Assembly (NCBI RefSeq): GCF_004402695.1
Contig: NZ_SOFL01000034.1
Coordinates: 1-64,000, forward strand
Length of the DNA stretch: 64,000 nucleotides
Source of the DNA: Cryobacterium adonitolivorans
GTDB lineage: Bacteria > Actinomycetota > Actinomycetes > Actinomycetales > Microbacteriaceae
Reading direction: 5' to 3'
Shown: positions 1 through 64,000 of the stretch, in pieces
How the letters are laid out: each line of letters starts with the position of its first letter
Position numbering within the stretch: position 1 is the stretch's first letter
Notes under the pieces: generated by a model
Databases searched by the model: none
Told to the model about the DNA's origin: nothing
The model's input: only the letters and a program-made list of their open reading frames with translations
Program-made: the position numbers and the translations under genes

Positions 1-2
1 CC

Positions 3-143
3 CAGAACAAGTTCTCGCGATCCTTCAACACCACTCTCGACGCCATCAACAACACCTCACTCATACGGTGTTGCTACGACCCCTTGAAGCCGCCCATGGG
101 ATACGAGACGCAGGAGATCTTTCGTTCGCGCGGCGCGTGGTAG
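3..143 (+). other. Left-edge open frame, no supported gene
   Basis: One frame is open from the window edge to a stop at about 143, but I recognise nothing in its 46 codons and it crosses a repeated recombinase-site-like motif. It may be the 3' end of a truncated gene or chance. Apart from the motif cluster and an IS256 scrap, positions 1-674 hold nothing I can assign. Confidence 0.15.
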
Positions 144-195
144 GTAACTTGTCTCGCATCTGCACCTGTCTCGCATCCGTAGCGTTACGAGACAC
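96..195. repeat. Cluster of TGTCTCGYATCC/GGTTACGAGACA motifs (res-like site)
   Basis: Four copies of one 12-bp motif lie within 100 bp: GGATACGAGACG (99-110), TGTCTCGCATC (150-160) and TGTCTCGCATCC (167-178) in the other orientation, and GTTACGAGACAC (184-195). The same motif recurs three times near the right end (62.3, 62.9, 63.8 kb). Several imperfect 12-bp repeats in mixed orientation resemble the subsites of a serine-resolvase res site. An operator for a shared regulator is the alternative. Confidence 0.5.
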
Positions 196-538
196 TTCCT
201 AGGGCCAGCTGTGCGGCTTGTACCGGGTCTGCGCTTTGCATCCGTATCTGCTCGTAGGGCTGGCGATCCTGGTCCCACCTTCGTCCGTCCGCGATCCACC
301 ATCAGCCACACGCCAACGAGGGCGTGGAACATGAAGAGCAAAATCACAGCGCTCAATGCGGTCGCCTCAGACCCGGAGAGGACAACAGCGGATGGTCCAG
401 GCCCCACGTCGCAAGAAATCTGGGTCGGGAACAACGTCGTGCTGATCTGCAAGGTTGTTCCGATGCCCCCGTGTGCGCCCGCGTCGATGAGCGAATACCA
501 GCACGCCGAACGCAGCTCCTCCCCGACGGGGAGGAACC

Positions 539-625
539 AAGCTGCGCGCCGGCTCGTTCTTCCCGGCGCTGCTCGAGCGGCACCGCCGGGCCGACCAGGC
601 GCTGTTCGCGGTCGTGATGGAGGCC
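539..625 (+). pseudogene. IS256-family transposase scrap (internal fragment)
   Basis: About 29 codons read KLRAGSFFPALLERHRRADQ and onward, matching the IS256-family stretch that in intact enzymes reads like LREGSYFPxWLLERRKRAE. No start or stop is present and the rest of the enzyme is missing here. A C-terminal IS256 fragment lies at 5.9-6.5 kb on the other strand; the two could be halves of one broken element, but that is inference. Confidence 0.6.
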
Positions 626-674
626 TGCGCCCCATTCAGAACTTTCAGAGATGTCCTGAGATAAAACAGTCGAG

Positions 675-1319
675 CTATCGACGGACCTGTCTCAGGGCAT
701 CGCCTTTGGCCTCAAGTTTCACAAGCTTCAATCGGCTGAGAGCCCAAACGACTGCGGCGGTGATGACAGTCAGCACTGCAATAGCCAGCACGTAGGCGAA
801 CACTGAACCGTATCCGGTCGCGGGATTGAAGAAGGGATAAGGAACCCACCCATCGGTGGCTCCCCGGATGAGCACGACGACTACCCACACCATCGGGTAG
901 ATGAGCGAGACCCAGAGGCGCTTCCAGGCCAGCGGCGGGCGGTCGGCGAAGAGGATCCAGTCGAGCACGGCGTAGATGGGGAGGATGATGTGAAGGACAT
1001 TGTTTGCCCACTCGAGGGCGACGCCGCCTTCTTGGCCAGCGAGAAGTGCGTTGTAAATAACTCCGACGAGAATCATGTATGCCGTTGCACAGCCGCGGGC
1101 GAGGAGGAGCAAACTTGTTTGTTTCTTTCCACGCAGTACGACGATTCCCGTGATTGCGATCACTATGAGCCAAATGATGTTGCTTTGCATGGTGAAGAAC
1201 CCGAAGAAGTTGAATGGGTTGATGGTCGCCCTGGTGGCGGTGTCAGCGAAGGTCGCGATGATGGCCACGACCCCAAGCGTGACGGCCGCGAGGCGGGTTA
1301 CTGCGATGAGCTTGGTCAT
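675..1319 (-). CDS. Pr6Pr-type integral membrane protein
   Basis: The 214-aa protein has six to seven hydrophobic segments with short loops and resembles the Pr6Pr / FAR-17a-like family: an N-terminal segment, then NPFNFFGFFTMQSNI, then several aromatic-rich helices. The family is common in Actinobacteria and has no firmly known function. I start at the ATG at 1317-1319 because a GAGGG ribosome site lies just upstream; a start 11 codons earlier is possible. The C-terminus is basic and cytosolic-looking. It stands alone, followed by the IS256 scrap. Confidence 0.7.
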   Translation of the reverse strand: MTKLIAVTRLAAVTLGVVAIIATFADTATRATINPFNFFGFFTMQSNIIWLIVIAITGIVVLRGKKQTSLLLLARGCATAYMILVGVIYNALLAGQEGGVALEWANNVLHIILPIYAVLDWILFADRPPLAWKRLWVSLIYPMVWVVVVLIRGATDGWVPYPFFNPATGYGSVFAYVLAIAVLTVITAAVVWALSRLKLVKLEAKGDALRQVRR

Positions 1320-1417
1320 GATGCCCTCAGTTCCCTGGAAAATTCGCGACAAGGGATCCCCCCACAGCGTGTGCTAAAGCTAGCGCATGCACAGAGTGGA
1401 TGCGCCATTCCATCCGT

Positions 1418-2644
1418 TCAGTTAGTGGTGGCGAATTTACGCTCCAGCCAATCGGCGAGCGGCACAACATCGCTGGTCAGGATTCCGAAGTGATCGCCGA
1501 GACTGGCCGGGACCGCTGGTGTAACTTTGTCGTACTCGACCCACTCGACCGTGATGGTTCGGTTTCTTCGCTTGAGCTGCTTCCATAGTCTTTTGGTCGC
1601 AGCCGCTGACACTCGACGATCGTTGACAGCCTGGGATATCCGGATGGGTACCTGAATTTCTAGATCTGGGTGCATCCGTCTCAGTGCGGCTGTCAGCCTT
1701 GGTTTGCGGGAGAGAACGCGGAAGTACTTGCGCCCAGGTAACGCAGCCCAGGAATCGGGCTCACTCAACTCGACTCGGGTTTGCACGTCAATTGTGTCTT
1801 TGAAGAGCTGAAGCCCGAGCGGCGTGAAGACTTTTTGTTCCAGCTCAGTAGCCAGGCCAGGGTCACTGGCAAGAGCACCGGCGATGGCGAGCGGTAAGAA
1901 CGCCAGGTCGGGCGCGGCTGGCAACAGAGACAAAAAGAGAAGGCGCTCTTGTGCAGACGCTGGCGCGATCGCGGCGACTCCGAGAAGTGTGAGCTCCGCG
2001 GTCCAGGTTGGGGCGAGATGCGCGGCGAATAGCGCAGCCTGCCCGCCTTGCGAGTGACCGACGATCACGAAACGTAGAGAGATTGTTTCTTGTCCAGGCG
2101 CGCTGTCCCGGTTGTGAAGGGCGCGAGCTGCTCGGACGATGTCCAAAACTCCGCGCGCTTCCGAGGTCCCGAAGAGGTAAGGGTGCGGGCCGCGAGTGCC
2201 CAGCCCCTCATAGTCGGTCATCACGACAACCCAGCCCCGGTTGAGGAACTCGTTCAACAGCCCATGAGGAGCCGCATTGATCTTGCGGTGAATAGTCATA
2301 GGCGGGTCGGTCGGGTCACCAATGTCAGCCAGCTCTTCCGAGTCCAGCGAAGGAGCACCGCGATCTGCGACACCGACGGTCCCGTGCGACCAACTCACGA
2401 CCGGCCAACCACCCGCTGGCGGGTCTCCCCGGGGGATTGCAATGATTCCCGAAACACCAATCGGCGCCCCATCAGACACGCGCGTGGACTGATAGATCAC
2501 AAGCTCGCACCCAGCGGCGGACTCCAACGCGGCCGGTCCCGACATCGTGCGCACACGGATGACGTCACCATGCTCGCCTACCAAGTCGGTGCCGCCCACT
2601 TGATAGAACGGATCCACAGGCTCCGTGTCAGACAGGAGGCCCAT
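1418..2644 (-). CDS. Secretory-lipase-family alpha/beta hydrolase
   Basis: A serine hydrolase of the LIP (secretory lipase) type. The nucleophile elbow GHSQGG is clear, preceded by a long N-terminal part with SWSHGT and VVMTDYEGLGTRG, both usual in this family. The catalytic acid is likely the Asp of VNDRRV and the histidine that of LGDHFG near the C-terminus. Family members cleave short-chain esters or lipids and are often exported, but no clear signal peptide is seen here. The ATG at 2642-2644 is used; a TTG at 2708-2710 would add 22 residues and neither has a strong ribosome site. Confidence 0.75.
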   Translation of the reverse strand: MGLLSDTEPVDPFYQVGGTDLVGEHGDVIRVRTMSGPAALESAAGCELVIYQSTRVSDGAPIGVSGIIAIPRGDPPAGGWPVVSWSHGTVGVADRGAPSLDSEELADIGDPTDPPMTIHRKINAAPHGLLNEFLNRGWVVVMTDYEGLGTRGPHPYLFGTSEARGVLDIVRAARALHNRDSAPGQETISLRFVIVGHSQGGQAALFAAHLAPTWTAELTLLGVAAIAPASAQERLLFLSLLPAAPDLAFLPLAIAGALASDPGLATELEQKVFTPLGLQLFKDTIDVQTRVELSEPDSWAALPGRKYFRVLSRKPRLTAALRRMHPDLEIQVPIRISQAVNDRRVSAAATKRLWKQLKRRNRTITVEWVEYDKVTPAVPASLGDHFGILTSDVVPLADWLERKFATTN

Positions 2645-2944
2645 TAGAGTCGAAAGCAGACGTCGATAACGAGCCGGCCGCGTGCAAGCGAAAAAGAACT
2701 CATCTGGCAACTATGGCTGGCGACCACCAAGAGCGTCAATACGGCCAACAGCAGTCCCACTGGCTACAGAACCCCGAACTGCGCCGTAGCGTCACCGCAG
2801 GCCTGAACAAAAGCGAAGCCCGAAACACCCCTCGCTCGGGCTGAGCTGCCGTGGGGATTTTGGACAGCGGAATTGATGGTTTCTTGTACGCCGCCAAGGC
2901 CGACGGGTGATAGAGGATGTTCATGTGGAAATGGTGCCAACGAG

Positions 2945-3499
2945 TCAGTGCGTAAGGAGGATCTTCGCGCCGACGATGATTAAGCTCAATCCGGCGAGCA
3001 CGACACCAGACCAGAGAACACCGAGCGTTGACTTGCGGGCTGTCATTCTCTCCACCAGGATCCCTAAAAACGCCAACCGAACCACAATGATCAATGCCGC
3101 GATCAGCTGGGCCCAAAGCGGTGGGACGATCGTCATTGCACCGAGGAACATCATTAGTGCCGGAACGCTTCCCGAGCTTGCAATCGGCAATGAGTCACGA
3201 ACCTCGTCCCTGACGTGCAACTGCGTCTCCACGTCGGTACGACCAAGATGTTGACCGATTGCCTGGGCGAGGATGTGGGCCAAGAAAGTTGTGATCGTTG
3301 TTCCGGCGACCACGATGAGAGCGGTCCAATTGAGGATGTCCGCCGAGTCGACACCCGCAACGGCGGTAAGTACAAGAATGTTGCCGTAGACGTAAGCGGA
3401 TGTGCGGCTCCGGGCCCGGTCCAGGGTGACGCCCGGGCCGACACGGCGGCGGATTCGGTCACGGAAGCGGTCGTTTCGGGATTGAGACTCGGAAGACAT
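2945..3499 (-). CDS. Multi-helix membrane protein of unknown function
   Basis: A 184-aa protein with a basic N-terminus and four hydrophobic segments: YVYGNILVLTAVAG, ALIVVAGTTITTFLAHILA, PALMMFLGAMTIVPPLWAQ and a C-terminal GVVLAGLSLIIVGAKILL. I recognise no catalytic motif or named family with certainty. The ATG at 3497-3499 is the first start that avoids an implausible upstream extension. It lies divergently beside the broken TauE gene. The 2711-2944 gap before it shows no gene. Confidence 0.6.
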   Translation of the reverse strand: MSSESQSRNDRFRDRIRRRVGPGVTLDRARSRTSAYVYGNILVLTAVAGVDSADILNWTALIVVAGTTITTFLAHILAQAIGQHLGRTDVETQLHVRDEVRDSLPIASSGSVPALMMFLGAMTIVPPLWAQLIAALIIVVRLAFLGILVERMTARKSTLGVLWSGVVLAGLSLIIVGAKILLTH

Positions 3500-3693
3500 G
3501 GCCCGAGCGTAGCGACAGACACCGCCAAGCGCTGGATCGAGTGACCTCAATCGACCTAGCAAGCGTTCCTGCCGGCCGAGCTTTCTGCGCATCTGGGACC
3601 GAGACCTGTCAGACTGCATCTCATAAATGGAGCAGTACCCGGCCGGCGACAGACCGACCTCCGAGCGCTCCCACGGCTGATACTTTCGGTTCT

Positions 3694-4516
3694 ATGACTG
3701 GTTCCTCGGCCGCCGCTTCGGCACTTCACCCCGCACCGAACCGGACCTGGCCGCTGGCGTTCGCGGCCGGCGCTGCCATCGGCATCTTGGGCGGAATGAT
3801 CGGACTTGGCGGCGCCGAATTCCGACTGCCGCTGCTCATAGGCCTCTTCGGCTTCGCTGCGCTGCAGGCGATCATCATGAACAAGCTCATGAGCCTAGTC
3901 GTCGTAATCACAGCGATTCCCGCTCGACTGAGCGCGGTCCCTTTAGACGACCTGGCCCCATACCTCTACATCGTCCTGAACCTACTTGTCGGAAGCCTGG
4001 TCGGAGCGTGGATCGGTGCGCACTGGGCTACGAAGATCGCCTCGCCCTCTTTACCGGGTTATTGCCGTTCTACTAGTGCTCATCGCGATCCTGTTGTTCG
4101 TGACGCACTTCTTCGCCGTGGAACCGTTGAACATCGCCCCGGTATCGCGCACCATTGCGGGTGTCGTCGCCGGCGTCATCATTGGTGTTGTTGCAGCGCT
4201 CATGGGGGTTGCTGGTGGCGAGCTCCTGATACCGACAATCGTTCTGCTTTTCGGCACTGACATCAAGATTGCAGGAAGCCTCTCCCTCGCCGTCTCGCTC
4301 CCGACGATGCTTGTCGCATTCGCGCGATTCAGTCGAGATGCGAACTTCGCCGTCATCCGGCAGAACGTTCCATTCCTCATCGCCATGACAGTGGGGTCCA
4401 TCGCGGGGACGCTGCTCGGGGGCCTGTTGCTCGGCGTAATTCCGACCCTCGTACTCATCCCCTTACTCGTGCTGCTTTTACTGCTGTCGTCCATCAAGGT
4501 TTGGTCCCACAAGTAG
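3694..4516 (+). pseudogene. TauE/SafE-family sulfite/anion exporter, frameshifted
   Basis: Two overlapping frames together make one TauE/SafE-type permease. The first starts at the ATG at 3694 and gives the N-terminal half, with the glycine-rich GMIGLGGAEFRLPLLIG. The second begins at about 4048 and gives the second half, with MGVAGGELLIPTIVLLFG. They join if one C is removed from the CCC at 4045-4047. As written the gene is disrupted; sequencing error cannot be excluded. A truncated paralogue of the C-terminal half is at 19.5 kb. Confidence 0.8.
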
Positions 4517-4561
4517 CCCCGCGAGAACGATCGTGGTCAAGTTTCAGCAATGACCGAAAAC

Positions 4562-4650
4562 GGTGTAAAAACCCCTGTTCATTTCAGAACCCTTTTCTAG
4601 GTCTTGATTCCGGGCAGTTTCTTGGACAACAGTTCTGACACCTTTGTGGG
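4562..4650 (+). mobile_element. Solitary insertion-sequence end
   Basis: About 90 bp containing GGTGT, ACCCCTGT and CATTTCA blocks, then GGACAaCAGTTcTGA. The same string of blocks occurs in inverted orientation at 59366-59455, with nearly constant spacing and roughly 75% identity. Further along, each copy is followed by an AACGATCGTTT palindrome. This looks like an IS end with several transposase-binding repeats. No transposase is attached to either copy. The rest of 4517-4804 shows no gene. Confidence 0.5.
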
Positions 4651-4804
4651 CGGCGACCTAGCCGCGCGCTGCGGCTCGAAAACGATCGTTTTGAAGCAGG
4701 TCGGGATGCTGATCAGATTCCCGCAGGATTCCGCCGAGTCGATGTGCTCGAAACTCGTTGCCGACATAAGACAGCGTCGGGGTAAGGGCGGGCCGGCCCG
4801 GGAG

Positions 4805-5158
4805 CTATTGGCTTGATGTTGATGTTGATGCTGCCGCTGCGGTGGCTATCCATAGGACTGTCGTGATCACGGAGATACCGAGCGTGACGTACCCCGGAAT
4901 GAGCCCTGTGAGTGAGGCGTCGCGTCCGATGCCGCCGAGGCGGGTTGCGGTTCGGAATCCAACGTGGCCGAAGATCACGGCGAGCACTGCGGGCAGGAAG
5001 GCCAAAAACATCATGAACAGCCCGAGGATCGGGATCGGTATCCAGATCCCAGTAACGATGGCGACTATGCCGAGAACAAGTGAGGTTATGGCCATGCCGT
5101 TGGTGGGCGGCCTGACGACCTGCTGATAGATGATCTGCTGCTGCGGGTAAGAGGACAT
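4805..5158 (-). CDS. Small membrane protein, DUF4190-like
   Basis: A 117-aa protein. A short polar tail rich in Gln and Tyr (MSSYPQQQIIYQQ) precedes two hydrophobic hairpins, MAITSLVLGIVAIVTGIW and LFMMFLAFLPAVLAVIFGHV, then a third segment, LGISVITTVLWIATAAAAS. The MAITSLVLGI start and the VIFGHVG motif match the actinobacterial DUF4190 pattern, whose function is unknown. The ATG at 5156-5158 is the natural start. Confidence 0.7.
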   Translation of the reverse strand: MSSYPQQQIIYQQVVRPPTNGMAITSLVLGIVAIVTGIWIPIPILGLFMMFLAFLPAVLAVIFGHVGFRTATRLGGIGRDASLTGLIPGYVTLGISVITTVLWIATAAAASTSTSSQ

Positions 5159-5383
5159 CTGCGGTCACTCATTTCTTTTGTAGGGGAGTGCGCTCGGACG
5201 CGTCCGTCGTCATTGGTCTCGGTTCACAGCCAACGTGTTGCCATTTTCTGGGCATCAAAGCCGTTCTCCCGCACCGCGTTCCACGATTGGCAATACCGCG
5301 TCCTTGAGGCATACGTGCCTGTTCCTGCTCTTGACCGCGTCGACTACGCCAGCACCATAGAGAGATCAACAAGTTCTCCAGCG

Positions 5384-5452
5384 GGCTCGCGTGGCAGAGT
5401 CCGCCTTGTCGTCGGCGAAACGTTGAACGTCAACGGCGGTATGGTCACCCCA
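5384..5452 (+). pseudogene. C-terminal scrap of a short-chain dehydrogenase
   Basis: About 20 codons read VVGETLNVNGGMVT, the standard end of an SDR enzyme where the last strand contacts the cofactor. Upstream codons do not form an SDR core and no start is present, so this is a remnant. It occupies the 5159-5490 gap, which otherwise shows nothing. Confidence 0.45.
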
Positions 5453-5490
5453 ATCCCATCCATGGTGTGTCCAGAGAAGAGAGTAAGCAC

Positions 5491-5904
5491 ATGAGTCAAA
5501 AAGTGAATATCGCGGCCCAGCAGAAGTTTGGTGACGCCGTAAACAGTGGAGAACTTGACCTTCTCGACGACCTCGTGGCCGAAGACGCAGTCGACAACGC
5601 CCCTGCCCCTGGCCAAGGCCCTGGCCCGGCAGGTTACAAAGCGTTCTATGGCAAGATGATTGCCGCTTTCCCCGACCTGCACATCGAAGTCGAGCGCCTC
5701 GTCGCAAACGATACTGACGTCGCGTTCGCCTACACCCTCACCGGCACCCACCAAGGCCCTCTCATGAGCCACTCCGCTAGCGGGAAAACGATGTCTGTTC
5801 GTGGCGTGCAAATCAGCCGGTTCGAGAACGGGAAACTCGTCGAGCGGTGGGGCAGCAGCGACGAACAGGGCATGCTCGAACAACTCGGGGTCACGTCCCG
5901 CTGA
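5491..5904 (+). CDS. SnoaL-like / NTF2-fold protein
   Basis: A 137-aa protein of the SnoaL-like (ester cyclase) NTF2 superfamily. It has the expected helical start (NIAAQQKFGDAVNSGELDLL), the PGPAGYKAFYGKMIAAFPDL segment and a final strand pair ending in FENGKLVERWGSSD. Members are small alpha+beta barrels acting as cyclases, hydratases or binding proteins; the substrate here is unknown. The ATG at 5491 has an AGAAGAGAG ribosome site, so the open frame's earlier GTG at 5467 is not used. Confidence 0.75.
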   Translation: MSQKVNIAAQQKFGDAVNSGELDLLDDLVAEDAVDNAPAPGQGPGPAGYKAFYGKMIAAFPDLHIEVERLVANDTDVAFAYTLTGTHQGPLMSHSASGKTMSVRGVQISRFENGKLVERWGSSDEQGMLEQLGVTSR

Positions 5905-5946
5905 GTGGTGGAGTTTCTCAACACCGTGCGGGTCAGTTCTTCTAGC

Positions 5947-6480
5947 TTAGGCGGCGGCGAGTTCTGGGAGGATCACCGCCTCGTCGATGACCTCAATGGG
6001 GTTGTTCATGGTGGCCAGCTCGAGCATGGGTGCTTCGGAGAAGTAGCGTCTTTCGCCGGCTTCCCACTCGTCGTGCTGCTCGATCAGCACCGACCCCGCC
6101 AGGCGCAGCAGGGCTGCGGCGTTGGGGAAGACGCCGACGACGTCGGTGCGGCGTTTGATCTCCTTGTTCACCCTTTCGAGCGGGTTTGTGGACCAGATCT
6201 GGCGCCAGTGTCGCCTGGGGAACGCGGCGAAGGCGAGTAGGTCGGGTTGCGCGTCGACGAGCATCGCGGCGACCTTCGGGTTTGAGCTGGCGAGCATGGT
6301 GGTCACCTCGCGGAACTGCTTCTCGATGTGCTCCCGGTCGGGCTGGGCGAAGAGGGTGCGGATGATGGAGGCGACCATGTCCTGGGATCCTTTCGGGATC
6401 ACGGCGAGGACGTTGCGCATGAAATGCACCCGGCAGCGCTGCCAGCCGGCACCCTGAAACACGGTCCCGATGGCCGGTCT
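5947..6480 (-). pseudogene. IS256-family transposase, C-terminal fragment
   Basis: The frame begins abruptly in GWQRCRVHFMRNVLAVIPK and runs to the natural end. It includes WSTNPLERVNKEIKRRTDVVGVFPN, which carries the last acidic catalytic residue of IS256-type DDE transposases. The N-terminal half with the first two catalytic aspartates is missing, so the element is dead. Sequence upstream (6481-6705) does not continue the transposase. Confidence 0.85.
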
Positions 6481-6705
6481 CCAACCAAAGTGCTCCGTTC
6501 CAAGGAGCTCCCCTTTATCCGTTATGAAGTTGGGAAGCCGCGCCGATCGCTGTGCATGCAGGGCTTGCAGACTAGCGGTTCGGCTGACGAACGCCCAGTA
6601 GCTCTTGACAAAAAGGCTGTTCGCGCAAAGGATCGGCGGCAGAATACCCGTTCATTTTTTCGCTCCGAGTATGTTTTCGAAACTACCTCCTAGTAAGGGA
6701 TTTTG

Positions 6706-7476
6706 ATGAATAAGAAAGCAGCACTGTTGTTTGTGCCAGCGTTGGCTTTGGGCGTGGCCGTATTGACGAGTGGCCCCGCCGTTGCGGCCACAGGCGATGC
6801 GTCCTATCAGGGAACGCTCGATTCGATTAACGGAAGTAATGGCAGCGGTACGATTTCCATCCAGGTTTCCGGTGACCAAGCAACAGTTACCGAGACCGTC
6901 AGCGGACTGGCCGAGACCTTCGATGGTAAGCCGTATCCGCACGTGCAGCACATCCACATCGGAGCGCAGGGAGTATGCCCCACCACGGCAGCTGACACCG
7001 ACGGAGATGGTGTGATCAGCACGACCGAAGGTCAGCCGTCCTACGGAGAGATCGGCACGACGTTGTCCACCAGCGGTGACACGAGTCCGGCGGCCGGAAC
7101 TGATCTGACGGTTGCCGGGATGGGTGCAAGCTTCACTTACAACCGCACCTTCACGTTGGATGCTGCCACTGCGGCTTCACTGGAGGCAGGCACGGCTGTT
7201 GTGGTGGTCCACGGTCTAGACCCGGCCACGTTGTCGCAAGCAGCACAGGACGCGCCAAGCGATTTGGTTCCGAGTCTGCCCCTGGCAGCAACGTCACCGG
7301 CCTTGTGCGGCGCCCTGAGTGCGTCGCAATCGAACATGCCTATCGGTGGCGTGCAGACCGGCGGTGGCAGCACTTCAAACGGTGCCGACATTGGCCTTCT
7401 CGCCCTCGGTGCCGGGGCCCTGACCGCGGCCGGTGGCGCTGTGATCGTTCGTCGACGTCTCGCCGCACGCGGCTGA
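6706..7476 (+). CDS. Secreted CHRD-domain surface protein
   Basis: A 256-aa exported protein. A signal peptide (NKKAALLFVPALALGVAVL, cleavage probably after AVA) is followed by a CHRD-type beta domain with PHVQHIHIG, GEIGTTLSTSGD and VVVVHGLD, then a flexible linker with QTGGG and a C-terminal hydrophobic segment ending in RRRLAARG. This is the layout of an envelope-anchored protein. The next gene is a class F sortase, so it is a likely sortase client, though no standard LPxTG is present. The ATG at 6706 has an AAGGGA ribosome site. Confidence 0.8.
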   Translation: MNKKAALLFVPALALGVAVLTSGPAVAATGDASYQGTLDSINGSNGSGTISIQVSGDQATVTETVSGLAETFDGKPYPHVQHIHIGAQGVCPTTAADTDGDGVISTTEGQPSYGEIGTTLSTSGDTSPAAGTDLTVAGMGASFTYNRTFTLDAATAASLEAGTAVVVVHGLDPATLSQAAQDAPSDLVPSLPLAATSPALCGALSASQSNMPIGGVQTGGGSTSNGADIGLLALGAGALTAAGGAVIVRRRLAARG

Positions 7477-7493
7477 GATCGGTTCGACCCCCG

Positions 7494-8207
7494 GTGACTA
7501 TTCCGGCTGAAAAGCGTCGTCGCGGTAGCCGTCTGGCTACCGCGGCGGCGGTTCTGTTTATCGCCGTCGGCTGCACGGCGATCGGTTTCGCCCTGTGGGG
7601 CAACCCCCCTCCTCCACGACCACCAGCCTCGGCTGCCGTGGCGGCCCCCGCTCAGAAGCCCATCTCCGTTACGCCCTCGCCGGAGCCCATCCCCGTGCCG
7701 CCGACTCCGCAGGTTGCCCCGGTTGTCGGCCCGATCATGACCGCCTCCGAGCCCACCCAGATCAACATCCCCGCAATCGACGTGGACTCTGACCTGATGC
7801 AATTGGGACAGAACCCGGACGGCACGGTGCAGACGCCGTCGTTGGACGAAGCTTCTCCTGCCGGCTGGTACACCGGTTCGCCCACCCCTGGCGCGATCGG
7901 ACCCTCGGTCATCTTGGGTCACGTCGATTCCAGAGTGCAGGGGCGCGCGGTGTTCTACCGACTCGGCGATATGCGTCCCGGCGATGAGATTTTGGTTACT
8001 CGAGCCGATGCAACAGTGGCTGTATTCGTGGTCGATGGAGTGGAAAAATATCCGAAGGACAACTTTCCGCAGTTCACCGTTTACGGCAACACAGACCACG
8101 CGGGACTACGGCTGATCACCTGCGGTGGCGAGTTCAACGAAACCACCCGGACGTACCCAGACAACGTTGTTGTCTACGCCAGCCTGGTGTCCAGCCATGC
8201 GGCCTAG
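7494..8207 (+). CDS. Class F sortase
   Basis: A membrane-tethered transpeptidase of about 237 aa. One N-terminal transmembrane segment (LATAAAVLFIAVGCTAIGF) is followed by a proline-rich linker and the sortase barrel. The catalytic histidine lies in VILGHVDS, the cysteine in LITCGGEF, and the arginine probably in the following NETTRTY before DNVVVYA. Class F enzymes are typical of Actinobacteria and attach or process surface proteins. The GTG at 7494, 17 bases after the CHRD gene, is chosen. It overlaps the downstream lipoprotein gene, so the three form one operon. Confidence 0.8.
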   Translation: MTIPAEKRRRGSRLATAAAVLFIAVGCTAIGFALWGNPPPPRPPASAAVAAPAQKPISVTPSPEPIPVPPTPQVAPVVGPIMTASEPTQINIPAIDVDSDLMQLGQNPDGTVQTPSLDEASPAGWYTGSPTPGAIGPSVILGHVDSRVQGRAVFYRLGDMRPGDEILVTRADATVAVFVVDGVEKYPKDNFPQFTVYGNTDHAGLRLITCGGEFNETTRTYPDNVVVYASLVSSHAA

Positions 8208-8826
8208 CAGAACAAAGAACCAGATCAACAGACGCGACGGGCTGCTTGCGATCGTGGTGGCCTCCACAGCTTTGCTGGCTGGCTGCGCCACGTCCTCCTC
8301 CGGCGCCGAGAACGCAATGGCACCCGGAATGTCCCTGCCAGGCACCTCGGCCTCCCCGATTCCGCAGTCGAGCTCGGCAGGCAGCGCGGCGGCAGGGCCG
8401 TCCGCAGCATCACAGATGATTTGTGGCACCGAAACACGCGACAACATCACGCGTGCGCTGGCCCTCGCCGCCCCGCCGCACTCCGTCGACAGCTGGATCA
8501 ACCGTCAATACACCTGCATTTACCATCTGACTGATGGAGAATTCGTAATCTCGGTGCAGGAATCCTCGGACGCAGCGTCTGCCCGTAGCTACTTCGACAC
8601 GATGAAAGGAAACCTTGCCTCAGTCCAACCCATTGAAGGACTCGCGAATCTCGGATTTCCCGCGTACGAAACCGCAGACGGCGTGGTCGTCTTCCTCAAA
8701 GACAACATGACGCTACAAGTGGACGCCAGAAAACTGACGGATAAAATCGGGCCGCATGGCATAACCCGCACCGCATTCTCCTACGAAATAGCTACGACCA
8801 TCCTCGCCTGCTGGACCGAACACTAG
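8197..8826 (+). CDS. Lipoprotein of unknown function in the sortase operon
   Basis: A 209-aa protein with a lipobox (STALLAGC) after a short basic start, an Ala/Ser-rich linker and a folded domain with ICGTETRDNITRAL, a cysteine in QYTCIYHL and LQVDARKL. Such actinobacterial lipoproteins are usually anchored outside the membrane; the fold is not recognised. The ATG at 8197 overlaps the sortase stop by 11 bases, supporting translational coupling. Confidence 0.7.
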   Translation: MRPSRTKNQINRRDGLLAIVVASTALLAGCATSSSGAENAMAPGMSLPGTSASPIPQSSSAGSAAAGPSAASQMICGTETRDNITRALALAAPPHSVDSWINRQYTCIYHLTDGEFVISVQESSDAASARSYFDTMKGNLASVQPIEGLANLGFPAYETADGVVVFLKDNMTLQVDARKLTDKIGPHGITRTAFSYEIATTILACWTEH

Positions 8827-9059
8827 CCCGGCCGCGTTGCATCAGCCCCACGCGATGCGGCCGCGGCCAAAGGCGCCACCAGGGTGGACAGCGCGCGCTG
8901 TCCAATAGTCATGTGTTTCTTAAACGATGTGTATCAAAAGCCATGGGGGGGCGAGACACGGACGCGGAAGCTCGAATCCCGTGTTGCGCGTGTACACCGC
9001 ACTCGGTTGCAGCCGCGCACAATGAGATCCAGCTGAAGCTGCGGTACCGAAGAAGTGCT

Positions 9060-9078
9060 CCGCCAGACAGGCTGGCGG
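9060..9078. terminator. Strong hairpin, probable terminator
   Basis: CCGCCAG-ACAGG-CTGGCGG is a perfect 7-bp stem with a 5-base loop between the lipoprotein operon (plus strand) and the minus-strand gene ending at 9105. It lacks a clear T-run on either side but is well placed to serve both converging units. The rest of 8827-9104 shows no gene. Confidence 0.5.
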
Positions 9079-9104
9079 GGCACTCGGTCGAGCTAGCTCG
9101 CGGC

Positions 9105-9320
9105 TCAGGGCTTCGGGTTGGAATCCTTGTGCACTGACTTGACGGTGTTCCGTGTACGGATGAAGTCGGCAAGAACGATTCCGACGAAAAGGACGAGGGA
9201 GCCGATCAGTACTTCACCTGCGGGGGCTCCCGTCAGTGTCCAGTACAGGAAGAAGGAAGCTCCTGCGATTCCGGCGGCCCAGATTATTGAGGTCAGCAGC
9301 TTACCTTTGTGACGTTCCAC
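9105..9320 (-). CDS. Small two-helix membrane protein
   Basis: About 71 aa with two hydrophobic stretches, LLTSIIWAAGIAGASFFLYW and EVLIGSLVLFVGIVLADF, and a basic tail. No family recognised. I use the GTG at 9318-9320, which overlaps the end of the upstream secreted-protein gene by 28 bases. A start at 9362 would overlap by 70 bases and looks unlikely; the choice is uncertain. Confidence 0.5.
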   Translation of the reverse strand: MERHKGKLLTSIIWAAGIAGASFFLYWTLTGAPAGEVLIGSLVLFVGIVLADFIRTRNTVKSVHKDSNPKP

Positions 9321-10264
9321 AGGACGGGCCCACTTCCATAGGGGTAGTTGATTTGAACGCACCTGCCCTCGGCTGCCGCTTGTCTAATCGGAGCCTGCCA
9401 AGTTGCGAGTCGAATGGTTACAGCGATGACGCATGCGGCTTTGGCCAGGTTATTGGGAACCCAGATGCAAATTGTACCCGCGGCCGCGTTGTACGAGGCG
9501 TTGACCTGGTTGGCGAGACTCTTCGACTCCGCCTTTGTTAGCTTTATCGCGATTCCCCACCACAGCGCCGTGGCCTTGGGGTCGGCCACCACGGGGTAGG
9601 CGACTCCACCCACACTGTGGTCAACGACCTGTGTGAGAGTGGTGCCGGATAGCTCGTAACGGGTCGCAACGTCCGCCCCATTGGCGTCCTTGGCCCAGGG
9701 GGCTGCGATCACGGCGATGACCTGCGTGGCGTCGCTGATGACGAATCCACCGGAACCGTCTTCCTCGATCGTTGCCCCCTCAGGGAGGGAGAGGGGATAG
9801 TCAAAGCGGGTGGGTGCAGCTGAGTTGGAGATGATGGTGTTGATTTGGACCGAACCATCGGCTTTAACGACCGGAACGGTGACAGAGCCGTTCTGGTTGT
9901 CGTAGGACACAATTCCCTCTGCCTCCACTTCAGCACTGGACGCCTCGCCCGAGAAAGGGAGCCCGATCGTGAAAGAGACGTCTGAGTGAGGAGATTGAGC
10001 CACGATTCCCGCCGCCGGGTCGACCGGGACCGATATCAGGGTCGAGGGCAGCTCTGCGTCTATCGCAAGCTGGCCCGAATCAGTCGTTGAGATGCTGGCC
10101 ACGTCTTCCAGCGTTGACGGTGAGACATTCCCGAGGGCGTCAATCACGTTGACAGCAGGCTCACCAGCAAACGCAGCACCGCCGCCAGCCATCAACAGCG
10201 AGGCGGACAATGCACAGGTCGCAACGATTCCAATCGTCCCGCGAATACGCAAGTGTTTGGTCAT
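9293..10264 (-). CDS. Secreted protein of unknown function
   Basis: A 323-aa exported protein. A signal peptide (IGIVATCALSASLLMAGGGA, cleavage near AFA) is followed by a beta-rich region with DSDVSFTIGLPFSG-like strands and VAYPVVADPKATALWWG, then a C-terminal part with paired cysteines (ICIWVPNNLAKAACVIAV, GRCVQINYP, final VSC). The YPVVADP-plus-tryptophan pattern recurs in many secreted actinobacterial proteins of unknown role; the cysteines suggest disulfides. The ATG at 10262-10264 is used. The small membrane protein downstream overlaps its end. Confidence 0.65.
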   Translation of the reverse strand: MTKHLRIRGTIGIVATCALSASLLMAGGGAAFAGEPAVNVIDALGNVSPSTLEDVASISTTDSGQLAIDAELPSTLISVPVDPAAGIVAQSPHSDVSFTIGLPFSGEASSAEVEAEGIVSYDNQNGSVTVPVVKADGSVQINTIISNSAAPTRFDYPLSLPEGATIEEDGSGGFVISDATQVIAVIAAPWAKDANGADVATRYELSGTTLTQVVDHSVGGVAYPVVADPKATALWWGIAIKLTKAESKSLANQVNASYNAAAGTICIWVPNNLAKAACVIAVTIRLATWQAPIRQAAAEGRCVQINYPYGSGPVLWNVTKVSC

Positions 10265-10362
10265 GAATCCCCCGATTAGTGCCGCCTATAGTGACGGCTA
10301 CGGAAAGAGATTATCCGGGGCGGAGTTGTTCGATGGGAGCCCCCATGCGGGGCAGGATTGAG

Positions 10363-10497
10363 CGGGATACAGCGCCAGGTGATCCGCGGGGATTGCCGCT
10401 CGCAGTTGCTCGACTGCAGCCCAGCGTACGGTGCTTTGATGGTGGCCGGCGTTGACTCGGCCGCGTCCCGTGGGCGGTGTGCCAGGCCCCAATTCAT
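10363..10497 (-). pseudogene. Decayed copy of a 49-aa ORF (intact at 57853-58002)
   Basis: The start encodes MNWGLAHRPRDAAESTPAT, matching MKWDLAHRPRDADESTPAT of the intact copy. After about 24 codons the match jumps to another frame (WAAVEQLRAAIPADHLALY against WAAVEQLRGTIPADHLVLY). One base is missing near 10428-10440 relative to the intact gene. The function of both is unknown. Confidence 0.75.
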
Positions 10498-10535
10498 CTC
10501 CACATTATCCGTCCACCCTGTGGGCCGATCGAGAG

Positions 10536-10661
10536 CTAGAGCAGGCGCACCAGGTCACAAGGGGGACGCCGCCAGAACGGGCTAGCCGGGGTCTCGGAGT
10601 CCACCATCGGTACTAGGCACTGCTTGCATTTTGGGGGAGCGCCCAGGGGGTCTAATTCGAT
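10536..10661 (-). pseudogene. Decayed copy of a zinc-ribbon mini-protein (intact at 58039-58164)
   Basis: The frame reads LGAPPKCKQCLVPM and ends FWRRPPCDLVRLL, against LGAPPNCERCLVPM and FWRCPSCELVRLV in the intact copy. The homologous ATG has become ATC and one of the four zinc-ligand cysteines is now Arg. Gene order relative to the neighbouring decayed 49-aa ORF is the same as in the intact pair. The remainder of 10265-10905 holds no other gene. Confidence 0.7.
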
Positions 10662-10905
10662 GCCGGCACTGTCCTTAAGATTAACCAACTCGAAGTCATC
10701 ACCGACGACGTCATCGAAGCCGCCGTCAGCATCCTCGTCATGGGCGCTTAGCGCAGCAAAGCGATCACAAAACGCCGCCACAGAGTGTTAACAGTCACAG
10801 TCGTTCTTGTTCAAAAGTCGTCGCCGAAATCAAATCTGCCGAAACTTCTCTCTAGAGGTTTTTGAGCAGTTCTGGTAGAATTGACTTAATGAGTTTGGAG
10901 CCAGT

Positions 10906-11112
10906 ATGACGATCCTGCACGCACGCCCCGTACCTGCGGTTGACGCGGCCGAAGTCGAGCGTCGAATGAGTTTTTCTGATGCCGCTCTGGGTGCTGCTGG
11001 CCACGAGGTAACGGACCCGGAGCTGCGCGAACTGCGGCGGCGTGCGATCCGCGGCGATATCACCGCAGAAGCCGCCATCGCCGCGGCTGTCGCTCACATC
11101 GACGCCCGCTAG
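10906..11112 (+). CDS. VbhA-like antitoxin of the Fic protein
   Basis: A 68-aa helical protein immediately before the Fic gene (2-base gap), the standard arrangement of class I Fic antitoxins. The C-terminal half, LRELRRRAIRGDITAEAAIAA, fits the VbhA-type helical bundle. In the family an inhibitory helix carries (S/T)xxxE(G/N), whose Glu blocks ATP binding in the Fic active site. By my unaided alignment both the Ser and Glu positions are Ala here (DAALGAAGHE). If correct, inhibition would be weak or different. The ATG at 10906 has a TTGGAGCC ribosome site; TAGAAT at about 10875 could be the -10. Confidence 0.7.
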   Translation: MTILHARPVPAVDAAEVERRMSFSDAALGAAGHEVTDPELRELRRRAIRGDITAEAAIAAAVAHIDAR

Positions 11113-11114
11113 GG

Positions 11115-11990
11115 GTGGCAGCGAAGTTTCGTGCCTGGGATGACTACTTCATCCCGGGCACGACTGTCTTAAGAAACAAGTTCAACGAGACTGACGCCGC
11201 CAAGCTCGGTGCGAAAGAAGAGGCGGCCGCTTCAATCCGGCTCGACCAACTGGCCAATAAACCGATACCGCCAACATTCGACTACGACCATATGAAGGCG
11301 ATTCACCGGCACGTGTTCCAGGACGTCTACGACTGGGCCGGGCAGGAGCGGGTGGGGCCGTTGGGCAAGATGACGAAGGCTGGCCCAGACGTGGTCAACT
11401 TTCAGCCCGGGGATCCGGCTGCCCCAACTGTCGCGTACGGCTACTACCCGTCGCCGGCGATCACCGCTGCGGCACAGGACCAGTACCGAAATCTCGGCCG
11501 CGAGAATCACCTGGTCGGGATGCCGCAGGATCAGTTCATCAGCCACATGGCTGAGCATTGGGGAGAGCTGAACACTATCCACTCGTTCCGTGAGGGGAAC
11601 ACCCGAGCACAGTTCGTATTCTTCTCGCAGCTGGCGGACAATGCCGGCTACAAGCTCGACACTGAGGCGTTCAAAATGGGGTCGCCGCTGCGCGATGAGT
11701 TTGTGGCTGCTCGGTTTTATAACCAGGCAACCACGAAGACTGACCGGCTCGAGGCCGTCCTATCGAAGGCACTGGAGTCACGGTCAATCAGTCACGAAGG
11801 CCCAGAGTCGGCGTCAGCCCAAGCAATGGTTCTATCACCGGAGCTACAGCGGATCATTGACGTGAACAAGCGGAATTTTCCGACGAGCGCAACGGCGATT
11901 GGCCGGCCGGGCGAGGCAAGCCCGGCGGAGGGTCGGGGTTACCAGGCGCGGGGCCAAGGGCGCGGCAACGATCAGGGATATGGGAGGTAG
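11115..11990 (+). CDS. fic: Fic-domain AMP-transferase (putative toxin/effector)
   Basis: A 291-aa Fic protein. Family members usually transfer AMP from ATP to hydroxyl side chains of target proteins. The active-site loop HSFREGNTRAQF (from His156) matches HPFxxGNGRxxR, with catalytic His, Glu and Asn kept but the second Gly replaced by Thr and the last Arg by Phe. An upstream region DVYDWAGQERVGPL is typical of the VbhT-like group. From about residue 240 a tail (LSPELQRIIDVN, then FPTSATAIGRPG) follows, shared with the 165-aa protein three genes down. The GTG start at 11115 follows the antitoxin stop. Confidence 0.85.
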   Translation: MAAKFRAWDDYFIPGTTVLRNKFNETDAAKLGAKEEAAASIRLDQLANKPIPPTFDYDHMKAIHRHVFQDVYDWAGQERVGPLGKMTKAGPDVVNFQPGDPAAPTVAYGYYPSPAITAAAQDQYRNLGRENHLVGMPQDQFISHMAEHWGELNTIHSFREGNTRAQFVFFSQLADNAGYKLDTEAFKMGSPLRDEFVAARFYNQATTKTDRLEAVLSKALESRSISHEGPESASAQAMVLSPELQRIIDVNKRNFPTSATAIGRPGEASPAEGRGYQARGQGRGNDQGYGR

Positions 11991-11994
11991 GTCA

Positions 11995-12390
11995 GTGCTT
12001 TCTCGAGATTTCGAACTAGACGAGGAAGCGTTGGGCGACGAAGATTTGCGGCGCCGGCGCCGTGCCGAGGGCCAGACCGCTCCCGACAGTCTCAGTTGGC
12101 TCCGAGGGCCAGCGACGGGCCTTATGTGGGTATCTGCAGAGATGGCGGTCGTACTGGAGCCCACCATCGATGTGTCAGCCAACATCATGAAGGAATTCGC
12201 CGTCGATCTAACGTTCGACGTGAACGTGGTCGCTGCCTACCAGGAGGTCATTTCCCACTCAGCTGCCGCGGCTCACATCGAGGCGCTTAACCGTGATCTG
12301 CTCATCAGGATCTGGCCGCGGTTGACCCTCCCTGATCCCGTCCGAGAGGTGTGGGAGATGAGCTTCCCTGAGCTGACGGCCGGCCTATGA
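11995..12390 (+). CDS. Unknown protein in the Fic-recombinase operon
   Basis: A 131-aa protein with a charged N-terminus (DEEALGDEDLRRRRRAEG) and a mostly helical remainder with EPTIDVSANIMKEFAVDLTFDV. No family recognised. The GTG at 11995 is preferred over the ATG at 11980 because GGGAGG lies 8 bases before it and the gene then follows the Fic stop by four bases. Its end overlaps the recombinase start (ATGA), so it is translated with its neighbours. It could be an effector or chaperone for the Fic unit. Confidence 0.55.
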   Translation: MLSRDFELDEEALGDEDLRRRRRAEGQTAPDSLSWLRGPATGLMWVSAEMAVVLEPTIDVSANIMKEFAVDLTFDVNVVAAYQEVISHSAAAAHIEALNRDLLIRIWPRLTLPDPVREVWEMSFPELTAGL

Positions 12391-12968
12391 GTGTCGTCGG
12401 CTATACCCGAATGTCGACACAAGACCAGAACTTGAATTCGCAAAGCGACGCGCTAAGAACGGCGGGTGCGGAGTCCATCTACTCGGACAAGTTGACGGGC
12501 AAGAATGCGGCCCGCCCTGGCCTAGCCGACTGTATGAAGTTCCTGCGCCGTGGCGACACTTTGCTGGTCTACAGCACGGACCGGCTGGGCCGGTCGATGA
12601 CTGACGTCGTGACGATACTCGCTGACCTGGGGGAGCGCGGCGTGGAGTTCAAATCGCTCACGGAACCGTTCGACACCACCATTCCCGGCGGTGAGTTGTT
12701 CTTCCACATCTGTGCCGCGTTCGCGCAGATGAATGGCCGCATCATCTCCGACCGCACCCGCGCCGGCCTCGCGTCCGCGAAGGCCCGCGGCCGGCTCGGT
12801 GGCCGACCAAGCGTGATGACTGCCGAACGCGTCGCGGTCGCTCGGCGCATGCGCGCCGAGAAAGCGACCTGGGCGACCATCGCTCAAACCTTGCAGGTCG
12901 GGGCATCGAGCGTGCGCCGCGCCCTCGCGGGCGACCCTGACACGCACGATTCCAAGGAGCCCCGATGA
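12387..12968 (+). CDS. Serine recombinase (resolvase/invertase type)
   Basis: A 193-aa small serine recombinase. The N-terminal catalytic domain has GYTRMSTQDQN with the nucleophilic Ser near residue 10, YSTDRLGRS with the conserved Arg pair, and the long E helix (FAQMNGRIISDRTRAGL). The C-terminal Hin-like helix-turn-helix begins at GRLGGRPSVM. Such enzymes resolve plasmid dimers or invert DNA. The gene lies between toxin and unknown genes with ATGA overlaps on both sides. It is a candidate enzyme for the TGTCTCGTAACC sites near the window ends, but that is inference. Confidence 0.9.
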   Translation: MSVVGYTRMSTQDQNLNSQSDALRTAGAESIYSDKLTGKNAARPGLADCMKFLRRGDTLLVYSTDRLGRSMTDVVTILADLGERGVEFKSLTEPFDTTIPGGELFFHICAAFAQMNGRIISDRTRAGLASAKARGRLGGRPSVMTAERVAVARRMRAEKATWATIAQTLQVGASSVRRALAGDPDTHDSKEPR

Positions 12969-13462
12969 CCGACGCAGCAGCCAGTAACGATGGCGGGTTC
13001 GACGCCATCGCGGGCGGGATGCTCGCGGATGAGTTTCGCGCGAGCGAGCAAGATCGCAAGTTCAACCAGATGCTTGATGACCATATCGACGGCGTCACTT
13101 ACGTCGAGGTCGACGGGGTGACCTATACCGATGACGGACGGCTCTACGAGCCGATGGAGGACACCCCGCGACCAGGTGCGGCGGAGGGGTATTTCGCTGA
13201 GGAACGCGCGCGAGCAATCTACGCGGGGGAGACGCCGCCGGCGACGATCGACGAGCTGCACGCAAAGTTGGTGCTGCCCGTGGTCGAGCCGGCCTCTGCC
13301 GCGCTGGCTCCCGAGCTGCAGCGCATCGTTGACTTGAACGCACGCAGCTACCCGACGAGCGCGACAGAGATTCGCGCGCCGGGGAAGCACGCCGCGCCGG
13401 CCGGGCCCCGGCATCGCGCCGAGAGCCCCGAGCAGGACCGGAGCCAGGACGTCGGCCGGTGA
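12965..13462 (+). CDS. 165-aa protein sharing the Fic C-terminal tail
   Basis: An acidic protein with a Thr/Tyr/Asp-rich middle (YVEVDGVTYTDDGRLYEPM) and a C-terminal tail starting near residue 114 (LAPELQRIVDLNARSYPTSA) that closely matches the tail of the Fic protein. The N-terminal part is not recognised. It overlaps the recombinase stop by four bases and ends two bases before a minus-strand gene. A reasonable reading is a second substrate of the same export or partner system as Fic. Confidence 0.6.
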   Translation: MTDAAASNDGGFDAIAGGMLADEFRASEQDRKFNQMLDDHIDGVTYVEVDGVTYTDDGRLYEPMEDTPRPGAAEGYFAEERARAIYAGETPPATIDELHAKLVLPVVEPASAALAPELQRIVDLNARSYPTSATEIRAPGKHAAPAGPRHRAESPEQDRSQDVGR

Positions 13463-13463
13463 C

Positions 13464-13697
13464 CTACGCGGGACGGTCGCCGTCCCAGGCGGTGTGTCGG
13501 GCCTCCCATTCGTCGACGCTTGACCGCAGGTAGCGCACGGTCTTGCGCGACAGAGCGACGAAGGCCGGCCCCTCGCCGCGGTGCCTGAGTCGTGCCAGAT
13601 CCCGGCTGCTTAGTCGCAGCCGCTCCGCGGTTTCTGCGGGCGTAAGTGCGCGTCGCTTTGGCTCCGCGACCGGCGGCCGGCTCTTGGCTACTCCCAC
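13464..13697 (-). CDS. Excisionase-like helix-turn-helix protein
   Basis: A 77-aa protein with a MerR/Xis-type winged helix: LTPAETAERLRLSSRDLARLR, then a wing GPAFVALSRKTVRYLRSSVDEW. Proteins of this size and pattern act as recombination directionality factors or small repressors. It overlaps the NrdH-like gene by 10 bases and is co-transcribed with it. A second protein of this kind starts the plus operon at 40 kb. Confidence 0.7.
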   Translation of the reverse strand: MGVAKSRPPVAEPKRRALTPAETAERLRLSSRDLARLRHRGEGPAFVALSRKTVRYLRSSVDEWEARHTAWDGDRPA

Positions 13698-13975
13698 GAG
13701 CCGGTCCCCAGCTCATCGGTCGAGCTGGCCGGCACGGTGGCCCGTGCCGTGGCCACGGCTTTGATCCTGTCGGGGCGGAATCCCGACCAGCTCGCGGCGC
13801 CGACTACGACGACCGGTGCGGACGCGTAGCCGAGCTGTTTCACAGCGTCGACCGCGTGCGCGTTCGTGGCGAGGTCGACCACGATGTACGGCAGCCCCGT
13901 CCCGTCAAGTACTCGCTTGGTCAGGTCGCATTGCATGCACCCCGGCAGCGTGTAAACGGTCAGTGAGTCATTCAC
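13688..13975 (-). CDS. NrdH-type glutaredoxin-like redoxin
   Basis: A 95-aa thioredoxin-fold protein: LTVYTLPGCMQCDLTKRVLD carries the CxxC, and YASAPVVVVGAASWSGFRPD is the cis-Pro loop and the usual NrdH SWSGFRPD ending. NrdH proteins pass electrons to ribonucleotide reductase; plasmids often carry such paralogues. The GTG at 13973-13975 has a GAGAGGGG ribosome site. The C-terminus is about 15 residues longer than usual. A second copy at 54.6 kb is interrupted by an amber codon. Confidence 0.8.
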   Translation of the reverse strand: MNDSLTVYTLPGCMQCDLTKRVLDGTGLPYIVVDLATNAHAVDAVKQLGYASAPVVVVGAASWSGFRPDRIKAVATARATVPASSTDELGTGSWE

Positions 13976-14237
13976 GGTTGTTCCCCTCTCAGTCCGGAAG
14001 TCCATCGACGTCAGATCACAGGTGGCCTGAACTATTTCGATTTATCGGCTATCAGCCGATGGCTTGCCATCTGCTGGTACCTGAGCCCGTTGTATGCAGC
14101 GGAGCGGGTGTCAAGGGCGACCGGAGGTCGGATTCCGTAGGAATCTGCGCAGCACCCTTTACTCCCGTGGGAGCGGAGTGCAACCCGTTCCACTGCAGAG
14201 CACTTCTTGGTTAAAGCGAAACTTCGGAGGGTACGAC

Positions 14238-14273
14238 AAAGCCCCGCCGAGCTGCACGCTCTGGCGGGGCCTA
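14238..14273. terminator. Hairpin terminator downstream of the 112-aa gene
   Basis: GCCCCGCC (14241-14248) pairs perfectly with GGCGGGGC (14263-14270) over a 14-base loop. It lies just past the minus-strand gene ending at 14300, and is flanked by ACAAA on the left, which reads as T-rich on the minus strand. The remainder of 14006-14299 shows no gene. Confidence 0.6.
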
Positions 14274-14299
14274 CTGTGTCGCTTTGTCCTACGAGATTG

Positions 14300-14638
14300 T
14301 CACTCGCTAGGTGCGTCCGTCACGGCTGGCGCAGTGCGGCGCTTTCGCGCCTTAGGGGTCGAGGTGCCGGGTGCGCGGACGCCCGTGGCGCGCAATTCCT
14401 TCTCAGCCCAGCCAGCACTCAGGGCGGCCTTCCACGCCGCAGCGTGTGCGTTGCTGGACTCTTTCAGAGCCACCTCCGCATCCTTGATCGCCTGCTTGAG
14501 TCGAGCATCTGCCGCGTCGTTCTGCTTCGCCGCCTCAGCTATGGCCACAACCGCATTCACACGGGCCGACACATCGGCTTCAATCAAGGCGCGTGCACGC
14601 ACGGCCACTTCGTCGTTAGTCACATTTGCATTGCTCAT
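14300..14638 (-). CDS. Helical plasmid protein of unknown function
   Basis: A 112-aa, Ala-rich, strongly helical protein (VRARALIEADVSARVNAVVAI and onward) with a basic Pro/Lys/Arg-rich tail ending in RKRRTAPAVTDAPSE. It may form a coiled coil and could bind DNA through the tail. The ATG at 14636-14638 is chosen. It sits beside the candidate oriT and points away from mobC, so a role in mobilisation is possible but not shown. Confidence 0.5.
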   Translation of the reverse strand: MSNANVTNDEVAVRARALIEADVSARVNAVVAIAEAAKQNDAADARLKQAIKDAEVALKESSNAHAAAWKAALSAGWAEKELRATGVRAPGTSTPKARKRRTAPAVTDAPSE

Positions 14639-14676
14639 ACAGTCGACAGTAGCGGGGGAATAGCCTTCCCGGCTCG

Positions 14677-14845
14677 GCAAGTGCGAGCACTTGCCCTAGT
14701 TCACCCTCAGCCTCGCTTTCGCGCCGATGAGGTGAAACCTTTTTGGAGCAAGCTATAGAGTTACCGGTGGTAACTCGCTTTGATTCTGGACGCGGGGCGT
14801 CAGATTCGGCATACTTGTCGTATGGTCCCCCCGAAGTTCGGGGGT
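14677..14845. other. oriT: Candidate origin of transfer (oriT)
   Basis: The noncoding gap upstream of mobC contains three nested dyads: GGCAAGTGC-GA-GCACTTGCC (14677-14696, perfect), followed by CTAG; GAGTTACC-GGT-GGTAACTC (14758-14776, perfect); and CCCCCGAAGTTCGGGGG near 14829-14845. In MOBP and MOBQ plasmids oriT lies upstream of mobC and the relaxase and has an inverted repeat near nic, often with AAGTGCG. The first dyad contains AAGTGCG. The exact nic site cannot be read from sequence alone. Confidence 0.5.
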
Positions 14846-14877
14846 TCGCTGCGCTGGGCCAAGGGGAGTGGGTGAAC

Positions 14878-15270
14878 ATGAGTGACACGAATGAAGGTCG
14901 CCTGTTCGGCCGGAAGCGCCGTAAGAATGCGGACACCCCCAGGAAGAAGCACTACAGCGTCTACGTCTCCGACGCTGAGGACATTCAGCTGCAGACCCGT
15001 GCCGCTCTTCGAGATGTCACTGTGCCGCGGTTGTTGTTCGAGTCGGCCATGGATTCTCAGGTGCAGACGTCGACGGACCGCAAGCTGGCAATCGTCGAGT
15101 TGTTCGCCGTTCGTAAGCTGCTGGCCAGCGTCGCGAACAACGCCAACCAGCTCGCCAAGTTCGCGAACACCGAGAGCCAGTTCCCCATTGAGGCCGAGTC
15201 GATCATTGCGGAATACCGCGCGATCGTCCCTCGCCTTTCAGCCGCGATAGACACGTTGGCCGACTCATGA
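14878..15270 (+). CDS. mobC: MobC-like relaxosome protein
   Basis: A 130-aa protein upstream of and overlapping the relaxase gene by four bases (ATGA). The N-terminal half is basic (GRLFGRKRRKNADTPRKKHY), then a strand-helix region, then VRKLLASVANNANQLAKFAN, the MobC signature in which helices bind oriT DNA and help the relaxase open the strands. The ATG at 14878 has a GGGGAG ribosome site. Confidence 0.8.
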   Translation: MSDTNEGRLFGRKRRKNADTPRKKHYSVYVSDAEDIQLQTRAALRDVTVPRLLFESAMDSQVQTSTDRKLAIVELFAVRKLLASVANNANQLAKFANTESQFPIEAESIIAEYRAIVPRLSAAIDTLADS

Positions 15271-16925
15271 TGCCCAACATCACCCGCGGCGGCCAAATGG
15301 GTGGGCTCATGGTCTACCTGGCCGGCGCCGGCAAGTCGAACGAGCACGAAGAACAGCACCTCGTCGGCGGAAACTCGGCCGTCGTCACCATGCACGGGTA
15401 CGGAGTACTCGACCGCGATACGGCCCTGGCCATCGCAAAGGACCTGGACGAACCGCGGGTGAAACTCGGAGTGGAGGTCACGCGCCAGGCGCGCATCACT
15501 GATCCAGACACCGGTGAGTCGATCACGACGCGAGTCGCCGCCGACGTCTGGCATTGCTCGCTGTCGCTGCGCGCCGAAGAAGGGCAGCTCTCGGACGAGA
15601 AGTGGGGCGCCATCTCACAAGACTTCATGGATCGAATGGGCTTCACCGAAGCCAGCGGCAAGGCCGACTGCCGATGGGTTGCCGTGCGCCACGGCCTCTC
15701 GACGAACGGCAACGACCACGTGCACATCGCTGTCTCGCTAGTCCGCGAGGACGGCACCAAGGCACCGACGCACAACGACTTCAAGCGCGCTCAGGGCATC
15801 TGCCGTGACCTGGAACGCGACTACGGCCTAGAACAATTGGAGTCGCGGGAACGCGGCATCGGTGAACGCGGGATCAAGCCCGCCGAGCAGGCCCGGGCAC
15901 AGCGCACCGGCACTGAGGTTGAGGCCCACAAGCTGGAACGCATCGTGCGCTCAGCATCGGTAGCCTCCCTCGACGAGGGCGAGTTTGTACGCCGCATCCG
16001 CCGCGGGGGAGCCCTCGTGCGGCCCCGCTTCGCCGCTGGACGCGACGACGTTGTGGCCGGCTACTCCGTTGCATTGCGACCGGAGAAGGGCGCGCAGCCG
16101 GTTTGGTACGGCGGCGGCCGACTCGCCCGCGACCTGACTTTGCCGCGCATGCGCGAGGGATGGCCGGACAGCCCCCAGAGCGCACAGGGTGCAGTGGACG
16201 AGTGGAGGGCCACGAGCAAGAACCCGTGGCAGTACCGGCCGGTCGCTCCGGGCCGGGAAGAGACGACACCGGACCCGAAACTGTGGAAGCAGTACACCGA
16301 CGAAATCAAGCAGCTCCGCGTGCAGATGCGAGAGATTCCGTTCGAGGACCGCGCCGGTTGGGCGCACCTGGCCCGCGACACCGCCGGGGCATTCGCGGCG
16401 TGGTCACAGCGCGTCGAGGCTACTCCCGGACCGCTGGCCCAAACTGCACGGGACCTGTCCCGAACAGCGCAGATCCGCGCCCACGAATCCAAGCCGAAGG
16501 CCGCCGGCCGGGTGTCGGTCGCCGGGGCCACGATGATGCTGCTGCAGGCATCGACCCAGGGCCAGGGAACGATGGCCGAGGCGATCATGCTGCGCCAGCT
16601 CGCATCGACCGTCAAAGCGGTCATGGACATGCACACCGCCATCGGTGAAGCCCAGCGCGCATCGCAGCTCGACCGCACGTTGCGGGAACAATACTCGCAG
16701 GTACGCGACCGTCTGCCAGCCATCGTGCGCACCGAAACCGGACAGCCCGGCAGTGCTATGCCGACGCCGGCCCAAGACCTTGACCCGGAGCTAGCGAAGA
16801 TCGTCCAGGCCGCACAGCGCGGCCAGGTCGTCCCCGGAACGGGCACGCCCGTTCCGACTCCAATCGAGTCCCACAAGCCACAGACCACCGTCACGCCGAA
16901 CGAGCGCGACGGTCACGAGAGATAA
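15267..16925 (+). CDS. Conjugative relaxase (MobA/VirD2-type)
   Basis: A 552-aa relaxase that would nick oriT, stay bound to the 5' end through a tyrosine and pilot the strand to the recipient. The N-terminal 200 residues hold the nuclease fold; the metal-binding histidine motif is NGNDHVHIAVSLVREDG, with a His in VADVWHCSLSL earlier. The active-site Tyr is probably in the first 50 residues. The rest is a long helical region. Near residue 507 it carries LDPELAKIVQ, similar to the Fic tail. It is translationally coupled to mobC. Confidence 0.85.
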   Translation: MMPNITRGGQMGGLMVYLAGAGKSNEHEEQHLVGGNSAVVTMHGYGVLDRDTALAIAKDLDEPRVKLGVEVTRQARITDPDTGESITTRVAADVWHCSLSLRAEEGQLSDEKWGAISQDFMDRMGFTEASGKADCRWVAVRHGLSTNGNDHVHIAVSLVREDGTKAPTHNDFKRAQGICRDLERDYGLEQLESRERGIGERGIKPAEQARAQRTGTEVEAHKLERIVRSASVASLDEGEFVRRIRRGGALVRPRFAAGRDDVVAGYSVALRPEKGAQPVWYGGGRLARDLTLPRMREGWPDSPQSAQGAVDEWRATSKNPWQYRPVAPGREETTPDPKLWKQYTDEIKQLRVQMREIPFEDRAGWAHLARDTAGAFAAWSQRVEATPGPLAQTARDLSRTAQIRAHESKPKAAGRVSVAGATMMLLQASTQGQGTMAEAIMLRQLASTVKAVMDMHTAIGEAQRASQLDRTLREQYSQVRDRLPAIVRTETGQPGSAMPTPAQDLDPELAKIVQAAQRGQVVPGTGTPVPTPIESHKPQTTVTPNERDGHER

Positions 16926-16940
16926 CCAGGGGGCATCACA

Positions 16941-17789
16941 ATGGCCGAAGAATCAGACGGCATCGGCGACGCGTTCGACGGGCAGATGCGGGTTGCTCTG
17001 ACCGTGGCCACGCAGATGGCCGAGCGTTTCGCCCGGCTCCGTGAGGAGCTCGCCAGAAACGCCCAGGCGCGAACCGAGCAACAGACCAAGGAACTGCAGG
17101 TTCGGTTCGATGCGGAGCGGAACGCAGCACGAGCCAGCCTGGCCCCCGTGCAGCAGCAAGAGTGGTGGAACACCGCCGGGGTCGACGACATTGCCACGGC
17201 TTACGAGACTGCCGACGCATGGCGCACCGCGGATCCCGACATTGCGCGTACGTCCGATCGCATGCGCGAGGAACTGCGCGGCCGGTACGGCATCGACGTG
17301 AACAACCTAGACGCCGAACCCACCGCAGTGCGAGAGGCACTAACCCGTGCTCAGCAGAACCGCAGCGCTGCCGCGGAGAGTCGAGGCGAGAGCGGCAAGG
17401 ACTACGCCGAAGCGGCATCGCTGCTCACGGTAGCTGACCAGCTGGACCGCAAGGCCGAAGAACGCCACCGCGACCAGGAGCGCGCCGGGAACACCAACGA
17501 TGAGCCGGCGGAGGGGCTGTCGCGGGAGGAACTGACCGGCAAGTCAGACGTCACTCGCGACGACGCCGCGAACGCGTACGACAGCGCAGGGCGCCGCGAG
17601 TCGTTCGCGGCCGACATGGAAAAGTCGAGCGTCGACCCCCAGCTGCAGGAGGTTCGCCTCGTTGCCGATCGAGAAAACGGCACCCACGCCAGCGCGGCCG
17701 TGGCGACCAAGCCGGGCAAGCAGCCCAAGGCCCGCAACAACAACGAGGCTGCTGGTCTGCAGCGTGAGCGCGGCGGCCTCAGCCGCTAG
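16941..17789 (+). CDS. Coiled-coil protein of the mobilisation operon
   Basis: A 282-aa, very polar, mostly helical protein starting 15 bases after the relaxase. Residues 20-70 (RFARLREELARNAQARTEQQ and onward) look like a coiled coil; the rest is rich in Glu, Arg and Ala. Near the C-terminus VDPQLQEVRLVAD resembles the PELQRI motif of Fic, the 165-aa protein and the relaxase. No named family. A relaxosome accessory or co-transferred protein is plausible from context. Confidence 0.6.
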   Translation: MAEESDGIGDAFDGQMRVALTVATQMAERFARLREELARNAQARTEQQTKELQVRFDAERNAARASLAPVQQQEWWNTAGVDDIATAYETADAWRTADPDIARTSDRMREELRGRYGIDVNNLDAEPTAVREALTRAQQNRSAAAESRGESGKDYAEAASLLTVADQLDRKAEERHRDQERAGNTNDEPAEGLSREELTGKSDVTRDDAANAYDSAGRRESFAADMEKSSVDPQLQEVRLVADRENGTHASAAVATKPGKQPKARNNNEAAGLQRERGGLSR

Positions 17790-18039
17790 CGGGTTCCTGG
17801 ACCGGCAAACCAGCTCAGACTCTGAGTCCCGTGTCAATGTGCAGTACACCCCCACTCGGGCGTCAGACTGCGGCACCTGCCATGGTCAAGACTGGGTCAA
17901 AAATCTTGGTTGGTTGGCAACACTGAACTCCGGGTCCTTAAGTTCAACATGACAAAACGGGCAGGAGGTCACCCTCAATCGGCGCAGAGGTAGTTTGCCA
18001 CTGTTCGAACCCATAAGGCCTCGTCTGTGGTGGAGAAAA

Positions 18040-18068
18040 ATCCGGCGCTGCCATACGCAGCGCCGGAT
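18040..18068 (-). terminator. Rho-independent terminator of the SDR gene
   Basis: ATCCGGCGCTG (18040-18050) and CAGCGCCGGAT (18058-18068) form a perfect 11-bp stem. Read on the minus strand it ends in TTTTTCTCC, a proper U-tract, about 90 bases after the SDR stop. The remaining stretch 17790-18037 shows no gene. Confidence 0.8.
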
Positions 18069-18160
18069 ATACCGGGTGAGTTTGAACCATTCTTGTCAGG
18101 CGGCTGCCTCCAGCTTTCCGCACTACAGCATGCCCGGGCCGAGACAGGCTCAAATGTTGC

Positions 18161-18970
<810 letters not shown>

Positions 18971-19085
18971 TCAGAACCTGTCGGCGAGTCGATGACGTTG
19001 CGTCAAAGCAGAACAGGCGTTTTGTTGATCCGAGACGCGGGTCGCCGGGGGCGCTGTGCGCATCGGAAGTTCCTGGCGCCGGGGC

Positions 19086-19277
19086 CTATCCGCGCAAAGA
19101 CGAAGTCGCTGTGACAATGTTCGACAGGACGAAGTTGGGCGCTGTGCGGTGCCATTCATCACGGAGGCTCGAGGCGGTATCGGCGACGGTCGCGGCGGAT
19201 GTAACGCTGGCATAAACCGTGGTGCCCTGCATATCGACAACGTGTACGGCGTCGGTCGTGGCAGCTGGGAAACCCAT
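19086..19277 (-). CDS. Small protein of unknown function
   Basis: A 63-aa reading frame from the ATG at 19275-19277, preceded by AGAAAGG at good spacing. It contains AVHVVDMQGTTVYASVT and a helix SSLRDEWHRTAPNFVL. No family recognised. The good ribosome site and protein-like composition are the only support. Confidence 0.35.
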   Translation of the reverse strand: MGFPAATTDAVHVVDMQGTTVYASVTSAATVADTASSLRDEWHRTAPNFVLSNIVTATSSLRG

Positions 19278-19532
19278 GGGGTTGGGCCTTTCTGGGTGAA
19301 TCTGTAACGCCCCGATTTCTATGTAGCAGTTTTTTAGGATCCACCGTTCGACGGGACAACTATCCAAGTGTATTCGCCATCTTGTAGCACTCGGTCGGCC
19401 AGTCCATTCGTTCAAAACTAATCAACGAAAGCAGGTCCCGCAGTGCGGCCAATCCACGGCAACAGTCCTGCCGGGATGCCACGGGATCAGTTCGTCAATC
19501 GCAGAGGCCATCAAAGCTGGTAGTTCGACGGC

Positions 19533-19790
19533 TTACTTTTGGTTCCAGACTTTGATCGAAGACAGCACAAGTAGCACCACGAGTAGCGGGATCAGCACCA
19601 GGGAAGGCACCACCCCGAGGGCGAGACTGCCGATGGTGTTGCCAGTGATCGATCCGGTTGCCATGGCGATGAGGAAGCCTTCGTTCACTCCGATGACAGC
19701 GGAGCTTTCGTCGCGGCTCAACCTGGCGACGGCGACCAGCATGGTCGGTAGAGCGACAGCGAGCGAGAGGCTGCCGGCGCTTTTGATGTC
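19533..19790 (-). pseudogene. Truncated TauE/SafE-type permease, C-terminal end
   Basis: The reading frame shows IKSAGSLSLAVALPTMLVA through to VLSSIKVWNQK. It matches the last quarter of the gene at 3.7-4.5 kb (IKIAGSLSLAVSLPTMLVA to LLSSIKVWSHK) almost residue for residue. The N-terminal three quarters are absent and unrelated sequence precedes it. A remnant of a second, related transporter. The rest of 19278-19974 holds no other gene. Confidence 0.75.
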
Positions 19791-19974
19791 GGGTCCGCTG
19801 CGCTGTCCCGCATAGCGACACGGTAGCCCGAGGCCAGCGGAACCAAAAAGCAATTTTCTCTGGGAGGCCGGCGCGAGAATGACAACGGGTGGATACGGTG
19901 TGTTCGTATCGAGGTTTACTCGATGTGGAGTGGAGGGGCACGGGTCATATTTACAGGATGGATGAGGCGTTCAC

Positions 19975-20277
19975 ATGGGACGGATAATCTACAACTCGAC
20001 CCTGACAATTCTTTTTGATGATCGAACCCTCGCTCACCTGCAAGCGGTCATTAGTAGCAAGTTGAGCGACAGGGAGAGCTTTCATTTCCTCTGGAGCGAC
20101 GAGGCGAGCGCGGGAAACGGTGGCGGCCGAAATGTGATCTGGGTGCACCCCGGCGTTTCTCTCGTTTATGCCTTCTCCAGCAGCGAAAAGCCGCAGATCA
20201 ATCCGGAGTGGATCACTGTCTTGCTGAGATCCGCAAGCACCGCGGATGGGCTATCGATTCTGCCTGAGCCGTCGTAG
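19975..20277 (+). CDS. DUF7882-type small protein
   Basis: A 100-aa protein in the family typical of Microbacteriaceae, with the start GRIIYNSTLTILFDDRTLAHL, a middle SFHFLWSDEASAGNGGG and an end INPEWITVLLRSASTADGL. Function unknown; some databases label relatives as ligase-like without evidence. The ATG at 19975 is used. Its presence is one of the better hints to host family. Confidence 0.7.
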   Translation: MGRIIYNSTLTILFDDRTLAHLQAVISSKLSDRESFHFLWSDEASAGNGGGRNVIWVHPGVSLVYAFSSSEKPQINPEWITVLLRSASTADGLSILPEPS

Positions 20278-20372
20278 GTCCGTGTTGGCCCGCCATGGTC
20301 TGTGTCGCCCCCGGGCAAAGAACACTGAGAGATTCCACGAGGAGCCGCTACGCGCCGATCTAACCGAGGACG

Positions 20373-20579
20373 TTAGGCGAAAGTGATTTTGCGGGCGATA
20401 ACGTCGGCGGCCACGGCATCCACTGAAAGCCCCGTGGATTCCGCATGCCCCACGAGGCGTCGCAGCGCTTCGTCAGGGTTTGCGTTGATTTGAGCGATGA
20501 TCACCCCGGTCGCCTGATGCACCTGTGGGTTGTACCAGCTCTTGGATTGCCTGATCTGTTGCCGGTTTTCGATGGTCAC
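20373..20579 (-). CDS. ANTAR-domain protein, lacking the usual sensor domain
   Basis: A 68-aa protein made almost wholly of an ANTAR domain: VHQATGVIIAQINANPDEAL, then RRLVGHAESTGLSVDAVAADV. ANTAR proteins bind paired hairpins in leader RNAs and prevent termination. Normal actinobacterial members carry an N-terminal GAF domain, missing here. The start is a GTG with a GGAAAG site, so it may be a free-standing ANTAR or the stub of a truncated gene. Sequence between 20580 and 21261 shows no gene. Confidence 0.6.
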   Translation of the reverse strand: MTIENRQQIRQSKSWYNPQVHQATGVIIAQINANPDEALRRLVGHAESTGLSVDAVAADVIARKITFA

Positions 20580-21261
20580 TTCGCGCCTAGCTTTCCGTCT
20601 CGTTTCGGGTAGTGAGGCTCGCCTCTATTCTGGACTGCTTCCCTCGAACGGGTCAAAATGCAAATAACGAATCTGTAACGACGGCGACAGCCCTGCCACG
20701 ACGGCAACCGAACTATCTGTGGCGGATTAGAGGTGGATTCCTGTTGCGTCGTGGAGTTTGACCCAGTTGTCTCGACGGTCTGCGTCGTCCCGAGCGTTCG
20801 CAACTTGCGCCAAGCGTCTGCTTCGGACAGATCGGCCAGGTCGAGTCCGATGAGGCCGCCCGGGACCTCCGGACCGGTCCAAGCGAGGGGGAGTGCCGTC
20901 GACTACGACAGGTTAAACGCCCTGGACTGCGAGGCGGCGTTCGTTTAGCGAAGGTGTCGGCATTTGCTTGCCGGGCTCAGACAGAGCGCCTAGCTCGAGG
21001 AACGGATATCTCGCTGCCCGGATAGATCCCGGTCCACGGGCGGCTCCATGACATAACCACACGTCCAGCGTGCGAGAGTTGTGCGGCGCCGCCAGGGCGC
21101 ACAGGATCCCGGAAGGTGCCCGCGTACTCGGCGCATTGACGGGGCATTGATGGGGCGCCGCGCGACTTGAGCGTGATCCGTCACGTTGTGCTCGGCGCGG
21201 GTATCGTCGTACAAACCCTCCAGAAGTTGCCTCGTCCACATCGAATTGTCCGGAGACGACT

Positions 21262-23277
21262 ATGCGCGCTCGTTCCACAAGAAAATTTGCGATAGCTGCC
21301 ATTTCGCTCGCCTTGGTGGCGGTAACGGCGTTGGGAGTCGGTTCTCCCGCCTCCGCCGCGACGACGTCGGCGTGGGGTGAGTGGGCGCCGTTGACCGGTG
21401 TGAGCCGCGACTACGCGACGACAATGACCTTCGGCACCGCGCCCGGTCTGACGGCAGCCGTGCGCTCGACGTCCCGGTCGGGCCAGGTCGGTGTGATCAG
21501 TGGCGCGAGCACGTGGCTCTCCGAGGGAACAGCGGTTGGTGCGAAATACGGTTCGAGCCGCGACCAGCCGTACCTCAATCTCCGGCCCTTCGCCGATTCG
21601 GCGAGCTCACCCTCCGTCACGACCTACACATTTGCTAGCCCGACCCCGAATGCCGGTTGGACCTTTGTGCTCGGCGATATCGACGCTGATCGAGTGCAAG
21701 TGGACGGGGTGACGGCCGAGGGCGTCCCGGCCACCGCAGCCCAGCTCGGCTTCCGTTCGGGCTTCAACTACTGTGCCTCCGGCACGGCCGGCAAGCCCTC
21801 GTGCACCGGTGACCCGCTCGACGTCCCGGCATGGGACCCCGCGATCAGGACGCTCACCGGCAACGCCGCTGCATCCGACACCTCGGGCGCTGCGGCCTGG
21901 TTCGAACCGAATGTGCCTCTCTCCAGCCTCACCATGATTTACACTGCCCGATCGGGGTTTCCGATCTACCAGACTTGGTTCGCGTCGATTGCGCGTGACA
22001 TCTCGGGCACTGTTGCAGATCCGGGTGGCTCACCGGTGGCCGGAACGAACCTCAATCTCTTCGATCCGAACGGGGCCGTCGTGGGAACTACGACGACGGA
22101 TGCGGCCGGCGCATACTCGTTTCCCGGCTTCACCGCCGCAGACGGCTACGCCGTCGAGGTACAGCGTCCGCTGGATAAGATCGTCGTTGGCCCCAACCGC
22201 TTGCCCGCCGACCTGGCCGTCACGGATGCAGTCGACGTCAACTTCGTGGTGCGCGACACAATGCCCGTGCCCGTGAGCGGGCGAGTGATAGATACGGACG
22301 GCAACCCGGTGCCCGGAGCCACCGTCACACTCGACGGCGGCGGCACCACGGTGACCAACTCGACCGGGTTGTATATCTTCGACACCGTGGCGGTTGGCGA
22401 TCATTCCGTGACTGTGGCACCGGTCGATGGTTTCGTGCTGCAGAGCGGGCCCGCGGCCTTCACCGTGCCGGCAGGTGTGGAGGATCCCATCACCGGGCTC
22501 GATTTCGTTCTGATAGCTCTCCCGTCTCTTTCGGGCAGCGTCACTACCGGCGGCGAGCCCGCGGCCGGTGTGACGGTGACGGTATCCGGCCCCGGCGGGT
22601 CGCAAACCACGATCACCGCAGCCGATGGAAGCTACATTTTTACCGGACTCGCACCCGGCTCATATGACGTCACGGCGACGACGGCAAACGGAACTTATCC
22701 ACTGGGCCCGACGACGCAGAGCGCCGTGGTTGCTAGGGCAGACGTTATTGACGTCGATTTTGTCTTCGCACGCGAGGGGTCTATTTCAGGAAATATCGCT
22801 GACACGGACGGGAACCCGATTGAAAACGTTGACGTTACGGTGACGGGGCCCACCGGTCCGGTCACGCTGACCACCGACTCCGGCGGCAGGTTCGTCCTCG
22901 CCGAACTGGCCGCCGGCGACTACGAGGTCACCGCGGCAGTGCCTGCCGGCTACGAAGAGTCGTCCGCGGTGACGTTGGCCGCAACGATTACCTCGGCGGG
23001 TGAAACGGTCGTCGAGCAGAACTTCGTGTTTAGCGCGGTGCCGATGGTTACTCCCGACCCCGCGCCTGTCACTGTTCCCGCGCCTGTCCCTGTCTTTGTG
23101 CCTGCAGTGGATCCGCCCGTGGCGCCGGTCGACGTGACCCCTGTCGCCGAGCTGGCCAATTCAGGAAGCGTTTTCGTCGGGCCGCTGACCCTCACCGGGG
23201 TGGCGTTCGCATTCGTCGGGGCGATGCTCGTTGCCATCTCCCGGCGTATTGAGAGATCCGTAGGTAAGTCGCGGTAG
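21262..23277 (+). CDS. Large cell-wall-anchored adhesin with repeated beta domains
   Basis: A 671-aa surface protein. A signal peptide (AIAAISLALVAVTALGVG, cut after ASA) leads to a beta domain of about 210 residues. Four repeated carboxypeptidase-regulatory-like/SdrD-B-like modules follow, each opening with (I/V/L)SGxV and a GNP-like turn (ISGTVADPGG, VSGRVIDTDG, LSGSVTTGGE, ISGNIADTDG). Next comes a Pro/Val stalk and the sorting signal LANSG, a hydrophobic helix and a KSR tail. LAxTG-like signals are used by class E sortases of Actinobacteria, which are usually chromosomal. It likely mediates adhesion. Confidence 0.8.
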   Translation: MRARSTRKFAIAAISLALVAVTALGVGSPASAATTSAWGEWAPLTGVSRDYATTMTFGTAPGLTAAVRSTSRSGQVGVISGASTWLSEGTAVGAKYGSSRDQPYLNLRPFADSASSPSVTTYTFASPTPNAGWTFVLGDIDADRVQVDGVTAEGVPATAAQLGFRSGFNYCASGTAGKPSCTGDPLDVPAWDPAIRTLTGNAAASDTSGAAAWFEPNVPLSSLTMIYTARSGFPIYQTWFASIARDISGTVADPGGSPVAGTNLNLFDPNGAVVGTTTTDAAGAYSFPGFTAADGYAVEVQRPLDKIVVGPNRLPADLAVTDAVDVNFVVRDTMPVPVSGRVIDTDGNPVPGATVTLDGGGTTVTNSTGLYIFDTVAVGDHSVTVAPVDGFVLQSGPAAFTVPAGVEDPITGLDFVLIALPSLSGSVTTGGEPAAGVTVTVSGPGGSQTTITAADGSYIFTGLAPGSYDVTATTANGTYPLGPTTQSAVVARADVIDVDFVFAREGSISGNIADTDGNPIENVDVTVTGPTGPVTLTTDSGGRFVLAELAAGDYEVTAAVPAGYEESSAVTLAATITSAGETVVEQNFVFSAVPMVTPDPAPVTVPAPVPVFVPAVDPPVAPVDVTPVAELANSGSVFVGPLTLTGVAFAFVGAMLVAISRRIERSVGKSR

Positions 23278-23399
23278 CACTGCCGCCACATCGCTGAGCA
23301 CCATCGACCCGCGTGAGCTGGCAGAGAATGTAATCCCTGAGCATCACCGCGACAGCTGCCAATGTGTCGACCGCGAAGTCATCCGCCGTACCTAAGGCA

Positions 23400-23583
23400 G
23401 TTGGGTGATGGTCGAGCGCGATCGAGTGCCGGCCGGCGGCGTGCAATTCGACCAAGCGATTTCCTGAGCGGAGGAGAGCTTGGGGCCGCACCCGCGCAGC
23501 CGGCCCTCTTCTCTGGCCACCGCCATGCCCTCACGCGTTCGGGAGCGGATGAGCTCTGATTCGAACTCTGAGACCTTGGCCCA
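23400..23583 (-). pseudogene. Serine recombinase remnant
   Basis: Codons read VSEFESELIRSRTREGMAVA followed by REEGRLRGCGPKLSSAQE, matching the E helix and linker of resolvases (FExxLIRxRTREGMxxAxxxGRLRG). The match then continues in another frame (LVELHAAGRHS), so at least one frameshift is present, and both catalytic N-terminus and HTH are lost. It is a different gene from the intact recombinase at 12.4 kb. Confidence 0.75.
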
Positions 23584-23812
23584 GGCTGGAGACAACTATC
23601 TCCTTGCGCTCCAGGCAATTCGGCGACCAACTGCAAAGAATAAGGCATGAGCGCGGGACCTGACCACGACTATTTGCGGTCCTTAGCGCCAAAAGTATTG
23701 CGGTTGAGGGCCACTTCACCGTGGTGTAGATCAGGCATTTGACCGGGCGAGTTATACGTACATCCAGATCCGAGTATTCCTGCAATCGCCATTGGGGTGC
23801 CCGATGTTTTTG

Positions 23813-24000
23813 TCAAGCGGCGAGTGGATAGTCGGTTTGGTAGAGGGTGCCGTCGCGGAGTATGGCGTAGAGGACGTCGCAGCGTCGTCGGGCGAGGGCG
23901 ATGAGGGCTTGGTTGTGGCGTTTGTTTTGGGCGATCTTGGGTCGTAGTAGGCGCGTGAGAGCGGGTCGTGGAGGGCGGCGAAAGCGGAGAGGAACAGGGC
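23813..24000 (-). pseudogene. IS110-family transposase, C-terminal scrap
   Basis: About 50 codons ending KRHNQALIALARRRCDVLYA and ILRDGTLYQ, the highly conserved end of IS110/IS1111-like transposases. The frame before it is unrelated, and no DEDD catalytic part is seen. The surrounding 23278-24097 stretch holds only this, the resolvase remnant and unassigned sequence. Confidence 0.75.
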
Positions 24001-24097
24001 TCGTGGTTTGGATCCCCGACCCCATCACATGTGTGGCTGAGCTATCACCAACGGGCTTATCGGATATGGAGTCGGATTGTTGATTAGGTAGTCATGG

Positions 24098-24616
24098 TCA
24101 GCCGCTAGACCGGCTTGCGTGCGCGCGCGCCTTCATCCTGTTGCCGCATGTGGCCATTGAGCACCATTTCGCGGTGCCGGGACGGCTGTGATCGACGAGG
24201 AACAAATTGCACTCGTCGTTCGCACACGCGCGGAGCCGTCCGGGGAACTCCGCAACCACACTCGACCAGGCCAGGACGACATCCACCGCGAGGCGGTCGT
24301 CGTCGGGAGCCTGAAGGTCCCAGACCACGCCGTCCCGGGTTACACGCGGCGTGCGCACAGCGTCGTCGACGATGACCGTGAGCCCGTCGATGACCGTGAG
24401 CCCGTCGATGTCCGGTGGCTCGGCTCCGCGGATGACGGACTGCAGCGCGTCGCGAGCTCGGCGGAGCTGCGCCGACTCGTCCGCGGTGCCCGTTCCGCCC
24501 CAGCTCTGCGCAAGCTCTCGCCCTGACGTCCCGTCGAGGCAGTCGATCAAGCGCCCGGCACTCACCGGCGCGCTGTTCAACACGGCCAGCAACAGCTCCT
24601 CGTCCCGATGCACCAT
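24098..24616 (-). CDS. CGNR zinc-finger transcriptional regulator
   Basis: A 172-aa CGNR protein. The N-terminal helical stress-response (ABATE-like) domain is shortened; the C-terminal zinc finger is clear: LRACANDECNLFLVDHSRPG, then WCSMATCGNRMKARAH. Such proteins are predicted regulators of stress or catabolic genes, and this one is divergent from the hydrolase at 24.7 kb, its probable target. A tandem copy of 18 bases near 24378-24413 repeats DGLTVI in the middle of the protein. Confidence 0.8.
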   Translation of the reverse strand: MVHRDEELLLAVLNSAPVSAGRLIDCLDGTSGRELAQSWGGTGTADESAQLRRARDALQSVIRGAEPPDIDGLTVIDGLTVIVDDAVRTPRVTRDGVVWDLQAPDDDRLAVDVVLAWSSVVAEFPGRLRACANDECNLFLVDHSRPGTAKWCSMATCGNRMKARAHASRSSG

Positions 24617-24697
24617 TCCTCGCTCTCCCGCACCGCCTGGCGCTCCGGATCCATGCTAGCGTGAACTAACCAGTAATACACACTTAAGGGGTTAGCA

Positions 24698-25555
24698 ATG
24701 GTTGCCGTCCACCACCACACCGTCTCCGTCGACGGGCTTGACGTGTTTTACCGAGAGGCCGGACCCGTCGACGCGCCGGTTCTGCTTCTCCTGCACGGGT
24801 ACCCGTCCAGCTCGCACATGTTCCGGCACCTCATCCCGGCACTGGCCGAACGATACCGTGTCATTGCGCCAGACCACATCGGCTTCGGACGGTCGTCCGC
24901 CCCGTCGGTCGACGAGTTCGAGTACACCTTCGCCGCCCTCGCGGAGGTGACGGGCCGGTTCCTCGCGACCGTCGGGATCGAGCAGTACACGATCTACGTC
25001 CAGGACTACGGAGCCCCCATAGGCTGGCGCCTGGCCCTCGCCGATCCCACCGCCGTCACCGGTGTCATCTCGCAGAACGGCAATGCCTACGAGGAAGGCT
25101 TCGTGCCCAGCTTCTGGGATGCCATCTGGGCCGACGCCATCGAGCGGACGAGCGAGACACGCAAGGCGCTCCGCCCCGCCCTCGACCGGACGGCGGTCGA
25201 ATGGCAGTACACCCACGGCGTGCCGGACCCGACAACTATCGACCCCGACGCCTGGGAGCACGACCTCGCACTCCTCGCTCGACCCGGACAGGACGACATT
25301 CAGCTGACCTTGTTCCGCGACTACGCCACCAACAGGGGCCTATACCCTGCTGTGCATGAATGGCTTCGCACCTCCCAGGTGCCCGTCCTGGCGATTTGGG
25401 GGCGTAACGACGAGATATTCGACGCCGCTGGAGCCCGCGCCTTCCAGCGCGACGCCCCCGACGCTCGCATCGAGCTCATCGACGGCGGGCACTTCCTGCT
25501 CGAATCACACCTCGACTATGTCGCTGCCACGATCGCGAACTGGCTCCGAGACTAG
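24698..25555 (+). CDS. Alpha/beta hydrolase, haloalkane dehalogenase/epoxide hydrolase-like
   Basis: A 285-aa hydrolase. HGYPSSSHMFRHLIPAL supplies the oxyanion region, VQDYGAPIGWRLAL the nucleophile elbow with an Asp, the acid is probably Asp in GRNDEIFD, and the histidine lies in GGHFLLE. An Asp nucleophile in QDYGxP is characteristic of haloalkane dehalogenases and epoxide hydrolases rather than esterases. The precise substrate cannot be read. The ATG at 24698 has AAGGGG upstream. The divergent CGNR gene is a likely regulator. Confidence 0.8.
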   Translation: MVAVHHHTVSVDGLDVFYREAGPVDAPVLLLLHGYPSSSHMFRHLIPALAERYRVIAPDHIGFGRSSAPSVDEFEYTFAALAEVTGRFLATVGIEQYTIYVQDYGAPIGWRLALADPTAVTGVISQNGNAYEEGFVPSFWDAIWADAIERTSETRKALRPALDRTAVEWQYTHGVPDPTTIDPDAWEHDLALLARPGQDDIQLTLFRDYATNRGLYPAVHEWLRTSQVPVLAIWGRNDEIFDAAGARAFQRDAPDARIELIDGGHFLLESHLDYVAATIANWLRD

Positions 25556-25835
25556 CGGCTCACCGGCACTAATCAGCAGGTTGCGCTCCGCACTCATGGT
25601 CATGCGTTGAGGGAAGGGGGTGGCCGGGCGCCCGAGCGTCTGGCCACCTCGACTCTCGTGGTGCCTCACCATGACAATGGGCGAGCGGTGCTTGATATGC
25701 GACCGCTCAATGGGCCGCGCTAGCTCAATTCGTGAGCACTCCAAGGCCGCCGTACCGACGCACGGAACCGTGCCGCATGGGGGAGGTCGCCCGAACCGGC
25801 GTATTCGCACCCAATGCGAAGATGTCGGCTGCTAG

Positions 25836-25879
25836 TTGACATAATCGATATTATCGGCGATATATCAGAGATATATCGC
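25836..25879 (+). promoter_or_regulatory. Promoter overlapped by a perfect palindrome
   Basis: TTGACA at 25836 is followed after 17 bases by GATATA (25859), a plausible sigma-70 type promoter. GCGATATATC-AGA-GATATATCGC (25857-25879) is a perfect 10-bp inverted repeat covering the -10 and start site, so a bound protein would block transcription. Downstream there is only a possible 17-codon ORF (ATG near 25896). Its owner may have been lost. The rest of 25556-26231 shows no gene. Confidence 0.5.
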
Positions 25880-26231
25880 AGACGTAAATCGGGCAATGAG
25901 CGTCTGGCAGTGGGCGGAGTTGATGTACGAGAAAGCTGTACCTTTTTGAGCCTGCATGGTGCTGGCTTCCTTGTAACGCCGTCGGCGCCTCAAAACTAAA
26001 AGTGAGTGCGGATGGCCAACTAGGAGATTGTGCAACGCAGTTACGAGATTCACCGCGCACCGCGATTCCGACGATCCTGAGAGGGCCCCGGTCGCTTCGG
26101 CGAGTCTCGAATGGATGCCGCCCAAGCCTCTGTCTGCCAGACGGATGATGCGAGATCGATTCTCGTCAGCCCCTCCAAGAGCTAGCCTATTAATCGGCGC
26201 GCTTGCGCTCTCGTGCGAATGGAGCTTTCGG

Positions 26232-26474
26232 ATGGCAGTCGATCCAGCCGAGCATGGACGTCGCGCCAATGCGTGGCGCTACGGCGAGGGCACGATGTGG
26301 GGCCAAGACGAGGTTTGGGTTACCGGGGCTGGCGATGCCATCCCTGTCGAAGACATTCAGCCAGACCACCTGAATCGCATAATCCGGCGCAACGAGCAGG
26401 GCAGCAATGCGGACATCATCGAAGGAACACCGCTGATGCGACGGCTCCGCGAGCTCGACAACGACGACTCGTAG
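26232..26474 (+). CDS. Small acidic protein of unknown function
   Basis: An 80-aa protein from the ATG at 26232, with MWGQDEVWVTGAGDAIPVED, then LNRIIRRNEQGSNADIIEGT and an acidic end. Composition and codon use look coding, and the adjacent minus-strand gene ends just beyond. No family recognised. Confidence 0.5.
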   Translation: MAVDPAEHGRRANAWRYGEGTMWGQDEVWVTGAGDAIPVEDIQPDHLNRIIRRNEQGSNADIIEGTPLMRRLRELDNDDS

Positions 26475-26495
26475 CGCGCGGAGCGCATCCTGGTG

Positions 26496-27178
26496 TCAGA
26501 TGCGCTCAGGACTCTCGTTCTTTACATATGCAGGGTTGGCCGTGGCATCGTAGTAGTCAAGCCATTGGTTTCGTAAAGCTTCGTCCTCGACGTCGCGACC
26601 CACAAAAATGTAGCCGTTGCCGCTGTGAGTCTCGATCGCGCTCCAGCCGCCGTGAGTGTTGGCGAAGTCCTCTGTCAGCTCTCCCCATGTCGGGCTGAGG
26701 TGTCGAGTGTCGGCCTGGTGCTTCTGCTTAATTAGCTCACCGGTCAAGGCGCAGTACACAGGCGGCTTTCCGGCAGCGAAGTCAGTGTCCCGCCTCCCGA
26801 GCCGACCGTCCTCAAGCGCAAAGGCGAGAGCACCCTTGACGTTGGCCGCTTCCCCGGCTGGTCGATCACATGCCAGTAGCTCCAGTCGCGCTCGGTTGCA
26901 TCGGATCGGACCACGATGATGGCGCGCTGGTCCCGCCCAACGGCTTCTCTGCCTGGGAGTCGCCATGTCTCTTGAACGTAGAAGTAGTCGGTTCCGGGAC
27001 CGATCTTCTCTTCGGCGTCCGAATGGAGTCGCAGTACCTCGCGCAGGAGTTGATCGTGGGGTCCCGCAGGAATGCGCGTCCGCAACTCGTACGCGCGCAG
27101 AATGTTGTCCCGGATGTAGTTCTTCGCTGCCGTTCGGCTGCGGAACGACATCGAAGGAATCACAAACGGAATTGCCAT
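26496..27178 (-). pseudogene. DUF3223/DCL-type protein, frameshifted
   Basis: Two frames make one protein. The first (from the ATG at 27176-27178) gives MSFRSRTAAKNYIRDNILRA and SYWHVIDQPGK. The second continues ANVKGALAFALEDGRLGRRD, CALTGELIKQKHQADTRHLS and FVGRDVEDEALRNQW. They join if one G is added to the GGGG run (CCCC at 26852-26855 on the plus strand). DCL-type DUF3223 proteins occur in plants and bacteria and are of uncertain role. It follows the XRE-ImmA gene by seven bases, so it was probably in its operon. Confidence 0.7.
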
Positions 27179-27185
27179 CGTTGCC

Positions 27186-28259
27186 TCATTTCAGTGCTCG
27201 AAGGTGGGAGCCTCTTGGCTCATCACCGCGTGGTGCGTCCAAGTCGAAACGCATGGTGAACTCATCTCGGTTGAGTGCTACTACCCGCGCAAGTTCGTCG
27301 AATGTGTAGTCGTGATCGGCGAGATGAACTTTGATGAGGGACGACATGACCGTGGGGTGGTCATGCGCGACTTCGACAGGCTCTGACTTCCTCCAGCCCT
27401 TTTGCGACATAGACACCATCAGGCTCTTGTATCGGGTGTCGTCAATAACTCCGAGGTCACGAGCGCGACGGACAAGCGCGCTGATCGCGACTCGCCAGAC
27501 AACCTTGAGTTGAGCCGCACGCGCAAGAGTGATCCCTTTGAGCTCTGTTCGAATCTCAGCGGCGGGCATCAGGAACTCCGCTGCAAAGGCGTCCGCCTCT
27601 CGCTCGGCTTCGTCGGTAGTGACCAACACGGAGTGCATAACGAGGTGCCCGAGCTCATGCGCGAGCGTGAATCGTTCGCGGTCAGCAGGCAAGCCAGTGT
27701 TCAGGATGATGAGCGCCGGGTAGGTGCCGACATTGTCGAGACTGATCGCTGCGATCCTCGGCGATTCCAGGTTGCTGCGAACCATGATGATCCCCGCAAG
27801 TTCCAGCGCGGCGGCCATGTCACGGATAGGCCCCATCGGCATTCGCCAAAGTGCGCGCACGGCACGCGCAACCTCGGCGGGTGTCCCGTACTCCTCCACG
27901 TCGAGCGACGGGACGACGTACTGCGTGTCTATCTCAATCGATCGAAGTAGCCTGTCCAGACGCATCCGAGTCAGGTTTACCTGCGCTTGAATCTTCCGAA
28001 GGGTTGTCTGGGGAAGTGCCTGCTGCTTCCGATGATAGAAGGCGGCGGAGCCGAAACCGTAAATCGGGTCGGTCCAGTTGAACGCTTCCACGGGGTACTC
28101 GAGCGCATCAGCAAGCTGTTGAAGCCGAGCCTCATCGATCACAGCCAGACCGTTCTCCATCTTGGAGAGCGTTGGCTGCGGGATGCCGGCCAGCTTCGCG
28201 AGCTGAGCGCCGCTGTATCCCCGTGATTCGCGCAGAAGAGTCAGCATCTGCGGATTCAT
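27186..28259 (-). CDS. XRE-family HTH plus ImmA/IrrE metallopeptidase
   Basis: A 357-aa fusion. Residues 1-60 are an XRE helix-turn-helix (LRESRGYSGAQLAKLAGIPQ). A helical linker follows, then an ImmA/IrrE zinc peptidase with RFTLAHELGHLVMH (HExxH) and EADAFAAEFLMP, whose Glu is the third ligand. Such proteins repress mobile-element or TA genes and cleave repressors in response to stress. The ATG at 28257-28259 is four bases after the upstream gene's stop, so the two are coupled. Natural partners are nearby genes of unknown type. Confidence 0.85.
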   Translation of the reverse strand: MNPQMLTLLRESRGYSGAQLAKLAGIPQPTLSKMENGLAVIDEARLQQLADALEYPVEAFNWTDPIYGFGSAAFYHRKQQALPQTTLRKIQAQVNLTRMRLDRLLRSIEIDTQYVVPSLDVEEYGTPAEVARAVRALWRMPMGPIRDMAAALELAGIIMVRSNLESPRIAAISLDNVGTYPALIILNTGLPADRERFTLAHELGHLVMHSVLVTTDEAEREADAFAAEFLMPAAEIRTELKGITLARAAQLKVVWRVAISALVRRARDLGVIDDTRYKSLMVSMSQKGWRKSEPVEVAHDHPTVMSSLIKVHLADHDYTFDELARVVALNRDEFTMRFDLDAPRGDEPRGSHLRALK

Positions 28260-28263
28260 GGTT

Positions 28264-28854
28264 CTATCCTTCGGATTCCTCGCGCGCGGCGGGCCGCGTG
28301 CTGCGGACGGGCGGACCCTGTGGCGCATCGACGCGAACAGGTACGACGGAGGCTGTGCCCTCTTCGTTGAGGTCGATCTGCCAAATGACGCGCCCGTCGT
28401 AGGTGCAGGCGATGGCCAGGACGTCGAGACCGATGCCGAGCTCGTCAGGCAGATATCCCGCGACGGCATACGTCGTAGCGGTACCGTCCAGGACAACCTG
28501 CTGCATCTCGAACTCAAGCCGCTGTTGCGTCGGGATGCCCGAGGTACCGAGCTTACGGTTGCGGAACTTTTTGAAGCGGAGGACCAGACGCCCGTCGTCG
28601 AGCGAGACGGTCAGCATCTGACCCTTCCGCACGGCCGGAATGCCCTGCGCATCGAAGTACGCTTCGGCGTGGAAGGTGATCCGGTCGTACACCACATTGG
28701 CCCGAGTGGTGGGGCGTGAAGTCGCCAGCTTCGGAGCGGCCAGCACCGACTCGTGCCAGTCGGCCCAGCCCTGTTCCAAGAAGCTCCGAAGCGCTCCGAG
28801 GTGAGGTGCAAGGATAGCTTCAGCGCTTCGCTGGGAGAGGAGTTCATCAAGCAT
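28264..28854 (-). CDS. Protein of unknown function upstream of the XRE-ImmA gene
   Basis: A 196-aa protein, mostly beta strands in the second half (FEMQQVVLDGTATTYAVAGY, VLAIACTYDGRVIWQIDLNE). No family recognised. It is the first gene of an operon with the ImmA/IrrE protein (4-base gap) and the frameshifted DUF3223 gene, and may be the antitoxin, toxin or substrate in that set. The start at 28852-28854 is the first ATG. Confidence 0.55.
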   Translation of the reverse strand: MLDELLSQRSAEAILAPHLGALRSFLEQGWADWHESVLAAPKLATSRPTTRANVVYDRITFHAEAYFDAQGIPAVRKGQMLTVSLDDGRLVLRFKKFRNRKLGTSGIPTQQRLEFEMQQVVLDGTATTYAVAGYLPDELGIGLDVLAIACTYDGRVIWQIDLNEEGTASVVPVRVDAPQGPPVRSTRPAAREESEG

Positions 28855-28994
28855 GAGACCAAGTTTGGGCTATAAATTCTTGCCTGTCAACTATTCTAGA
28901 GATATTCGCCTGTCGAACGACTCGTAACGAGGAGTCTCCGAGTTCCGCGAAAGGAGGACGTTTGGGCACCATCCCAGACGACAGGTCCCGGTCG

Positions 28995-29915
28995 CTATGT
29001 GCAGGCGACCCACTCCTGTTGGGTGGGATCCCAGCACCCTTCTTCAACCTCGCCACTAAGAGCAGGACGCAGCATCCTATTGACCAGCTCAATTGCATCG
29101 TCCGGGTTGAGGAGATCGCTGAGGACGGCCACGTTCTTTGCTCCGTTGGGATACGGGTCAGTCATCGATCGGGGCACCGCGAGCGTCATGAATGCGGGCA
29201 AATGCCAGTGAGCCGATTCTGTGAAGACGCTGCTGCGGAGTTGACGGGCATCGATCCGCACTGTTAGGGCGAGGATGGCCAAGTCGATGAGATCTTTCGA
29301 TCGAGTCGAGGGAAGGCCCCCATAGGTCGACATCGTGGCGCAGGCCTTGTCCGCGATCTGGTCCTCAACAGCGATCGCTTGATAGGCATAGACGGTACCG
29401 AGGCGGGGCAGGTCGAGCCGGAACGCTGGGACGATCTTCTCCAGCGGCGCTGTCGGCGTGCGCTTGTGAATGGCCAGGTCGACCTTGATCGGGTTCCGGG
29501 TGCCTACACCTCGGATGGTGACGCTGTACGTGACCTCAGCAGCCTGCAGACCCGGCTGGTTGGGCCCGCCCGTATCGCGGTGATGAAGATATCGGAACTC
29601 GAGATGATCGCCTAGATCAATACTGGCGGACGCCGTGAGCTGGGCGATGGCCTCATCGATGCTCATCTCTGCTGTTTCGAGGTCGACGTCGGTTGTTCTC
29701 CGAGCTCCAGGCAGACGCGCGAGCATGCTCGTTCCGCCTTTCAGTGCGAACGGGCAATCGTCCACGGAGAAAACGCGGCAGAGAAAGCGGTCGAAGATGG
29801 CCAGATCCTGGAGGCTCTGGATCGAGGTCCCCAGTCCAGCGTGGTGCGCGGAGCGTGCCTTCTCTTTGAGAGCGGCGAGCATCGCCCGTCCGTCTGGGTA
29901 GGGGTCAGTTGCCAT
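28995..29915 (-). CDS. abiEii: AbiEii-type nucleotidyltransferase toxin
   Basis: A 306-aa nucleotidyltransferase. Motif I is FALKGGTSMLARL, with the catalytic DxD in RTTDVDLE, motif III KVDLAIHKR and motif IV IADKACATMST. AbiEii enzymes arrest growth by modifying tRNA or other RNA with nucleotides. The ATG at 29913-29915 overlaps the AbiEi stop by 11 bases, the normal arrangement, with the antitoxin first. The system would protect against phages and stabilise the plasmid. Confidence 0.85.
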   Translation of the reverse strand: MATDPYPDGRAMLAALKEKARSAHHAGLGTSIQSLQDLAIFDRFLCRVFSVDDCPFALKGGTSMLARLPGARRTTDVDLETAEMSIDEAIAQLTASASIDLGDHLEFRYLHHRDTGGPNQPGLQAAEVTYSVTIRGVGTRNPIKVDLAIHKRTPTAPLEKIVPAFRLDLPRLGTVYAYQAIAVEDQIADKACATMSTYGGLPSTRSKDLIDLAILALTVRIDARQLRSSVFTESAHWHLPAFMTLAVPRSMTDPYPNGAKNVAVLSDLLNPDDAIELVNRMLRPALSGEVEEGCWDPTQQEWVACT

Positions 29916-31017
29916 CGATCTGTTCCTCTGCACTGGACGGTGCCCCGTCAGCGTGTGCCTCTGAAACACCCGGACGCTTGGGTGCGCTGACGCCAGATGT
30001 GGGCACCGCGGGTATCGTGACTGTTGGGTTCACAGCCCCACGGAACGTCCTGGCGGGAACTGAGATTTTGGGCATTCTGATACCAGACATCTGGGCCGCG
30101 ATACCACTGGAAATCTGCTCCATCTGTTCGCGATGGTGTTCCAGAAATGGGGACAGAACGGCGTCCGCGATTTCGGAAGCGAGGCGGCTCTGCGCTTGGA
30201 TCATCGGTGCGATCATCTGTTCGAGCTGTTCACTGAACTGAGTGCTCCCCTGTAGCTTGAATTGAAGTCTCTCAGCGATGACCCTGAGCTGTTCCGCTAC
30301 TTCCCGCGTGATGACCTGCTCGAGGGCGGCACCGACAGCAGGGCGCTGAATGAGCGCACGAGCTGCGGCGACATCGTCAATGCCGGCACTCCGGCGTATT
30401 TGTTCGAGAAGCGCCGTGCCGTCCCGTCGAGGATGCCCGTACTTTGTCGCGTACGGCGCCAGGAGGAGACTCAGGTGATCCAGGTCGACGGCGCGCTCTC
30501 CTCGGGTTGCGTCGGCCAGAACATCCCCAACCAGGGAGAGATCCCCCACCTCATCGACAAGATCAGCGACGGTGCGCTCAATGCTCGTCACCGGAAGACC
30601 CGCGATAACGACGACGTCTCGCGGTTCCAGTTGGCGACGTGAGTATGCGATGTCTGGTCGTTGGGTCTGACGACGCTCGCTGGTGATCATCCGATACGGG
30701 GCTGGCTCGATATCGCCAGCCTCATGCACCGCGGCGGCGGCCGCACCGCCGATCACAACGCGCGGGTTCTCGAGCCGTTCCCAGGCCAGCAGTTCCGGAA
30801 CAGTCGACATCCAGGCGGCATGGAGATCATCCAGCGGCGCCACCGGAACGCCGCCGAGCCGGTACACGCCGTGAGCGAGACGCTCCAGACGTCCATCCCG
30901 CTCCCGATGCGAGAGATTGGCTCGACTAACTCCGCGAGCCCTCGCCTGCGCGGCCGTGAACAGGCCCCACTGGCCCGAGGCCAGTTTCTCCAGGATCGGC
31001 TCAACAATCACGCTCAT
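29905..31017 (-). CDS. abiEi: AbiEi-type antitoxin and autorepressor
   Basis: A 370-aa antitoxin. The N-terminal winged helix (FTAAQARARGVSRANLSHRE, RLERLAHGVYRLGG) binds DNA; then the AbiEi C-terminal domain (VVIGGAAAAAVHEAG and IAGLPVTSIERTVADLVDEV). A helical and proline-rich tail of about 120 residues is longer than in typical members. The ATG at 31015-31017 directly follows the promoter palindrome. AbiEi proteins bind paired repeats and repress their own operon. Confidence 0.85.
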   Translation of the reverse strand: MSVIVEPILEKLASGQWGLFTAAQARARGVSRANLSHRERDGRLERLAHGVYRLGGVPVAPLDDLHAAWMSTVPELLAWERLENPRVVIGGAAAAAVHEAGDIEPAPYRMITSERRQTQRPDIAYSRRQLEPRDVVVIAGLPVTSIERTVADLVDEVGDLSLVGDVLADATRGERAVDLDHLSLLLAPYATKYGHPRRDGTALLEQIRRSAGIDDVAAARALIQRPAVGAALEQVITREVAEQLRVIAERLQFKLQGSTQFSEQLEQMIAPMIQAQSRLASEIADAVLSPFLEHHREQMEQISSGIAAQMSGIRMPKISVPARTFRGAVNPTVTIPAVPTSGVSAPKRPGVSEAHADGAPSSAEEQIDGN

Positions 31018-31022
31018 ACTTG

Positions 31023-31047
31023 AAAAGTATACATTATCTACACTTTC
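31023..31047 (-). promoter_or_regulatory. AbiE promoter with an inverted-repeat operator
   Basis: AAAAGTATA and TACACTTTC form a near-perfect inverted repeat around a 7-base centre just before abiEi; on the minus strand it also contains TATACT (a -10) and TTGAAA close by. AbiEi family members repress at such repeats. Positions beyond it (31048-31151) hold no gene. Confidence 0.5.
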
Positions 31048-31151
31048 AAAGCGCGTCGGGTGTCTGGGCGGTCGCCGAGAGCTTTGCGTGGTAGCCGGAA
31101 CCATTGGATATGGCCCACGCATCTCGATCGTGATCACAAAGAGTATTTTGT

Positions 31152-31577
31152 TCAGACTCGTACGTCGGGGAACATACCAGCCGGCGGCGGCGCGTAGGGC
31201 AACGGCTCCCCCGGTTTGTTCTGATCTTCTGAGTCTGCGAAGGGCCCGTCAGCGCTCATCAGAATTGGCATGTGGTGGTCCAGGTGGTCGCGCCACCAGG
31301 TGCTCGATCCGGTGGCCCCGTCGAGCCGCAAATGTTCCCAAGAACGCCACAGCGCCTCGAGGCGGGCGATGGCTTCGGGTGACCTCCACCATTCCGCTGC
31401 CCAGCGCCTTGAGGCACGGTTTGACGGGCCCACCACCCGCCGGTAGGTCTGGCTCAGCTGTTCGCGCACGAACTCGTCGACGGACCCGAAGACCAGGGTG
31501 GGCGCCGGGGTTTCTTCCGCCGGCTGGTGGGGGACAACATCGAGGTCATCGTCCAGGTCTTCGTATCCGCCGCTCAT
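31152..31577 (-). CDS. DUF4913-family conjugation accessory protein
   Basis: A 141-aa protein with VFGSVDEFVREQLSQTYRRV, then the tryptophan-rich WAAEWWRSPEAIARLEALWR and WWRDHLDHHMPILM, the DUF4913 signature found in actinobacterial plasmids next to coupling-protein genes. The HLDHH cluster may bind metal. The exact role is unknown. It overlaps the VirD4-like gene by four bases and ends the T4SS operon. Confidence 0.75.
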   Translation of the reverse strand: MSGGYEDLDDDLDVVPHQPAEETPAPTLVFGSVDEFVREQLSQTYRRVVGPSNRASRRWAAEWWRSPEAIARLEALWRSWEHLRLDGATGSSTWWRDHLDHHMPILMSADGPFADSEDQNKPGEPLPYAPPPAGMFPDVRV

Positions 31578-33376
31578 CCGGGGTACCCATATTTCTTATC
31601 GTCCGGCCACGGTTCTCTCAACGCCTCGTAGGCCGTCAGAGACGACGTGCTGCTTGGGTCGTGGGCGGCAATCGAGGCCCGTACAGCCTCGGCTTGCTTG
31701 CCTGCCATCCATGGCACGGTGGCCACCAGTGTGGCCGGGGCACCGGACGCGAAAACGACGGCGCGGCCGCGGGGCATCGCCGTGAGCTCGGACACCTCTA
31801 AGGTGTGCTCCCGGCGCTGGGCCAGCGACGTCGAGCGCTGCCCCTTGCCTATCGACACGGACGACGTTCGCAAGGTGAAATCACCGATCAGCTGCGACAG
31901 CTCACCGAGGAATTCCGTCTCAGCGACACCGCCGCCATAGACCTTTATGTTTGAAGCCGACCACAGCTTGCGCATTCCCTCGCGGCCCCAGACTTCGACG
32001 CCTTGTGACCAGGACTGCAGGATCGTCATGAGTACGATGCCGCGTGAGCCGTAGTGCGAGTACAGGTCCGGCAAGTTGCGCCAGCGGCAGACGTTTGCGG
32101 CCTCATCGAGAACACCGAGCATCGGAACAGCTAGGCGACCGCCTGGCTGGGTCGTGGCCAGCTCCTCAGCGGCCTCAACCGTGATTGCGGTCAACGCTGT
32201 CACGAGCGGGCCGGCACTGCCCTGGCCCTCCTTGGAGAGGCTGTAGAGAGTGTCTTGGCTGCGCACGAACGCGTCGGGGTCGAACTGCGGCCGCCGATCC
32301 GACTGAGCATTGCCACCGAGCGGCGTCACCCAGCGGGCAATGCCGCTGATCTTCAAGCAGTCGACCATTTGCGCGGCGGTGCCGTACACGCTGTCGCGTC
32401 GTTTCGGCTCGCCGTTCACTTCGCCGGCAACAGCGTCGGCCATGCCGTCATATCCGTTGTCTTCCAGGATCCGCACCGGTTCCTGGTCGCCCGGCTTGGT
32501 CGTCCAGGTGAACACCTGAGTAATTGGCTTCTGGCCAAGGGCCGCAGCCAGGAGAAAACCCGCGAGAAGGTTCTCGCCGGCCCGGTTGAAGTACGACGAG
32601 TTTTCGCTACCGCCGCCGCTCATCGTTGACGACGAAAAATGTGCGGCCATCTTCGCGGCACGCACATCGTCGGTCACATACGAGAGTGGGTTCCACCACC
32701 AACGGGGCTCTTCCCGGGCAATGCCTTGCGGATCGAATGCCCACACCTTCGATCCATTGGCCGATCGCACATCACGAGTCGCGTCGAGGACGTCGCGCTT
32801 GTTCGACGTAGTGAGGACCGCACCAGGTGCGCTCAGGATCGCCGGGATCGCTCGACTGGTGGACTTACCCGTACGAGGCCCCCAGATATCTACGTGCATG
32901 TCCTCAGGCGAGCCATAGAGCCACTGACGCCCAGCCACAGTAACTCCGATAGGAACACCCAACCAGTCCGTCACCCCGAGCCGCTGCGCCGTGGCGCGTG
33001 CCCCCTTCGTTGTGAGCGCCGCCAGGTCTTTTCCTCGACCCATGTAGCGAGCGGCACTGTCGACTCGGCTGCGCTTGGAGCGACCTCCGTTGATCAGGAT
33101 GGTGAAGCCGATCACCAGGGCCAGCACGATCACACCTGCGCCGGCAACAATCCATGTCGCGGACAGGGGCCACGCGTACGTCCCTTTGAGCGTGCCGAAG
33201 ACAATCTCGAAAGGATCGCTCGGAAGATCCGGGTTCACCCCGGCGATCTTCGACCCGAGCACCATCCCGCCCCACATGCCGCCGATCAGCACGACGGCAA
33301 TCCCGATGAAGACCCAGATGACCACGCCGTCGCTGCCTCCGGCGTTCTGCTTGCGACGATCCGTGGCCTGGCTCAC
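31574..33376 (-). CDS. VirD4/TraG-type type IV coupling protein
   Basis: A 600-aa ATPase that would recruit the relaxosome to the secretion channel. Two N-terminal transmembrane segments (VVIWVFIGIAVVLIGGMWGG and TWIVAGAGVIVLALVIGFTI) precede the ATPase core with Walker A WGPRTGKST near residue 165, Walker B MLGVLDEAAN and an arginine finger region around TILQSWSQG. The C-terminus lacks a long acidic tail. A GTG at 33374-33376 overlaps the VirB4-like stop (GTGA). Confidence 0.9.
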   Translation of the reverse strand: MSQATDRRKQNAGGSDGVVIWVFIGIAVVLIGGMWGGMVLGSKIAGVNPDLPSDPFEIVFGTLKGTYAWPLSATWIVAGAGVIVLALVIGFTILINGGRSKRSRVDSAARYMGRGKDLAALTTKGARATAQRLGVTDWLGVPIGVTVAGRQWLYGSPEDMHVDIWGPRTGKSTSRAIPAILSAPGAVLTTSNKRDVLDATRDVRSANGSKVWAFDPQGIAREEPRWWWNPLSYVTDDVRAAKMAAHFSSSTMSGGGSENSSYFNRAGENLLAGFLLAAALGQKPITQVFTWTTKPGDQEPVRILEDNGYDGMADAVAGEVNGEPKRRDSVYGTAAQMVDCLKISGIARWVTPLGGNAQSDRRPQFDPDAFVRSQDTLYSLSKEGQGSAGPLVTALTAITVEAAEELATTQPGGRLAVPMLGVLDEAANVCRWRNLPDLYSHYGSRGIVLMTILQSWSQGVEVWGREGMRKLWSASNIKVYGGGVAETEFLGELSQLIGDFTLRTSSVSIGKGQRSTSLAQRREHTLEVSELTAMPRGRAVVFASGAPATLVATVPWMAGKQAEAVRASIAAHDPSSTSSLTAYEALREPWPDDKKYGYPG

Positions 33377-35097
33377 ACCGTCACCTCGCGATCGACAACG
33401 CCTGTCCGAGACACGTCGTGCCACAGCTGGTTGGTGTCGTTGGAGTGTAGCTCTGCCTGCGTCAGCTCCACATTCAGAGGGATGCCGGGACGGCCACCGA
33501 CCTTAATCAGGAACTTGCCGCGCCCGGGCGGGTCGGCTTCCTTCCCGCTCACCGGATCCCACGCGGGCGGGTCCTGCCAGCCCTGCAGCATGCTCTGCTC
33601 GGCCGCGCTCATGGTGATCGCGCTGTTGAGCAACGGCATTTCGGAGGCCGGGAGGCCGCCGCAAATGACCATGCCGGACCTCTCGACGAAGCCTTTGGCT
33701 TTCATCCGGTCTTCTTCATTGCTGAGCGACATGAGGTCGCTCATGGTGTGGGAAATCATGGCCATGCCCACGCCCCGCGCCCGGTTCAGACGCGTCAGAG
33801 CGTCCACCCGGTCGACCATGCCACGGCCGGCGCGCAGCGCCCGCCACAGCTCGTCGAGGATGACGAAGTAGTGTCGGCGCGGTTCTAGCTCGGCGTCGGC
33901 CAGGGCCGTCGCTACGTTGACCGTGCCGAAGCCCGCCGACCAGCACGCAAGTAGCACTGCGGCCTGCAGGTCCATTTCGGAGTCGTCGATGCTCGACACG
34001 TCATAGACCACGGGGCGGTCACGTTTCATTCGGACTGTGGTCTGCTGGGAGAACAATTCGCCCAAGCGACCGCCGGAGACCAGGCCTATGAGGGACGCTT
34101 CCAGGTTCTCCGTAATTTCCTGATAGCGGCCCATGTCGCCACGGTCCAGGGCTACGGAACGTAGTTCAACAGGTGCCTTCCGGATCAGTTCGAGAAGATC
34201 GCTGAGGACCGGAATCCCGTCGTGATGGGCGTCCAGGTATTTGAGAGCCGCGTCGATAATCGTCTCTTCACGGTCAGTCGGCGGCTCTCGGCGCATGATC
34301 GTCAGCAGAGCGGACACCATCGTGAGGCGACGCCCGTGGGCGTCCTGCAGAACCTGTGTCGCAAGGCGCTCATTGCGCGTGATGTTCTCGGCGTGGATGG
34401 GCATCGAACCGACGAGCTGCGCGGAGCGCTCGCGAATGACCTGTGCCGCATTCTTGTCGTCGGGTACATCCACAGCGCGGAGCTGGGCTAGCTCGGCTTC
34501 CTCTTCTTCGATCGCTTTGCGTTCGCGGGTGGCGGCATCGCGGAGCAGCTGCGCGGCCTCGCCGGCTTCGCCGGGATCCAGAATGTTCAGATACCCGCGG
34601 CCGCGGCCGAGGGTAATGACCTGCCCTTTCATCTCTTTGACGAGATCCACGTAGTCGGGCTTCAAATCCCCGAGAATGAGGGGCTGCACGCCATAGCCGG
34701 CCAGCCCCGTCGCCATCCGGCGGATCAGCGTGGACTTGCCTAGGCCAGGCTTGCCGAGCACGAACGCGGAAGGGTTTGAAATCAGGTTGGCGCGCTGGAA
34801 CCAGGAAATTGGATCACAGCAGACGGTGCCGCGATTGATCAGGTGCCGCCCGAGCGGCACACCGATCATCGGAGCACCCGTGCCAACGCCGAACGGCCAA
34901 AGGCCGCAGACCTGAACGGTGGTTCCGCGCCACTCAGGGGCGGGAGAAATCACCATCGTTTCGCCGCCTCCGCGTCCCGGCCACCCGCGAGCGGGCGGGC
35001 GGCGCGTCACAGGCTTGGCAGCCGCGGTCGCCGCGGCCTTTGCAGCCGCGCGGCCTGCTCCGCTGAGGGGCGACGCGGGCTTTTTTAACCAACTCAT
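33373..35097 (-). CDS. VirB4/TraC-like T4SS ATPase
   Basis: A 574-aa ATPase energising the conjugation channel. After a basic, Ala-rich start it has FVLGKPGLGKST (Walker A, about residues 113-123), RHYFVILDELWRALR (Walker B) and a conserved helicase-like end (GMAMISHTMSDLMSLSNEED). Its N-terminal domain is shorter than in classical VirB4, as usual in Actinobacteria, where the SCO6880-like protein next door substitutes for part of it. Start and stop overlap both neighbours. Confidence 0.85.
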   Translation of the reverse strand: MSWLKKPASPLSGAGRAAAKAAATAAAKPVTRRPPARGWPGRGGGETMVISPAPEWRGTTVQVCGLWPFGVGTGAPMIGVPLGRHLINRGTVCCDPISWFQRANLISNPSAFVLGKPGLGKSTLIRRMATGLAGYGVQPLILGDLKPDYVDLVKEMKGQVITLGRGRGYLNILDPGEAGEAAQLLRDAATRERKAIEEEEAELAQLRAVDVPDDKNAAQVIRERSAQLVGSMPIHAENITRNERLATQVLQDAHGRRLTMVSALLTIMRREPPTDREETIIDAALKYLDAHHDGIPVLSDLLELIRKAPVELRSVALDRGDMGRYQEITENLEASLIGLVSGGRLGELFSQQTTVRMKRDRPVVYDVSSIDDSEMDLQAAVLLACWSAGFGTVNVATALADAELEPRRHYFVILDELWRALRAGRGMVDRVDALTRLNRARGVGMAMISHTMSDLMSLSNEEDRMKAKGFVERSGMVICGGLPASEMPLLNSAITMSAAEQSMLQGWQDPPAWDPVSGKEADPPGRGKFLIKVGGRPGIPLNVELTQAELHSNDTNQLWHDVSRTGVVDREVTV

Positions 35098-36593
35098 TAG
35101 ATGTTCCCTCGCAGCTCGGCAGGCAGTTTCAGGTGCTTCGGCAGCACCAAGCCCAGCGGCAATGCGGCCGCGAACGCGGAATCCTGGCCGCCGGTGACGA
35201 CGCGCAACCGGAGCCGCGCCGTCGACGACATGTTGTCCATCGCAGCGCGGGCGTCCGCGAGACGCTCAACGTCCATCACTGTCGCCGTGGCGAGCATGCC
35301 AAAGTTGACCAACCCGGCGCCAGATGCCTCTTCCGCAGCGGTCGCCAGGGCTGCGCGTGTTCCCATCACTGCCCGGGCGGAGGGCCGATCGTTGGCTGAC
35401 TCATTGAAGCTAGCCGCCCGCACGTCCGCCTGCACGATCGCAGCGGCCCGGCCGGCATCGATGGGCCGGTAGAGCCAGGTGACTCGCTTGCGGGCAATGT
35501 CACGGTGAGGGGCGAGGAACCTGGTCAAGATGTTGGCCTGCACAATGCCGCGCGGAGCCTCCGTCATCTGCCAAGTCACCGACACGGCACTGTCATGCTG
35601 GTAGGAGTCCCAGTTGGACTGGTGACCGGACGGGCCAACATCGGGCCAACGCAGACCGGTACTTTCGCCGGCCGCGTGTGCGTCGTCGATCAGTGTGGCC
35701 ACTTCGGGGTCGTACGCAATTCGGATGACCTCGCAGAGTTCCTGCGCCGAGAGAGGGCGAGCTGCACCGGCGCCGGTGGCTGAGAGCCCTTGTGTGAGCC
35801 CGGGCAGGCGGGCGGCAAGCTCGCGCGCCATCTCATCGGCGTCACGACGTCGACCGTTCGCACGAGCGGCGGCACTAAACGTCACCGACACATACGCCCG
35901 AACGGACGCTGAGCCGGAGGGATACGTGGCCACAACCTCGTTGAGCATCGCCCGGGCGTACGCGGGTGCTTCCGGGTCGATGTTGGTGGTGACCTCGCCT
36001 CGCAGCCGCGTGCCGGTGTCGGGAGCTGTCTCAATTGTCACCGCAGCAGCGACGATGCCAGCCTCATCCCCGAGGTTGGCAAGCCAGTGACCCCAGTCGG
36101 CCACCCAGCCGTCGACCTGTTCCTGGTCGACCAGCGCGGCGCCGTCAGGCTCCGTCCCGATGATCACCGTGAAGTCGCCCGACGACGGAACGGACAGAAG
36201 TGCAAAGGGACGCTGGTAGGAGTCCAGGTGCTCGCTCAACCGCGATTGGGCCGCAAGTCCGGGGAGCTGGTTCGTTCCCCATTTCGTGCGCCCCAGCGGG
36301 CCAGAACGGTACACGTTGGCTCCCGAGTTTCGGGCGCGCATGAAGTTGAAGCGGTTGGTGGCCCGGACAATCACGCTCTGGCCGTGCTTGTCCTTGACTG
36401 CCACCGTGGACAGTGCGGCGACCATGACGAGAAAAACGCCGATCGCGTTCGTCAGGGTCGACGCCATCACGGTCATAATCGTGGCGATGAGTCCCAGGAG
36501 CAGCACTCCCGTGCTGATCGAGCCGAGGCCGAGTAGGCCCGGTGACGTTGGCTGTCGCCAGTTACCGTACGTGCGAATAGTCGAGTTAGACAA
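35097..36593 (-). CDS. SCO6880-type T4SS core protein
   Basis: A 498-aa protein. Two close transmembrane helices at residues 20-60 (LLGLGSISTGVLLLGLIATI and NAIGVFLVMVAAL) precede a long cytosolic or periplasmic domain with GPLGRTKWGTNQLPGLAAQS and RVTWLYRPIDAGRAAAIVQA. This is the SCO6880 pattern of actinobacterial T4SS, which pairs with VirB4. The 3' end overlaps the VirB4-like start by one base, showing close coupling. Confidence 0.8.
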   Translation of the reverse strand: MSNSTIRTYGNWRQPTSPGLLGLGSISTGVLLLGLIATIMTVMASTLTNAIGVFLVMVAALSTVAVKDKHGQSVIVRATNRFNFMRARNSGANVYRSGPLGRTKWGTNQLPGLAAQSRLSEHLDSYQRPFALLSVPSSGDFTVIIGTEPDGAALVDQEQVDGWVADWGHWLANLGDEAGIVAAAVTIETAPDTGTRLRGEVTTNIDPEAPAYARAMLNEVVATYPSGSASVRAYVSVTFSAAARANGRRRDADEMARELAARLPGLTQGLSATGAGAARPLSAQELCEVIRIAYDPEVATLIDDAHAAGESTGLRWPDVGPSGHQSNWDSYQHDSAVSVTWQMTEAPRGIVQANILTRFLAPHRDIARKRVTWLYRPIDAGRAAAIVQADVRAASFNESANDRPSARAVMGTRAALATAAEEASGAGLVNFGMLATATVMDVERLADARAAMDNMSSTARLRLRVVTGGQDSAFAAALPLGLVLPKHLKLPAELRGNI

Positions 36594-36602
36594 TGTGATC
36601 CC

Positions 36603-38162
36603 CTAGTTCCCCGTTGGGCCGCCACCGGCGGCATCCTCAGTCGCACTCTTGGCTGCCGCAGCAGCTTTCTTGCCTGTCTCGCCGGCCTTCTGAGCAGCGG
36701 CCAAACCGATCCCCACCGGGCCGGCTGCAGCCAACGCACCGCCGGCCGCAGCGGCCCCGCCACCTGCAGCGGCCCCGCCGCCTGCGCCTGCGCCTGCCGC
36801 GGACGCAGCCTTACCGGCCGCAGCGCCGCCACCAGTTGCACCGCCGCCGCCACCCGTCGAAGATGGGGCAGGGGAAGGGGACGCAGTTTTTTTGGAACCA
36901 GAAGCGTCACCGCCACCGCCACCGCCGCTTGCGCTGGAACCGGTGCTCGAGCTGAGCTTCTTCATGGCTCCCGACGCGACCTCGCCAATCGCACCGCCTC
37001 CGGCTGCCGCCATCGCCATCGCAGCGCCGCCACCACCACCGGTTTGGGAAACCATCGGAGCGACGAACTTCATCAGCGCCGGCAGAGCGACAAGCGCCAT
37101 CGCCATCAACGCGAGGCCCGTGAGCATTTTGACCAAACCCGAACCGTCTTCCACGAACAGGTTGCTGCCCGTGAGCTTGAACGCGGCCGCATAAACAATC
37201 GCAGCGGCCGGCTTGTAGAGAATGAAAGCGACGATCCACCCAATGGACTTCTTGAACCAGGCCCGACCGGTTTCAGTGTTGGTGAAGGCCGCAGTAATCG
37301 GGAGGATTCCCGCGAGGATGACGAGCATGCCGCCACGGATGACCATGAGAAACACCTGCACGTAGCTCATCAGAATGGTTATGGTGCCGAGAATTAGCAT
37401 CGCGATCAGGCCGATGCCGCTCGACGAGGCCACGCCGAGTGTCGCCGTTATGTTCGTCTTGAAGTCCCCATCAGCGGCGCCGTCGAGGATCCAGAAGGAG
37501 AATCCGTCCGCCGCCGCGACGGCAAGCCCGACTGCCGTCAGACCCGCAGACGACACGACAACGAGAGTGAGCAGAGACTGCAGGAGGTCTTTTCCTGGTT
37601 GCATGCGCTGAGTCCAAGCCATTCTTAGACCGGCGACGATGACAGACAGAACCGCGAAGCCAGCGACGTACCACCAGAGCGAGTCTTGGAGATAAGCCAC
37701 CGGACCGCTACCGCCAGACGTACCTATGGCAGGGATAAGTCCGGCCACAATGGCGCTGGCAGCTGAGATAAGCATGACCCCGACGAGAACTGTCCCAAGT
37801 CGACCCATGTGTGCGGTGCCCTCACCTCGACGATGGTTCAACGCCAGCATTGCGCCTGCCGCGAGAACGGACATAATGCAGATCGCCAAGGAGATCCACA
37901 CGACGTAGCCGAGGATGGTCGTAAACCCCTCAGAACCCGTAGCGCCTGAGGCCGAATTTCCGACCGTTGTCACCTCCTCCGCGCTCTGCGTCAGGTTTGG
38001 AGTGGGAATCAACACCCAAACCGTGGCCATCGCCTGCACGGCGGTACCCACGGTTTCGACGATGCTGTCAACAAGGCCCTGCAGCTGGTCGTTGGCAAAA
38101 TCGGCGATGGCACCTCCGACGGCCTCCCCGGTGTTGCAAACAGGGTCAAACGGATTGCACAT
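36603..38162 (-). CDS. VirB6/TrbL-like inner-membrane channel protein
   Basis: A 519-aa polytopic protein with seven or eight membrane segments between residues 40 and 360 and an extremely Gly/Ala/Ser-rich C-terminal tail from about 380 (repeated GGGGGA and AAAAGG). This matches VirB6/TrbL proteins that form the inner-membrane channel. The LNHRRGEGTAHMGRLG segment recurs in the pilin-like gene two positions upstream (IESRRGEGGAALGSLG), suggesting a common module. The ATG at 38160-38162 is standard. Confidence 0.8.
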   Translation of the reverse strand: MCNPFDPVCNTGEAVGGAIADFANDQLQGLVDSIVETVGTAVQAMATVWVLIPTPNLTQSAEEVTTVGNSASGATGSEGFTTILGYVVWISLAICIMSVLAAGAMLALNHRRGEGTAHMGRLGTVLVGVMLISAASAIVAGLIPAIGTSGGSGPVAYLQDSLWWYVAGFAVLSVIVAGLRMAWTQRMQPGKDLLQSLLTLVVVSSAGLTAVGLAVAAADGFSFWILDGAADGDFKTNITATLGVASSSGIGLIAMLILGTITILMSYVQVFLMVIRGGMLVILAGILPITAAFTNTETGRAWFKKSIGWIVAFILYKPAAAIVYAAAFKLTGSNLFVEDGSGLVKMLTGLALMAMALVALPALMKFVAPMVSQTGGGGGAAMAMAAAGGGAIGEVASGAMKKLSSSTGSSASGGGGGGDASGSKKTASPSPAPSSTGGGGGATGGGAAAGKAASAAGAGAGGGAAAGGGAAAAGGALAAAGPVGIGLAAAQKAGETGKKAAAAAKSATEDAAGGGPTGN

Positions 38163-38165
38163 TTT

Positions 38166-38894
38166 TTACGCGCCCGACCAAGGCGTGTAGCCGCCAAGTC
38201 CTTCAAGGGCGGCGGGAGCAATAGGCATGCTGCCGTCATCGGCTACAACGATCTTCCAGTCCCCCTCTGACCACACGAGTTTGAGTGGCAGGCTCACCAT
38301 TTGGCCATCGTTGTAGTTCAGTGCCAGGTCAACGGTTGCGGCCTTCTCGTCGAAGGCGTTAATAGCGAATCCGGCGATCTGAGCGCGATAGCTGGACGCA
38401 CCGCTATCAGCGCCCTCAGCCATCGACGTCAGTGCGTCACGGCCCGGACCAGGAGCCACGAGCGCGCTCATCTTGTCGTACATTGTGGCATCGGTTCCGA
38501 GGGCAACGAAGTTAGCAGCGGCGAAGAGCGCACCCTCTGCAGTGTGTGCGTAGCAGCTTCGGAAGCCAGAAGAGTCGGTGACGCCCGGACCGGAACCTTC
38601 CGGGTCTGTGGGGGCCGCGACCGTTCCGACAAGGGCCCACGTGCTATCGGGTGCGTCGCTAAGCGACGCGGCGGCTTCAAACCCCTCCAACCCGCACGCG
38701 CTTGGGTCGCCGTCCACGGGAACTGCCGTCGTCGACGGGAGGGGGGAGGCTGTCGGTGCCGTCTCGTCCTGACCTCCGATGAGGTTGCTGACGAGAACGA
38801 TCACCGCCAGGAGCGCGATGATGGCGACGACCACCATAGAAAGGACAAATCGTCGGCTACGAAATGGGTTCTGCTGTTCTGACTGGTCGGACAT
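38166..38894 (-). CDS. VirB8-like T4SS protein
   Basis: A 242-aa protein with one N-terminal transmembrane segment (FVLSMVVVAIIALLAVIVLV), a Pro/Thr linker with one Cys, then an NTF2-like beta domain (FAINAFDEKAATVDLALNYN, LKLVWSEGDWKIVVAD). The topology, size and position fit VirB8/TcpC scaffold proteins; sequence likeness is weak, so this is an inference from layout. It ends 3 bases before the VirB6-like gene. Confidence 0.6.
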   Translation of the reverse strand: MSDQSEQQNPFRSRRFVLSMVVVAIIALLAVIVLVSNLIGGQDETAPTASPLPSTTAVPVDGDPSACGLEGFEAAASLSDAPDSTWALVGTVAAPTDPEGSGPGVTDSSGFRSCYAHTAEGALFAAANFVALGTDATMYDKMSALVAPGPGRDALTSMAEGADSGASSYRAQIAGFAINAFDEKAATVDLALNYNDGQMVSLPLKLVWSEGDWKIVVADDGSMPIAPAALEGLGGYTPWSGA

Positions 38895-38942
38895 AAGTCC
38901 CCCCTCTTATTACTTCTGCTGGTGGAGTGCTGCTGGGCGGTG

Positions 38943-39233
38943 TCAGCTAACGAAGAAGCCAACCAGTGAGGCGGCGGCAGAGATGACGATCACACCGGCC
39001 ATTGCCGTTCCGAGCGATCCGAGGGCCGCTCCACCCTCACCGCGGCGGCTTTCGATGGCGAGCTTTGCGCCGATGATCATGACGCCGATGATGGCCACGC
39101 CCAGGGCGATCCACTTAACCCAGCCCATGACCTCCTGGAACTTCTCGGCTCCGGGGGGCGTGCCGTTTCCCGGCACCGGCAGGGTTCCGGCGACGAAGTT
39201 CAGTGCATCGACAGAGGTAATAAGTACAGACAT
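38943..39233 (-). CDS. Pilin-like / VirB2-TrbC-like small membrane protein
   Basis: A 96-aa protein with two long hydrophobic helices, VKWIALGVAIIGVMIIGAKL and GTAMAGVIVISAAASLVGFF, and a short positively charged loop between them (ESRRGEGGAALGSLG). The size, two helices, basic loop and position in the operon match VirB2/TrbC-type subunits. The start is the ATG at 39231-39233 with a GAAAGGA site. Confidence 0.65.
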   Translation of the reverse strand: MSVLITSVDALNFVAGTLPVPGNGTPPGAEKFQEVMGWVKWIALGVAIIGVMIIGAKLAIESRRGEGGAALGSLGTAMAGVIVISAAASLVGFFVS

Positions 39234-39250
39234 ATGTGTGTCCTTTCGGT

Positions 39251-39850
39251 TTAGGCGGTTGGTGCGATCAGGGCGGTGACCGAAGCGGCCAACGCACGGA
39301 CTTCTTTGGGAGATGAATCAAGGTCGAACGGCTCTCCGAGCCGCCACTCCTCAACCCACGGGACTTGCCAAACTTGCGGGACCCCGCCCGAGACGACCTG
39401 TGCCAGGTCGCGGAGGGGCTTGGGAAGCTTGCCGCGTGAGTCAGCAACGATGACGAGGCCCAGCAGACGGACCATCGGGAGCGAGCCAGACGCCCACTCC
39501 GTTGCCGCACGCTGCGCAGCAGCCAGCCCGTTCGCGTTGGACCGGGCGACCAGGAGCACGTTAGACAGTGATCCGTCGTTGGCCGTGGGCCAGGCATGCC
39601 CGGCCGAGCGCGATCCGGCGACCGTCGCGGCGAGCGTGCTTTCGCCCGCGCCGCCGTGAACGCCCAGCCACCAGAGGGTCGCGGGGCGGTTCACATCTCG
39701 ACGGGGCAGCCGGTCGGCCATCTCGGGAGTTCGGACACCGGGCTGCGGTGTCTGGGGTCGTGGAAGTTCACGGGACTCTTCAACTACCGGGATGAGAGCG
39801 TCTTCGGGCTCGATTGTTTCCGCAAGCCAGGGGTGCTGGGTATCCGACAC
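39251..39850 (-). CDS. DUF6668-type T4SS accessory protein with degenerate P-loop
   Basis: A 199-aa protein, first in the T4SS operon. WWLGVHGGAGESTLAATVAG looks like a ParA/MinD deviant Walker A in which the catalytic Lys positions are replaced by Ala and Glu, so ATP hydrolysis is unlikely. VLLVARSNANGLAAAQRAAT matches the family's second strand. Such proteins are found beside actinobacterial conjugation genes. It may pair with the intact ParA-like ATPase of the plus operon. Confidence 0.65.
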   Translation of the reverse strand: MSDTQHPWLAETIEPEDALIPVVEESRELPRPQTPQPGVRTPEMADRLPRRDVNRPATLWWLGVHGGAGESTLAATVAGSRSAGHAWPTANDGSLSNVLLVARSNANGLAAAQRAATEWASGSLPMVRLLGLVIVADSRGKLPKPLRDLAQVVSGGVPQVWQVPWVEEWRLGEPFDLDSSPKEVRALAASVTALIAPTA

Positions 39851-39954
39851 GGGTTCTCCTTCGCTATCGCGGGTTCAAGTATGACGACTTCCTGTGACGT
39901 TCCCACGCGATAATTAGTCTCACGTACCCGGCACCCCTCTTTGAACGGAAGCGA

Positions 39955-40022
39955 ACCCTATGACCCCTATAGTAGCTCGTGAATATCTATACAGTTCTAT
40001 ACGTATTGTTAGAGATCTAGAC
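39955..40022. promoter_or_regulatory. Divergent promoter region with TATAC repeats
   Basis: The 180-base gap between the divergent T4SS operon and plus operon has CTATACAGTTCTATACG near 39990 plus AT-rich blocks (ATAGTAGC, GTATTGTTAGAG). The direct TCTATAC repeats are candidate operator or promoter elements for both units, likely bound by the HTH protein encoded next. I see no gene in 39851-40029. Confidence 0.4.
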
Positions 40023-40029
40023 TGCCGAT

Positions 40030-40272
40030 ATGAATCAGCATGGAGCTTTTGACGTGACCGCACTTGACGACATGTTTGCGGACCTGCCAAAGACGCTCTC
40101 CCCAGAACAAGCGGCCGAATTGTTCGGCGTGACCGTCATCACGATCCGAAACCTCATCACCAAAAACAGCGACGACCCCTTGCCGGCCATCAAGATCGGC
40201 AAGGTTTGGGTGATCCTCCGCGATGACTTCAAAGCATGGCTGCTCCGCCGTAGCAACAACATCACCGACTAA
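40030..40272 (+). CDS. Excisionase-like HTH regulator
   Basis: An 80-aa MerR/Xis-type winged-helix protein: LSPEQAAELFGVTVITIRNL is the recognition helix region and IKIGKVWVILRDDFKAWLLR the wing. It begins the plus operon of the ParA-like ATPase and hydrolase, and lies next to a divergent promoter with repeats, so it may control both transfer operons. The ATG at 40030 is standard. Confidence 0.7.
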   Translation: MNQHGAFDVTALDDMFADLPKTLSPEQAAELFGVTVITIRNLITKNSDDPLPAIKIGKVWVILRDDFKAWLLRRSNNITD

Positions 40273-40293
40273 CCCAAAAGCGAGAGGCCGACT

Positions 40294-41643
40294 ATGGCTC
40301 AGCACGATTCAGCTCAACCCACCATCTACGCGACTGTGCGGGCCGATTTGACGGGCGTCCTCGACGTCGACGGTGTGAAGCACAATGTCACCGGGACGGA
40401 CGATGCGGATGTGCGCACCCAGATCTTCTCTCAGGTGACGGGCCGCGCCCGCATGGCTGGACGTCCCGTGCTGTTGGTCACCGATGACGCTCTCGGCCAG
40501 GGTCGGCTGAATGTTCACCCTGACGGCAAGGTGGAGGCCGTGGGCGAATTCGTCTACAACGAAAAGAACGACACCACGCCCTCGCGGATCGTTACGGCGC
40601 CGCCCGCCGCCTCGAGCAAAGTAAAGGATGCACCGGCAGCCGCACCCTCCGCGATGATCAGCCCGCCGCCGGCCACGACCAGAGCAGCGATCAAGGACGC
40701 AGCAGAGCCCATCGTCACTAGTGAGCGCCGCGCTGCCCGCGCCTCCTTCCTCGTTCAGGAAACCCCGCAGGAGCCCGCGTCGAGGGGCTGGCGCGGAATG
40801 CTCAGCCGGGCCGGAATCCAGGTCGCCCCATCCGCCGAGGAGATGGCCGAACGTGCCGACGTGCACGCGGTCAGCCAGCACTGGGCAGGCCCGCGAACTA
40901 TCTCCATCGTCAACGGCAAAGGCGGGGCCAACAAGACGCCCTCGACCGCGATCCTCGCGGCCGTGTTCGCCCGCTATGGCGGATCCGGGGTGCTCGCATG
41001 GGATAACAACGAGACGCGCGGCACGCTCGGCTGGCGGACGGAACAAGGCGGCCACGATGCCACGGTGCAGGACTTGCTGCCCCAGACCAACCGCCTACTC
41101 TCGCCCGGCGCGCAGTCGTCGGATCTGGCGCACTACGTGCACCACCAGACCGGCGACAAGTACGACGTGCTTCGCTCCAACCCCATCGTCTTGTCAGCCG
41201 AACAGAAGATCACCCGCGCAGAGTTCGATTCACTCCACCAGGTCGCCAGCAAATACTTCCGTCTCGTGTTCGTTGACTCCGGCAACGACGAGAGCGCCGA
41301 ACGCTGGCAGCAGATGATCGAGCGGACCAACCAGCTCGTCATCGCCACCACAGCCCTCGACGAGTCCGCCGAGGCCGGCGCGCTCCTGCTCGAAGCACTC
41401 GCGCAGCGCGACGAGCGTTCCGCGCAGCTTGCAGCCAACGCCGTCGTCATCGTCTCTCAGTCCGAAAAAACGGCCAGCGGCGCCCAGGCGATCGCGAACG
41501 GCTTCGCCGTTCTCTCCCGCCGCGCTGTCACCATCCCGTATGACGACGCGCTGCACGGCGGAAAGCTCCGCTATGACGCTCTGGCTCCCGCCACGAAGCG
41601 TGCTTGGCTCGCAGCTGCAGCAGCCGTTGCAGAGGGCCTGTGA
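40294..41643 (+). CDS. ParA/MinD-type ATPase of the transfer region
   Basis: A 449-aa protein. The first 190 residues are a beta-rich N-terminal domain and a Pro/Ala linker; the ATPase core follows with the deviant Walker A VNGKGGANKTPSTAIL (signature Lys present), LAWDNNETRGTLGW for the Walker A' Asp, and LVFVDSGNDES for Walker B. In conjugation systems such ATPases help place the T4SS or relaxosome. It overlaps the lipoprotein gene by four bases and starts the set just after the HTH gene. Confidence 0.8.
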   Translation: MAQHDSAQPTIYATVRADLTGVLDVDGVKHNVTGTDDADVRTQIFSQVTGRARMAGRPVLLVTDDALGQGRLNVHPDGKVEAVGEFVYNEKNDTTPSRIVTAPPAASSKVKDAPAAAPSAMISPPPATTRAAIKDAAEPIVTSERRAARASFLVQETPQEPASRGWRGMLSRAGIQVAPSAEEMAERADVHAVSQHWAGPRTISIVNGKGGANKTPSTAILAAVFARYGGSGVLAWDNNETRGTLGWRTEQGGHDATVQDLLPQTNRLLSPGAQSSDLAHYVHHQTGDKYDVLRSNPIVLSAEQKITRAEFDSLHQVASKYFRLVFVDSGNDESAERWQQMIERTNQLVIATTALDESAEAGALLLEALAQRDERSAQLAANAVVIVSQSEKTASGAQAIANGFAVLSRRAVTIPYDDALHGGKLRYDALAPATKRAWLAAAAAVAEGL

Positions 41644-42134
41644 GGGCTGCAACGGCCATTCTGGCCGTCACGGTAACTGTCGCAGGACTCTCAGCGTGCT
41701 CGCCTCAGGCCGAGGTCACACCGGCAGCCACCTCGAGCACGGTTCCAACAGAGTCGGTACCGGAAGACGGCCTCAGTGACGGCCTCGATGTGACCACGGC
41801 CGCGCCCCCTGACGAGACGAACACCGCGGCGGCGGTGACCGTCGCAGAGAATCTGATGACCGCGTTCGCGCGCCCAGACGTCGACGAAACCACGTGGATC
41901 AATGGCCTGTATCCACACCTCACCCAGACTGCAGGCACGGCGTATGCCGGGACCAACCCCGCCAAGGTGCCCGTGAACGAAGTCACGGGACCTGGATCCG
42001 TCGTCGAGGGCGCTACTGAATACGCGCTGCTCGTGATCGTCCCGACGAACATCGGGGAATACATCGTTTCCCTCACCCGCCAGGCCCCGACTGACCCGTG
42101 GCTGGCCGACCGAGTAACACCACCAGCGAGGTAG
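41640..42134 (+). CDS. Lipoprotein of the conjugation operon
   Basis: A 164-aa exported lipoprotein from the GTG at 41640 that overlaps the ATPase stop. The lipobox is VAGLSAC. A Thr/Ser/Pro linker leads to a small domain with ENLMTAFARPDVDETTWING and GEYIVSLTRQAPTDPWLADRV, an NTF2-like pattern as in several T4SS outer components. It sits between the ATPase and peptidoglycan hydrolase. Confidence 0.65.
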   Translation: MRAATAILAVTVTVAGLSACSPQAEVTPAATSSTVPTESVPEDGLSDGLDVTTAAPPDETNTAAAVTVAENLMTAFARPDVDETTWINGLYPHLTQTAGTAYAGTNPAKVPVNEVTGPGSVVEGATEYALLVIVPTNIGEYIVSLTRQAPTDPWLADRVTPPAR

Positions 42135-42140
42135 ACAACC

Positions 42141-43271
42141 GTGGGGGAGAAAAAAGGCTCAGGGGCAGCAATCGTCTTGCTGCTAGTGCCCGTCCTAGTG
42201 ATCGGTGGGCTTTTCGGGATCTTCCTACTCCTAATGGGAGCGGGCGGCGGCAAGGGCACGGCGGCGTGCGGAGGCGGTGGCACCGCCTCAACCGTCGACG
42301 TTTCCAAGGTCCCTCAGGGGCCGATAGCCGGGTACAACTACGACCAGCTCGTGGTCGCTGCTGGCGTAATGAACGCGGCCCAAAAGCTCGGCCTCGACGC
42401 GCGAGCCCAGCAAATCGGCGTCATGACGGCCATGGGCGAATCAAGCCTGCAATCGCTCACCTACGGCGATAATGCGATCAACCCAGACGGCTCAATCGCT
42501 GATTCAATCGGTCCCTTTCAGCAGCAGAGCAGCTGGGGAACCACCGAAGAACGACTGGACCCATTCACCTCCGCGACCAAGTTCTACGAGCGACTTCCGG
42601 GCGTAAAAAACTGGCAGTCGATGGAGCCGACCCTCGTCGCTCACGCTGTCCAGGTCAACGCCGATCCCTACTTCTATACGAAGTATTGGGCCGGGGCCGG
42701 ACAGATCACCGCAGCGCTCAGCGGCGGCACTACGCCATCCGACGCCACAACAGACGCCGTACCCGCGTCGGCCGCGGCGGGTTGCGCTGACGGCCCCATC
42801 GGCTTCCCGCTGACCAAGCCGTACGACATGAGCGACAACTTCGGCCCCCGGCCAGGTCGCGTGGAAGGTGCCAGCACCTACCACCCCGCCGACGACCTGG
42901 TTGGCGCGTGCGGAACCCCTGTCTACGCAATCGCCCCTGGCACCGTAACGGTCTCGAACCGGCTCACCCTCTCGGTCAAGAGCCCGGAGGGCTACACCGT
43001 GTCCTACCTCCACAGTCACGTCACCGATCGAACCGTTGCAGAAGGCGATCCGGTCACCACGGGCCAGCAAATCACCGCCATCGGGAACGAAGCGCCTAGC
43101 ACCGGCTGCCACCTCGATATCCGGGTTAACACCCTTGGAACCACCAACGCTGACGTTGCAACATTGGCAAATGACCCGCTCGCCCCGAACTGGGTAGACC
43201 CCGAAAAGTTCTACGCACTCTTCGGTCAGACCCTGTGCGACGACACCTGTGCAAGAAACTACGACGAATGA
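42141..43271 (+). CDS. T4SS peptidoglycan hydrolase (transglycosylase-like plus M23-like)
   Basis: A 376-aa membrane-anchored wall hydrolase. One N-terminal helix (IVLLLVPVLVIGGLFGIFLL) is followed by a lysozyme-like domain (VMTAMGESSLQSLTYGDNAI, IGPFQQQSSWGT, with the catalytic Glu in MGESS). The C-terminal M23-like metallopeptidase domain has YHPADDLVG and STGCHLDIRVN. In M23 enzymes the second motif is HxH; here it is HLD, so metal binding and peptidase activity may be lost. It would open the wall for the channel. Confidence 0.8.
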   Translation: MGEKKGSGAAIVLLLVPVLVIGGLFGIFLLLMGAGGGKGTAACGGGGTASTVDVSKVPQGPIAGYNYDQLVVAAGVMNAAQKLGLDARAQQIGVMTAMGESSLQSLTYGDNAINPDGSIADSIGPFQQQSSWGTTEERLDPFTSATKFYERLPGVKNWQSMEPTLVAHAVQVNADPYFYTKYWAGAGQITAALSGGTTPSDATTDAVPASAAAGCADGPIGFPLTKPYDMSDNFGPRPGRVEGASTYHPADDLVGACGTPVYAIAPGTVTVSNRLTLSVKSPEGYTVSYLHSHVTDRTVAEGDPVTTGQQITAIGNEAPSTGCHLDIRVNTLGTTNADVATLANDPLAPNWVDPEKFYALFGQTLCDDTCARNYDE

Positions 43272-43362
43272 GCACCAAAAGCAGCGCCATGACCGGACTT
43301 AGATCCCGACACACCGCACCGAATATGGACACGCTTATACATGCAGCATTAACCTTCTCGGT

Positions 43363-43590
43363 ATGACCCATCCACGCCTTCCGCGTAACACGCGCACGAA
43401 GTCCGTGCGGCTCGGCTACGCGATCGAGGAAGCCGACAAGCTCGAACTAGAGCGAATCGCGGCCAAAGGCGGCGTTTCAGCTGCTGTCTTTGTCGAGCTA
43501 ATGGTCCGGAACCTCCCGCTTACAGCCGAGGGTCTGCCCGAGTGGATGCCAACCACGAGCAACGAGGAGTTGCCTATCAACCCCGATTAA
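43363..43590 (+). CDS. Small RHH-like regulator, possibly copy control
   Basis: A 75-aa protein with TKSVRLGYAIEEADKLELER as a strand-helix start and GGVSAAVFVELMVRNLP as the second helix, the outline of a ribbon-helix-helix DNA-binding protein. It ends 118 bases before rep and is followed by a strong terminator, so it may regulate Rep synthesis. No named family. Confidence 0.5.
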   Translation: MTHPRLPRNTRTKSVRLGYAIEEADKLELERIAAKGGVSAAVFVELMVRNLPLTAEGLPEWMPTTSNEELPINPD

Positions 43591-43595
43591 CGCAT

Positions 43596-43623
43596 AAGGC
43601 CCGTCGTGAAAACGACGGGCCTT
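43596..43623 (+). terminator. Terminator after the RHH-like gene
   Basis: AAGGCCCGTCGT-GAAA-ACGACGGGCCTT is a perfect 12-bp stem with a GAAA tetraloop, 6 bases past the stop. There is no long U-tract, but the stem is very strong. It separates this gene from rep. Confidence 0.75.
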
Positions 43624-43707
43624 GAAGCATTGGCGCTCAAACCCTCTTCTGCTTGCCGGCTACGAGGTTCGAGCTATTTCCAGTAAAGATCCGGTTGAAC
43701 CGGGCCT

Positions 43708-45720
43708 TTGAAGTACCACCAACCGGAGGAAGGTGATGACCTGATAGTACCTGATAGCGCTGTTTTCGACCGCAAAAACACGCAAAATACTTTCAGCGTG
43801 TCCTCTAAAGGGTGGACGGCCTGGGATTTGACGCGACGAATCAGCCCCCGCGACCAGGTGCGCGTGATGAAACGGGACGCCTACGGCCGTCTCGACGAGA
43901 ACGCCTATCCCAGCGTGCACCGCGTCGGGCCGCACTCCCCCACGACGCCGTGGGCGATGAACCTGGCTGACGAGAGCGGATTCTTCCGCGTCCTCTGCTT
44001 CGACTTTGACGGCAAGATCAAGGGTGAGGTCGACGTCGACCTCATGGAACAGGCGCACGACGAGTGCGACGCTCTCTCACGCGTCCTCGACACCCTGTCG
44101 ATCGCTCATGTTGTCTGCCAGTCCTCCGGCACCGGTGGCCGGCACATCTGGATCACCCTCGGCGACGGCGCGGCTGCTGAGCGCATGGCCGCCCTTTCGG
44201 GCGCCGCGCACGCCAATTTCGGCACCCTCGATCACGGCATGCTCAACAACCCGCGTACCGGCGCCGCGCGTCCGCCTCTGTCGCCGCACCGCGACGGCAG
44301 CAGCTCCACTGTGCTCTGGGGCGACCTCGACGCCCTCATTGACCCCACAACGACGCTTGACGACCTCGCAGCCCTCACGGCAGCCCTCGAGAAGCGCAAA
44401 CCGGCGCTGCGCGCCGCCGACAGCGCCCCGGCCGGTCCAGTGAACGACCACCACCGGGCACACCGCCACCTCAGCCGTGCGGGCACCGCCCACATGGCCA
44501 CCATCGGCGGCGGCAGCAACCCCAGCTGGACCGGGTTTGCGTGCCTGCTCTCCGCAGCCAACGCCGGATGGACCTTGAGCGACGTCGAACACGCCGCCAA
44601 GAACGCCCCGGGCATGGAGCACTACCGCACCAAGAACAACGGCCGAGGCAGCCGCCACACCCGCACCACGAGCGAAGCCCGCGCCCGACTGGAACGCCAA
44701 TGGGCCAAGGCCCTGCAGTTCGCGGCCGTACAACGCCCGCTGCCGGCCTCCCGTGAACCCGCCGACCTCACGGAGCTGAACGCCCTCGTCACCGACGTAG
44801 ACGTGCTCCTGAGCCGCCTGACAGCTTCCCCTGGCCGTTGGGGTCGCACCGAGAAGGCAATCTCGCAGCGCACGATCCTGCTCTCCCTCGCTTACCTGAC
44901 TCTGCAGACCGGCAAACGCGTCGTAGCGGCCTCCACCCGCGACCTCGCACTCATGGGAGGGCTCGGCCGCACCACGGCCGCAGACGCGCTCACAGCACTC
45001 GCTCGGGACGGATTCATCGACCGAGTGACGCCCAGCGACGACAGCAACGCCGCCGAATGGCGCCTACTCCGCGAGTTTTCCACAACCCCCGGAACAGTCC
45101 GGCCACAACCACTCAATAACCCCCGCCCCCCTTCCGAACTCTTTAACCTCAGAGCCTCGTTGGTAACCGCGCTCGAGAACCAACTCACCGACCAGCGACA
45201 CGACCTGTTCACCCGCGCCGGGCTCGGACATCTCGCCGGGAAGATTTACGCACTCCTACGCCAGATCCCCGCACTCACCGTCGAAACAACCGCTCGCCTA
45301 CTAGGTGTCTCGACCAGGCACACCACCACCATCCTCAGCCGGCTACGTCGTCACAAGCTCATCGTCAAACACCCCGATGGCTGGGCCAGGTCCAAGAGGG
45401 ATCTTCGGGACCATGCAGCTGTCACCGAGGGAGTAGCCGGCACGCTGGCTGATCGAGCCGAACGGTATCGAGCCGAACGCGAAGTGTGGGCATGGTGGCA
45501 CGCCGAAATCGACCGGATGACCACAGCGCCGAGAGCCCGCACGCGCCGACTCCACGTCACTAGCCGCACTCTCGAATTCACCGACAGCCGACCAGGTGAA
45601 CGCAGCTGGCCGCTCTACCCCCGTGACAGCGAAGGCCGAGGCGATCACCGAATGGCCCGCTATTGGGCCGTCAACGGAATGCTGGCTCCTGGCTCGCTCT
45701 GGTGGTCGAGCGCGGCCTAA
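43708..45720 (+). CDS. rep: Plasmid replication protein with primase (AEP) domain
   Basis: A 670-aa Rep. Residues 40-210 form an archaeo-eukaryotic primase-like domain: RVLCFDFDGKIKG gives the catalytic acidic pair and SSGTGGRHIWITL the sxH motif. A helical part follows, then two winged helices in the C-terminal third (LRQIPALTVETTARLLGVST). Such Rep proteins initiate at iterons. The TTG at 43708 is used, but a GTG at 43798 is possible. Its 3' end is abutted by an IS5-like end at 45722. A 45-base stretch of its coding DNA is repeated at 48.4 kb. Confidence 0.8.
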   Translation: MKYHQPEEGDDLIVPDSAVFDRKNTQNTFSVSSKGWTAWDLTRRISPRDQVRVMKRDAYGRLDENAYPSVHRVGPHSPTTPWAMNLADESGFFRVLCFDFDGKIKGEVDVDLMEQAHDECDALSRVLDTLSIAHVVCQSSGTGGRHIWITLGDGAAAERMAALSGAAHANFGTLDHGMLNNPRTGAARPPLSPHRDGSSSTVLWGDLDALIDPTTTLDDLAALTAALEKRKPALRAADSAPAGPVNDHHRAHRHLSRAGTAHMATIGGGSNPSWTGFACLLSAANAGWTLSDVEHAAKNAPGMEHYRTKNNGRGSRHTRTTSEARARLERQWAKALQFAAVQRPLPASREPADLTELNALVTDVDVLLSRLTASPGRWGRTEKAISQRTILLSLAYLTLQTGKRVVAASTRDLALMGGLGRTTAADALTALARDGFIDRVTPSDDSNAAEWRLLREFSTTPGTVRPQPLNNPRPPSELFNLRASLVTALENQLTDQRHDLFTRAGLGHLAGKIYALLRQIPALTVETTARLLGVSTRHTTTILSRLRRHKLIVKHPDGWARSKRDLRDHAAVTEGVAGTLADRAERYRAEREVWAWWHAEIDRMTTAPRARTRRLHVTSRTLEFTDSRPGERSWPLYPRDSEGRGDHRMARYWAVNGMLAPGSLWWSSAA

Positions 45721-45721
45721 T

Positions 45722-45737
45722 GCGTGTTGCTAAATGG
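45722..45737 (+). mobile_element. IS5-like inverted end, left
   Basis: GCGTGTTGCTAAATGG is repeated exactly, in inverted orientation, at 46475-46490. It begins two bases after the rep stop. Together with the transposase remnant it defines a 769-bp IS5-like unit carrying a GNAT gene. Confidence 0.7.
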
Positions 45738-45772
45738 GTAAGAGAGGGCGGGGACGCTGTCAGACTGGCCGC

Positions 45773-46240
45773 ATGCCGATCACCCTCGTCCCGATTAACG
45801 CACAACGGTTCCCCTCGTGGCAGGAACGGTGCCACGCCGAGTACGAAGCAGACCTGATCACTGCTGGTGAGACGCCACACGCTGCAGATCGGCATGCCGC
45901 CGATTCTCTAAAGCGGGCATTCCCCGCAGGTGCCCCCACCGCGGATAACGCTGTGTTTGACCTCGTTCACGACACGGATGGCACCGTCGGGTACCTCTGG
46001 ATCGGTCGCGACAGCTCGGGCGATGACACTTCGTGGTGGGTCTGGGACGTCGTAGTCGAGCCCGAATACCGAGGCAAGAGCTACGGGCGAGCGGCGATGC
46101 GGCTCGCTGAAGACCACGCCCGAGCGGCAGGAGCGCGCACGCTGGGCCTTAGCGTGTTCGGTCACAACGAGGCCGCGCGGGGACTGTACGAGTCAGCCGG
46201 ATATGAAACCACTACCGTCAAGATGCGGAAGCAGCTCTGA
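45773..46240 (+). CDS. GNAT-family N-acetyltransferase
   Basis: A 155-aa acetyltransferase that would move acetyl from acetyl-CoA to an amine. VWDVVVEPEYRGKSYGRAAM is the acetyl-CoA motif A with the (R/Q)xxGxG/A loop as RGKSYG, and the end LSVFGHNEAARGLYESAGYE is the standard GNAT motif B. The target is unknown. The ATG at 45773 is chosen. It lies inside an IS5-like pair of ends, so it is probably passenger cargo. Confidence 0.85.
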   Translation: MPITLVPINAQRFPSWQERCHAEYEADLITAGETPHAADRHAADSLKRAFPAGAPTADNAVFDLVHDTDGTVGYLWIGRDSSGDDTSWWVWDVVVEPEYRGKSYGRAAMRLAEDHARAAGARTLGLSVFGHNEAARGLYESAGYETTTVKMRKQL

Positions 46241-46276
46241 CCCCCGCTCAGTCCTCGTTTTCTGAGGCGGCGGTGG

Positions 46277-46390
46277 CTACTGAAGGGACGCTGCAAGGCA
46301 GGGCGCGGCGTTGTAGTTCCGAGCGATCTTGTCGGAGCGCATCGCAATGCCGCGCCAGTGCCAGATCACTGTCTCCACCACGAGCCGACG
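46277..46390 (-). pseudogene. IS5-family transposase, C-terminal remnant
   Basis: The reading frame RRLVVETVIWHWRGIAMRSD, then KIARNYNAAPCLAASLQ, stop, matches the end of IS5-family transposases, where the region reads close to RSDKIARNYNAALCLA. The N-terminal DDE part is missing. The end repeat lies 85 bases away. Confidence 0.7.
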
Positions 46391-46474
46391 ATCTACGGAC
46401 CGAGCAGAGCCCGGGTCTCGTCCGACAGCACATTACGCGACACATCCCCAGCGTCAGCGACGAGTGCTGGTCAA

Positions 46475-46490
46475 CCATTTAGCAACACGC
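46475..46490 (-). mobile_element. IS5-like inverted end, right
   Basis: CCATTTAGCAACACGC is the exact complement of the left end at 45722-45737. It closes the unit holding the GNAT gene and the transposase remnant. Confidence 0.7.
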
Positions 46491-46566
46491 CCTAGTCGGC
46501 CGGCACCCCACGGTGGGCCCTTCGGGCCTGGGAACCGCTGCGCGGTCGCCTTCTTGCATTTTTTAT

Positions 46567-46702
46567 CTGTCTGGCCGTTTCACCGTAGTTCGCTCCGCGC
46601 CTGCGTTCCGGGCTTTCGCGGCATATCCTCGCTGCGCTTGCGGTATTCCACGTCCCTGCTCTTCGGCACTCCCGCTCTCAATCGATTTCTCTTGCCAGAC
46701 AG
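46567..46702 (+). ncRNA. Repeated structured element, copy 1 (before parB-like gene)
   Basis: Copy 1 of a family of four. Arms CTGTCTGGC (46567-46575) and GCCAGACAG (46694-46702) pair perfectly. Inside, CACCGTAGTTCGC follows the first arm and TCAATCGATTTCTCTT precedes the second, as in the other copies; inner CCGTAG pairs only partly with CTTCGG. A CCGCTGCGCGG hairpin lies 30 bases before. The ParB-like ATG is 33 bases downstream behind GGAGAGAG. It is probably a leader RNA or a single-stranded promoter; function is unknown. Confidence 0.7.
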
Positions 46703-46734
46703 GCAAAAAAATCAGTTGATGGAGAGAGAACCCA

Positions 46735-48141
46735 ATGACTACCAGCACCGTAAATGTCGGAACTATCGAGCACGTTGACCCGAACCTGATCGTTGTAGAA
46801 GCGAACGTGCGCACCGAAGCTCAGTTGGGCCGCGAGTTCGTGGCCAGCATCAAGGCAAACGGCGTCCTGACGCCGATCCTCGCCCGCCGCGACGACCAGG
46901 GCAACATCATCGTGCGAGCCGGTCAGCGCCGCACCCTGGCCGCTCGTGAGGCCGGTTTGGCTACGATCCCCGCCTACGTAGTAGCCGCCGATGAGACTAC
47001 TGTCGAGCGGATTGTGCAGCAGATGGCCGAGAACGATCACCGCGAGGCCGTCACCGACGCCGACCGGGTGGCCGCGTTCCAGCAGTTGGCTTTCGAGGGA
47101 CTGACCCCCGCGGTGATCGCCAAGCGACTGGGCAGCAAGCCCGCCACAGTCAAGGCCGGAATCGCCGTGGCAGAGAACGCCGTCGCGGCATCCGCCATCG
47201 TCAGCCACTCCCTCACTCTCGACCAGGCTGCCGCGCTGATCGAGTTCGAGGGCGACGACGAAACCGTGTCCGTGCTCATCGACATTGCCACCACCAGCCC
47301 CGAGCAGTTCGCCCACGCAGCGCAGCGCGCACGCGACGACAAGCGCGTGGCCACGATGAAGGCAGACGCGGCCGCCGACCTGATCGCGCGCGGCTTTACG
47401 GTTCTGGACCGTGACCGGGGATCCTACGAAAACGACTACACGAGCATCAGCTACCTGACCACCGCAGACGGTGAGTCAGTCACCGCCGAGCACATCGCGG
47501 CGAGTGAGGGTCGGGCCGCGTACGTGTACGCGTACAGCAGCAATGACACCGCCACCGTGCGCTACTACCTGAAAGACCCGAATGCTGCCGGGTTCCGTAA
47601 GTCCAGCGGCAGCGGGGCCACCAGCGGCCCGATGACCGACGAGCAGAAGGCCGAACGTAAGACCCTGATTGCCAACAACAAGGCGTGGGCCAGCGCTGAG
47701 GTCGTGCGCCGCGAATGGTTGGCCGAGTTCCTGAGCCGCAAGACGCTCCCGAAGGATGCCACCCAGGCCATCACCGTGGGCCTGACCGTGCACCACAGCA
47801 TGGTCGGCAAAGCCATCCAGAACGGCAACGTGCTCGCGCACACGCTGCTCGGATTGAAGCGGGCCGACTACTGGTCGCGTGACAAGCTCTCCGCGCTGGT
47901 GGAGCACTCCCCCACCAAGGCGCAGCACGTCGCCCTCGCAATCATCCTGGCCGGTATCGAGGACAGCACCAGCAAGGAAACCTGGCGCCACCCGAACACC
48001 TACAGCGCTCGCTACTTGCTGCAGCTGGCCGCATGGGGCTACGGCCTCAGCGACGTTGAGCAAATCGTGATCAACGCTGTTGCCGAGAAGACCGCGACCA
48101 AGGCAGCCGTAGCCGTAGCCGCTAAGGGCACTCAGGAGTAG
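46735..48141 (+). CDS. ParB/Spo0J-type protein
   Basis: A 468-aa protein. The N-terminal ParB/sulfiredoxin fold has VEANVRTEAQLGREFVASIK, ILARRDDQGNIIVRAGQRRT and MAENDHREAVTDADRVAAFQ; the KorB-like helix-turn-helix is LTPAVIAKRLGSKPATVKAG. The long C-terminus has no clear motif. It is not next to a parA gene, unlike partition ParB, and resembles the ParB-like proteins of plasmid leading regions. The structured element and SD GGAGAGAG precede it. Confidence 0.8.
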   Translation: MTTSTVNVGTIEHVDPNLIVVEANVRTEAQLGREFVASIKANGVLTPILARRDDQGNIIVRAGQRRTLAAREAGLATIPAYVVAADETTVERIVQQMAENDHREAVTDADRVAAFQQLAFEGLTPAVIAKRLGSKPATVKAGIAVAENAVAASAIVSHSLTLDQAAALIEFEGDDETVSVLIDIATTSPEQFAHAAQRARDDKRVATMKADAAADLIARGFTVLDRDRGSYENDYTSISYLTTADGESVTAEHIAASEGRAAYVYAYSSNDTATVRYYLKDPNAAGFRKSSGSGATSGPMTDEQKAERKTLIANNKAWASAEVVRREWLAEFLSRKTLPKDATQAITVGLTVHHSMVGKAIQNGNVLAHTLLGLKRADYWSRDKLSALVEHSPTKAQHVALAIILAGIEDSTSKETWRHPNTYSARYLLQLAAWGYGLSDVEQIVINAVAEKTATKAAVAVAAKGTQE

Positions 48142-48231
48142 CTTCAGCCCCGACCCGGCGCGACAGTCCCCCTACTGCCGCGCCGGGTTCCGCCGTCCCC
48201 GGCTCCGGCACGGAGGCCGGAACCTGCACCC

Positions 48232-48313
48232 AGGCACACGCCCCTGACGGGTCGTGACCGAACAGCGGCGCGGCCGCTGTACCCGTCCCCGATGTTGTGC
48301 CGCTGCGCGGCCG
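48232..48313 (+). repeat. 82-bp duplicated intergenic repeat, copy 1
   Basis: Contains AGGCACACG, GGGTCGTGAC, GAACAGCGGCGCGGCCGCTG and CCGCTG-GCGGCC blocks in the same order as at 49832-49912, with roughly 80% identity by eye. The AGCGGCGCGGCCGCT core is a dyad. It lies just before the iterons. The second copy is just before structured element copy 2. Confidence 0.6.
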
Positions 48314-48330
48314 GGGAGAACAGAGCGACA

Positions 48331-48394
48331 TCACCTGAAAGGGTGACGAGAGATCACCCTTTCAGGGTGACGAAAGATCACCCTTTCAGGGTGA
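48331..48394. repeat. Three iterons / operators GATCACCCTTTCAGGGTGA
   Basis: Two direct 19-bp repeats, GATCACCCTTTCAGGGTGA (48352-48370 and 48376-48394), each a near palindrome TCACCCT-TTC-AGGGTGA, plus a degenerate copy (48331-48346, TCACCTGAAAGGGTGA). Starts of the two perfect copies are 24 bases apart. They lie between the ParB-like gene and a copy of rep-internal DNA. They could be Rep iterons, ParB sites or an operator. Confidence 0.65.
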
Positions 48395-48435
48395 TGCCCG
48401 CCGATGCCGTCGAAAGTAACTCGGAGCGGCTGCGC

Positions 48436-48481
48436 ACAACCCCACGTACAGTCCGGCCACAATCACTACATAACCCCCGCC
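48436..48481 (+). repeat. Copy of rep-internal sequence, candidate origin component
   Basis: CACAACCCC, ACAGTCCGGCCACAA, CACT and AATAACCCCCGCC-like blocks match positions 45080-45127 inside rep (about 80% identity). Inside rep they encode VRPQPLNNPRP. Outside a gene, next to the iterons and followed by a C-rich run, the block looks like an origin motif. The rest of 48142-48645 shows no gene. Confidence 0.55.
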
Positions 48482-48645
48482 CCGCCCCCCGCCCCCCCCT
48501 TTGCCGTCGATCTGGCGCTGGAGCTCGTCGCTGCCGGCAACCTCAATCCCGAGAGCCGCTGGCAATACTTGGGAGATGCCGCCTAGTGGGCCAGTCCGTG
48601 CGGCGGAGATGCCCACGCGACGGCGAAGTTGGGTAGCGTGCTGAG

Positions 48646-49041
48646 ATGACTGAATCGGCGCTTCCCACTGCGGGTCTCGGCCAGGATGCGGCAGTACCGG
48701 CGCCGATAACGAGGAGAGAATTCGTTAGACGCATTGTGCTGGTTGATGTGGTCGCAGTTTTTGTCGCGTTGCTGCCTCTTCTGTTTTTGGGGATAGGTAT
48801 TCAATCGTTGGGAGCGCAGAACGGGTGGTGGGCGGGGGATCCCAACTCGAACGATGGCGAGGAGTTCTTTGCCACCGTCCTGGGCGGATTTGGTCTGTTC
48901 AGCGTGACTGTCCTGGCGGCGATCCCAGTGTCCGTGCTTGCTGGGCGCCACGGCTTTCCCGTGTGGCGTTCGGTCATGGTGAGCACGCTTGGAATCCTGG
49001 GGTCATGCCTGATTCTGGGCGTTACCGCCAGCATCTTCTAG
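48646..49041 (+). CDS. Three-helix membrane protein of unknown function
   Basis: A 131-aa protein with hydrophobic segments at about 27-50 (IVLVDVVAVFVALLPLLFLG), 76-97 (FFATVLGGFGLFSVTVLAAI) and 107-130 (SVMVSTLGILGSCLILGVTA). The cytosolic start is short and uncharged. No family recognised. The ATG at 48646 is used; the neighbours are unrelated. Confidence 0.55.
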   Translation: MTESALPTAGLGQDAAVPAPITRREFVRRIVLVDVVAVFVALLPLLFLGIGIQSLGAQNGWWAGDPNSNDGEEFFATVLGGFGLFSVTVLAAIPVSVLAGRHGFPVWRSVMVSTLGILGSCLILGVTASIF

Positions 49042-49085
49042 GCGGCCCTCCCTAACGCCGGCAGTGGCCAGGTGACACATCTGTT

Positions 49086-49652
49086 TTAGGAGTGTGGCCT
49101 GCGCGGGGTGTCGGCGAGGTTGTAGATGAGCCAGCCTGATGTCGCGGCGTCGCAGATGGTGAGGTCGGTGACATCAATCAGGATCTCCGCGCTGGATTGT
49201 GGGAGTCCGATCCGTAATGATTCAGCCCCAAGCAGCGGACAGTCTGGGTAGAGATTCTGGCCGGCCACTCTGACCAAGAGGTAAGCGGCGTCCTGGGGTG
49301 TGACGGTGATGCTGTGGGCGGGAATGGTGTCGCGTTTCGTAGCCGGGTTGTCGATGACTTGCCCTGCGGCGTCGAGAAGGGCGACCTCGGGGAATCCTGA
49401 GACGGTGCAGCTGGTCGCCCCGGTGTTGGTGAGCTTGACGTAGAACAGGGCCGTGTTATGGGGGTGGTCCGAATTAAAGGATTCCCGGGTGGCCGTGAAC
49501 TCGCAGGTGCCAGAGTCAGCGTTCTTGTCCGCTGCCGGCGTTCGAGCGTTTCCTTCAGCCGGGCTCAGTGAACACCCCGTTAGCGCGCCCAGCATGAGCA
49601 GCACTGTCGCGGCCACCAGTGCCTTGGCGGACCTACGAGATCGAGTGTTCAT
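49086..49652 (-). CDS. DUF4232-type lipoprotein
   Basis: A 188-aa lipoprotein with lipobox LGALTGC. The folded domain has KLTNTGATSCTVSGFPEVAL, RDTIPAHSITVTPQDAAYLL and a Cys pair (YPDCPLL, LTICDAA), the DUF4232 pattern common in secreted actinobacterial proteins. Its role is unknown. The ATG at 49650-49652 is standard. Confidence 0.8.
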   Translation of the reverse strand: MNTRSRRSAKALVAATVLLMLGALTGCSLSPAEGNARTPAADKNADSGTCEFTATRESFNSDHPHNTALFYVKLTNTGATSCTVSGFPEVALLDAAGQVIDNPATKRDTIPAHSITVTPQDAAYLLVRVAGQNLYPDCPLLGAESLRIGLPQSSAEILIDVTDLTICDAATSGWLIYNLADTPRRPHS

Positions 49653-49831
49653 TTGTTGTTCCCCCCGGCACCGATGCTACTCGGCTGCACCGCACGTCTG
49701 ATCGGCCAGAAAAGATCGACTAATCGGAATGTCAGCGTCGCTGCAGCTGAGCAAATGTCCGGGCATGTCGCGCACGACGGCGGGCCAGGCGACCCGAACC
49801 CCGGAACGCACGTCTTGAGCCGGCGATGACT

Positions 49832-49912
49832 AGGCACACGTCCTGAATGGGTCGTGACGGAACAGCGGCGCGGCCGCTGTACCCATCCCCCATTTTGAGC
49901 CGCTGAGCGGCC
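49832..49912 (+). repeat. 82-bp duplicated intergenic repeat, copy 2
   Basis: Second copy of the 48232-48313 block, about 80% identical, with the same AGCGGCGCGGCCGCT dyad. A short inverted repeat (GATATCAGAGTGATATC) replaces the three iterons. It is about 100 bases before structured element copy 2. The rest of 49653-50011 shows no gene. Confidence 0.6.
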
Positions 49913-50011
49913 GATGGATATCAGAGTGATATCACTTGCAAAACCGTGACGGCGATGCCGTCATGAGCAAATTGGAGCCGCTGCGCGGCACTGTCCAATG
50001 GGTCTTTTTGT

Positions 50012-50148
50012 CCTTTCTGGCGTTTCACCGTAGCTCCCTCCCGTGCCTCGTCACCCACATTCTCGGACGCACCCTGCGGGCTTATTTCGCCCGAGAATCC
50101 GTGCACTGCGGCACTCCCGGTCGCTATCGATTTCTCTTGCCAGATAGG
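50012..50148 (+). ncRNA. Repeated structured element, copy 2 (before DUF3560 operon)
   Basis: CCTTTCTGGC (50012-50021) pairs with GCCAGATAGG (50139-50148) with one mismatch. Inside, CCGTAG pairs with CTGCGG (one GU), and ATTCTCGG (50059-50066) pairs perfectly with CCGAGAAT (50091-50098). The single-stranded ATCGATTTCTCTT block is kept. The next ORF is 35 bases downstream behind GAGGAAGAG. Confidence 0.75.
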
Positions 50149-50182
50149 GCAAAAAAACAGTTGTTCACGAGGAAGAGAACCC

Positions 50183-50335
50183 ATGGCCGAGTCAGATCAC
50201 CCGTACGAGAACACCTACCCCCGGGAGCGCTCCGCCAGCGGGTGCGCCTGCCGTGGTTGCCGGTCCGAAGGTGCCGCAGATTCTCAGCCGGGCGCAACCT
50301 GCACCGCCACCCGCTACGCCGACAGCTTCGCCTAG
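50183..50335 (+). CDS. 50-aa cysteine-rich peptide
   Basis: A short ORF starting at the ATG at 50183 with ribosome site GAGGAAGAG: MAESDHPYENTYPRERSASG, then CACRGC and a third cysteine pair position GATC. Its location right after structured element copy 2 and before the DUF3560 gene (17-base gap) supports it. It could bind zinc. No family recognised. Confidence 0.5.
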   Translation: MAESDHPYENTYPRERSASGCACRGCRSEGAADSQPGATCTATRYADSFA

Positions 50336-50351
50336 ATCGAGGGAAAAACTC

Positions 50352-51287
50352 ATGCTCACCATCACCCACACCCACGAAGCCGGAACCATGATCGACGGAA
50401 CCAGCCGAGGCGACGGAACCGCCGAAGTCCTCAAGTCCACCGGATGGCGCTGGGGCCGCAGCATCAGCGCATGGTTCGTCCCCCAGTCCCGCGACTGCCT
50501 GCCCAAGCTGCACACCATCACCCGCACCAAGTCGGCACTTGAAGCCGCCGGGTTCGAGGTCACAACCGAAATCGACAGCACCCACCGCACGACCGCCGAC
50601 GTCGAGGCCGGAAAGATCGAGCGTCAGGCCGACCGGGTAGATGCCCTGGCCGCGAAGGCAGAGCGCAAAACCGGCGCGGAAGATGCCGCCTGGAACAATG
50701 CGCGCGCAGCGCTGGACCGGCTGCCCGAGGGAGGCGAGCCGATCAAGGTTGGCCACCATTCGGAAGGTCGACACCGCAACGCGATCGCCAAAGCAGATAA
50801 CGCCATTCGCAAATCAGTCGAAGCCAGCGCAGAGGCCACCATCGCCCAGGCCCACGCCGACGCGGCCACCCACACCACCGACGCCCGTTACAACCCGGTC
50901 ACCGTGGCCAACCGCATCGAGGCGTTGGGCGCTGAGCTCCGCAGGCTCGAACGCCGCATAATCGCGCAGTGCTACGACGACACACGCGGTTACATCGAGG
51001 CCACCGCCGAGCAGATCCAGGCCCGGACTACCCGCCTCGCCCCGCACATCGACGAGAAGCGCGACCAGATCGCCTATTGGGAAGCCGTGCGCGCCGCCCA
51101 GGTCGTCAGCGGCACGGCCACCGGCTACGACCGCTCCACCGTCAAGAAGGGCGACCGGGTGAAGATCCGCGGCCAGTGGCGCGAAGTCGTGCGCGCCAAC
51201 CTCAAAACAGTCAGCGTCAGCACCGGCTACACCTGGACCGACACCGCCCCATACGCCGAGATTCAGCAGCTCGTGCGGCCGGAGTAG
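50352..51287 (+). CDS. DUF3560 protein
   Basis: A 311-aa protein with the DUF3560 pattern: start LTITHTHEAGTMIDGTSRGD, then STGWRWGRSISAWFVPQSRD, then a helical middle with KADNAIRKSVEASAEATIAQ, and a C-terminal beta part (GDRVKIRGQWREVVRANLKT). The family occurs on plasmids and phages of Actinobacteria and elsewhere, with no known activity. The ATG at 50352 is internal to a longer open frame; it is preceded by AGGGAAA. Confidence 0.75.
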   Translation: MLTITHTHEAGTMIDGTSRGDGTAEVLKSTGWRWGRSISAWFVPQSRDCLPKLHTITRTKSALEAAGFEVTTEIDSTHRTTADVEAGKIERQADRVDALAAKAERKTGAEDAAWNNARAALDRLPEGGEPIKVGHHSEGRHRNAIAKADNAIRKSVEASAEATIAQAHADAATHTTDARYNPVTVANRIEALGAELRRLERRIIAQCYDDTRGYIEATAEQIQARTTRLAPHIDEKRDQIAYWEAVRAAQVVSGTATGYDRSTVKKGDRVKIRGQWREVVRANLKTVSVSTGYTWTDTAPYAEIQQLVRPE

Positions 51288-51322
51288 TCCCGCCCAAACG
51301 GCCGGCCCACCCAGGGCCGGCC

Positions 51323-51350
51323 GTGAGGGGAAACCCCTTCACACTCCCCC
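51323..51350 (+). terminator. Repeated G-rich hairpin, copy 1
   Basis: GTGAGGGG-AAA-CCCCTTCAC then ACTCCCCC, right after the DUF3560 gene. Two further near-identical hairpins occur at 51893 and 53074. They are probably terminators or processing hairpins of this operon family. Confidence 0.6.
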
Positions 51351-51425
51351 ACCAGCTGCAGCCGGCCCCGCCCGGCACCCACCCTCGAGAACGGTCCCGA
51401 CACAGGGACCACAGGAGATCCGGCC

Positions 51426-51863
51426 ATGATCATCACCTACCAACGCCCCGGCACGCTCGAGGCGCACCAGCTCGACCAGGACGCCCCCGCCGCCGACCTC
51501 AGCCCCACCGGGGCCACGTGCGGAACAACGACCGTCGGGGTCCTCGGGATCCAGTGGAGCTGCAGCAGAGCACCCCACCCCGGCCAGGACGAACACCGCG
51601 CCACCATCACTCCCCCAGGCGACGGGTCGGGCGGCGCCGTTGCCATCGCGTGGACGTACCAATACGCCACCGACGCGCAGCACGGCGACGTCGACCAGGC
51701 GGCCCCCACCCAGAGCATCACCGTCACCCTGTCGTTTCCCGACCGAGCTGCACGCGGCATCAACGCGGCCGCGCTGATCCGCAGCATGGTCGACGCCGGA
51801 CTAGGCCACTTCTGGGAAGGCGACCAAGACGACGTAACCGCCAGCTCAACCGCCACCACCTGA
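51426..51863 (+). CDS. Plasmid protein of unknown function
   Basis: A 145-aa protein, probably beta-rich at the start (MIITYQRPGTLEAHQLDQDA) with a helical final third (INAAALIRSMVDAGLGHFWE). It has no clear family but lies in the run of leading-region-like genes and ends just before a G-rich hairpin. The ATG at 51426 is standard. Confidence 0.5.
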   Translation: MIITYQRPGTLEAHQLDQDAPAADLSPTGATCGTTTVGVLGIQWSCSRAPHPGQDEHRATITPPGDGSGGAVAIAWTYQYATDAQHGDVDQAAPTQSITVTLSFPDRAARGINAAALIRSMVDAGLGHFWEGDQDDVTASSTATT

Positions 51864-51892
51864 ACGCCGGGCCGACCCTCACGAGGTCGGCC

Positions 51893-51924
51893 GTGAGGGG
51901 GACGGCGCCCCCTCACACTCCCCC
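51893..51924 (+). terminator. Repeated G-rich hairpin, copy 2
   Basis: GTGAGGGGG-ACGGCG-CCCCCTCAC then ACTCCCCC, 30 bases past the 145-aa gene. Same stem and tail as copies at 51323 and 53074. A short GCCGGATCC stretch follows and then structured element copy 3 begins at 51998. Confidence 0.6.
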
Positions 51925-51997
51925 AGGTGAATCCGGCACGGAGGCCGGATCCACGCGGACCCGGCTACGCCGGCCTGACCCTGACAGAACTTTTCTT

Positions 51998-52139
51998 CCC
52001 TTGGTGGCCGGTCATCGTAGTTCGCTTGCGTGCCTTCGTCACCCACAATCTGGCACGCGGTCGCAAGCTCCCTTATTTCGCACCAGATTGCGTGCACTAC
52101 GGCACTCCGCTCTCAATCGATTTCTCTTGCCACCAAGGG
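51998..52139 (+). ncRNA. Repeated structured element, copy 3 (before DUF3846 gene)
   Basis: CCCTTGGTGGC (51998-52008) pairs perfectly, 11 bp, with GCCACCAAGGG (52129-52139); the sequence differs from the other copies, so pairing is kept by compensation. Inner CGTAGT (52016-52021) pairs with ACTACG (52096-52101), and CAATCTGG (52046-52053) with CCAGATTG (52083-52090). TCAATCGATTTCTCTT precedes the last arm. The DUF3846 ATG lies 86 bases downstream. Confidence 0.8.
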
Positions 52140-52225
52140 CAGAAAAACGGTGGACGACTACACAATCACTGCCCACGAGAGCCCGGGACCCCGCGTATCT
52201 CACCATCCTTGGAGAGGGAAACACC

Positions 52226-52645
52226 ATGACCACCACCATCCGCAGCGTCAAGATCAACCCGACCGAAACCATCACCACACTCGACCTGGACAGCGCAAAC
52301 AGCGGCAACGACATAGCCGCAGCCATCGACTGCCGGATGTTCGCCGTCGTCGACCTGGCCGACAGCATCGACCTATTCGTAGACGACGAAGGGCTCATCA
52401 ACGGGTCGACCCTGAACCTGCCCGCAACCGTGCTGACCCACCTGCTCGGCAACCCGACCGTGATCTTTGGAACCGCTATCGCAGTCGGCACCAACCCCGA
52501 GGGCCAAACCGTCGGGCTGAGCGATAGCCAGTTCGCGCGGGTCCAGAAGGCTTTCGCCCAGAAGCCCGACCCGGGAACTGTCGACACTCTCATTGAGAGC
52601 CTGTCGCCTTTCCCCACCATCGTCAGCATGCTCCGCAACATCTAG
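52226..52645 (+). CDS. DUF3846 protein
   Basis: A 139-aa protein with strands MTTTIRSVKINPTETITTLD, then MFAVVDLADSIDLFVDDEGL, then LIESLSPFPTIVSML. This matches the DUF3846 family of plasmids and phages, of unknown role. The ATG at 52226 has GGAGAGGG upstream and opens within a much longer open frame that I judge to be a chance extension. Confidence 0.7.
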   Translation: MTTTIRSVKINPTETITTLDLDSANSGNDIAAAIDCRMFAVVDLADSIDLFVDDEGLINGSTLNLPATVLTHLLGNPTVIFGTAIAVGTNPEGQTVGLSDSQFARVQKAFAQKPDPGTVDTLIESLSPFPTIVSMLRNI

Positions 52646-52663
52646 CAAACGGGAGGAAGAGCA

Positions 52664-52867
52664 ATGGCCACCCTGAGCATCGAAACAATCCAGACGCGAG
52701 TCACCAAAAGCGATGACGACACCTGGAGCCGTACCCTTCAGCTCGCCAAGCGTGGCGAGGATCTGTACGCCCACGCACAGGCCAGTTACACGCTGGCACA
52801 CACGGCAACGATCGACAGCGCCGAATATGTGACTTTCGTCGACACCCTCACTCGCGTAAGCGACTAA
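52664..52867 (+). CDS. 67-aa helical plasmid protein
   Basis: A short helical protein (SIETIQTRVTKSDDDTWSRT, LAHTATIDSAEYVTFVDTLT) immediately after the DUF3846 gene (18-base gap, GGGAGGA ribosome site). No family recognised; probably co-transcribed. Confidence 0.5.
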   Translation: MATLSIETIQTRVTKSDDDTWSRTLQLAKRGEDLYAHAQASYTLAHTATIDSAEYVTFVDTLTRVSD

Positions 52868-53073
52868 CGATCCGGAGGGGCGGCCAGGGCCGCCCCTCCC
52901 CCAGCCGGAAAGCAACACCATGACCGAACAAGTCTCCGCATGCGCCGATCACCAGAGCTGCACCGCATGGACGAATTTGACCGCGCCCTGACAATCGCCA
53001 AGAGCTGCCCCCAGTGCCTTGTCGAGGCCGCCTAACCAGGACCAGCCACCGGCTGGCCCTCGCGGACCAGCCT

Positions 53074-53101
53074 GTGAGGGGCGACCCCCTCACACTCCCC
53101 C
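53074..53101 (+). terminator. Repeated G-rich hairpin, copy 3
   Basis: GTGAGGGG-CGAC-CCCCTCAC then ACTCCCCC. It ends the operon of DUF3846 and the 67-aa protein. A possible frameshifted 20-30-codon ORF with SCPQCLVEAA lies just before it (52920-53034); I do not call it. Confidence 0.6.
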
Positions 53102-53155
53102 GTAGTCGCGATACCGAGGTAATGCTCGTTTTTCGAGGTCGAATAATTAATGCAT

Positions 53156-53220
53156 GAATGACAGAAAGACAGAATGCAGGAATGTTGGAATGATTGACAG
53201 AAGGAATGCAAGCAGGAATG
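53156..53220 (+). repeat. GAATG repeat array before parA, candidate centromere/operator
   Basis: Six GAATG copies begin at 53156, 53172, 53180, 53188, 53204 and 53216, with spacings 16, 8, 8, 16 and 12, mostly multiples of eight. They end 10 bases before the parA ATG. A run of short repeats with near-constant spacing upstream of ParA and a ribbon-helix-helix partner is the usual layout of a type Ib centromere that doubles as operator. Confidence 0.65.
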
Positions 53221-53229
53221 ATTGAAAGC

Positions 53230-54000
53230 ATGCAAACACTAATGGTCTACAGCGAATCGGGCGGCGTCTCGAAAACGACTACCGCCGTGTCGATCGCGAT
53301 GACTGCCGCCGGGCAAGGCCGGCGGACGGTCCTGGTTGATCTTGACCCCCGTGCAGCAGCGACCAAATGGCTCGACGTCGCACCCTCCGGTGAAGGCCTC
53401 CACGTCGGCGCGATTCTCGGAGACGACGACCCGCAAGGATGGGGCGAAGACTTGGCAGTGCAGTCCAACTGGTCAAATAATCTTCGCGTGATTCCCTCCG
53501 CTCGCAACGTCTCCAACCGTGAGGCTGATCGAGCAGACCACGCCGAATTGAGACTACGAACGGCACTTGTCGGTATCTCTGCTGACCTGGTAGTTATCGA
53601 CTGCCCCAACAGGCAGGGCGGCCCGCTCATCCTGTCAGCGTTGAATGCTGCCGACTCGATTGTCTATGCCGCCACGGCCTCCAGTGACGGCGTGGACGGC
53701 GTTGCAGGCGCACGGCGCACTGTCGAACAGTTCCGCCTCAGCAGAGAGCGCATCGGTGCACCCGTCACGCTCTCAGAGGCCGGGATCGTCTGTGGCAGGG
53801 TCCAAGAGACAATCCCCTCCCGGCCAGCCGTTGCCAGCACAGACGAGCTGCGCGCCACCGGAATGCTTCTCATGCCCCTAGTGCCCGAAAGGGCAATCAT
53901 TCAAGAAGTTCGCCTCACGGGGGAGTGGTACGGCAACTACAGGAAGGGCGCGCCCGTCTTGAGCGCGTACACAAAGATTGTGAACCAGGTGATTCGATGA
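53230..54000 (+). CDS. parA: ParA-type partition ATPase
   Basis: A 256-aa ATPase for plasmid segregation. Walker A reads SESGGVSKTTTAVSIAM, where the signature Lys of KGGxxK is Ser, an unusual change. Walker A' is LVDLDPRAAATKWLD and Walker B LVVIDCPNRQGG. The absence of an N-terminal helix-turn-helix marks type Ib. The ATG at 53230 is chosen over 53194 as it follows the repeat array directly. It overlaps the RHH gene by four bases. Confidence 0.8.
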   Translation: MQTLMVYSESGGVSKTTTAVSIAMTAAGQGRRTVLVDLDPRAAATKWLDVAPSGEGLHVGAILGDDDPQGWGEDLAVQSNWSNNLRVIPSARNVSNREADRADHAELRLRTALVGISADLVVIDCPNRQGGPLILSALNAADSIVYAATASSDGVDGVAGARRTVEQFRLSRERIGAPVTLSEAGIVCGRVQETIPSRPAVASTDELRATGMLLMPLVPERAIIQEVRLTGEWYGNYRKGAPVLSAYTKIVNQVIR

Positions 54001-54320
54001 GCGACCAGCAGCAGGACCGACCAGACCTCAGCCGCCGCCGCAAGCCGCAGGCGGCACCCGACGAACGCGTAGACCCGGTGGACTACCGCCAGAGAGCGCC
54101 GACCCCTCAGGCCGCCCCTGTGGTCTCTCAGGCTCCCGTGGCTACGGCCGGCGCCGCACCGCGGCGCGGCCGCCCACGCCGCGAGGCCACGGTGCCGTTC
54201 AGTACCAGGCTGGCCCCCGATGTTCTCGAACTCATCGACGCAGCTTCGGCCGCGGAGGACGGTGCAACGATCCGTAGCGTTGTCGAGGCCGCCATACGCG
54301 AGAAGTACCAAACAAAATAG
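53997..54320 (+). CDS. RHH partner of ParA (centromere-binding protein)
   Basis: A 107-aa protein. A polar N-terminal half with GAAPRRGRPRREATVPFSTR precedes a ribbon-helix-helix (FSTRLAPDVLELIDAASAAE and IRSVVEAAIREKY). It overlaps parA (ATGA). Type Ib partition pairs use such a protein to bind the upstream repeats, and Arg-rich N-termini activate ParA. Confidence 0.75.
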   Translation: MSDQQQDRPDLSRRRKPQAAPDERVDPVDYRQRAPTPQAAPVVSQAPVATAGAAPRRGRPRREATVPFSTRLAPDVLELIDAASAAEDGATIRSVVEAAIREKYQTK

Positions 54321-54399
54321 CCATTCAAGACGGTCACCGGCACGGAGGCCGGCCACGAGGGGAGCCGCTGCGCGGCACTGTAGAGCCTGTGATGTTTGC

Positions 54400-54546
54400 G
54401 CCTGTCTAGCCGTTCACCGTAGTTCGCTGCGTGCCTCTCGTTCCAGGCTTTCGCGGCATATCCTCACTCGCTGTGCTCGCTCCGGTATTCCACGACCCTG
54501 CACTACGGCACTCCCGCTCTCAATCGATTCCCTTTGCCAGACAGGC
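54400..54546 (+). ncRNA. Repeated structured element, copy 4 (before NrdH-SSB)
   Basis: GCCTGTCTAGC (54400-54410) pairs with GCCAGACAGGC (54536-54546) with one mismatch. Inner CCGTAGT (54417-54423) pairs perfectly with ACTACGG (54502-54508). The GCTCTCAATCGATTCCCTTTGCC block is shared. The CCGCTGCGCGG hairpin lies 35 bases before. The NrdH ATG is 33 bases downstream behind GGGGAAGGGA. Confidence 0.75.
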
Positions 54547-54579
54547 ACAAAGAATTGTTGGTGGGGAAGGGACAGGGAC

Positions 54580-54810
54580 ATGAGTGAGTCAGTGGTCGTC
54601 TATACGTAGCCAGAGTGCCAGCCGTGTCGAATGACGAAGATGAAGCTTGACCAGGAGGGCATCAGCTACGCGGTCGTCGACTTGTCGCAGGACGAAGCCG
54701 CGCTCGAGCACATACGGGCGCTAGGACACCTGCAGGCACCCGTCGTCGAGACGGAATCCACCAGCTGGTCCGGATTTCGACCAGAACTCATCACCGCACT
54801 AGCCGAATAG
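54580..54810 (+). pseudogene. NrdH-type redoxin gene with in-frame amber codon
   Basis: Starts MSESVVVYT, then TAG at codon 10 (54607-54609), then PECQPCRMTKMKLDQEGI with the CxxC and the standard ending WSGFRPELITALAE. Downstream of the TAG the frame is intact to 54808-54810. Paralogues read VYTxPxCxxC here; the one in this window at 13.7 kb has VYTLPGC. One base change (CAG to TAG) would explain it. The start has a GGGAAGGGA ribosome site. Either a dead gene, readthrough, or a sequence error. Confidence 0.75.
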
Positions 54811-54856
54811 CTCGAACCCGTACCTAACCGCACAACCCATCGAAGGAGCAGAACCC

Positions 54857-55225
54857 ATGTCAACTCAGCGCACGATCACTGGGAACCTCGCCGCCGACGT
54901 CGACGTAGTGAAGGCCGGCAGTCTCAACATCACGAAGTTTCGAGTCATCGAGAACACGGGGGAGTACCGCGCCGGAAGGTACATGGAGCACGTGGACCCT
55001 ACGACGCATTTCGTTGAAGCCAAGTTCGAGCTGGGCGAGAACGCAGCGGCAACGCTCCACAAGGGAGACGCGGTGATCGTCGTCGGCCGAGAGCACACCA
55101 ACAGCTGGGGCCCCGAAGGATCCAAGACCTACGGCCGCGTCATCAACGCCGACTACATCGGCGCCGACCTCAGCCGCGCCGTCGCGCAGATCCGCCGCAA
55201 CAGCAAGCCCGACGACCAGGCCTAA
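54857..55225 (+). CDS. ssb: Single-stranded DNA-binding protein
   Basis: A 122-aa OB-fold protein: start TITGNLAADVDVVKAGSLNI, then VIENTGEYRAGRYMEHVDPT, HFVEAKFELGENAAATLHKG and VIVVGREHTNSWGPEGSKTY. It has a shorter, basic C-terminal tail (IRRNSKPDDQA) with no acidic DDIPF-like tip. Plasmid SSBs coat incoming T-strand DNA. It follows the NrdH-like gene and structured element 4. Confidence 0.85.
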   Translation: MSTQRTITGNLAADVDVVKAGSLNITKFRVIENTGEYRAGRYMEHVDPTTHFVEAKFELGENAAATLHKGDAVIVVGREHTNSWGPEGSKTYGRVINADYIGADLSRAVAQIRRNSKPDDQA

Positions 55226-55282
55226 CACCCGTGGGCCGCCAGCCGGCGGCGACACCGCACGCAATCGACAGGAGCACCGCAG

Positions 55283-55690
55283 ATGACCGGCCACGATGAC
55301 AATCACGAAACCGCACCCGACATCATCGACGATGCGGTGGCACCCGCGATTCAGTACGCAGACCAGGCAAACGAGTCCATCAGGGACCTGACGCACGCAA
55401 CGATGCTGCCCGCCCAGCTGCCCGCGCCACTCGTCTACGAAGTTCTGGGGAACCTCAAAGGCGTCGGCAGCAGGCTACCTCAGGCCCTCCAACAGCTGGC
55501 GAAGGGCCTGGGCCGGTCGATCGACCAGTACGACGTCTACGAAGACGACGCGAGCGACCCCGTGCAGAGTATCGCCACGGCGACCGACCATCTGACCCGC
55601 GCCGCCCAGCTGGCCGATCAGCTCGGTGACGAGCTGGCCAAAGCCCAAGCGGCGATCAGCCGCCAGGGCTACCGCACCCGCACTGAATAA
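55283..55690 (+). CDS. Plasmid protein of unknown function
   Basis: A 135-aa, helical, acidic-start protein (DDNHETAPDIIDDAVAPAIQ, YADQANESIRDLTHATMLPA, LGRSIDQYDVYEDDASDPVQ). It follows ssb by 57 bases with a GACAGGAG ribosome site. No family recognised, although plasmids of Actinobacteria often carry such an ORF next to ssb. Confidence 0.55.
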   Translation: MTGHDDNHETAPDIIDDAVAPAIQYADQANESIRDLTHATMLPAQLPAPLVYEVLGNLKGVGSRLPQALQQLAKGLGRSIDQYDVYEDDASDPVQSIATATDHLTRAAQLADQLGDELAKAQAAISRQGYRTRTE

Positions 55691-55790
55691 ACACCCCTCG
55701 ATTGACCCGGCTCCGCCAGGTCACGAGCCCACAAGCACGCCCCCGGCCGCCCTCTCTCCCGGCCGGCGGTGTTTCTCTGCCCGGCGCCGG

Positions 55791-56045
55791 CTACGGCCGC
55801 ACGGCGCGGTTGCGCATCAGGACCACGAGCTGCAGCAGGATCCCGGCCACCAGGAACATGCCCGCGTCACCGCACGCCTGCAGCAGATACGACGCCCAGC
55901 CGTCGTGCACCAGGTGCACGAGCACTAGACCGGCGATCACCACGCCGGCCAGGAGGGCGACGGCGCGCAGAAACGCGGCGACCCTGTAGGCAAACTCACC
56001 CCAGGGAGACGCCCAGCGGCTATGTGCGCGACGTTGCGGCTTCAT
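55791..56045 (-). CDS. Small membrane protein
   Basis: An 84-aa protein with two hydrophobic segments (YRVAAFLRAVALLAGVVIAG and CGDAGMFLVAGILLQLVVLM) and a basic start. It points opposite to ssb and is separated by 100 bases. No family. The ATG at 56043-56045 is used. Confidence 0.5.
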   Translation of the reverse strand: MKPQRRAHSRWASPWGEFAYRVAAFLRAVALLAGVVIAGLVLVHLVHDGWASYLLQACGDAGMFLVAGILLQLVVLMRNRAVRP

Positions 56046-56162
56046 TGGGCCATTGTGAGCCGACTTGCTGGCATCCGCCAGGAGCCGTGCTCAGGGTCGG
56101 CTAGAGCCTCCACGTTGCTCGCCGGTGCTCGCTGGTGCGCAAATTCCGGGACACTTGCTGCC

Positions 56163-56756
56163 ATGCGCGAAATAAGTTGGCTCGACGAGCACGTTCCCGA
56201 TGAGCTTCGGATGGCGCTCGGAGACCTAGTGATCGTGGCCGCCGACGTTGAATCAAGCGCGTACGCCATCGCACGCATCTATCGAATCCCTAATCCGCAG
56301 TCCCTCTCGGCGAAGAGCATCATCGGAAAATTGGAGGCGCGAGTTGGCGATCACGGTATCCCGCCGTGGTCCGACGTCGAGCGCAAGCGATTACTCGCGT
56401 GGTGTCATGCAGCTCGGCTTCTTCTTCAGAAGCGTGACGTACTAGTGCACGCGAGCGTCAGTATCGGGAGTGATCGCCCGGACGGGAAGAGCAACACGAT
56501 CCGATGGTCCCTGCGCGACAACTCCCGGATAGACAGCGAAGCCCACCACGTGGAGCGGCTGGTGGGCCTGCTTTTGAGAGTGCGTAGCTGGGGCCTTATC
56601 TTGGATCACCACCTCCGCTACCCGGACCCGGGCGGCGGTCGGATGCAACCGGAGTACGTGACGTTTGGCCGAGCCGTCGTACCACCGTTTGAGGTACCTG
56701 CCGCGTGGTCAGAGTGGGCGGAACGAGCAGTTCTAGGAGTAAGAACTCACGACTAG
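56163..56756 (+). CDS. HEPN-like helical protein
   Basis: A 197-aa all-helical protein from the ATG at 56163. A long N-terminal helical region is followed by LLLQKRDVLVHASVSIG, which has the R-x4-H of HEPN RNases, flanked by KRLLAWCHAARLLL. HEPN proteins are often toxins, defence RNases or tRNA-targeting proteins. It is weakly supported, because the motif is short. No antitoxin-like gene is clearly linked. Confidence 0.45.
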   Translation: MREISWLDEHVPDELRMALGDLVIVAADVESSAYAIARIYRIPNPQSLSAKSIIGKLEARVGDHGIPPWSDVERKRLLAWCHAARLLLQKRDVLVHASVSIGSDRPDGKSNTIRWSLRDNSRIDSEAHHVERLVGLLLRVRSWGLILDHHLRYPDPGGGRMQPEYVTFGRAVVPPFEVPAAWSEWAERAVLGVRTHD

Positions 56757-56798
56757 CAGAGTGGGCTAGCTGGCCGTAGGGCGCCCGCCGGCAGGTCG

Positions 56799-57047
56799 TC
56801 AGCGAAGCTTGTTAAGGATTTCCGACCGATGTTCGGGGACCGCGAAGGACGCAATGCCCGCAGGGTCAGCCGCGCTCGGGTGATCTTGTGTAAGGAGCTG
56901 GACAGCGTGGGCATCGTTGCGCACCTGGTCGGCGTACACCAACGCCCCTTTGCTCTCAAGAAGGTCCGCCAGAGCAAGGAGAATGGCCGATCCGTCCTCC
57001 ACGCGACGAAGTTCGGAAACGGAGAATTCACTAATGTCGATTGCCAT
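56799..57047 (-). CDS. 82-aa protein of unknown function
   Basis: A small helical protein (VEDGSAILLALADLLESKGA, VYADQVRNDAHAVQLLTQDH). It follows the 229-aa gene by 55 bases on the same strand, so they are probably co-transcribed. No family recognised. Confidence 0.5.
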   Translation of the reverse strand: MAIDISEFSVSELRRVEDGSAILLALADLLESKGALVYADQVRNDAHAVQLLTQDHPSAADPAGIASFAVPEHRSEILNKLR

Positions 57048-57102
57048 TCGCCGACGTTAGCGGCAGGCGCCGACATGCTCAGTACGACGCCAAGCAGCCC
57101 CG

Positions 57103-57792
57103 CTACTCACTTGTGGTTGCGTCGAGAGCATCCATGGCGGCAGCCCAGGGGAACGCCTCGATCGCTTCAGGGAACGTAGGAGCTGTCACGCGCTCGGCAA
57201 GAACCCGTCGTGCGGTCATGCCGAACAGGTTCAAGCTGCACGTGTTGGTCGCGGGGTCGGTAGAGAATTCCAGGCGCACGGAGTGGCCCTCGATGGACCC
57301 GAACACGACCGCACCGAAGGGGCCGGCAGGCTGCGCCATCGCCGTGACGAACTCGGAACCGCTCTGAGTCAGGTGGGCATTGATCAGCTCGACAAGCGGC
57401 TTCGTGTCCCGCACGCTGACCATATCCACCGATGGCCGCGGGGGAGCGGGCTGCGGTGGGCTCTGTTTTGCCGCTGCGCGCTCAACAGCCGGCGCCCATA
57501 CCCAGGCGCGGTGAATACCGGCATCCTCCCACTCGACGTACACGGCACGAGGGGTCCATGCCAGGGCTAAGCCGTGAACATGACGAGCTATCGCGGGGTA
57601 TCTCACCCAGGCGAGAACGTGCTTCGGTTCGCCGGCTAGGGCCGCCGGCAGGCCGCCAAGCTCCGGGGGAGTGAGGCTGTACGGGCGCACGACAAACTCG
57701 CCCCCGTGGTCGGGCTCGACCTGCACGAGGGAGTCGGCGCGCACCGTCTGATGCGGGTTCGAGCTGCTGGCACGTCCGGTGCCCGAAGCCAT
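57103..57792 (-). CDS. 229-aa protein of unknown function
   Basis: A protein with a beta-rich N-terminal half (GEFVVRPYSLTPPELGGLPA, HVLAWVRYPAIARHVHGLAL, WTPRAVYVEWEDAGIHRAWV), a Pro linker near 110, and a second half with VDMVSVRDTKPLVELINAHL. No family recognised. It starts two genes of unknown role before the HEPN-like gene. Confidence 0.55.
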   Translation of the reverse strand: MASGTGRASSSNPHQTVRADSLVQVEPDHGGEFVVRPYSLTPPELGGLPAALAGEPKHVLAWVRYPAIARHVHGLALAWTPRAVYVEWEDAGIHRAWVWAPAVERAAAKQSPPQPAPPRPSVDMVSVRDTKPLVELINAHLTQSGSEFVTAMAQPAGPFGAVVFGSIEGHSVRLEFSTDPATNTCSLNLFGMTARRVLAERVTAPTFPEAIEAFPWAAAMDALDATTSE

Positions 57793-57852
57793 AAAACCAT
57801 AAGAACATAGTTTCGAATGCGGGGTAGGACCCCGCAGTCGGCCACCTGGTCG

Positions 57853-58002
57853 CTACCGCGCAGGCCTAACGTAAAGCACCAGGTGGTCGGCGGGGATCGT
57901 GCCGCGCAGCTGCTCGACGGCCGCCCAGCTCTCCGACGCTTCGACTGTGGCCGGCGTGGACTCATCCGCGTCACGCGGCCGGTGTGCGAGGTCCCACTTC
58001 AT
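57853..58002 (-). CDS. 49-aa conserved mini-protein
   Basis: An intact ORF from the ATG at 58000-58002: MKWDLAHRPRDADESTPATV, then WAAVEQLRGTIPADHLVLY. A decayed copy exists at 10.4 kb, in the same order with the zinc-ribbon gene, which supports real coding. Function unknown. Its C-terminal two thirds resemble the tail of a small regulator or inhibitor. Confidence 0.65.
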   Translation of the reverse strand: MKWDLAHRPRDADESTPATVEASESWAAVEQLRGTIPADHLVLYVRPAR

Positions 58003-58038
58003 CCCCCCCCATTATCGCCACCGTCAACACCCATCGAG

Positions 58039-58164
58039 CTAGACCAGGCGCACCAGCTCACACGACGGGCACCGCCAGAACGGGTTGGCCGGCGACCCCG
58101 TGGCCAGCATCGGAACTAGGCACCGCTCGCAGTTCGGGGGAGCACCCAGGGAGTCCGATTCCAT
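58039..58164 (-). CDS. 41-aa zinc-ribbon mini-protein
   Basis: A short ORF from the ATG at 58162-58164 with two CxxC pairs, NCERCLVPM and FWRCPSCELV, the signature of a small zinc ribbon. It lies 36 bases before the 49-aa gene and the pair is repeated, broken, at 10.5 kb. It may be an adaptor or regulator. Confidence 0.65.
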   Translation of the reverse strand: MESDSLGAPPNCERCLVPMLATGSPANPFWRCPSCELVRLV

Positions 58165-58202
58165 GCCGGCACCATACCCGTACGGCACGCGTGAGAGGTG
58201 GG

Positions 58203-59129
58203 CTAAACCCAGAGATCGTCCTTCTCGAAGTCATTCGGTGCGTCCATCTCAATGATCCAGTCGTCATCGCCGCTCATGATGTGAGCTTTCAAGCGAGCAG
58301 GGAGGCCTGAATCCGGTTGGATCTTTTTGACGAGATAGGCAGAGTAAACAAGTGCTCTGTAGATCTTTGAATCGTCCGATCCGACGAGAGCCGTGAGTAG
58401 CTGAGGGTCACCCTGCTTTGATAGCTTTATGCCCGTTCCAAAGGTCCTGTTCCAAAGTCTGTTGTGATGGGCGCACGCGTTTCGGATCACCGTCATCTGC
58501 CGCAAATAACTAGCCAGGACGTCCTGGTTCAGCCCGCTGTCGCTAGCAATGGCCTTTCGGAGGCTGTCTATCTTTAGGTTGTCAAACCACTTGGAGAGCA
58601 AGCCCAGACTCATGACTTCGGTTGCCATCCATACCGGTGGGTAGTCGTCGCTGTAGTTGCGAAAGAAGCTCTCAATGAAGACTTCGGTGGGGGGCGCAAG
58701 TCTCTCCCCAAGCTTCGCCTTGTCACGCTTAAGTGCTCCGGGGTTGGCGAAGTACCTGGGGTCGACGTACGCCATGGGGCCGAACTTGTTCGCAAGGTGA
58801 TTGGTGAACTGGCTACGAAACCAAACTTCGACAATCTGAACGCATTCGAGAAGTAATCCGCGCAGCTTCGCATCGAACTCATAGAGGCGGATCACGTCGT
58901 CGAGTGTCGTACCTTCTCTTAGGGCATGAGAGGCATCGGAAGTCTGAAACCACCAGAGGTAGCCAGAGAGGCGATAGTAGCTAGTGCGGCACAAAACTTG
59001 TTCGAGTGCGGCGGTGTCGCAAGTAAGTCCGCGCTCCATGATTCGGGCGCATTGCTGAGCGACGGTCAGAGTCTCCTTGTCGAAAGGAACTCGGGTCGCT
59101 ACCAGCGTCGACGGCACAACACTCGTCAA
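58203..59129 (-). CDS. Abi-family (AbiD/AbiF-like) abortive-infection protein
   Basis: A 308-aa Abi_2 protein. It starts VPFDKETLTVAQQCARIMER, then has SYYRLSGYLWWF, and near the end RNACAHHNRLWN, the Rx4-6H HEPN nuclease motif. AbiD/AbiF proteins stop growth after phage infection. I place the start at the TTG at 59127-59129, because GGGGGAG lies just 5 bases before it and the natural N-terminus fits; a longer frame to 59306 would run through the upstream RNA. A structured RNA precedes it. Confidence 0.8.
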   Translation of the reverse strand: MTSVVPSTLVATRVPFDKETLTVAQQCARIMERGLTCDTAALEQVLCRTSYYRLSGYLWWFQTSDASHALREGTTLDDVIRLYEFDAKLRGLLLECVQIVEVWFRSQFTNHLANKFGPMAYVDPRYFANPGALKRDKAKLGERLAPPTEVFIESFFRNYSDDYPPVWMATEVMSLGLLSKWFDNLKIDSLRKAIASDSGLNQDVLASYLRQMTVIRNACAHHNRLWNRTFGTGIKLSKQGDPQLLTALVGSDDSKIYRALVYSAYLVKKIQPDSGLPARLKAHIMSGDDDWIIEMDAPNDFEKDDLWV

Positions 59130-59143
59130 GAAAACTCCCCCAT

Positions 59144-59215
59144 GAGCAAAAAGAAACCCGCCTATTTGAGGTGCTTGGAAGCATAGCCTTGGCGGGTCTT
59201 GTTGTTGCCATAGTA
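59144..59215 (-). ncRNA. Structured RNA before the Abi gene (abiF-like)
   Basis: On the minus strand, AAGACCCGCC (59200-59191) pairs with GGCGGGTTTC (59162-59153), followed by TTTTTGCTC. A 28-base internal loop includes GCTATGCTTCC and AAGCACC, which itself has short pairing (GCTT/AAGC). A -10 like TACTAT lies before it. The abiF RNA motif, described upstream of Abi genes, is a hairpin in the same place; identity is my recall, not a search. It may be an RNA antitoxin or attenuator. Confidence 0.5.
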
Positions 59216-59365
59216 CCGCATAGTGGCCCATATGCGTTACATCGGTGCCACAGCGGGTGGCCACACCCGGTGGCCACAGTCGGTGGCACCAGCGGACTCC
59301 GAACACAGAGGCAACGCCGGAAACGATCGTTTGCTGGTGTCTGCCGGGTCCTTTGGAAAGGAGCG

Positions 59366-59455
59366 GTCACAAACGTCTCAAAACTGCTGTCCACAAAATT
59401 GCTCGAAATCAAGATGCCGCGTTGGGTTTTGAAATGGACAGGGGTTCTGACACCC
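59366..59455 (-). mobile_element. Solitary insertion-sequence end, inverted copy
   Basis: Read on the minus strand this is GGTGT, then ACCCCTGTCCATTTCA, AACCC, TCTTGATTTCGAGCA and GGACAGCAGTTTTGAGAC, the same string of blocks as at 4562-4650. An AACGATCGTTT palindrome also follows in both. It lies between the Abi RNA and the arsenic-type transporter. Confidence 0.5.
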
Positions 59456-59470
59456 GTTTCGGCAACGGCC

Positions 59471-60502
59471 TCATCTGTGGATGTTCCACGGGGCCCACCG
59501 TGCCGGCGCGAGGTTAGCTGATGATGAGGGCGAGGGAACGGCTCTTGTCCGGGTGAGCGATGGGACGAGGCGAACGAAGATCACCATTCCTATCAACTCG
59601 ACGAGCGTCTGCGTCACAACGGCAAGAGGGGCGATAGCCAACGATGCCGGGAGCGCCAAGGCGAGAGGGAGCACGACCAAGGAGTTGCGGGTCGATCCGC
59701 TGAAGGCCACCGCGCGCGTTGCTGGCACGTCCAGGCGAGCCATCCGGCCGGCGGTGAGGCCCACGAACAGCATGACCGCCAGGAACGCCACATACAGCGG
59801 CACGACCCGGAGGAGGGCGACCGCCTGCCCGCCGACGGCGGCGATCTGGGAGCCGATCACGACCGCGAGCGTGAGCATCATGAGGGGCACCATCGCCGCC
59901 GCCATCACGACTTCGATCACACGGCCAGCGCGGTGCCGGCGAGCGACGGACTGAATGATCGCGGCAGCCGCAAGCGGTGCAACGATCAAGATCAAGAACG
60001 CCTCCACGAACGGTTCGATCTCGATCAGCTCCACGGCGTCGCCGCCCGCGAACAAGAGCAGGTAGACCGGCAGCAGCACAATCTGTAACAGCATCAGCAA
60101 GGGCGCGGCGGCCAGCAGACGCGCCTTCGCCCCTCCCGCGAGGCCGGTGAACACGATCACGTAGTCGATGCACGGCGTCAGCAGCACCAGAAGGACCCCG
60201 AGGAGAAGCCCGCGGTCGTCGGCAACGAAACGCGACAGCCCGAACACCACTAGCGGCGCGACAACAAAGTTGACGATCAGAACAGTGCCGAGGAACCGGA
60301 GGTCGCGGAACGACCGCGCGACCTCAATGAGAGGAACGCCGAGGAAAGTCGCGAACAGGAGCAGCGCGAGAACCGGATTAATGGCTACTGTCAGGGTCGG
60401 CGCGACTGCCGGAGCCAGCGACCCGACCAGACCCCCGAGAACGATTGCGGCGACATAGAGGGGCACCTGGTGGCGGTCCCACCACTCCGCGATCGTCTTC
60501 AC
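59471..60502 (-). CDS. ACR3/arsenite-type metalloid efflux permease
   Basis: A 343-aa bile-acid:Na symporter-fold permease of the arsenic resistance branch. Ten hydrophobic segments; conserved regions include FLGVPLIEVARSFRDLRF, LLTPCIDYVIVFTGLAGG (with a Cys in the transport helix, as in ACR3) and FSGSTRNSLVVLPLALAL. Arsenite or a related ion is the probable substrate. A GTG at 60500-60502 starts after the last non-membrane residues. Divergent to the MerR-controlled genes. Confidence 0.75.
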   Translation of the reverse strand: MKTIAEWWDRHQVPLYVAAIVLGGLVGSLAPAVAPTLTVAINPVLALLLFATFLGVPLIEVARSFRDLRFLGTVLIVNFVVAPLVVFGLSRFVADDRGLLLGVLLVLLTPCIDYVIVFTGLAGGAKARLLAAAPLLMLLQIVLLPVYLLLFAGGDAVELIEIEPFVEAFLILIVAPLAAAAIIQSVARRHRAGRVIEVVMAAAMVPLMMLTLAVVIGSQIAAVGGQAVALLRVVPLYVAFLAVMLFVGLTAGRMARLDVPATRAVAFSGSTRNSLVVLPLALALPASLAIAPLAVVTQTLVELIGMVIFVRLVPSLTRTRAVPSPSSSANLAPARWAPWNIHR

Positions 60503-60524
60503 CCGCCTCAGCCTAGGGAAGACC

Positions 60525-60555
60525 TTGACCTTGAAGCAGAATGAAGCTTTACCGT
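60525..60555 (+). promoter_or_regulatory. MerR-type promoter, 19-bp spacer (first)
   Basis: TTGACC (60525-60530) and TACCGT (60550-60555) are separated by 19 bases (TTGAAGCAGAATGAAGCTT), the long spacer diagnostic of MerR-controlled promoters, which need the regulator to distort DNA. The transcript start would fall at about 60562, one base before the ATG at 60563, so the message would be leaderless. Confidence 0.75.
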
Positions 60556-60562
60556 GGACAGC

Positions 60563-60898
60563 ATGACCGAGCTGAACTGGGCACCCACGAGCTGCACCAT
60601 CCCAACCGTCGAGCAACCACTCCGCGAAGAGGAATTCGCCGCGCTTTTCCGGGACGCCCTCACCGGGATCGTTCGATCAGATGCGACCACGGCCGTTTTT
60701 CGGTTGCATTCTGAATGCAAAGGCCGGGCACGCGACCTCGCCGCGCGCGAGACGTCATGCTGCTCGTTCTTCACCTTCGCGTTTGACGACCGCGACGGCG
60801 AGCTGGCCATGACGATCACGGTGCCCGAGGCGCAGACGATGGTTCTCACGGCACTCGTCGACGCAGCCGCGCGGGCTGCGCAGCTAGCTGGCGCTTGA
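60563..60898 (+). CDS. Small cysteine-containing protein of the metal module
   Basis: A 111-aa protein with a Cys in TSCTIPTVEQPL, HSECKGRARDLAARE and a CC pair in TSCCSFFTFAF. The paired cysteines suggest metal binding. It lies between two MerR-type promoters and before a MerT-like gene. The ATG at 60563 is used since the GTG at 60554 overlaps the -10. No known family, but the position indicates a role in mercury or arsenic handling. Confidence 0.6.
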   Translation: MTELNWAPTSCTIPTVEQPLREEEFAALFRDALTGIVRSDATTAVFRLHSECKGRARDLAARETSCCSFFTFAFDDRDGELAMTITVPEAQTMVLTALVDAAARAAQLAGA

Positions 60899-60925
60899 CC
60901 TTCGAGCGGGTCGAAGCTCTACCGT
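60895..60925 (+). promoter_or_regulatory. MerR-type promoter, 19-bp spacer (second)
   Basis: TTGACC (60895-60900), spacer TTCGAGCGGGTCGAAGCTC of 19 bases with the dyad CTTCGA-GCGGG-TCGAAG, and TACCGT (60920-60925). This is a very clear MerR operator. It overlaps the end of the first gene. The start point near 60932 is next to the ATG at 60933, again leaderless. Confidence 0.85.
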
Positions 60926-60932
60926 CACTTTC

Positions 60933-61208
60933 ATGACTCGATCACGAACTTTCCCTGGTATCGCTGCGATTGCGGCCGTGGTGCTCGCCTGCGCCGCGTG
61001 CTGCGCCGGCCCCCTTCTCGCGATCGTTGGCAGCATCGGGGCGGCATCCGCGATCGGCGCCCACTGGCTGCCCGGCCTCGCACTCGTCGCCGTGGCCGCA
61101 GGCGCCACAGTAGCCGTGCTCCTGGTGCGTCGACACCGCGTAAAGGCGTGCGTGCTGCCGACCGAACGCTCAACGGCGGGCCGGCCCCGCGACCTCAGCG
61201 TGCGCTGA
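60933..61208 (+). CDS. MerT/MerF-like small metal membrane protein
   Basis: A 91-aa protein with two transmembrane helices: FPGIAAIAAVVLACAACCAG (with the ACC pair), PLLAIVGSIGAASAIGAH, then LPGLALVAVAAGATVAVLLV, and a Cys-containing basic tail (VKACVLPT). The CC in a first helix with GPLLAIVG recalls MerT/MerF mercury importers. The identity is likely but not certain. Its end overlaps merR by 14 bases. Confidence 0.65.
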   Translation: MTRSRTFPGIAAIAAVVLACAACCAGPLLAIVGSIGAASAIGAHWLPGLALVAVAAGATVAVLLVRRHRVKACVLPTERSTAGRPRDLSVR

Positions 61209-61659
61209 GCCCAAAGAGCCGGGCACCCACCGGCGCGTCACCGATGCCGCCTGTGAGCACGACGCAGGCGCACGCATCTGTGCACGGCCCGGCCGGGGGT
61301 GCCTCGGACAGCCGAGCGGCCGCATCTTCCAGCTCGTGTGAAAGCCGGGTCAGGTCCTCGATCTGTGCCCGCGTCTCGGCCAGCCGTGCCGCGACCAACG
61401 GTTGCATCTCGCTCTGCACGTGAGCGCACACATCCGACTCGCGCGCCACCACAAGATCTTTGACCTCCGCGAGGCTCAGATCCAGTCGCTTCGCCCCGGC
61501 GACGAACAGCAGTCGCTCGACATCGGATTCGGTGTACATCCGGTATCCGTTCGCGGCCCGCTTGGCGGGGGAGAGCAGCCCCACACTTTCGTAGTAGCGG
61601 ATGGCGCTCGACGCCAAACCCGTGCGGCTAGCTACTTCGGAAATCCGCAGATCAGTCAT
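61195..61659 (-). CDS. MerR-family metal-responsive regulator
   Basis: A 154-aa MerR protein. The winged helix is MTDLRISEVASRTGLASSAI to RYYESVGLLSPAKRAANGYR. A dimer helix holds VARESDVCAHVQSEMQPLVA, and a C-terminal metal loop GPCTDACACVVL. Cysteines at 78, 126, 130 and 132 parallel the three ligands of MerR. It is convergent with the small membrane gene and would activate the two 19-bp-spacer promoters. The ATG at 61657-61659 is used. Confidence 0.85.
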   Translation of the reverse strand: MTDLRISEVASRTGLASSAIRYYESVGLLSPAKRAANGYRMYTESDVERLLFVAGAKRLDLSLAEVKDLVVARESDVCAHVQSEMQPLVAARLAETRAQIEDLTRLSHELEDAAARLSEAPPAGPCTDACACVVLTGGIGDAPVGARLFGLSAR

Positions 61660-61728
61660 GCACTAACCGTAAACGTTCTAGCCGCTTGAGGGCCTAGTGT
61701 TTCCGGTTCTAGCAAATATCCGGCTCCG

Positions 61729-61869
61729 TTAGCTGTCGTTGTGAGGTCGCAACGCGATCCATAATCCGCATCGTCGGCAGATGAAGCCAGCCCTTCCCAA
61801 CGCGTGCAATTGGTGACGCTGCAAAGTTCTCCCGCAGCAGGAGCAGACGTCGGTCGACTCAGTCTTCAC
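61729..61869 (-). CDS. 46-aa double-CxxC zinc-ribbon protein
   Basis: A short ORF from the GTG at 61867-61869 with VCSCCGRTLQRHQLHALGRA, then FICRRCGLWIAL. Two CxxC pairs with conserved spacing mark a small zinc ribbon. It overlaps the 103-aa gene by 11 bases in another frame, hinting at translational coupling. It lies in the gap before merR and is otherwise unremarkable. Confidence 0.55.
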   Translation of the reverse strand: MKTESTDVCSCCGRTLQRHQLHALGRAGFICRRCGLWIALRPHNDS

Positions 61870-62170
61870 GAGACGCGATTGCCTTCATGAGTTGCTCAGT
61901 TGTAGGGAGGCCCGCTAATCCTGAGGGGGTGAAGTAGATCCGGCAAGCAAGATCTGTTGTTCTGCCGTCTGTGGCAAACAGGTCTTCTCCGTTAAGGGTG
62001 AATGTGGGGGAGCCGGCAAACGGCACCTTGGCTGCGTCTTCAGACGTCCGCAGAAGCCGGTAAGCGACCGCTATGTCAGGGTTCCCGGTGTTATCAAGGG
62101 CAGCCTGTAGGCGGTGGCCAGCCTCGACCCAATTCGGGCACTCATCGATATGCAGTATTTCGATCCTCAT
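61859..62170 (-). CDS. Thioredoxin-like / mercury-associated small protein
   Basis: A 103-aa thioredoxin-fold-like protein: MRIEILHIDECPNWVEAGHR is the DxCPNW-type start, VPFAGSPTFTLNGEDLFATD is the cis-Pro region. Such proteins occur beside merA/merB or arsenic genes in Actinobacteria; one Cys is present instead of CxxC. The substrate is unknown. It is the last gene on the merR side of the first repeat site. Confidence 0.65.
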   Translation of the reverse strand: MRIEILHIDECPNWVEAGHRLQAALDNTGNPDIAVAYRLLRTSEDAAKVPFAGSPTFTLNGEDLFATDGRTTDLACRIYFTPSGLAGLPTTEQLMKAIASRED

Positions 62171-62324
62171 CTACCCATCATCCTCCCGACTCAGAAACGG
62201 GGTGGCCTGGTACAGAACTGTCGAAATCCTCCAATTGGCGCTGCGCTGCCAGAATTGATCGTTTGCGAGCACATCGGCGGCCCCGCCGCTGTGCGTGTGG
62301 ATTGCAGAGGTAAATGGGGGCTTG

Positions 62325-62365
62325 CATCCCATGGGTTATTGGTCGCTTTGGTTACGAGACACATC
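62325..62365 (-). repeat. Recombinase-site-like repeat, copy A
   Basis: CATCCCATGGGTTATTGG, then GGTTACGAGACACATC. The right half is exact; the left half has only GGGTTA. It stands 155 bases before the 103-aa gene. Part of the family with copies near 62.85, 63.77 and 0.1 kb. The surrounding 62171-62418 shows no gene. Confidence 0.5.
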
Positions 62366-62418
62366 AACTTTGCGAGCTCCATCGCTTGACCGCTCGCTAA
62401 ATGCGTGACGCGGGAGTC

Positions 62419-62805
62419 TTAGGAGTCCCTCGCGGCACGTGTTTCTGGATTCGTTCGAAGATGGAACGTCAATGATGCTCCGTATAGGGCGATGACGGTG
62501 CCTACGACCCAAACCGTGGTCGCGGGCCAATTGCTGTTCTGCACGGTTTGCGGGCCGATCGCGTTGTTAGGGCTGTCGTAGGTGCAATTCACGCCGAGGG
62601 GCATGAATGTCCGTTCGCCTGTAACTCGGGTGCCTTCGTTGAAGGGGCCGCCAGACTCGGGAAGGTGCCTCGAGCGCGTGCACTGGACGGCCGGAAGTTC
62701 CTTGCCGTCAAGAGTGATCCCGGCCAAGAATGCGCCTAGGGCGAGCAGGCCGAATACCGTGAGCATAAGAAGCCCTAAGAGCCGACGAAAGCGTGAACTC
62801 GTCAT
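62419..62805 (-). CDS. Membrane protein of unknown function
   Basis: A 128-aa protein with two transmembrane segments, LGLLMLTVFGLLALGAFLAG at the start and TTVWVVGTVIALYGASLTF near the end, and an extracytoplasmic loop with two cysteines (VQCTRSRHL, VNCTYDSP). No family. It is the only gene between repeat copies A and B. The ATG at 62803-62805 is used. Confidence 0.55.
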   Translation of the reverse strand: MTSSRFRRLLGLLMLTVFGLLALGAFLAGITLDGKELPAVQCTRSRHLPESGGPFNEGTRVTGERTFMPLGVNCTYDSPNNAIGPQTVQNSNWPATTVWVVGTVIALYGASLTFHLRTNPETRAARDS

Positions 62806-62852
62806 GCCGCAACCCTATTGGCCTCTATCGCCACAGCGTTGTTGTTGCCTCG

Positions 62853-62893
62853 ATACCCATGGGTTACGAGGCAGTTGGGTTGCGAGACACAAC
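62853..62893 (-). repeat. Recombinase-site-like repeat, copy B
   Basis: ATACCCATGGGTTACGAGGC, then AGTTGGGTTGCGAGACACAAC: two direct copies of GGxTxCGAGxCA with 4-5 bases between, only a few mismatches from copy C. It lies 48 bases before the membrane protein gene. Confidence 0.55.
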
Positions 62894-63021
62894 TCCGTGC
62901 TGGCTCGCGTCGACCAGTGTCGTTGTCCGTGCACGGCTGGGCGAGTCCTAATACTCGGCTACACAGTTCGCCGGGCCCGCTGTTGGCATCGAGACTCAGG
63001 AGAAGCGGCTGGCGCGTGGCT

Positions 63022-63651
63022 TTATGCGCGGCGCGCAGTGAGCGAATATGCCGCGAGCCCGAAGAGGACAGTTCCAGAAAAGCGCTCCATGGTCTTCATT
63101 TTAATGCCAGGTAGGAGACGTCGGACTCCGCTGCCGGTCAGGGCCCAGATCAGGTCCGGGAGCGATGCCATTGCGATGAAGATTAGTCCGAGGACGCTCA
63201 TCTGCACCCAGGCGGGGCCGGCGCCTTCCTTCACGAACGGTGGCAAGAACGAAAGGAAGAACACGGCTGTTTTGGGATTGAGCACCCCGACGAGTAGGCC
63301 GCGCTGGAAGGCCTTCGCGGGTTGGACCCTTGCACCGGTCGTCGCGAGGTCCGCGAGCAACGTGTTATTGCGAGAGCGCCATGCTTGGATGCCCAACCAG
63401 ATCAGGTAGCCCGCCCCCAAGACCTTGACAACGGTGAAAGCCGTCGCGCTGGCCGCGATGACCGCCGAGATGCCGATGACCGCGGCTAATACGTGCGCGA
63501 CGTATCCCAGCTCAACTCCCGCGACTCCACTCAGTCCCGCTCGACGCCCCGAGCTCAGGGTGGTGGTGAGGATGAACGCGACAGAAGGGCCAGGCGCCAG
63601 GACTAAGGGGAGGCAGGCTGCCATGAAAAGGAGAAAAGTGCTCGTCTGCAT
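63022..63651 (-). CDS. LysE/RhtB-family amino-acid exporter
   Basis: A 209-aa exporter. Start LLFMAACLPLVLAPGPSVAF, then HVLAAVIGISAVIAASATAF and GVLNPKTAVFFLSFLPPFV, the hallmark NPK(T/A)xxFFxxFxPxFV motif. It has six helices and would excrete a neutral or basic amino acid such as threonine. The ATG at 63649-63651 has GGAGAG upstream. It is the only gene between repeat copies B and C. Confidence 0.85.
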   Translation of the reverse strand: MQTSTFLLFMAACLPLVLAPGPSVAFILTTTLSSGRRAGLSGVAGVELGYVAHVLAAVIGISAVIAASATAFTVVKVLGAGYLIWLGIQAWRSRNNTLLADLATTGARVQPAKAFQRGLLVGVLNPKTAVFFLSFLPPFVKEGAGPAWVQMSVLGLIFIAMASLPDLIWALTGSGVRRLLPGIKMKTMERFSGTVLFGLAAYSLTARRA

Positions 63652-63767
63652 TAGGTGCTCTCCATCCGTCAGGTGGGGCGAGGCTATCAGCACAGTTGGT
63701 CGGCATTGTTTCGTGTCGTAGTCCCGAAGATGCAGTCGCCAAAGGACTGGTGCCAGCTGTCTCAGTA

Positions 63768-63806
63768 CGCATGGGATACGAGGCATTTAGGTTACGAGAC
63801 ACTTCA
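63768..63806 (-). repeat. Recombinase-site-like repeat, copy C
   Basis: CGCATGGGATACGAGGCATT, then TAGGTTACGAGACACTTC: the best copy, two direct 12-bp motifs. It stands 117 bases before the LysE-like gene. The stretch 63652-63925 shows no other gene. Confidence 0.55.
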
Positions 63807-63925
63807 TCGCGTCATGGCCGTACCCGGCGGAAGGATCGTTTGTGGCCCCCATGCGTTTCTGCCGAGACGGCGAGGTCTGCGAATACCTCGCCGCGATGCC
63901 GCCTCCGGACCCATACAATCCCTTC

Positions 63926-64000
63926 ATGGTGACATCACGGCGAGGGGACCAGTTCCGACCGGATTGGCGAACCGAATTTGCAATCCAGACAGGTCGACAA
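63926..64000 (+). CDS. Right-edge gene start, truncated
   Basis: From the ATG at 63926 the frame reads MVTSRRGDQFRPDWRTEFA and runs out of the window. TACAAT lies 7 bases before, so the message may be leaderless. Too short to identify. Confidence 0.35.
   Translation, partial: MVTSRRGDQFRPDWRTEFAIQTGRQ

Follow-up and report, generated by a model that had tools for sequence, protein, structure and literature searches.

Hairpin elements before leading-region genes of a Cryobacterium plasmid: probable single-strand-activated initiation sites with a core shared across phyla

Results and discussion

General features of the four elements

A 75-kb Cryobacterium-like contig, a plasmid with a MOBP relaxase, carries four elements (E1-E4) of about 155 nt each, all upstream of leading-region genes. 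They are probably initiation elements of a conjugative plasmid that lie on its transferred (minus) strand and become active when that strand is single; host RNA polymerase is their most likely reader. The structure of the elements, their covariation, the strand that folds, their polarity relative to the relaxase and to phage virion strands, and their positions before genes are matters of observation. The inner hairpin of E1 and E4 is a phylum-spanning core that is found beyond plasmid leaders and belongs to another sequence family than Frpo; the original prediction overlooked both points. All coordinates refer to the window, the whole 64,000-nt stretch of the contig that was analysed.

The four elements that had been predicted on the plus strand are all present at the expected positions, and no further copy occurs elsewhere in the 3.67-Mb genome. 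E1 (46559..46711) runs from a T-run to an A-run and precedes the ParB-like gene. E2 (50005..50157) precedes a small ORF (ATG at 50183) and then the DUF3560 gene, E3 (51991..52147) precedes the DUF3846 gene, and E4 (54395..54551) the NrdH-like and SSB genes. All four are assigned to the minus strand, which we infer to be the functional and transferred one.

Two sequences had been reported as common to all copies. E1 and E4 both carry CACCGTAGTTCGC without change, E3 has the variant CATCGTAGTTCGC and E2 the variant CACCGTAGCTCCC. The other sequence, ATCGATTTCTCTTGCC, is unaltered in E1-E3 and takes the form ATCGATTCCCTTTGCC in E4. The closing stems do pair as proposed but not perfectly, with one TxT mismatch in E2 and one AxC in E4, which on minus becomes a G.T wobble. 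They also extend further than was claimed, the 5' T-run pairing with the 3' A-run (TTTTTT/AAAAAAA and variants). The inner stem CCGTAGT/ACTACGG is complete in E4 only, almost complete in E3 and partial in E1 and E2.

The inner hairpins are of two kinds. E1 and E4 share an invariant hairpin core, CTTTCGCGGCATATCC..GGTATTCCACG on the plus strand, set within stems that vary yet pair. This universal core (type A) lies on the minus strand at 46613..46652 in E1 (loop GCGCAGC on minus; 46 bits with covariance model R1) and at 54448..54494 in E4 (67.9 bits with the same model, E 2.9e-14). E2 and E3 have a second core type (type B), also on the minus strand, at 50059..50098 in E2, where it contains ..GGACGCACCCTGCGGGCTTATTTCGCCC.. 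and shows a GCA triloop on minus, and at 52046..52090 in E3.

Genes and oriT

As predicted, the elements are followed by plasmid leading-region genes, all on the plus strand. These encode a ParB_N-domain protein (PF02195; 46735..48141), with a start codon about 24 nt past the end of E1; a DUF3560 protein (PF12083; 50352..51287, start codon read from the sequence); a DUF3846 protein (PF12957; 52226..52645); and, after E4, an NrdH-like protein (54580..54810), broken here by an in-frame TAG where relatives have a leucine codon, and a single-strand-binding protein (PF00436; 54857..55225). A ParA-family ATPase gene (PF13614) lies at 53194..54000, also on plus. The first same-strand genes past other cores encode ArdC, SSB, DUF932, DNA methylase, ParB and glutaredoxin.

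A putative oriT, GGAGCAAGCTATAGAGTTACCGGTGGTAACTCGC, lies at 14745..14778 on the plus strand; it is common to related MOBP plasmids and is assigned by similarity and position only. It is followed on the same strand by a NikA/MobC-like relaxosome gene (PF21983, PF05713; 14878..15270) and the MOBP relaxase gene (PF03432; 15267..16925), which thus shares its strand with the genes behind E1-E4. A type IV coupling protein gene (TraG/TraD) is at 31574..33424 on the minus strand. E1-E4 may, owing to cargo, be tens of kb away from oriT. No terminal overlap was found in the window contig, and its circularity is thus not supported.

Covariation and the folded strand

The arms of the elements covary well beyond chance, as had been expected. 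Among 35 homologous elements, closing arms pair with their own partners at -17.4 kcal/mol, compared with -13.0 +/- 0.5 kcal/mol for swapped arms and -14.8 kcal/mol for the best of 1000 shuffles. The core inside them was compared over 136 distinct pairs of arms, which form 6.88 of 8 Watson-Crick pairs on average, against 4.68 when arms are swapped (maximum 4.89 in 200 shuffles). The formal covariation score is 0.380, a value reached in none of 500 shuffles, vs 0.106. A covariance-model search, named in the original prediction as the first test that could overturn it, found further copies, and the prediction stands on this count. One of these copies is in the F plasmid, where a compensated pair occurs within the otherwise invariant core.

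The minus strand is the better folder in 134 of 150 distinct cores, also with RNA parameters. Within the window, folding energies for minus vs plus are -30.8 vs -25.5 kcal/mol in E1, -33.2 vs -29.9 in E2, -37.5 vs -34.2 in E3 and -30.5 vs -26.3 in E4. GCGNAGC loops are found in 49/112 cases on the minus-equivalent strand and in 1/112 on its complement (mean of shuffles 2.3, maximum 8), and GNA loops form ultrastable mini-hairpins as DNA (PMC4686876). Several lines of evidence thus say that the functional strand is the complement of the one first described, minus in the window, and that it acts as DNA.

Strand polarity

Among contigs that are clearly of phage or rolling-circle type, all 15 have the folded strand on the virion or Rep coding side: the core pattern is opposite to Zot in 10/10 cases and to REP_ORF2-G2P in 7/7 (15 distinct contigs). 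The M13 complementary-strand origin is a virion-strand hairpin read by host RNA polymerase, and the core resembles it in strand, several inovirus-like contigs having it on their virion strand. Distant cores on MOBP plasmids share the relaxase strand in 35 of 36 cases, which makes the folded strand the transferred strand, a polarity deduced from the relaxase/oriT rule and not from a mapped nick. Copies adjacent to oriT are reversed in 15/15 cases and so belong to the retained strand. On MOBF plasmids, 15 of 17 cores are on the relaxase strand, the exceptions, contigs G204 and G198, both being counted.

Complete maps of plasmids from Mycetocola and C. arcticum place genes with E-type elements on the leading side of oriT, reading toward it, which is the layout of F. 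The core thus occurs in elements with a single-stranded stage and in an orientation fixed to that stage, as a single-strand origin would. By relaxase and oriT position, the elements also have the placement of a Frpo-type element: leading region, transferred strand, and genes that read toward oriT. Together with the minus-strand fold and the DNA-type GNA loops, polarity and leading-side gene layout support the suggestion, made originally as one of two, that the elements work as single-stranded DNA in the manner of Frpo.

Distribution of the core

The core is present in Actinomycetota, Pseudomonadota and Bacillota, where it is carried by conjugative plasmids (F included), filamentous phages, rolling-circle replicons and insertion sequences. 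Loci were collected by the exact core pattern, so the invariance of the core partly reflects how they were chosen; many of them are also related. No core was found in 50,697 deposited phage records, and phylum-wide draws of 119-150 genomes gave at most one genome with a match beyond the reference genome, a rarity expected of an accessory element.

On the IncQ1 plasmid pCCK381 the core lies by the 3' end of repC. The oriV and ssi sites of RSF1010 are not at that end, and identity of the core with an RSF1010 ssi, raised by this match, was dropped. Copies in Lachnospiraceae belong to an insertion-sequence family of about 1.9 kb, in which identity between members is about 70-85% along most of the sequence and the core is nevertheless kept. 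The neighbouring transposases are of the DDE type, which rules out IS91/ISCR rolling-circle transposition. Insertion-sequence copies have no obvious single-stranded stage, an observation that speaks against an initiation element.

A literature text search with the core letters returned no title on such an element among the matches listed. One paper, whose subject is an IncP-1beta plasmid found in Mycobacterium abscessus, contains a fragment of the core by text match.

The presence of the E1/E4 core in F, in filamentous phages and in insertion sequences from several phyla suggests that a signal for starting RNA or DNA on a single strand of DNA is widely shared. It is about evenly balanced whether one invariant hairpin core is the common start signal, recognised by a conserved enzyme of the host, of otherwise unrelated mobile elements in at least three phyla (leading regions of conjugative plasmids such as F, filamentous phages, rolling-circle replicons and copy-out insertion sequences). 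The distant copies of MOBP plasmids, on the transferred strand, would then act in the recipient, and the copy beside oriT, on the retained strand, would allow the donor to carry out replacement synthesis.

Proposed mechanism and promoter signals

As the minus strand enters the recipient, every element would form a long hairpin with the universal core (E1, E4) or the second core type (E2, E3) in its interior. Host RNA polymerase most likely binds this folded DNA, and RNA would begin at the hairpin base. The RNA could serve as early mRNA of the gene that in most cases starts 19-29 nt on (ParB-like, DUF3560, DUF3846, NrdH/SSB) and also prime synthesis of the complementary strand. Copying would remove the hairpin and end the signal, restricting activity to the single-stranded form.

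The idea that the elements are promoters, already part of the original prediction, is unproven. An outward-pointing -35-like motif (TTGAC/TTGC) occurs in 55 of 124 distinct stem arms and its reverse in 1 of 124. A canonical sigma-70 -10 box, sought on both strands, was not found, no -10 hexamer exceeding chance at a distance of 16-18 nt from that motif; any promoter is therefore at best non-canonical.

Comparison with known systems and alternative readings

Frpo1 and Frpo2 of F (Frpo is ssiD) and ssi2/ssi3 of ColIb-P9 are transferred-strand hairpins before leading genes (SSB, ParB-like), directed toward oriT, and a promoter/primer duality has been proposed for them (PMC9849209, PMC7736820). 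E1-E4 resemble them in all three respects: the hairpin on the transferred strand, the leading genes and the direction toward oriT. The core is, however, of another sequence family: in a comparison that covers F, the core model has no match upstream of F ssb, and F has a single, separate core copy, which is located near 54.0 kb and precedes a gene for a DNA methylase. An 11-nt likeness to the core near F ssb, noticed by eye, is on the wrong strand and was dismissed as chance. Canonical -10 and -35 boxes are reported for Frpo; the two together were not found here.

The sso of rolling-circle plasmids and sso1 of ICEBs1 are orientation-specific stem-loops that are active as single-stranded DNA only and serve second-strand synthesis in conjugative elements; known sso/ssi sites are served by RNA polymerase, primase or plasmid primase (PMC4595007). 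The types of sso are described as sharing relatively little sequence, in contrast to a core that does not vary between phyla or between classes of element. RSF1010 has ssiA/ssiB, used by the RepB' primase, which are short hairpin initiation sites on single-stranded DNA (PMC4434180); there a plasmid primase recognises a 40-nt site, whereas the core described here is shared by unrelated elements.

E1-E4 might be origins of this sort and nothing else, the folded transferred strand acting as priming site for the host primase DnaG or a PriA primosome while the genes use other signals. The missing -10 box, the cores of filamentous phages, rolling-circle Rep replicons and insertion sequences that serve no downstream gene, and the retained-strand copies next to oriT, which fit priming of donor replacement synthesis, all agree with such a role. 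It is nonetheless unlikely, since the distance from element end to start codon is 19-29 nt in 30 of 35 homologous elements, a spacing that mere priming does not need and that leaves no space for another promoter.

The other original suggestion, cis-acting leader RNAs whose plus-strand transcripts fold and control the downstream genes as a regulon, agrees with the location of the elements upstream of same-strand genes and near start codons, but is disfavoured and very improbable. The sense strand is not the better folder even with RNA parameters, CxA and CxT mismatches occur within its core, and the GNA loops are on minus; the core is antisense to genes in phage genomes, and no Rfam family matches the elements at gathering or relaxed thresholds. 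That a plasmid protein, for instance the adjoining ParB-like protein, uses the elements in double-stranded form, as a binding site or an ordinary promoter, is scarcely credible despite four copies with inverted-repeat character along one region near ParA/ParB-like genes. The arms vary freely with pairing preserved, for which a site read as duplex has no need, the loops are strand-asymmetric and the core also occurs in elements that lack ParB.

Conclusions

E1-E4 are best read as single-strand-activated sites, kin of Frpo and ssi but of a distinct sequence family. To our knowledge, few systems of single-strand initiation sites are known, and they are said to have little sequence in common. The F plasmid gains a leading-region element of which no description was found in the literature consulted. 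If this reading is true, the core common to plasmids, phages and insertion sequences would be a searchable marker of leading regions and of transferred-strand polarity, even where oriT has not been mapped. Zygotic induction would extend to the Actinomycetota, and the host enzyme that reads a folded single strand would become a directly testable question.

Four folded elements on the Cryobacterium plasmid

With the pairing of the terminal T-run and A-run counted in, the four folded elements E1 to E4 span window positions 46559-46711, 50005-50157, 51991-52147 and 54395-54551. A whole-genome search found no copies of them elsewhere in the genome, and Rfam has no match for any of the four. The contig, of which the window covers bases 1-64000, is 74,918 bp in full; its nearest plasmids are Cryobacterium plasmids that largely share gene set and gene order. 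According to the original prediction, the closing stems differ in sequence and still pair. This is true of all four, albeit not perfectly: E2 has a single TxT mismatch, and E4 a single mismatch that is AxC on the plus strand and G.T on the minus strand. The inner hairpins are of two kinds, one common to E1 and E4 (the core) and the other common to E2 and E3 (type B).

The NrdH-like gene at 54580-54810 is interrupted by an in-frame TAG (MSESVVVYT*PECQPC..) where three relatives have leucine, which suggests a broken gene or a sequencing error here. Repeated GATCACCCTTTCAGGGTGAC units at 48330-48400, 3' of the ParB-like gene, are possibly a centromere-like site, and the palindrome CGGAACAGCGGCGCGGCCGCTGTACCC has two near-identical occurrences (48260-48285 and 49862-49885). 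Abortive-infection genes are present at 28995-31137, where an AbiEi/AbiEii pair adjoins the coupling-protein gene, and at 58203-59306 (Abi_2).

Distribution of the core

E1 as query matched 277 plasmid records, most over the inner part only at about 85% identity, from Burkholderia, Pseudomonas, Serratia, Escherichia, Cutibacterium and others. In pCCK381 and pWW0 the core is enclosed by a stem of its own (CAAGGGG..CCCCTTG). By exact pattern search, 27 IMG/VR contigs carry the core, as do at least 118 stretches of GTDB representative genomes, with Actinomycetota, Pseudomonadota (alpha, beta and gamma) and Bacillota among the matches listed; deposited phage records gave no match. A few matches (L050, L062 and L119, all without CTTTCG) resemble chance matches in coding sequence. 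Another conserved core, the type B hairpin (..GGGCTTATTTCGCCC..; L165, position 219, and other loci), is so far known only from Actinomycetota plasmids.

A covariance search had been proposed as a way to find further copies, and the model we built did find one, on the minus strand of the F plasmid (NC_002483 53,996-54,071; L167 5997-6072; 62.3 bits, E 7.8e-13), where it precedes a leading-region DNA methylase gene. By blastn this copy matched at least 5000 plasmid records, nearly all of them, among the matches listed, Escherichia, Klebsiella, Salmonella and Shigella plasmids. It might be ssiE, a site of the F plasmid. It is distinct from Frpo1 and Frpo2, described as standing before ygeA and ssb, respectively (PMC9849209).

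Thirty of 35 homologous (E-type) elements are followed at 19-29 nt by a start codon with its ribosome-binding site; CAGTTGA, or a sequence close to it, often lies in between. The first same-strand genes behind other cores include DUF932, DNA methylase, ParB_N, ArdC, SSB and glutaredoxin genes, kinds that have been reported from leading regions (PMC11541004).

In Lachnospiraceae, the core lies directly 3' of the DDE transposase stop codon in a diverse insertion-sequence family of about 1.9 kb (L063 817-2412 and related loci), with seven copies of the core in one genome. IS256- and ISL3-type transposases, whose families are thought to move by copy-out-paste-in, also adjoin the core. Our guess is that the core serves there in copying a single-stranded circle.

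Selection on pairing and the folded strand

Covariation of the stems, also part of the original prediction, is borne out against shuffled controls in three sets. In 136 distinct arm pairs flanking the core, 6.88 of 8 positions are Watson-Crick pairs, versus 4.68 with arms swapped between loci (highest shuffle mean 4.89). An alignment of 26 cores has a covariation score of 0.380 versus 0.106 when shuffled, a value reached in 0 of 500 shuffles, and the score collapses once the pairing register slides by one column. The closing stems of the 35 E-type elements likewise pair better with their own arms than with swapped ones. Because the core letters were what the search matched, their invariance is by construction; the copy in the F plasmid, which came from the covariance model, shows a compensatory change at a pair within the core. 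The structure of the core and closing stems is under selection.

The complement of the search pattern, here called the F strand (minus for E1 to E4), is the stabler one in E1 to E4 and pCCK381, and in 134 of 150 cores by DNA and RNA parameters alike, because CxA mismatches of the plus strand turn into G.T. Among 112 distinct inner loops, GCGNAGC with a free middle base is present in 49 when the F strand is read and in one on the other strand (shuffled loops: mean 2.3, maximum 8). DNA mini-hairpins in which G-C pairs close a GNA loop are known for their exceptional stability (PMC4686876). On the F strand, 7 of 10 type B hairpins also have a GNA or GNNA loop.

Orientation in phages and conjugative plasmids

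Zot genes occur in 12 of the 27 viral contigs and REP_ORF2-G2P (Rep) genes in 7. The pattern strand is opposite to Zot in 10/10 contigs and to Rep in 7/7, with two contigs counted in both sets; these figures exclude a contig that has Zot genes on both strands and an 80-kb contig (distance unknown). The F strand is therefore the coding strand of these contigs, the strand that filamentous phages package as single strand. Four phage-like contigs (L013, L016, L018 and L023) bear a rolling-circle Rep and the core, with a large terminase gene beside them in at least L018, an unusual mix.

On conjugative plasmids, core positions were set against relaxase genes of the same contig. With MOBP relaxases, 35 of 36 cores distant from oriT are on the relaxase strand (the sole exception is a Lachnospiraceae contig); the 15 cores that lie no more than 1.8 kb upstream of the relaxase domain are all on the opposite strand. 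Core and MOBF relaxase share a strand in 15/17 cases. In a complete 32-kb Mycetocola plasmid, relaxase and mobC lie at 4.1-6.1 kb on the minus strand, which puts the expected oriT at about 6.1-6.3 kb. ParB, ArdC, DprA, DUF3846, ParA, NrdH and two SSB genes (19-11 kb, minus) lie beyond oriT from the relaxase and read toward oriT. The F plasmid has its leading genes laid out in the same way relative to oriT, as does C. arcticum pP27867_2, but with cargo in between.

In the window, the MOBP relaxase gene is on the plus strand at 15267-16925 and a putative oriT, common to related plasmids, is at 14745-14778; the transferred strand should thus be the minus strand, which is the F strand of E1 to E4. 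The two ends of the contig show no overlap that would mark it as circular.

Cores in L044, L057, L078, L088, L095, L097 and L104 lie near a shared oriT sequence (GGAGCAAGCTATA..TTA....TAA), roughly 200-250 nt to its leading side in the loci read. Their orientation is opposite to that of other cores on such plasmids, and their F strand is the retained strand. A primer from such a core would be extended in the direction of donor replacement synthesis. The oriT-adjacent copy also stands ahead of a small divergent gene.

Proposed function

Of 124 distinct arms, 55 have an outward-pointing -35-like motif (TTGAC or TTGC) in the terminal stem and 1 has the reverse; no -10 hexamer was above chance at 16-18 nt from the motif on either strand. 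Because genes begin at the element base, RNA polymerase is favoured as the enzyme that reads E1 to E4, with host primase a possible alternative. Kinship with Frpo, ssi and sso, known initiation sites on single-stranded DNA, is proposed by function and not by sequence. From sequence analysis, we conclude that E1 to E4 are candidate single-strand-activated initiation elements on the transferred strand of this Cryobacterium plasmid.

Follow-up and report, generated by a model that had tools for sequence, protein, structure and literature searches.

The window, that is, the whole 64,000-nucleotide stretch of Cryobacterium adonitolivorans DNA analysed here, carries on its minus strand an Abi family gene with a hairpin-forming RNA element immediately ahead of it (Table 1). 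The encoded protein matches Pfam PF07751 (Abi_2) at 158.2 bits (E 3.7e-46; cut-off 25.6), the one match to this family in the whole 3.67-Mb assembly, and is also matched by the AbiD profile of PADLOC (E 2.8e-54). A single solved relative falls below E 0.001 by sequence, PDB entry 8vz6 (E 2.7e-38), which is named there as “Abi family protein” and appears in the structure search under the title “PbAbiF dimer bound to ncRNA”. The AlphaFold2 model of the protein (mean pLDDT 94.1) has the AbiF fold: Foldseek aligns it with chain 8vz6_A at E 6.1e-16 and a TM score of 0.83, and among solved chains it returned none besides 8vz6 below E 0.001. The stretch RN-x-CAHHNRLWN, in which the HEPN RNase motif lies, shows no variation in 21 aligned proteins except at its third position (residue 218). 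Family, motif and fold are thus observed, and by analogy with its relatives the protein is probably an AbiF-type HEPN RNase toxin, for which RNase activity and toxicity are predicted.

Table 1. Features of the abi locus, in window coordinates
Feature	Position	Strand	Evidence
Weak −35 element AACGCA (2/6)	59233–59238	minus	promoter inspection
−10-like element TACTAT, 12 nt before the stem	59210–59215	minus	hexamer survey of 33 loci
abiF-type RNA, predicted antitoxin, about 55 nt	59148–59203	minus	R1 match, RF03085 match, alignment A6
Outer stem, 5' arm AGACCCGCC	59191–59199	minus	fold, descriptor
Inner stem, 5' arm AGG, then conserved CU	59187–59189	minus	descriptor, covariation, R1 matches
Inner stem, 3' arm CCU	59169–59171	minus	descriptor, covariation
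Conserved unpaired 3' stretch CAAAUA	59163–59168	minus	CA in 30/34 R1 matches
Outer stem, 3' arm GGCGGGUUU	59154–59162	minus	fold
U-tract UUUCUUUUU, tail of an intrinsic terminator	59148–59156	minus	sequence; R1 matches
Ribosome binding site GGGGGAG, spacer 5 nt to TTG	59135–59141	minus	sequence
Abi_2 / AbiD-AbiF HEPN protein, 308 aa, TTG start (predicted toxin)	58203–59129	minus	translation, PF07751, PADLOC, PDB, AlphaFold2/Foldseek
HEPN RNase motif RNACAH (R216–H221; R-x4-H)	58467–58484	minus	alignment of 21 proteins

The reading frame, which ends with its stop at 58203, remains open upstream as far as a GTG at 59306. The initial annotation had let the gene begin at a TTG behind a strong ribosome site, and both elements are indeed in place. 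The TTG at 59129–59127 is the probable start codon, because it has this ribosome site, because a conserved RNA occupies the frame farther upstream, and because the similarity of the relatives begins just before an F-x-KP segment.

Directly upstream of the gene, the minus strand reads AACAAGACCCGCCAAGGCUAUGCUUCCAAGCACCUCAAAUAGGCGGGUUUCUUUUU. In the hairpin at 59199–59154 the outer stem has 9 bp; an unpaired A separates it from a 3-bp inner stem (AGG/CCU), above which the loop begins with CU. The 3' end of the RNA was placed from the U-tract, and its 5' end from the −10 element and a conserved AACAA. Folded alone, the hairpin reaches −18.1 kcal/mol (z −2.99), a stability equalled by 3 of 200 shuffled sequences; the folding of a 91-nt stretch including the flanks is unexceptional (z −1.54, with 19 of 200 shuffles as stable). 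A consensus terminator scan, which admits only loops of 3–8 nt, had no result. A descriptor that is blind to letters and requires one stem nested in another, a bulge on the 3' side and a T-rich tail gives this hairpin its top score in the 64 kb on both strands; its forerunners were a motif regular expression, positive at only 3 of 55 loci, and a structural version with a bonus for CU and CA. The structured RNA with a U-tract that had been proposed directly upstream of the gene is therefore borne out, since 59148–59200 folds in this way.

The same annotation had raised the possibility that this RNA is the published abiF motif, to be checked with its covariance model. Among 4227 Rfam families searched, RF03085 (abiF RNA) ranked top at 59156–59196 on the minus strand, with an alignment spanning all model positions 1–37; the significance of the match is E 0.0021 in 501 bases and 0.25 in the 58-kb set. 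The site, the strand and the alignment over the full model thus agree with the proposal, but the score does not: at 29.8 bits, under the cut-off of 37, the published model is by itself not proof. At gathering cut-offs neither the window nor the genome has an abiF match, and the window is without a match to any Rfam family; we therefore class the RNA as an abiF-type subtype rather than as a member of RF03085. A second covariance model, R1, was built from 11 relatives with the window excluded. In several rows of the first alignment (A1, 21 motifs) the 3' stem was misaligned; the 11 motifs with one bulge length were kept for training and 10 left out. R1 has a single match in the window, at 59148–59200 on the minus strand (53.5 bits, E 3.2e-13), and this is its only match across the 3.67-Mb genome. 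Loci of 14 relatives illustrate the difference in reach: 3 pass the RF03085 cut-off, and R1 finds 13 at E ≤ 0.01, 7 of the 14 being training rows. The window sequence has the complete core structure, with an outer stem, one unpaired base, a 3-bp inner stem, CU and a CA-led 3' bulge, upstream of an Abi_2 gene, and the match of the window-free model settles the presence of an abiF-type RNA ahead of the Abi gene, in support of the proposal.

The association of RNA and gene was surveyed in 77 sources, comprising the window, 55 relatives from named genomes, 13 loci of related genomes and 8 plasmid relatives; of 16 loci from the window's own and related genomes, the window itself (L056) and the second pieces of two included genes (L068 and L070) were left out. 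The descriptor is positive upstream of 50 of the 77 Abi_2 starts, the window included, versus 14 of 921 random stretches from the same loci. Of these 50, 24 have CU after the inner stem, 29 have CA after its 3' arm and 22 have both, and CU or CA occurs in none of the 14 positive controls. R1 at E ≤ 0.01 matches 32 of the 77 sources (682,797 bases), and all 32 matches (11 training rows and 21 others) adjoin an abi gene, with none elsewhere. The gene's strand holds 31 of them; the remaining one, at L030:3257–3306, is a good abiF-type motif that adjoins its abi gene on the opposite strand. By the descriptor, 27 of 77 upstream stretches have no such hairpin, and R1 at E ≤ 0.01 has no match in 45 of the 77 sources; at the present sensitivity the association is therefore not universal, although some of these loci have partial genes or uncertain starts. 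No relative was found in the viral contigs searched.

Both helices, outer and inner, covary across the relatives. Among the training rows (11), both sides change in 6 of 10 pairs (score 0.495; shuffles 0.158 ± 0.034); all their paired cells are paired, which is no evidence in itself because the rows were chosen by a descriptor that seeks pairing. Across 36 distinct rows of the R1 alignment, which leans towards the structure because it was fitted to the R1 model and which includes three weak matches that have no abi gene beside them, 8 of 10 pairs change on both sides and the score is 0.579, versus 0.158 ± 0.019 for shuffles; structures slid along the same alignment reach at most 0.106. The main types of inner stem are AGG/CCU, CGC/GCG, AGC/GCU, UGC/GCA and GGC/GCC.

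At least five U residues occur within 8 nt past the stem in 28 of the 34 R1 matches adjoining an abi gene, a tally that omits the three matches away from abi genes; a single hairpin thus forms both motif and terminator. With such terminator anatomy, the hairpin might act only as a terminator or attenuator that keeps abi transcription low in cis and has no antitoxin role in trans, and passages of PMC12373285 do describe the RNA's terminator in Clostridioides difficile as lowering abiF expression in cis. A bare terminator would not, however, be expected to keep unpaired residues, and here the unpaired CU is kept in 29 of the 34 matches and the unpaired CA in 30.

Nor would it be expected to remain nearly identical across phyla. 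A BLAST search with the 76-nt RNA stretch against 72,556 plasmid records returned seven, six of them cyanobacterial and one from Acetobacter, with a top match of 91% over 56 nt to pAQ3 of Picosynechococcus PCC 7002 and to a plasmid of PCC 8807. The AbiF protein of pAQ3 is 31% identical to that of the window, and the Abi proteins of L089, L090 and L093 are 31–36% identical to it. Of five cyanobacterial records inspected, four carry a whole gene (L089–L091 and L093), and in these the Abi protein starts at most about 190 nt downstream of the RNA, and the Acetobacter RNA likewise lies upstream of an Abi protein gene. A plasmid of Synechocystis sp. B12 (L092:1501–1554) has an abiF-type RNA after which just the opening portion of an Abi frame can be recognised, overlapping a gene annotated on the other strand. 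An RNA that is better conserved than its protein would fit the pattern of an antitoxin that binds its toxin.

Within the genus, R1 matches 6 of 57 genomes at E ≤ 0.01, and the true abiF core is present in two besides that of the window. Three other candidates (L085–L087) were rejected as abiF RNAs; they resemble plain GC-rich terminators without the CU/CA core, and that such ordinary-looking terminators exist beside the conserved form further argues against an RNA that only terminates. In congener G038 (L083/L064) the abiF-type RNA is intact and the abi gene is broken into two frames. Congener G017 (L084:1467–1566) retains the promoter region and the abiF-type RNA, 101 bp that are 87% identical to L083, and a search within 1.5 kb found no Abi-like protein; here the RNA has no gene to attenuate, and it is possibly a solitary antitoxin. 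Taken with the other evidence, a role confined to termination in cis appears improbable. The loss of the toxin before its RNA in L083 and L084 would be the order expected of an antitoxin, and an apparently lone abiF RNA is reported in cyanophage S-CREM1 in an excerpt of PMC9964418. The same decayed relatives could suggest that the window's unit, too, is a relic, a decayed plasmid passenger without activity. Its frame is open, its RNACAH motif is intact, its model is of high confidence (pLDDT 94.1), and both the RNA and the ribosome site are intact, which makes this reading extremely improbable.

Of 33 loci, 21 have a −10-like hexamer 8–15 nt ahead of the stem, versus 6.7 expected; the opposite-strand R1 match of L030 is left out of this count. 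Promoter, motif and gene follow one another in this order across the relatives. A scan for consensus promoters scored none. If TACTAT serves as the −10 element, the predicted transcript would start near 59203, stop at the U-tract and comprise one motif in about 55 nt. Just upstream of this predicted promoter, at 59243–59287, there are about 3.5 direct copies of a 13-bp unit based on the palindrome GTGGCCAC, the central pair of which is unique in the genome; the array looks like an operator for a regulator.

The window has every sequence feature that an AbiF-AbiFr unit needs, and with considerable confidence we therefore read it as such a toxin-antitoxin pair of a type III-like kind, whose single RNA of about 55 nt would serve as terminator and antitoxin alike. 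The antitoxin role would be carried over by homology from published relatives. Parts of PMC12373285 report for these that toxicity requires the HEPN R and H (in C. difficile), that the RNA is bound directly, that it neutralises in cis and in trans, and that transcription terminates upstream of the gene; the cryo-EM structure of PbAbiF in complex with its RNA, described in sections of PMC12737573, has one short RNA per protein monomer. By analogy, a promoter at about 59210–59238 would make the short RNA, and most transcripts would stop at the hairpin, because the single abiF motif is itself the terminator. The free RNA would bind the AbiF HEPN dimer and hold its RNase shut, and occasional read-through of the U-tract would yield the AbiF message, translated from the GGGGGAG/TTG start. 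A shortage of RNA, as on take-over of transcription by a phage or loss of the plasmid, would set AbiF free to cut RNA, and growth would stop. Toxicity, RNA binding and neutralisation are in this system predicted from the relatives, and the trigger and the benefit, be it phage defence or plasmid retention, are what we would infer from such a scheme. Since the toxin-binding motif and the terminator are the same hairpin, AbiF could also bind the nascent hairpin and so set the read-through into its own gene, the 55-nt element then being sensor, terminator and antitoxin at once and the ratio of toxin to antitoxin being tuned by occupancy; we regard this extension as speculative and rather unlikely.

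Protein antitoxins are known for HEPN toxins of other families, and a protein might likewise hold this toxin, in the manner of HEPN/MNT pairs. On its own strand, however, the abi gene neither touches nor overlaps another gene; the next tested frame below it (57103–57792) has no Pfam match, and the next gene above it, ending at 59471, encodes a transporter of the sodium/bile-acid-symporter type. A protein partner is accordingly very improbable here.

The unit appears, from its surroundings, to be borne on a Cryobacterium-type plasmid. The backbone to its left (ParA, SSB and others) matches pP27867_1 of Cryobacterium arcticum at 89.4% over 6.1 kb and then at 74% as far as 58159, which is 44 bp from the abi stop; past that point pP27867_1 carries instead a hypothetical gene and an N-6 DNA methylase. 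As the homology ends there and the G+C content of the abi gene is 54% (62.6% for the window), the abi gene opens a variable segment, and given the methylase gene shortly beyond the junction in pP27867_1, the region from 58159 rightwards may be a spot at which defence genes are exchanged. The stretch adjoining the abi unit on the other side (59471–63786), with the transporter, a MerR regulator and a LysE-type translocator, is perhaps a metal-resistance segment. Elsewhere in the window there are dispersed repeats of 48–85 bp (46641–46725, 50086–50170, 52107–52154 and 54483–54567), partly shared with a Cryobacterium plasmid, which might be single-strand promoters or similar elements of plasmid leading regions. 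Pseudomonas plasmids have an unannotated stretch with 93.9% identity to 49 bp of the window (54446–54494). None of the papers searched brings Cryobacterium, plasmid and abortive infection together.

A tree of 32 proteins labelled with their RNAs, 4 rows of which are short owing to frame breaks or partial matches, places the window protein, whose branch is long (1.93), with proteobacterial, acidobacterial and cyanobacterial proteins (a set of 15 rows, support 96/93). Both clades tested were named after the tree was seen. The test rejects the one that unites the window with the other actinobacterial AbiF proteins (p-AU 0.0011) and does not reject its union with the AGG-type rows (p 0.189). With the caveat of the long branch, the AbiF-RNA pair was most likely acquired from outside the phylum of its host. 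On the same tree the inner-stem type needs 10 changes, versus a mean of 17.8 and a lowest value of 15 in 300 shuffles, so that RNA type and toxin lineage travel together; the host group needs 16 versus 21.5. This suggests that the RNA type follows the lineage of the toxin rather than the host, which makes the specificity between RNA and toxin testable by swapping pairs.

The window system belongs to a previously described kind and is not a new kind of system. In parts of PMC12737573 and PMC12165695, AbiF is placed at the root of Cas13, and AbiF-AbiFr pairs are proposed as its ancestors. Structurally the closest counterpart to the window protein is PbAbiF, with the same fold over the full length (TM 0.83/0.86), 30% identity and the HEPN motif in register. 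This PbAbiF-AbiFr pair (Prevotellaceae bacterium; PDB 8VZ6) was reportedly described by Zilberzwige-Tal et al. in 2025. It differs in setting, the window system being on an actinobacterial plasmid, and the RNA class of the Bacteroidales relatives compared here differs as well, several having a CGC/GCG inner stem without the CU/CA core. The AbiFCd-RCd22 system of C. difficile prophage phi027, as outlined in portions of PMC12373285, likewise joins an Abi_2 toxin with RN-x-CAH to an abiF RNA in the leader of the toxin gene, with a terminator between; RCd22 is there given two abiF motifs and a separate terminator in 98–132 nt, whereas the single motif of the window doubles as the terminator in a predicted 55 nt or so.

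With RF03085 the window RNA shares, end to end, the core CCCGCC-A-AG ... CUCAAAU-GGCGGGU, and it departs from that model by four extra loop residues and by its AGG/CCU inner stem followed by CUAUGC. The published RNA model thus misses a whole AGG/CCU subtype, found on cyanobacterial, proteobacterial and actinobacterial replicons. Its nearest known forms are the Picosynechococcus plasmid copies (pAQ3 of PCC 7002 and others; L089–L091 and L093), whose RNA is up to 91% identical and also stands beside Abi family genes, but farther from the gene in L089 and L091. The unit also differs from ToxIN, for the window RNA is a single motif without tandem repeats, and the only nearby array (59243–59287) lies upstream of the predicted promoter; as the antitoxin RNA is without such repeats, the unit is better said to work like type III than to be a ToxIN. 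What the window adds to these systems is a minimal, single-motif version of AbiF-AbiFr, with a fused antitoxin-terminator RNA, on an actinobacterial plasmid.

Follow-up and report, generated by a model that had tools for sequence, protein, structure and literature searches.

The window analysed here, the 64,000 nucleotides of Cryobacterium adonitolivorans DNA that open the 74.9-kb contig C41 of a 3.67-Mb genome, very probably takes in the edge of an integron-like cassette array whose recombinases are small serine enzymes of the resolvase/invertase type. Several features that point to such an array can be read directly from the DNA: its recombination sites, their grouping into arrays with a common orientation, their linkage to recombinase genes, the exchange of cassettes between species and homology that changes over in the middle of the site core. 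The earlier note on this DNA, which had described repeated sites bracketing single genes and likened them to pdif modules, did not mention an integron-like layout, in which one end of the array is taken by a recombinase with a core of its own.

Each site in the window is a 28-bp palindrome in which the 12-bp half-sites TGTCTCGTANCC and GGNTACGAGACA flank CATG, and a third half-site in direct orientation extends it 16 bp beyond the palindrome. The three right-hand sites share the order inverted half-site, CATG, half-site, 4 bp and direct half-site. Site 1 (62318–62361, + strand) has its core at 62318–62345, with the CATG centre at 62330–62333, and its direct half-site at 62350–62361; its left half-site is degenerate, and homology to a cassette of another species (genome G004; see below) begins at ATCCCATG. 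Site 2 (62846–62889, + strand) consists of the core TGCCTCGATACC-CATG-GGTTACGAGGCA and the direct half-site GGTTGCGAGACA, and site 3 (63758–63801, + strand) of TGTCTCAGTACG-CATG-GGATACGAGGCA and GGTTACGAGACA. The E-values assigned to sites 1, 2 and 3 by a sequence-only site model (R1) were 1.5e-8, 8.1e-12 and 8.8e-12, respectively.

Near the start of the window lies a longer, compound (two-core) site in the opposite orientation to the right-hand sites (84–194, − strand). It is made up of a CATG core at 84–111, the left arm of which is poor, a GTAG core at 167–194 and, between them, an additional half-site at 150–161. Its core centres are 83 bp apart, matching other compound sites, which are common: a TA-centred core precedes the CATG core, mostly by 83–86 bp (range 66–93), and was never on the other side of it (34 cases). 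The motif that the earlier note had reported at four places is present at all of them, with coordinates refined as given here, and its suggestion of resolvase-like subsites agrees with the geometry, which is that of a serine resolvase: a 28-bp crossover core of two 12-bp inverted half-sites (12-4-12), as used by small serine recombinases. The core centres seen were CATG or one of CTAG, CTAC and GTAG; AT or TA was the central dinucleotide in 97 of the 108 cores not selected on their centre, and the neighbouring bases varied. A centre of AT or TA with varying neighbours is what the 2-bp overlap of serine recombinases would lead one to expect, and the exact 2-bp cut is predicted to fall at the core centre.

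Between these sites lie short segments with single genes on the minus strand, as the earlier note had described. Cassette 1 (62332–62859; 528 bp from CATG centre to CATG centre) carries a gene for a 128-aa, membrane-like protein without a Pfam match (62419–62805, − strand). Cassette 2 (62860–63771; 912 bp between site centres) carries a LysE-type exporter gene (63022–63651, − strand; PF01810, E = 1.9e-29), with a protein that probably starts MQTSTFLLF. The beginning of cassette 3 (63772–64000) crosses the window end and the cassette runs up to the site at C41:64410–64453. Past the window, sites continue towards the contig end as far as C41:68465, which the earlier note did not cover; beyond them come a CTAG core at 69637 and, at 69960–70556 (+ strand), the gene of a serine recombinase. 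The cassette genes of C41 include LysE, a sigma factor with its partner, and MFS and DUF families, and a 12.2-kb contig, C9, is filled by the same sites. Altogether, 155 inter-site segments had a median length of 1.07 kb, and 125 cassette proteins matched 64 Pfam families, most of them one time each, with GNAT acetyltransferases the commonest. Relative to site direction, the strand of the top ORF showed no clear preference and was about evenly spread (51/39/31/27), with some sites upstream of a gene, and some array repeats were IS-like copies.

The lone 12-mer (at most two mismatches) was weakly enriched in the window, with 12 occurrences against 3.8 expected and 1 of 100 shuffles reaching 12, and we set it aside as weak evidence. 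The paired 44-bp sites are far beyond chance: a 44-bp site matrix had no match in 1.07 Mb of first-order Markov sequence, and 173 sites in the loci examined scored at least 40 with it. In a sample of one genome per species, a sequence-only model that under-detects sites whose centre is different (TT, TA in Arthrobacter) found sites in 52 of the 57 genomes of the genus, with a maximum of 73 in one. Arrays were found in 38 of 299 genomes, from 19 of the 85 sampled genera, at the level of the family, and only 4 of 394 genomes had sites at the level of the class; with this last scan almost empty outside the genus, arrays with this type of site are concentrated in Microbacteriaceae. One chromosomal array, in genome G007, measures about 56 kb.

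Where a contig carries both an array and a recombinase, the head is in most cases of one kind: a serine recombinase about 200 aa long, whose gene lies at one end and reads outward, separated from the sites by a TA-centred core. On 15 recombinase-headed contigs, 90 of 91 sites were on the recombinase's upstream side and the third half-site pointed at the recombinase in 87 of 90, a count from which contig C32 of genome G071 was left out. There, 16 of the 18 sites face away from the sole recombinase found on the contig, and the array seems to be a headless one lying next to an unrelated head. We also noted on it (loci L049/L050) a CTAG core at 2348 without an adjacent recombinase; the recombinase there is a distant one, A1.

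A core was present at −130 to −185 in 65 of the 78 related recombinase genes with enough upstream sequence, which are about 66–88% identical and come from many Micrococcales genera (Cryobacterium, Arthrobacter, Pseudarthrobacter, Microbacterium, Brevibacterium, Kocuria and others). This attI-like core lies about 140–185 bp upstream of the gene in family A, and about 323 bp upstream in family B. Its centre is mostly TA, and TT in Arthrobacter, usually unlike the commonest cassette-site centre, AT. Many loci of the Arthrobacter type (L096, L097, L103, L108, L109, L124, L135, L137, L141 and others) have a non-palindromic TT centre (CTTG) in the core before the recombinase and TA in their distal three-part sites. 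At all eight A2 heads examined the next feature is tRNA-Arg(CCG), so that A2-headed arrays look like fixed chromosomal arrays. In the recombinase tree most array-bearing heads are of the Cryobacterium A2 type; relatives elsewhere, many of them plasmid-borne, have one or two sites, which suggests that the array system began as a plasmid-borne resolvase with its res site.

The array in the window is headed by family B, the gene at C41:69960 with its CTAG core 323 bp upstream; this family is about 35% identical to family A and is not the one at most heads. A relative with 80% identity is found on the plasmid of Cryobacterium sp. LW097, where its neighbours are an ATPase and a transposase of the Mu type, an arrangement like that of Tn402-like elements. 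At locus L030 of that plasmid (NZ_CP021994, 20001–24622), compound sites lie upstream of a family B recombinase gene, and the genes for the Mu-type transposase and an AAA ATPase follow downstream; the locus is possibly a Tn402-like carrier of the cassette system.

Family A proteins combine PF00239 with HTH_7, a resolvase domain followed by a C-terminal helix–turn–helix, and their catalytic serine is invariant in GYAR-S. By sequence, their closest solved relatives are the Gin invertase and then the Tn3/gamma-delta resolvases, and a structure model of middling confidence (pLDDT 72, pTM 0.48) folds closest to gamma-delta, Tn3 and Gin. Linkage and site geometry together point to the linked serine recombinases as the enzymes that act on the sites, and the candidates for this role lie outside the window, at C41:69960–70556, C41:74038–74682 and C9:784–1389. 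The serine recombinase within the window (12387–12968, + strand), which had been put forward in the earlier note, is probably the wrong enzyme: it has no matching core upstream and is placed well away from the family found at most array heads, and we dropped it. The ORF that follows it and a Fic-like ORF in the same region (11115–13462) share a C-terminal-like repeat motif (ELQRIVDxN..YPTSATxI). No IntI scored above the TIGR02249 cut-off in any of the 57 genomes of the genus.

Cassettes have been exchanged between species. Cassette 1 has an 86.6% identical copy in another species (G004, L035:9092–9628), with CATG at both ends and different neighbours. Nine whole-cassette pairs, homologous over at least 75% of their length, were found among the 155 segments; seven moved singly, having no flank homology (two of them with a flank cut by a contig end), the remaining two are neighbours that moved together, and one of the nine spans genera. 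The gaps between sites hold different genes in different genomes (the earlier note had proposed to compare strains), and the same cassette stands beside different neighbours; the comparison with pdif modules was right in kind, as the sites separate movable single-gene modules. A copy of C41:72366–73921 with 95% identity on contig C53 of genome G000 was not counted as a clean cassette, because its far end is not at a core.

The exchanges also locate the crossover. Loci L045 and L047 share 2.3 kb of homology at 94%, which leads up to a site that is empty in L047 and in L045 holds a cassette inserted precisely at CA|TG; the same cassette recurs in L058 at 97%. For TA cores, a segment of the G007 array occurs in two places, 99.5% identical, joined to attI-type DNA in one and to compound-site DNA in the other, with the switch at CTA, and another segment is found at attI in C9 and inside an array in G071. 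Over 35 AT junctions with unrelated outer DNA, which are partly non-independent (some cassettes and sites recur across pairs), the inner half-site matched at 0.90 against a background of 0.70, and the outer half-site at 0.676 against 0.682; homology thus changes over at the centre of the palindrome. Of 204 homology ends, 52 lay no more than 35 bp from a core in each of the two genomes, compared with 5.4% of array bases. A search for the gain of a single cassette with homology on both sides returned only cases in which one side was the site's own linker.

This sharp changeover bears on whether RecA-dependent homologous recombination, between repeats that have another role, could have shuffled the cassettes. 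In favour of this, the repeats are numerous and 44–128 bp long, and some are IS-like, but homologous recombination would blur the junction rather than leave the outer half-site at background and the inner one above it with the switch at the core centre; array sites are, in addition, often moderately alike over 44 bp and would be poor RecA substrates. We regard RecA shuffling as unlikely. A low probability also attaches to pdif-like modules moved by the host XerC/XerD, or to another tyrosine recombinase using the 28-bp site as 11-6-11. The core does have the length of dif, single-gene modules are known from Acinetobacter plasmids (PMC6449649 and others), and the pdif modules of those plasmids resemble the present ones in that exchangeable genes lie between 28-bp recombination sites on plasmids and may parasitise a dimer-resolution enzyme. 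Here, however, the two arms have one and the same half-site, where dif-type sites would have separate XerC and XerD arms and a 6-bp spacer, and third half-sites are present; the sites of an array run in the same direction (87 of 90) rather than alternating, and chromosomal arrays reach tens of cassettes. The linked, dedicated genes are moreover serine recombinases with a core at a fixed upstream distance, and AT or TA is constant while the bases flanking the centre vary, as for a 2-bp overlap.

Two further explanations appear very improbable. An operator array, in which a repressor binds repeats before separate genes, was the alternative offered in the earlier note, and palindromic 12-bp half-sites, some of them upstream of a gene, would suit it. 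We reject it because the sites mark crossover boundaries, are not fixed to the same genes and show no clear preference for ORF strand (51/39/31/27): the same cassette adjoins different genes, the sites are exact ends of homology, and the heads carry a recombinase, not a repressor. A multiple-inversion switch run by a serine invertase, of the type of the Min system of p15B or a shufflon, would agree with Gin being closest in sequence to family A among solved proteins and with palindromic centres, which permit inversion, but the sites are direct, not inverted (87 of 90), and the segments that species exchange are complete, unrelated genes rather than alternative C-termini. We hold it to have very little chance of being correct.

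We propose that the integron-like array of serine-recombinase cassettes would work as follows. Each cassette would comprise one or a few unrelated genes between sites made of 12-bp recombinase half-sites, and the direct third half-site beside the 12-4-12 core would give the site its direction. Recombinase dimers would bind two cores and cleave each in its central dinucleotide, an AT core recombining with another AT core and a TA core with another TA core, after which rotation and rejoining would excise the cassette as a circle or insert it; the circular intermediate, the matching of dinucleotides and the role of the third half-site are parts of the model that we infer. At the head, a recombinase transcribed away from the array would have its own attI-like core upstream, and AT-only cassettes, the heads being TA, may enter at existing AT sites. 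Insertion of a free circle is at odds with the normal preference of small resolvases for recombination within one molecule and needs explaining, as known resolvases are choosy for intramolecular reactions owing to accessory sites (PMC9943657). A small serine recombinase that also inserted cassettes would challenge this view of resolvase selectivity and could be a possible tool for DNA assembly.

The system is like integrons in its arrays of short single-gene cassettes with uniformly oriented sites, which include headless arrays; in having at one end a recombinase gene that reads outward and is set off from the array by a site of its own (G071:C32 departs from this); and in the occurrence of large chromosomal arrays together with small plasmid ones. 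Unlike in integrons, the head genes encode small PF00239 serine recombinases, not a tyrosine recombinase with the extra domain of IntI, and the sites are palindromic with a 2-bp centre. The site consensus is without the attC core GTTRRRY, and an Rfam scan of four loci, which would be informative on attC only if Rfam includes it, returned tRNAs only. The parts themselves resemble those of the res systems (Tn3, gamma-delta, Tn552/Sin and the TniR of Tn5053/Tn402), which share the PF00239 recombinase and the fold of its catalytic domain, the 28-bp core of 12-bp inverted half-sites, the extra half-sites and the position of the core upstream of the recombinase gene. To our knowledge, res sites resolve cointegrates or dimers and do not bound arrays of foreign single-gene cassettes.

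The system works like an integron and partly like pdif modules, yet fails defining features of both. No description of such a cassette system was found in open-access papers. The IntegronFinder 2.0 study reported Actinobacteria to be without complete integrons (PMC9024848). It is likely that we are dealing with a second, independently evolved kind of integron, made of serine-recombinase cassettes and common in Cryobacterium as well as present across Microbacteriaceae. It would have sedentary arrays in chromosomes, next to tRNA-Arg(CCG), and mobile versions on plasmids or transposons, would fill the role of the IntI integrons of Proteobacteria and would probably derive from a resolvase and res site of plasmid origin. 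If so, at least one large actinobacterial family would own a gene-capture platform run by an unrelated class of enzyme, a case of convergent evolution of the integron. The large stock of mobile single-gene cassettes in bacteria of glaciers and soils would then have an explanation, and the long-standing puzzle of the uneven spread of integrons would become testable.

C41 is probably a plasmid or conjugative element, as the relaxase region of the window (14523–17794) is 94% identical to the plasmid of Cryobacterium sp. LW097 (NZ_CP021994). A BLAST search of the array against plasmids gave partial matches only, the best to that same LW097 plasmid, and a scan of viral contigs gave no match. Elsewhere in the window, a TraG/VirD4-type coupling protein is encoded at 31574–33424, and a MerR-type regulator with a small thioredoxin-like protein, possibly a metal-response module, adjoins the array at 60933–62170. 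Judged by eye from their translations, an AbiEi/AbiEii-like pair (28995–31137) and an Abi_2-type-like protein (58203–59306) are candidates for phage defence or toxin–antitoxin function. Two repeats with 83% identity, at 46567–46725 and 54402–54567, lie upstream of a ParB-like gene and near a ParA-like gene.
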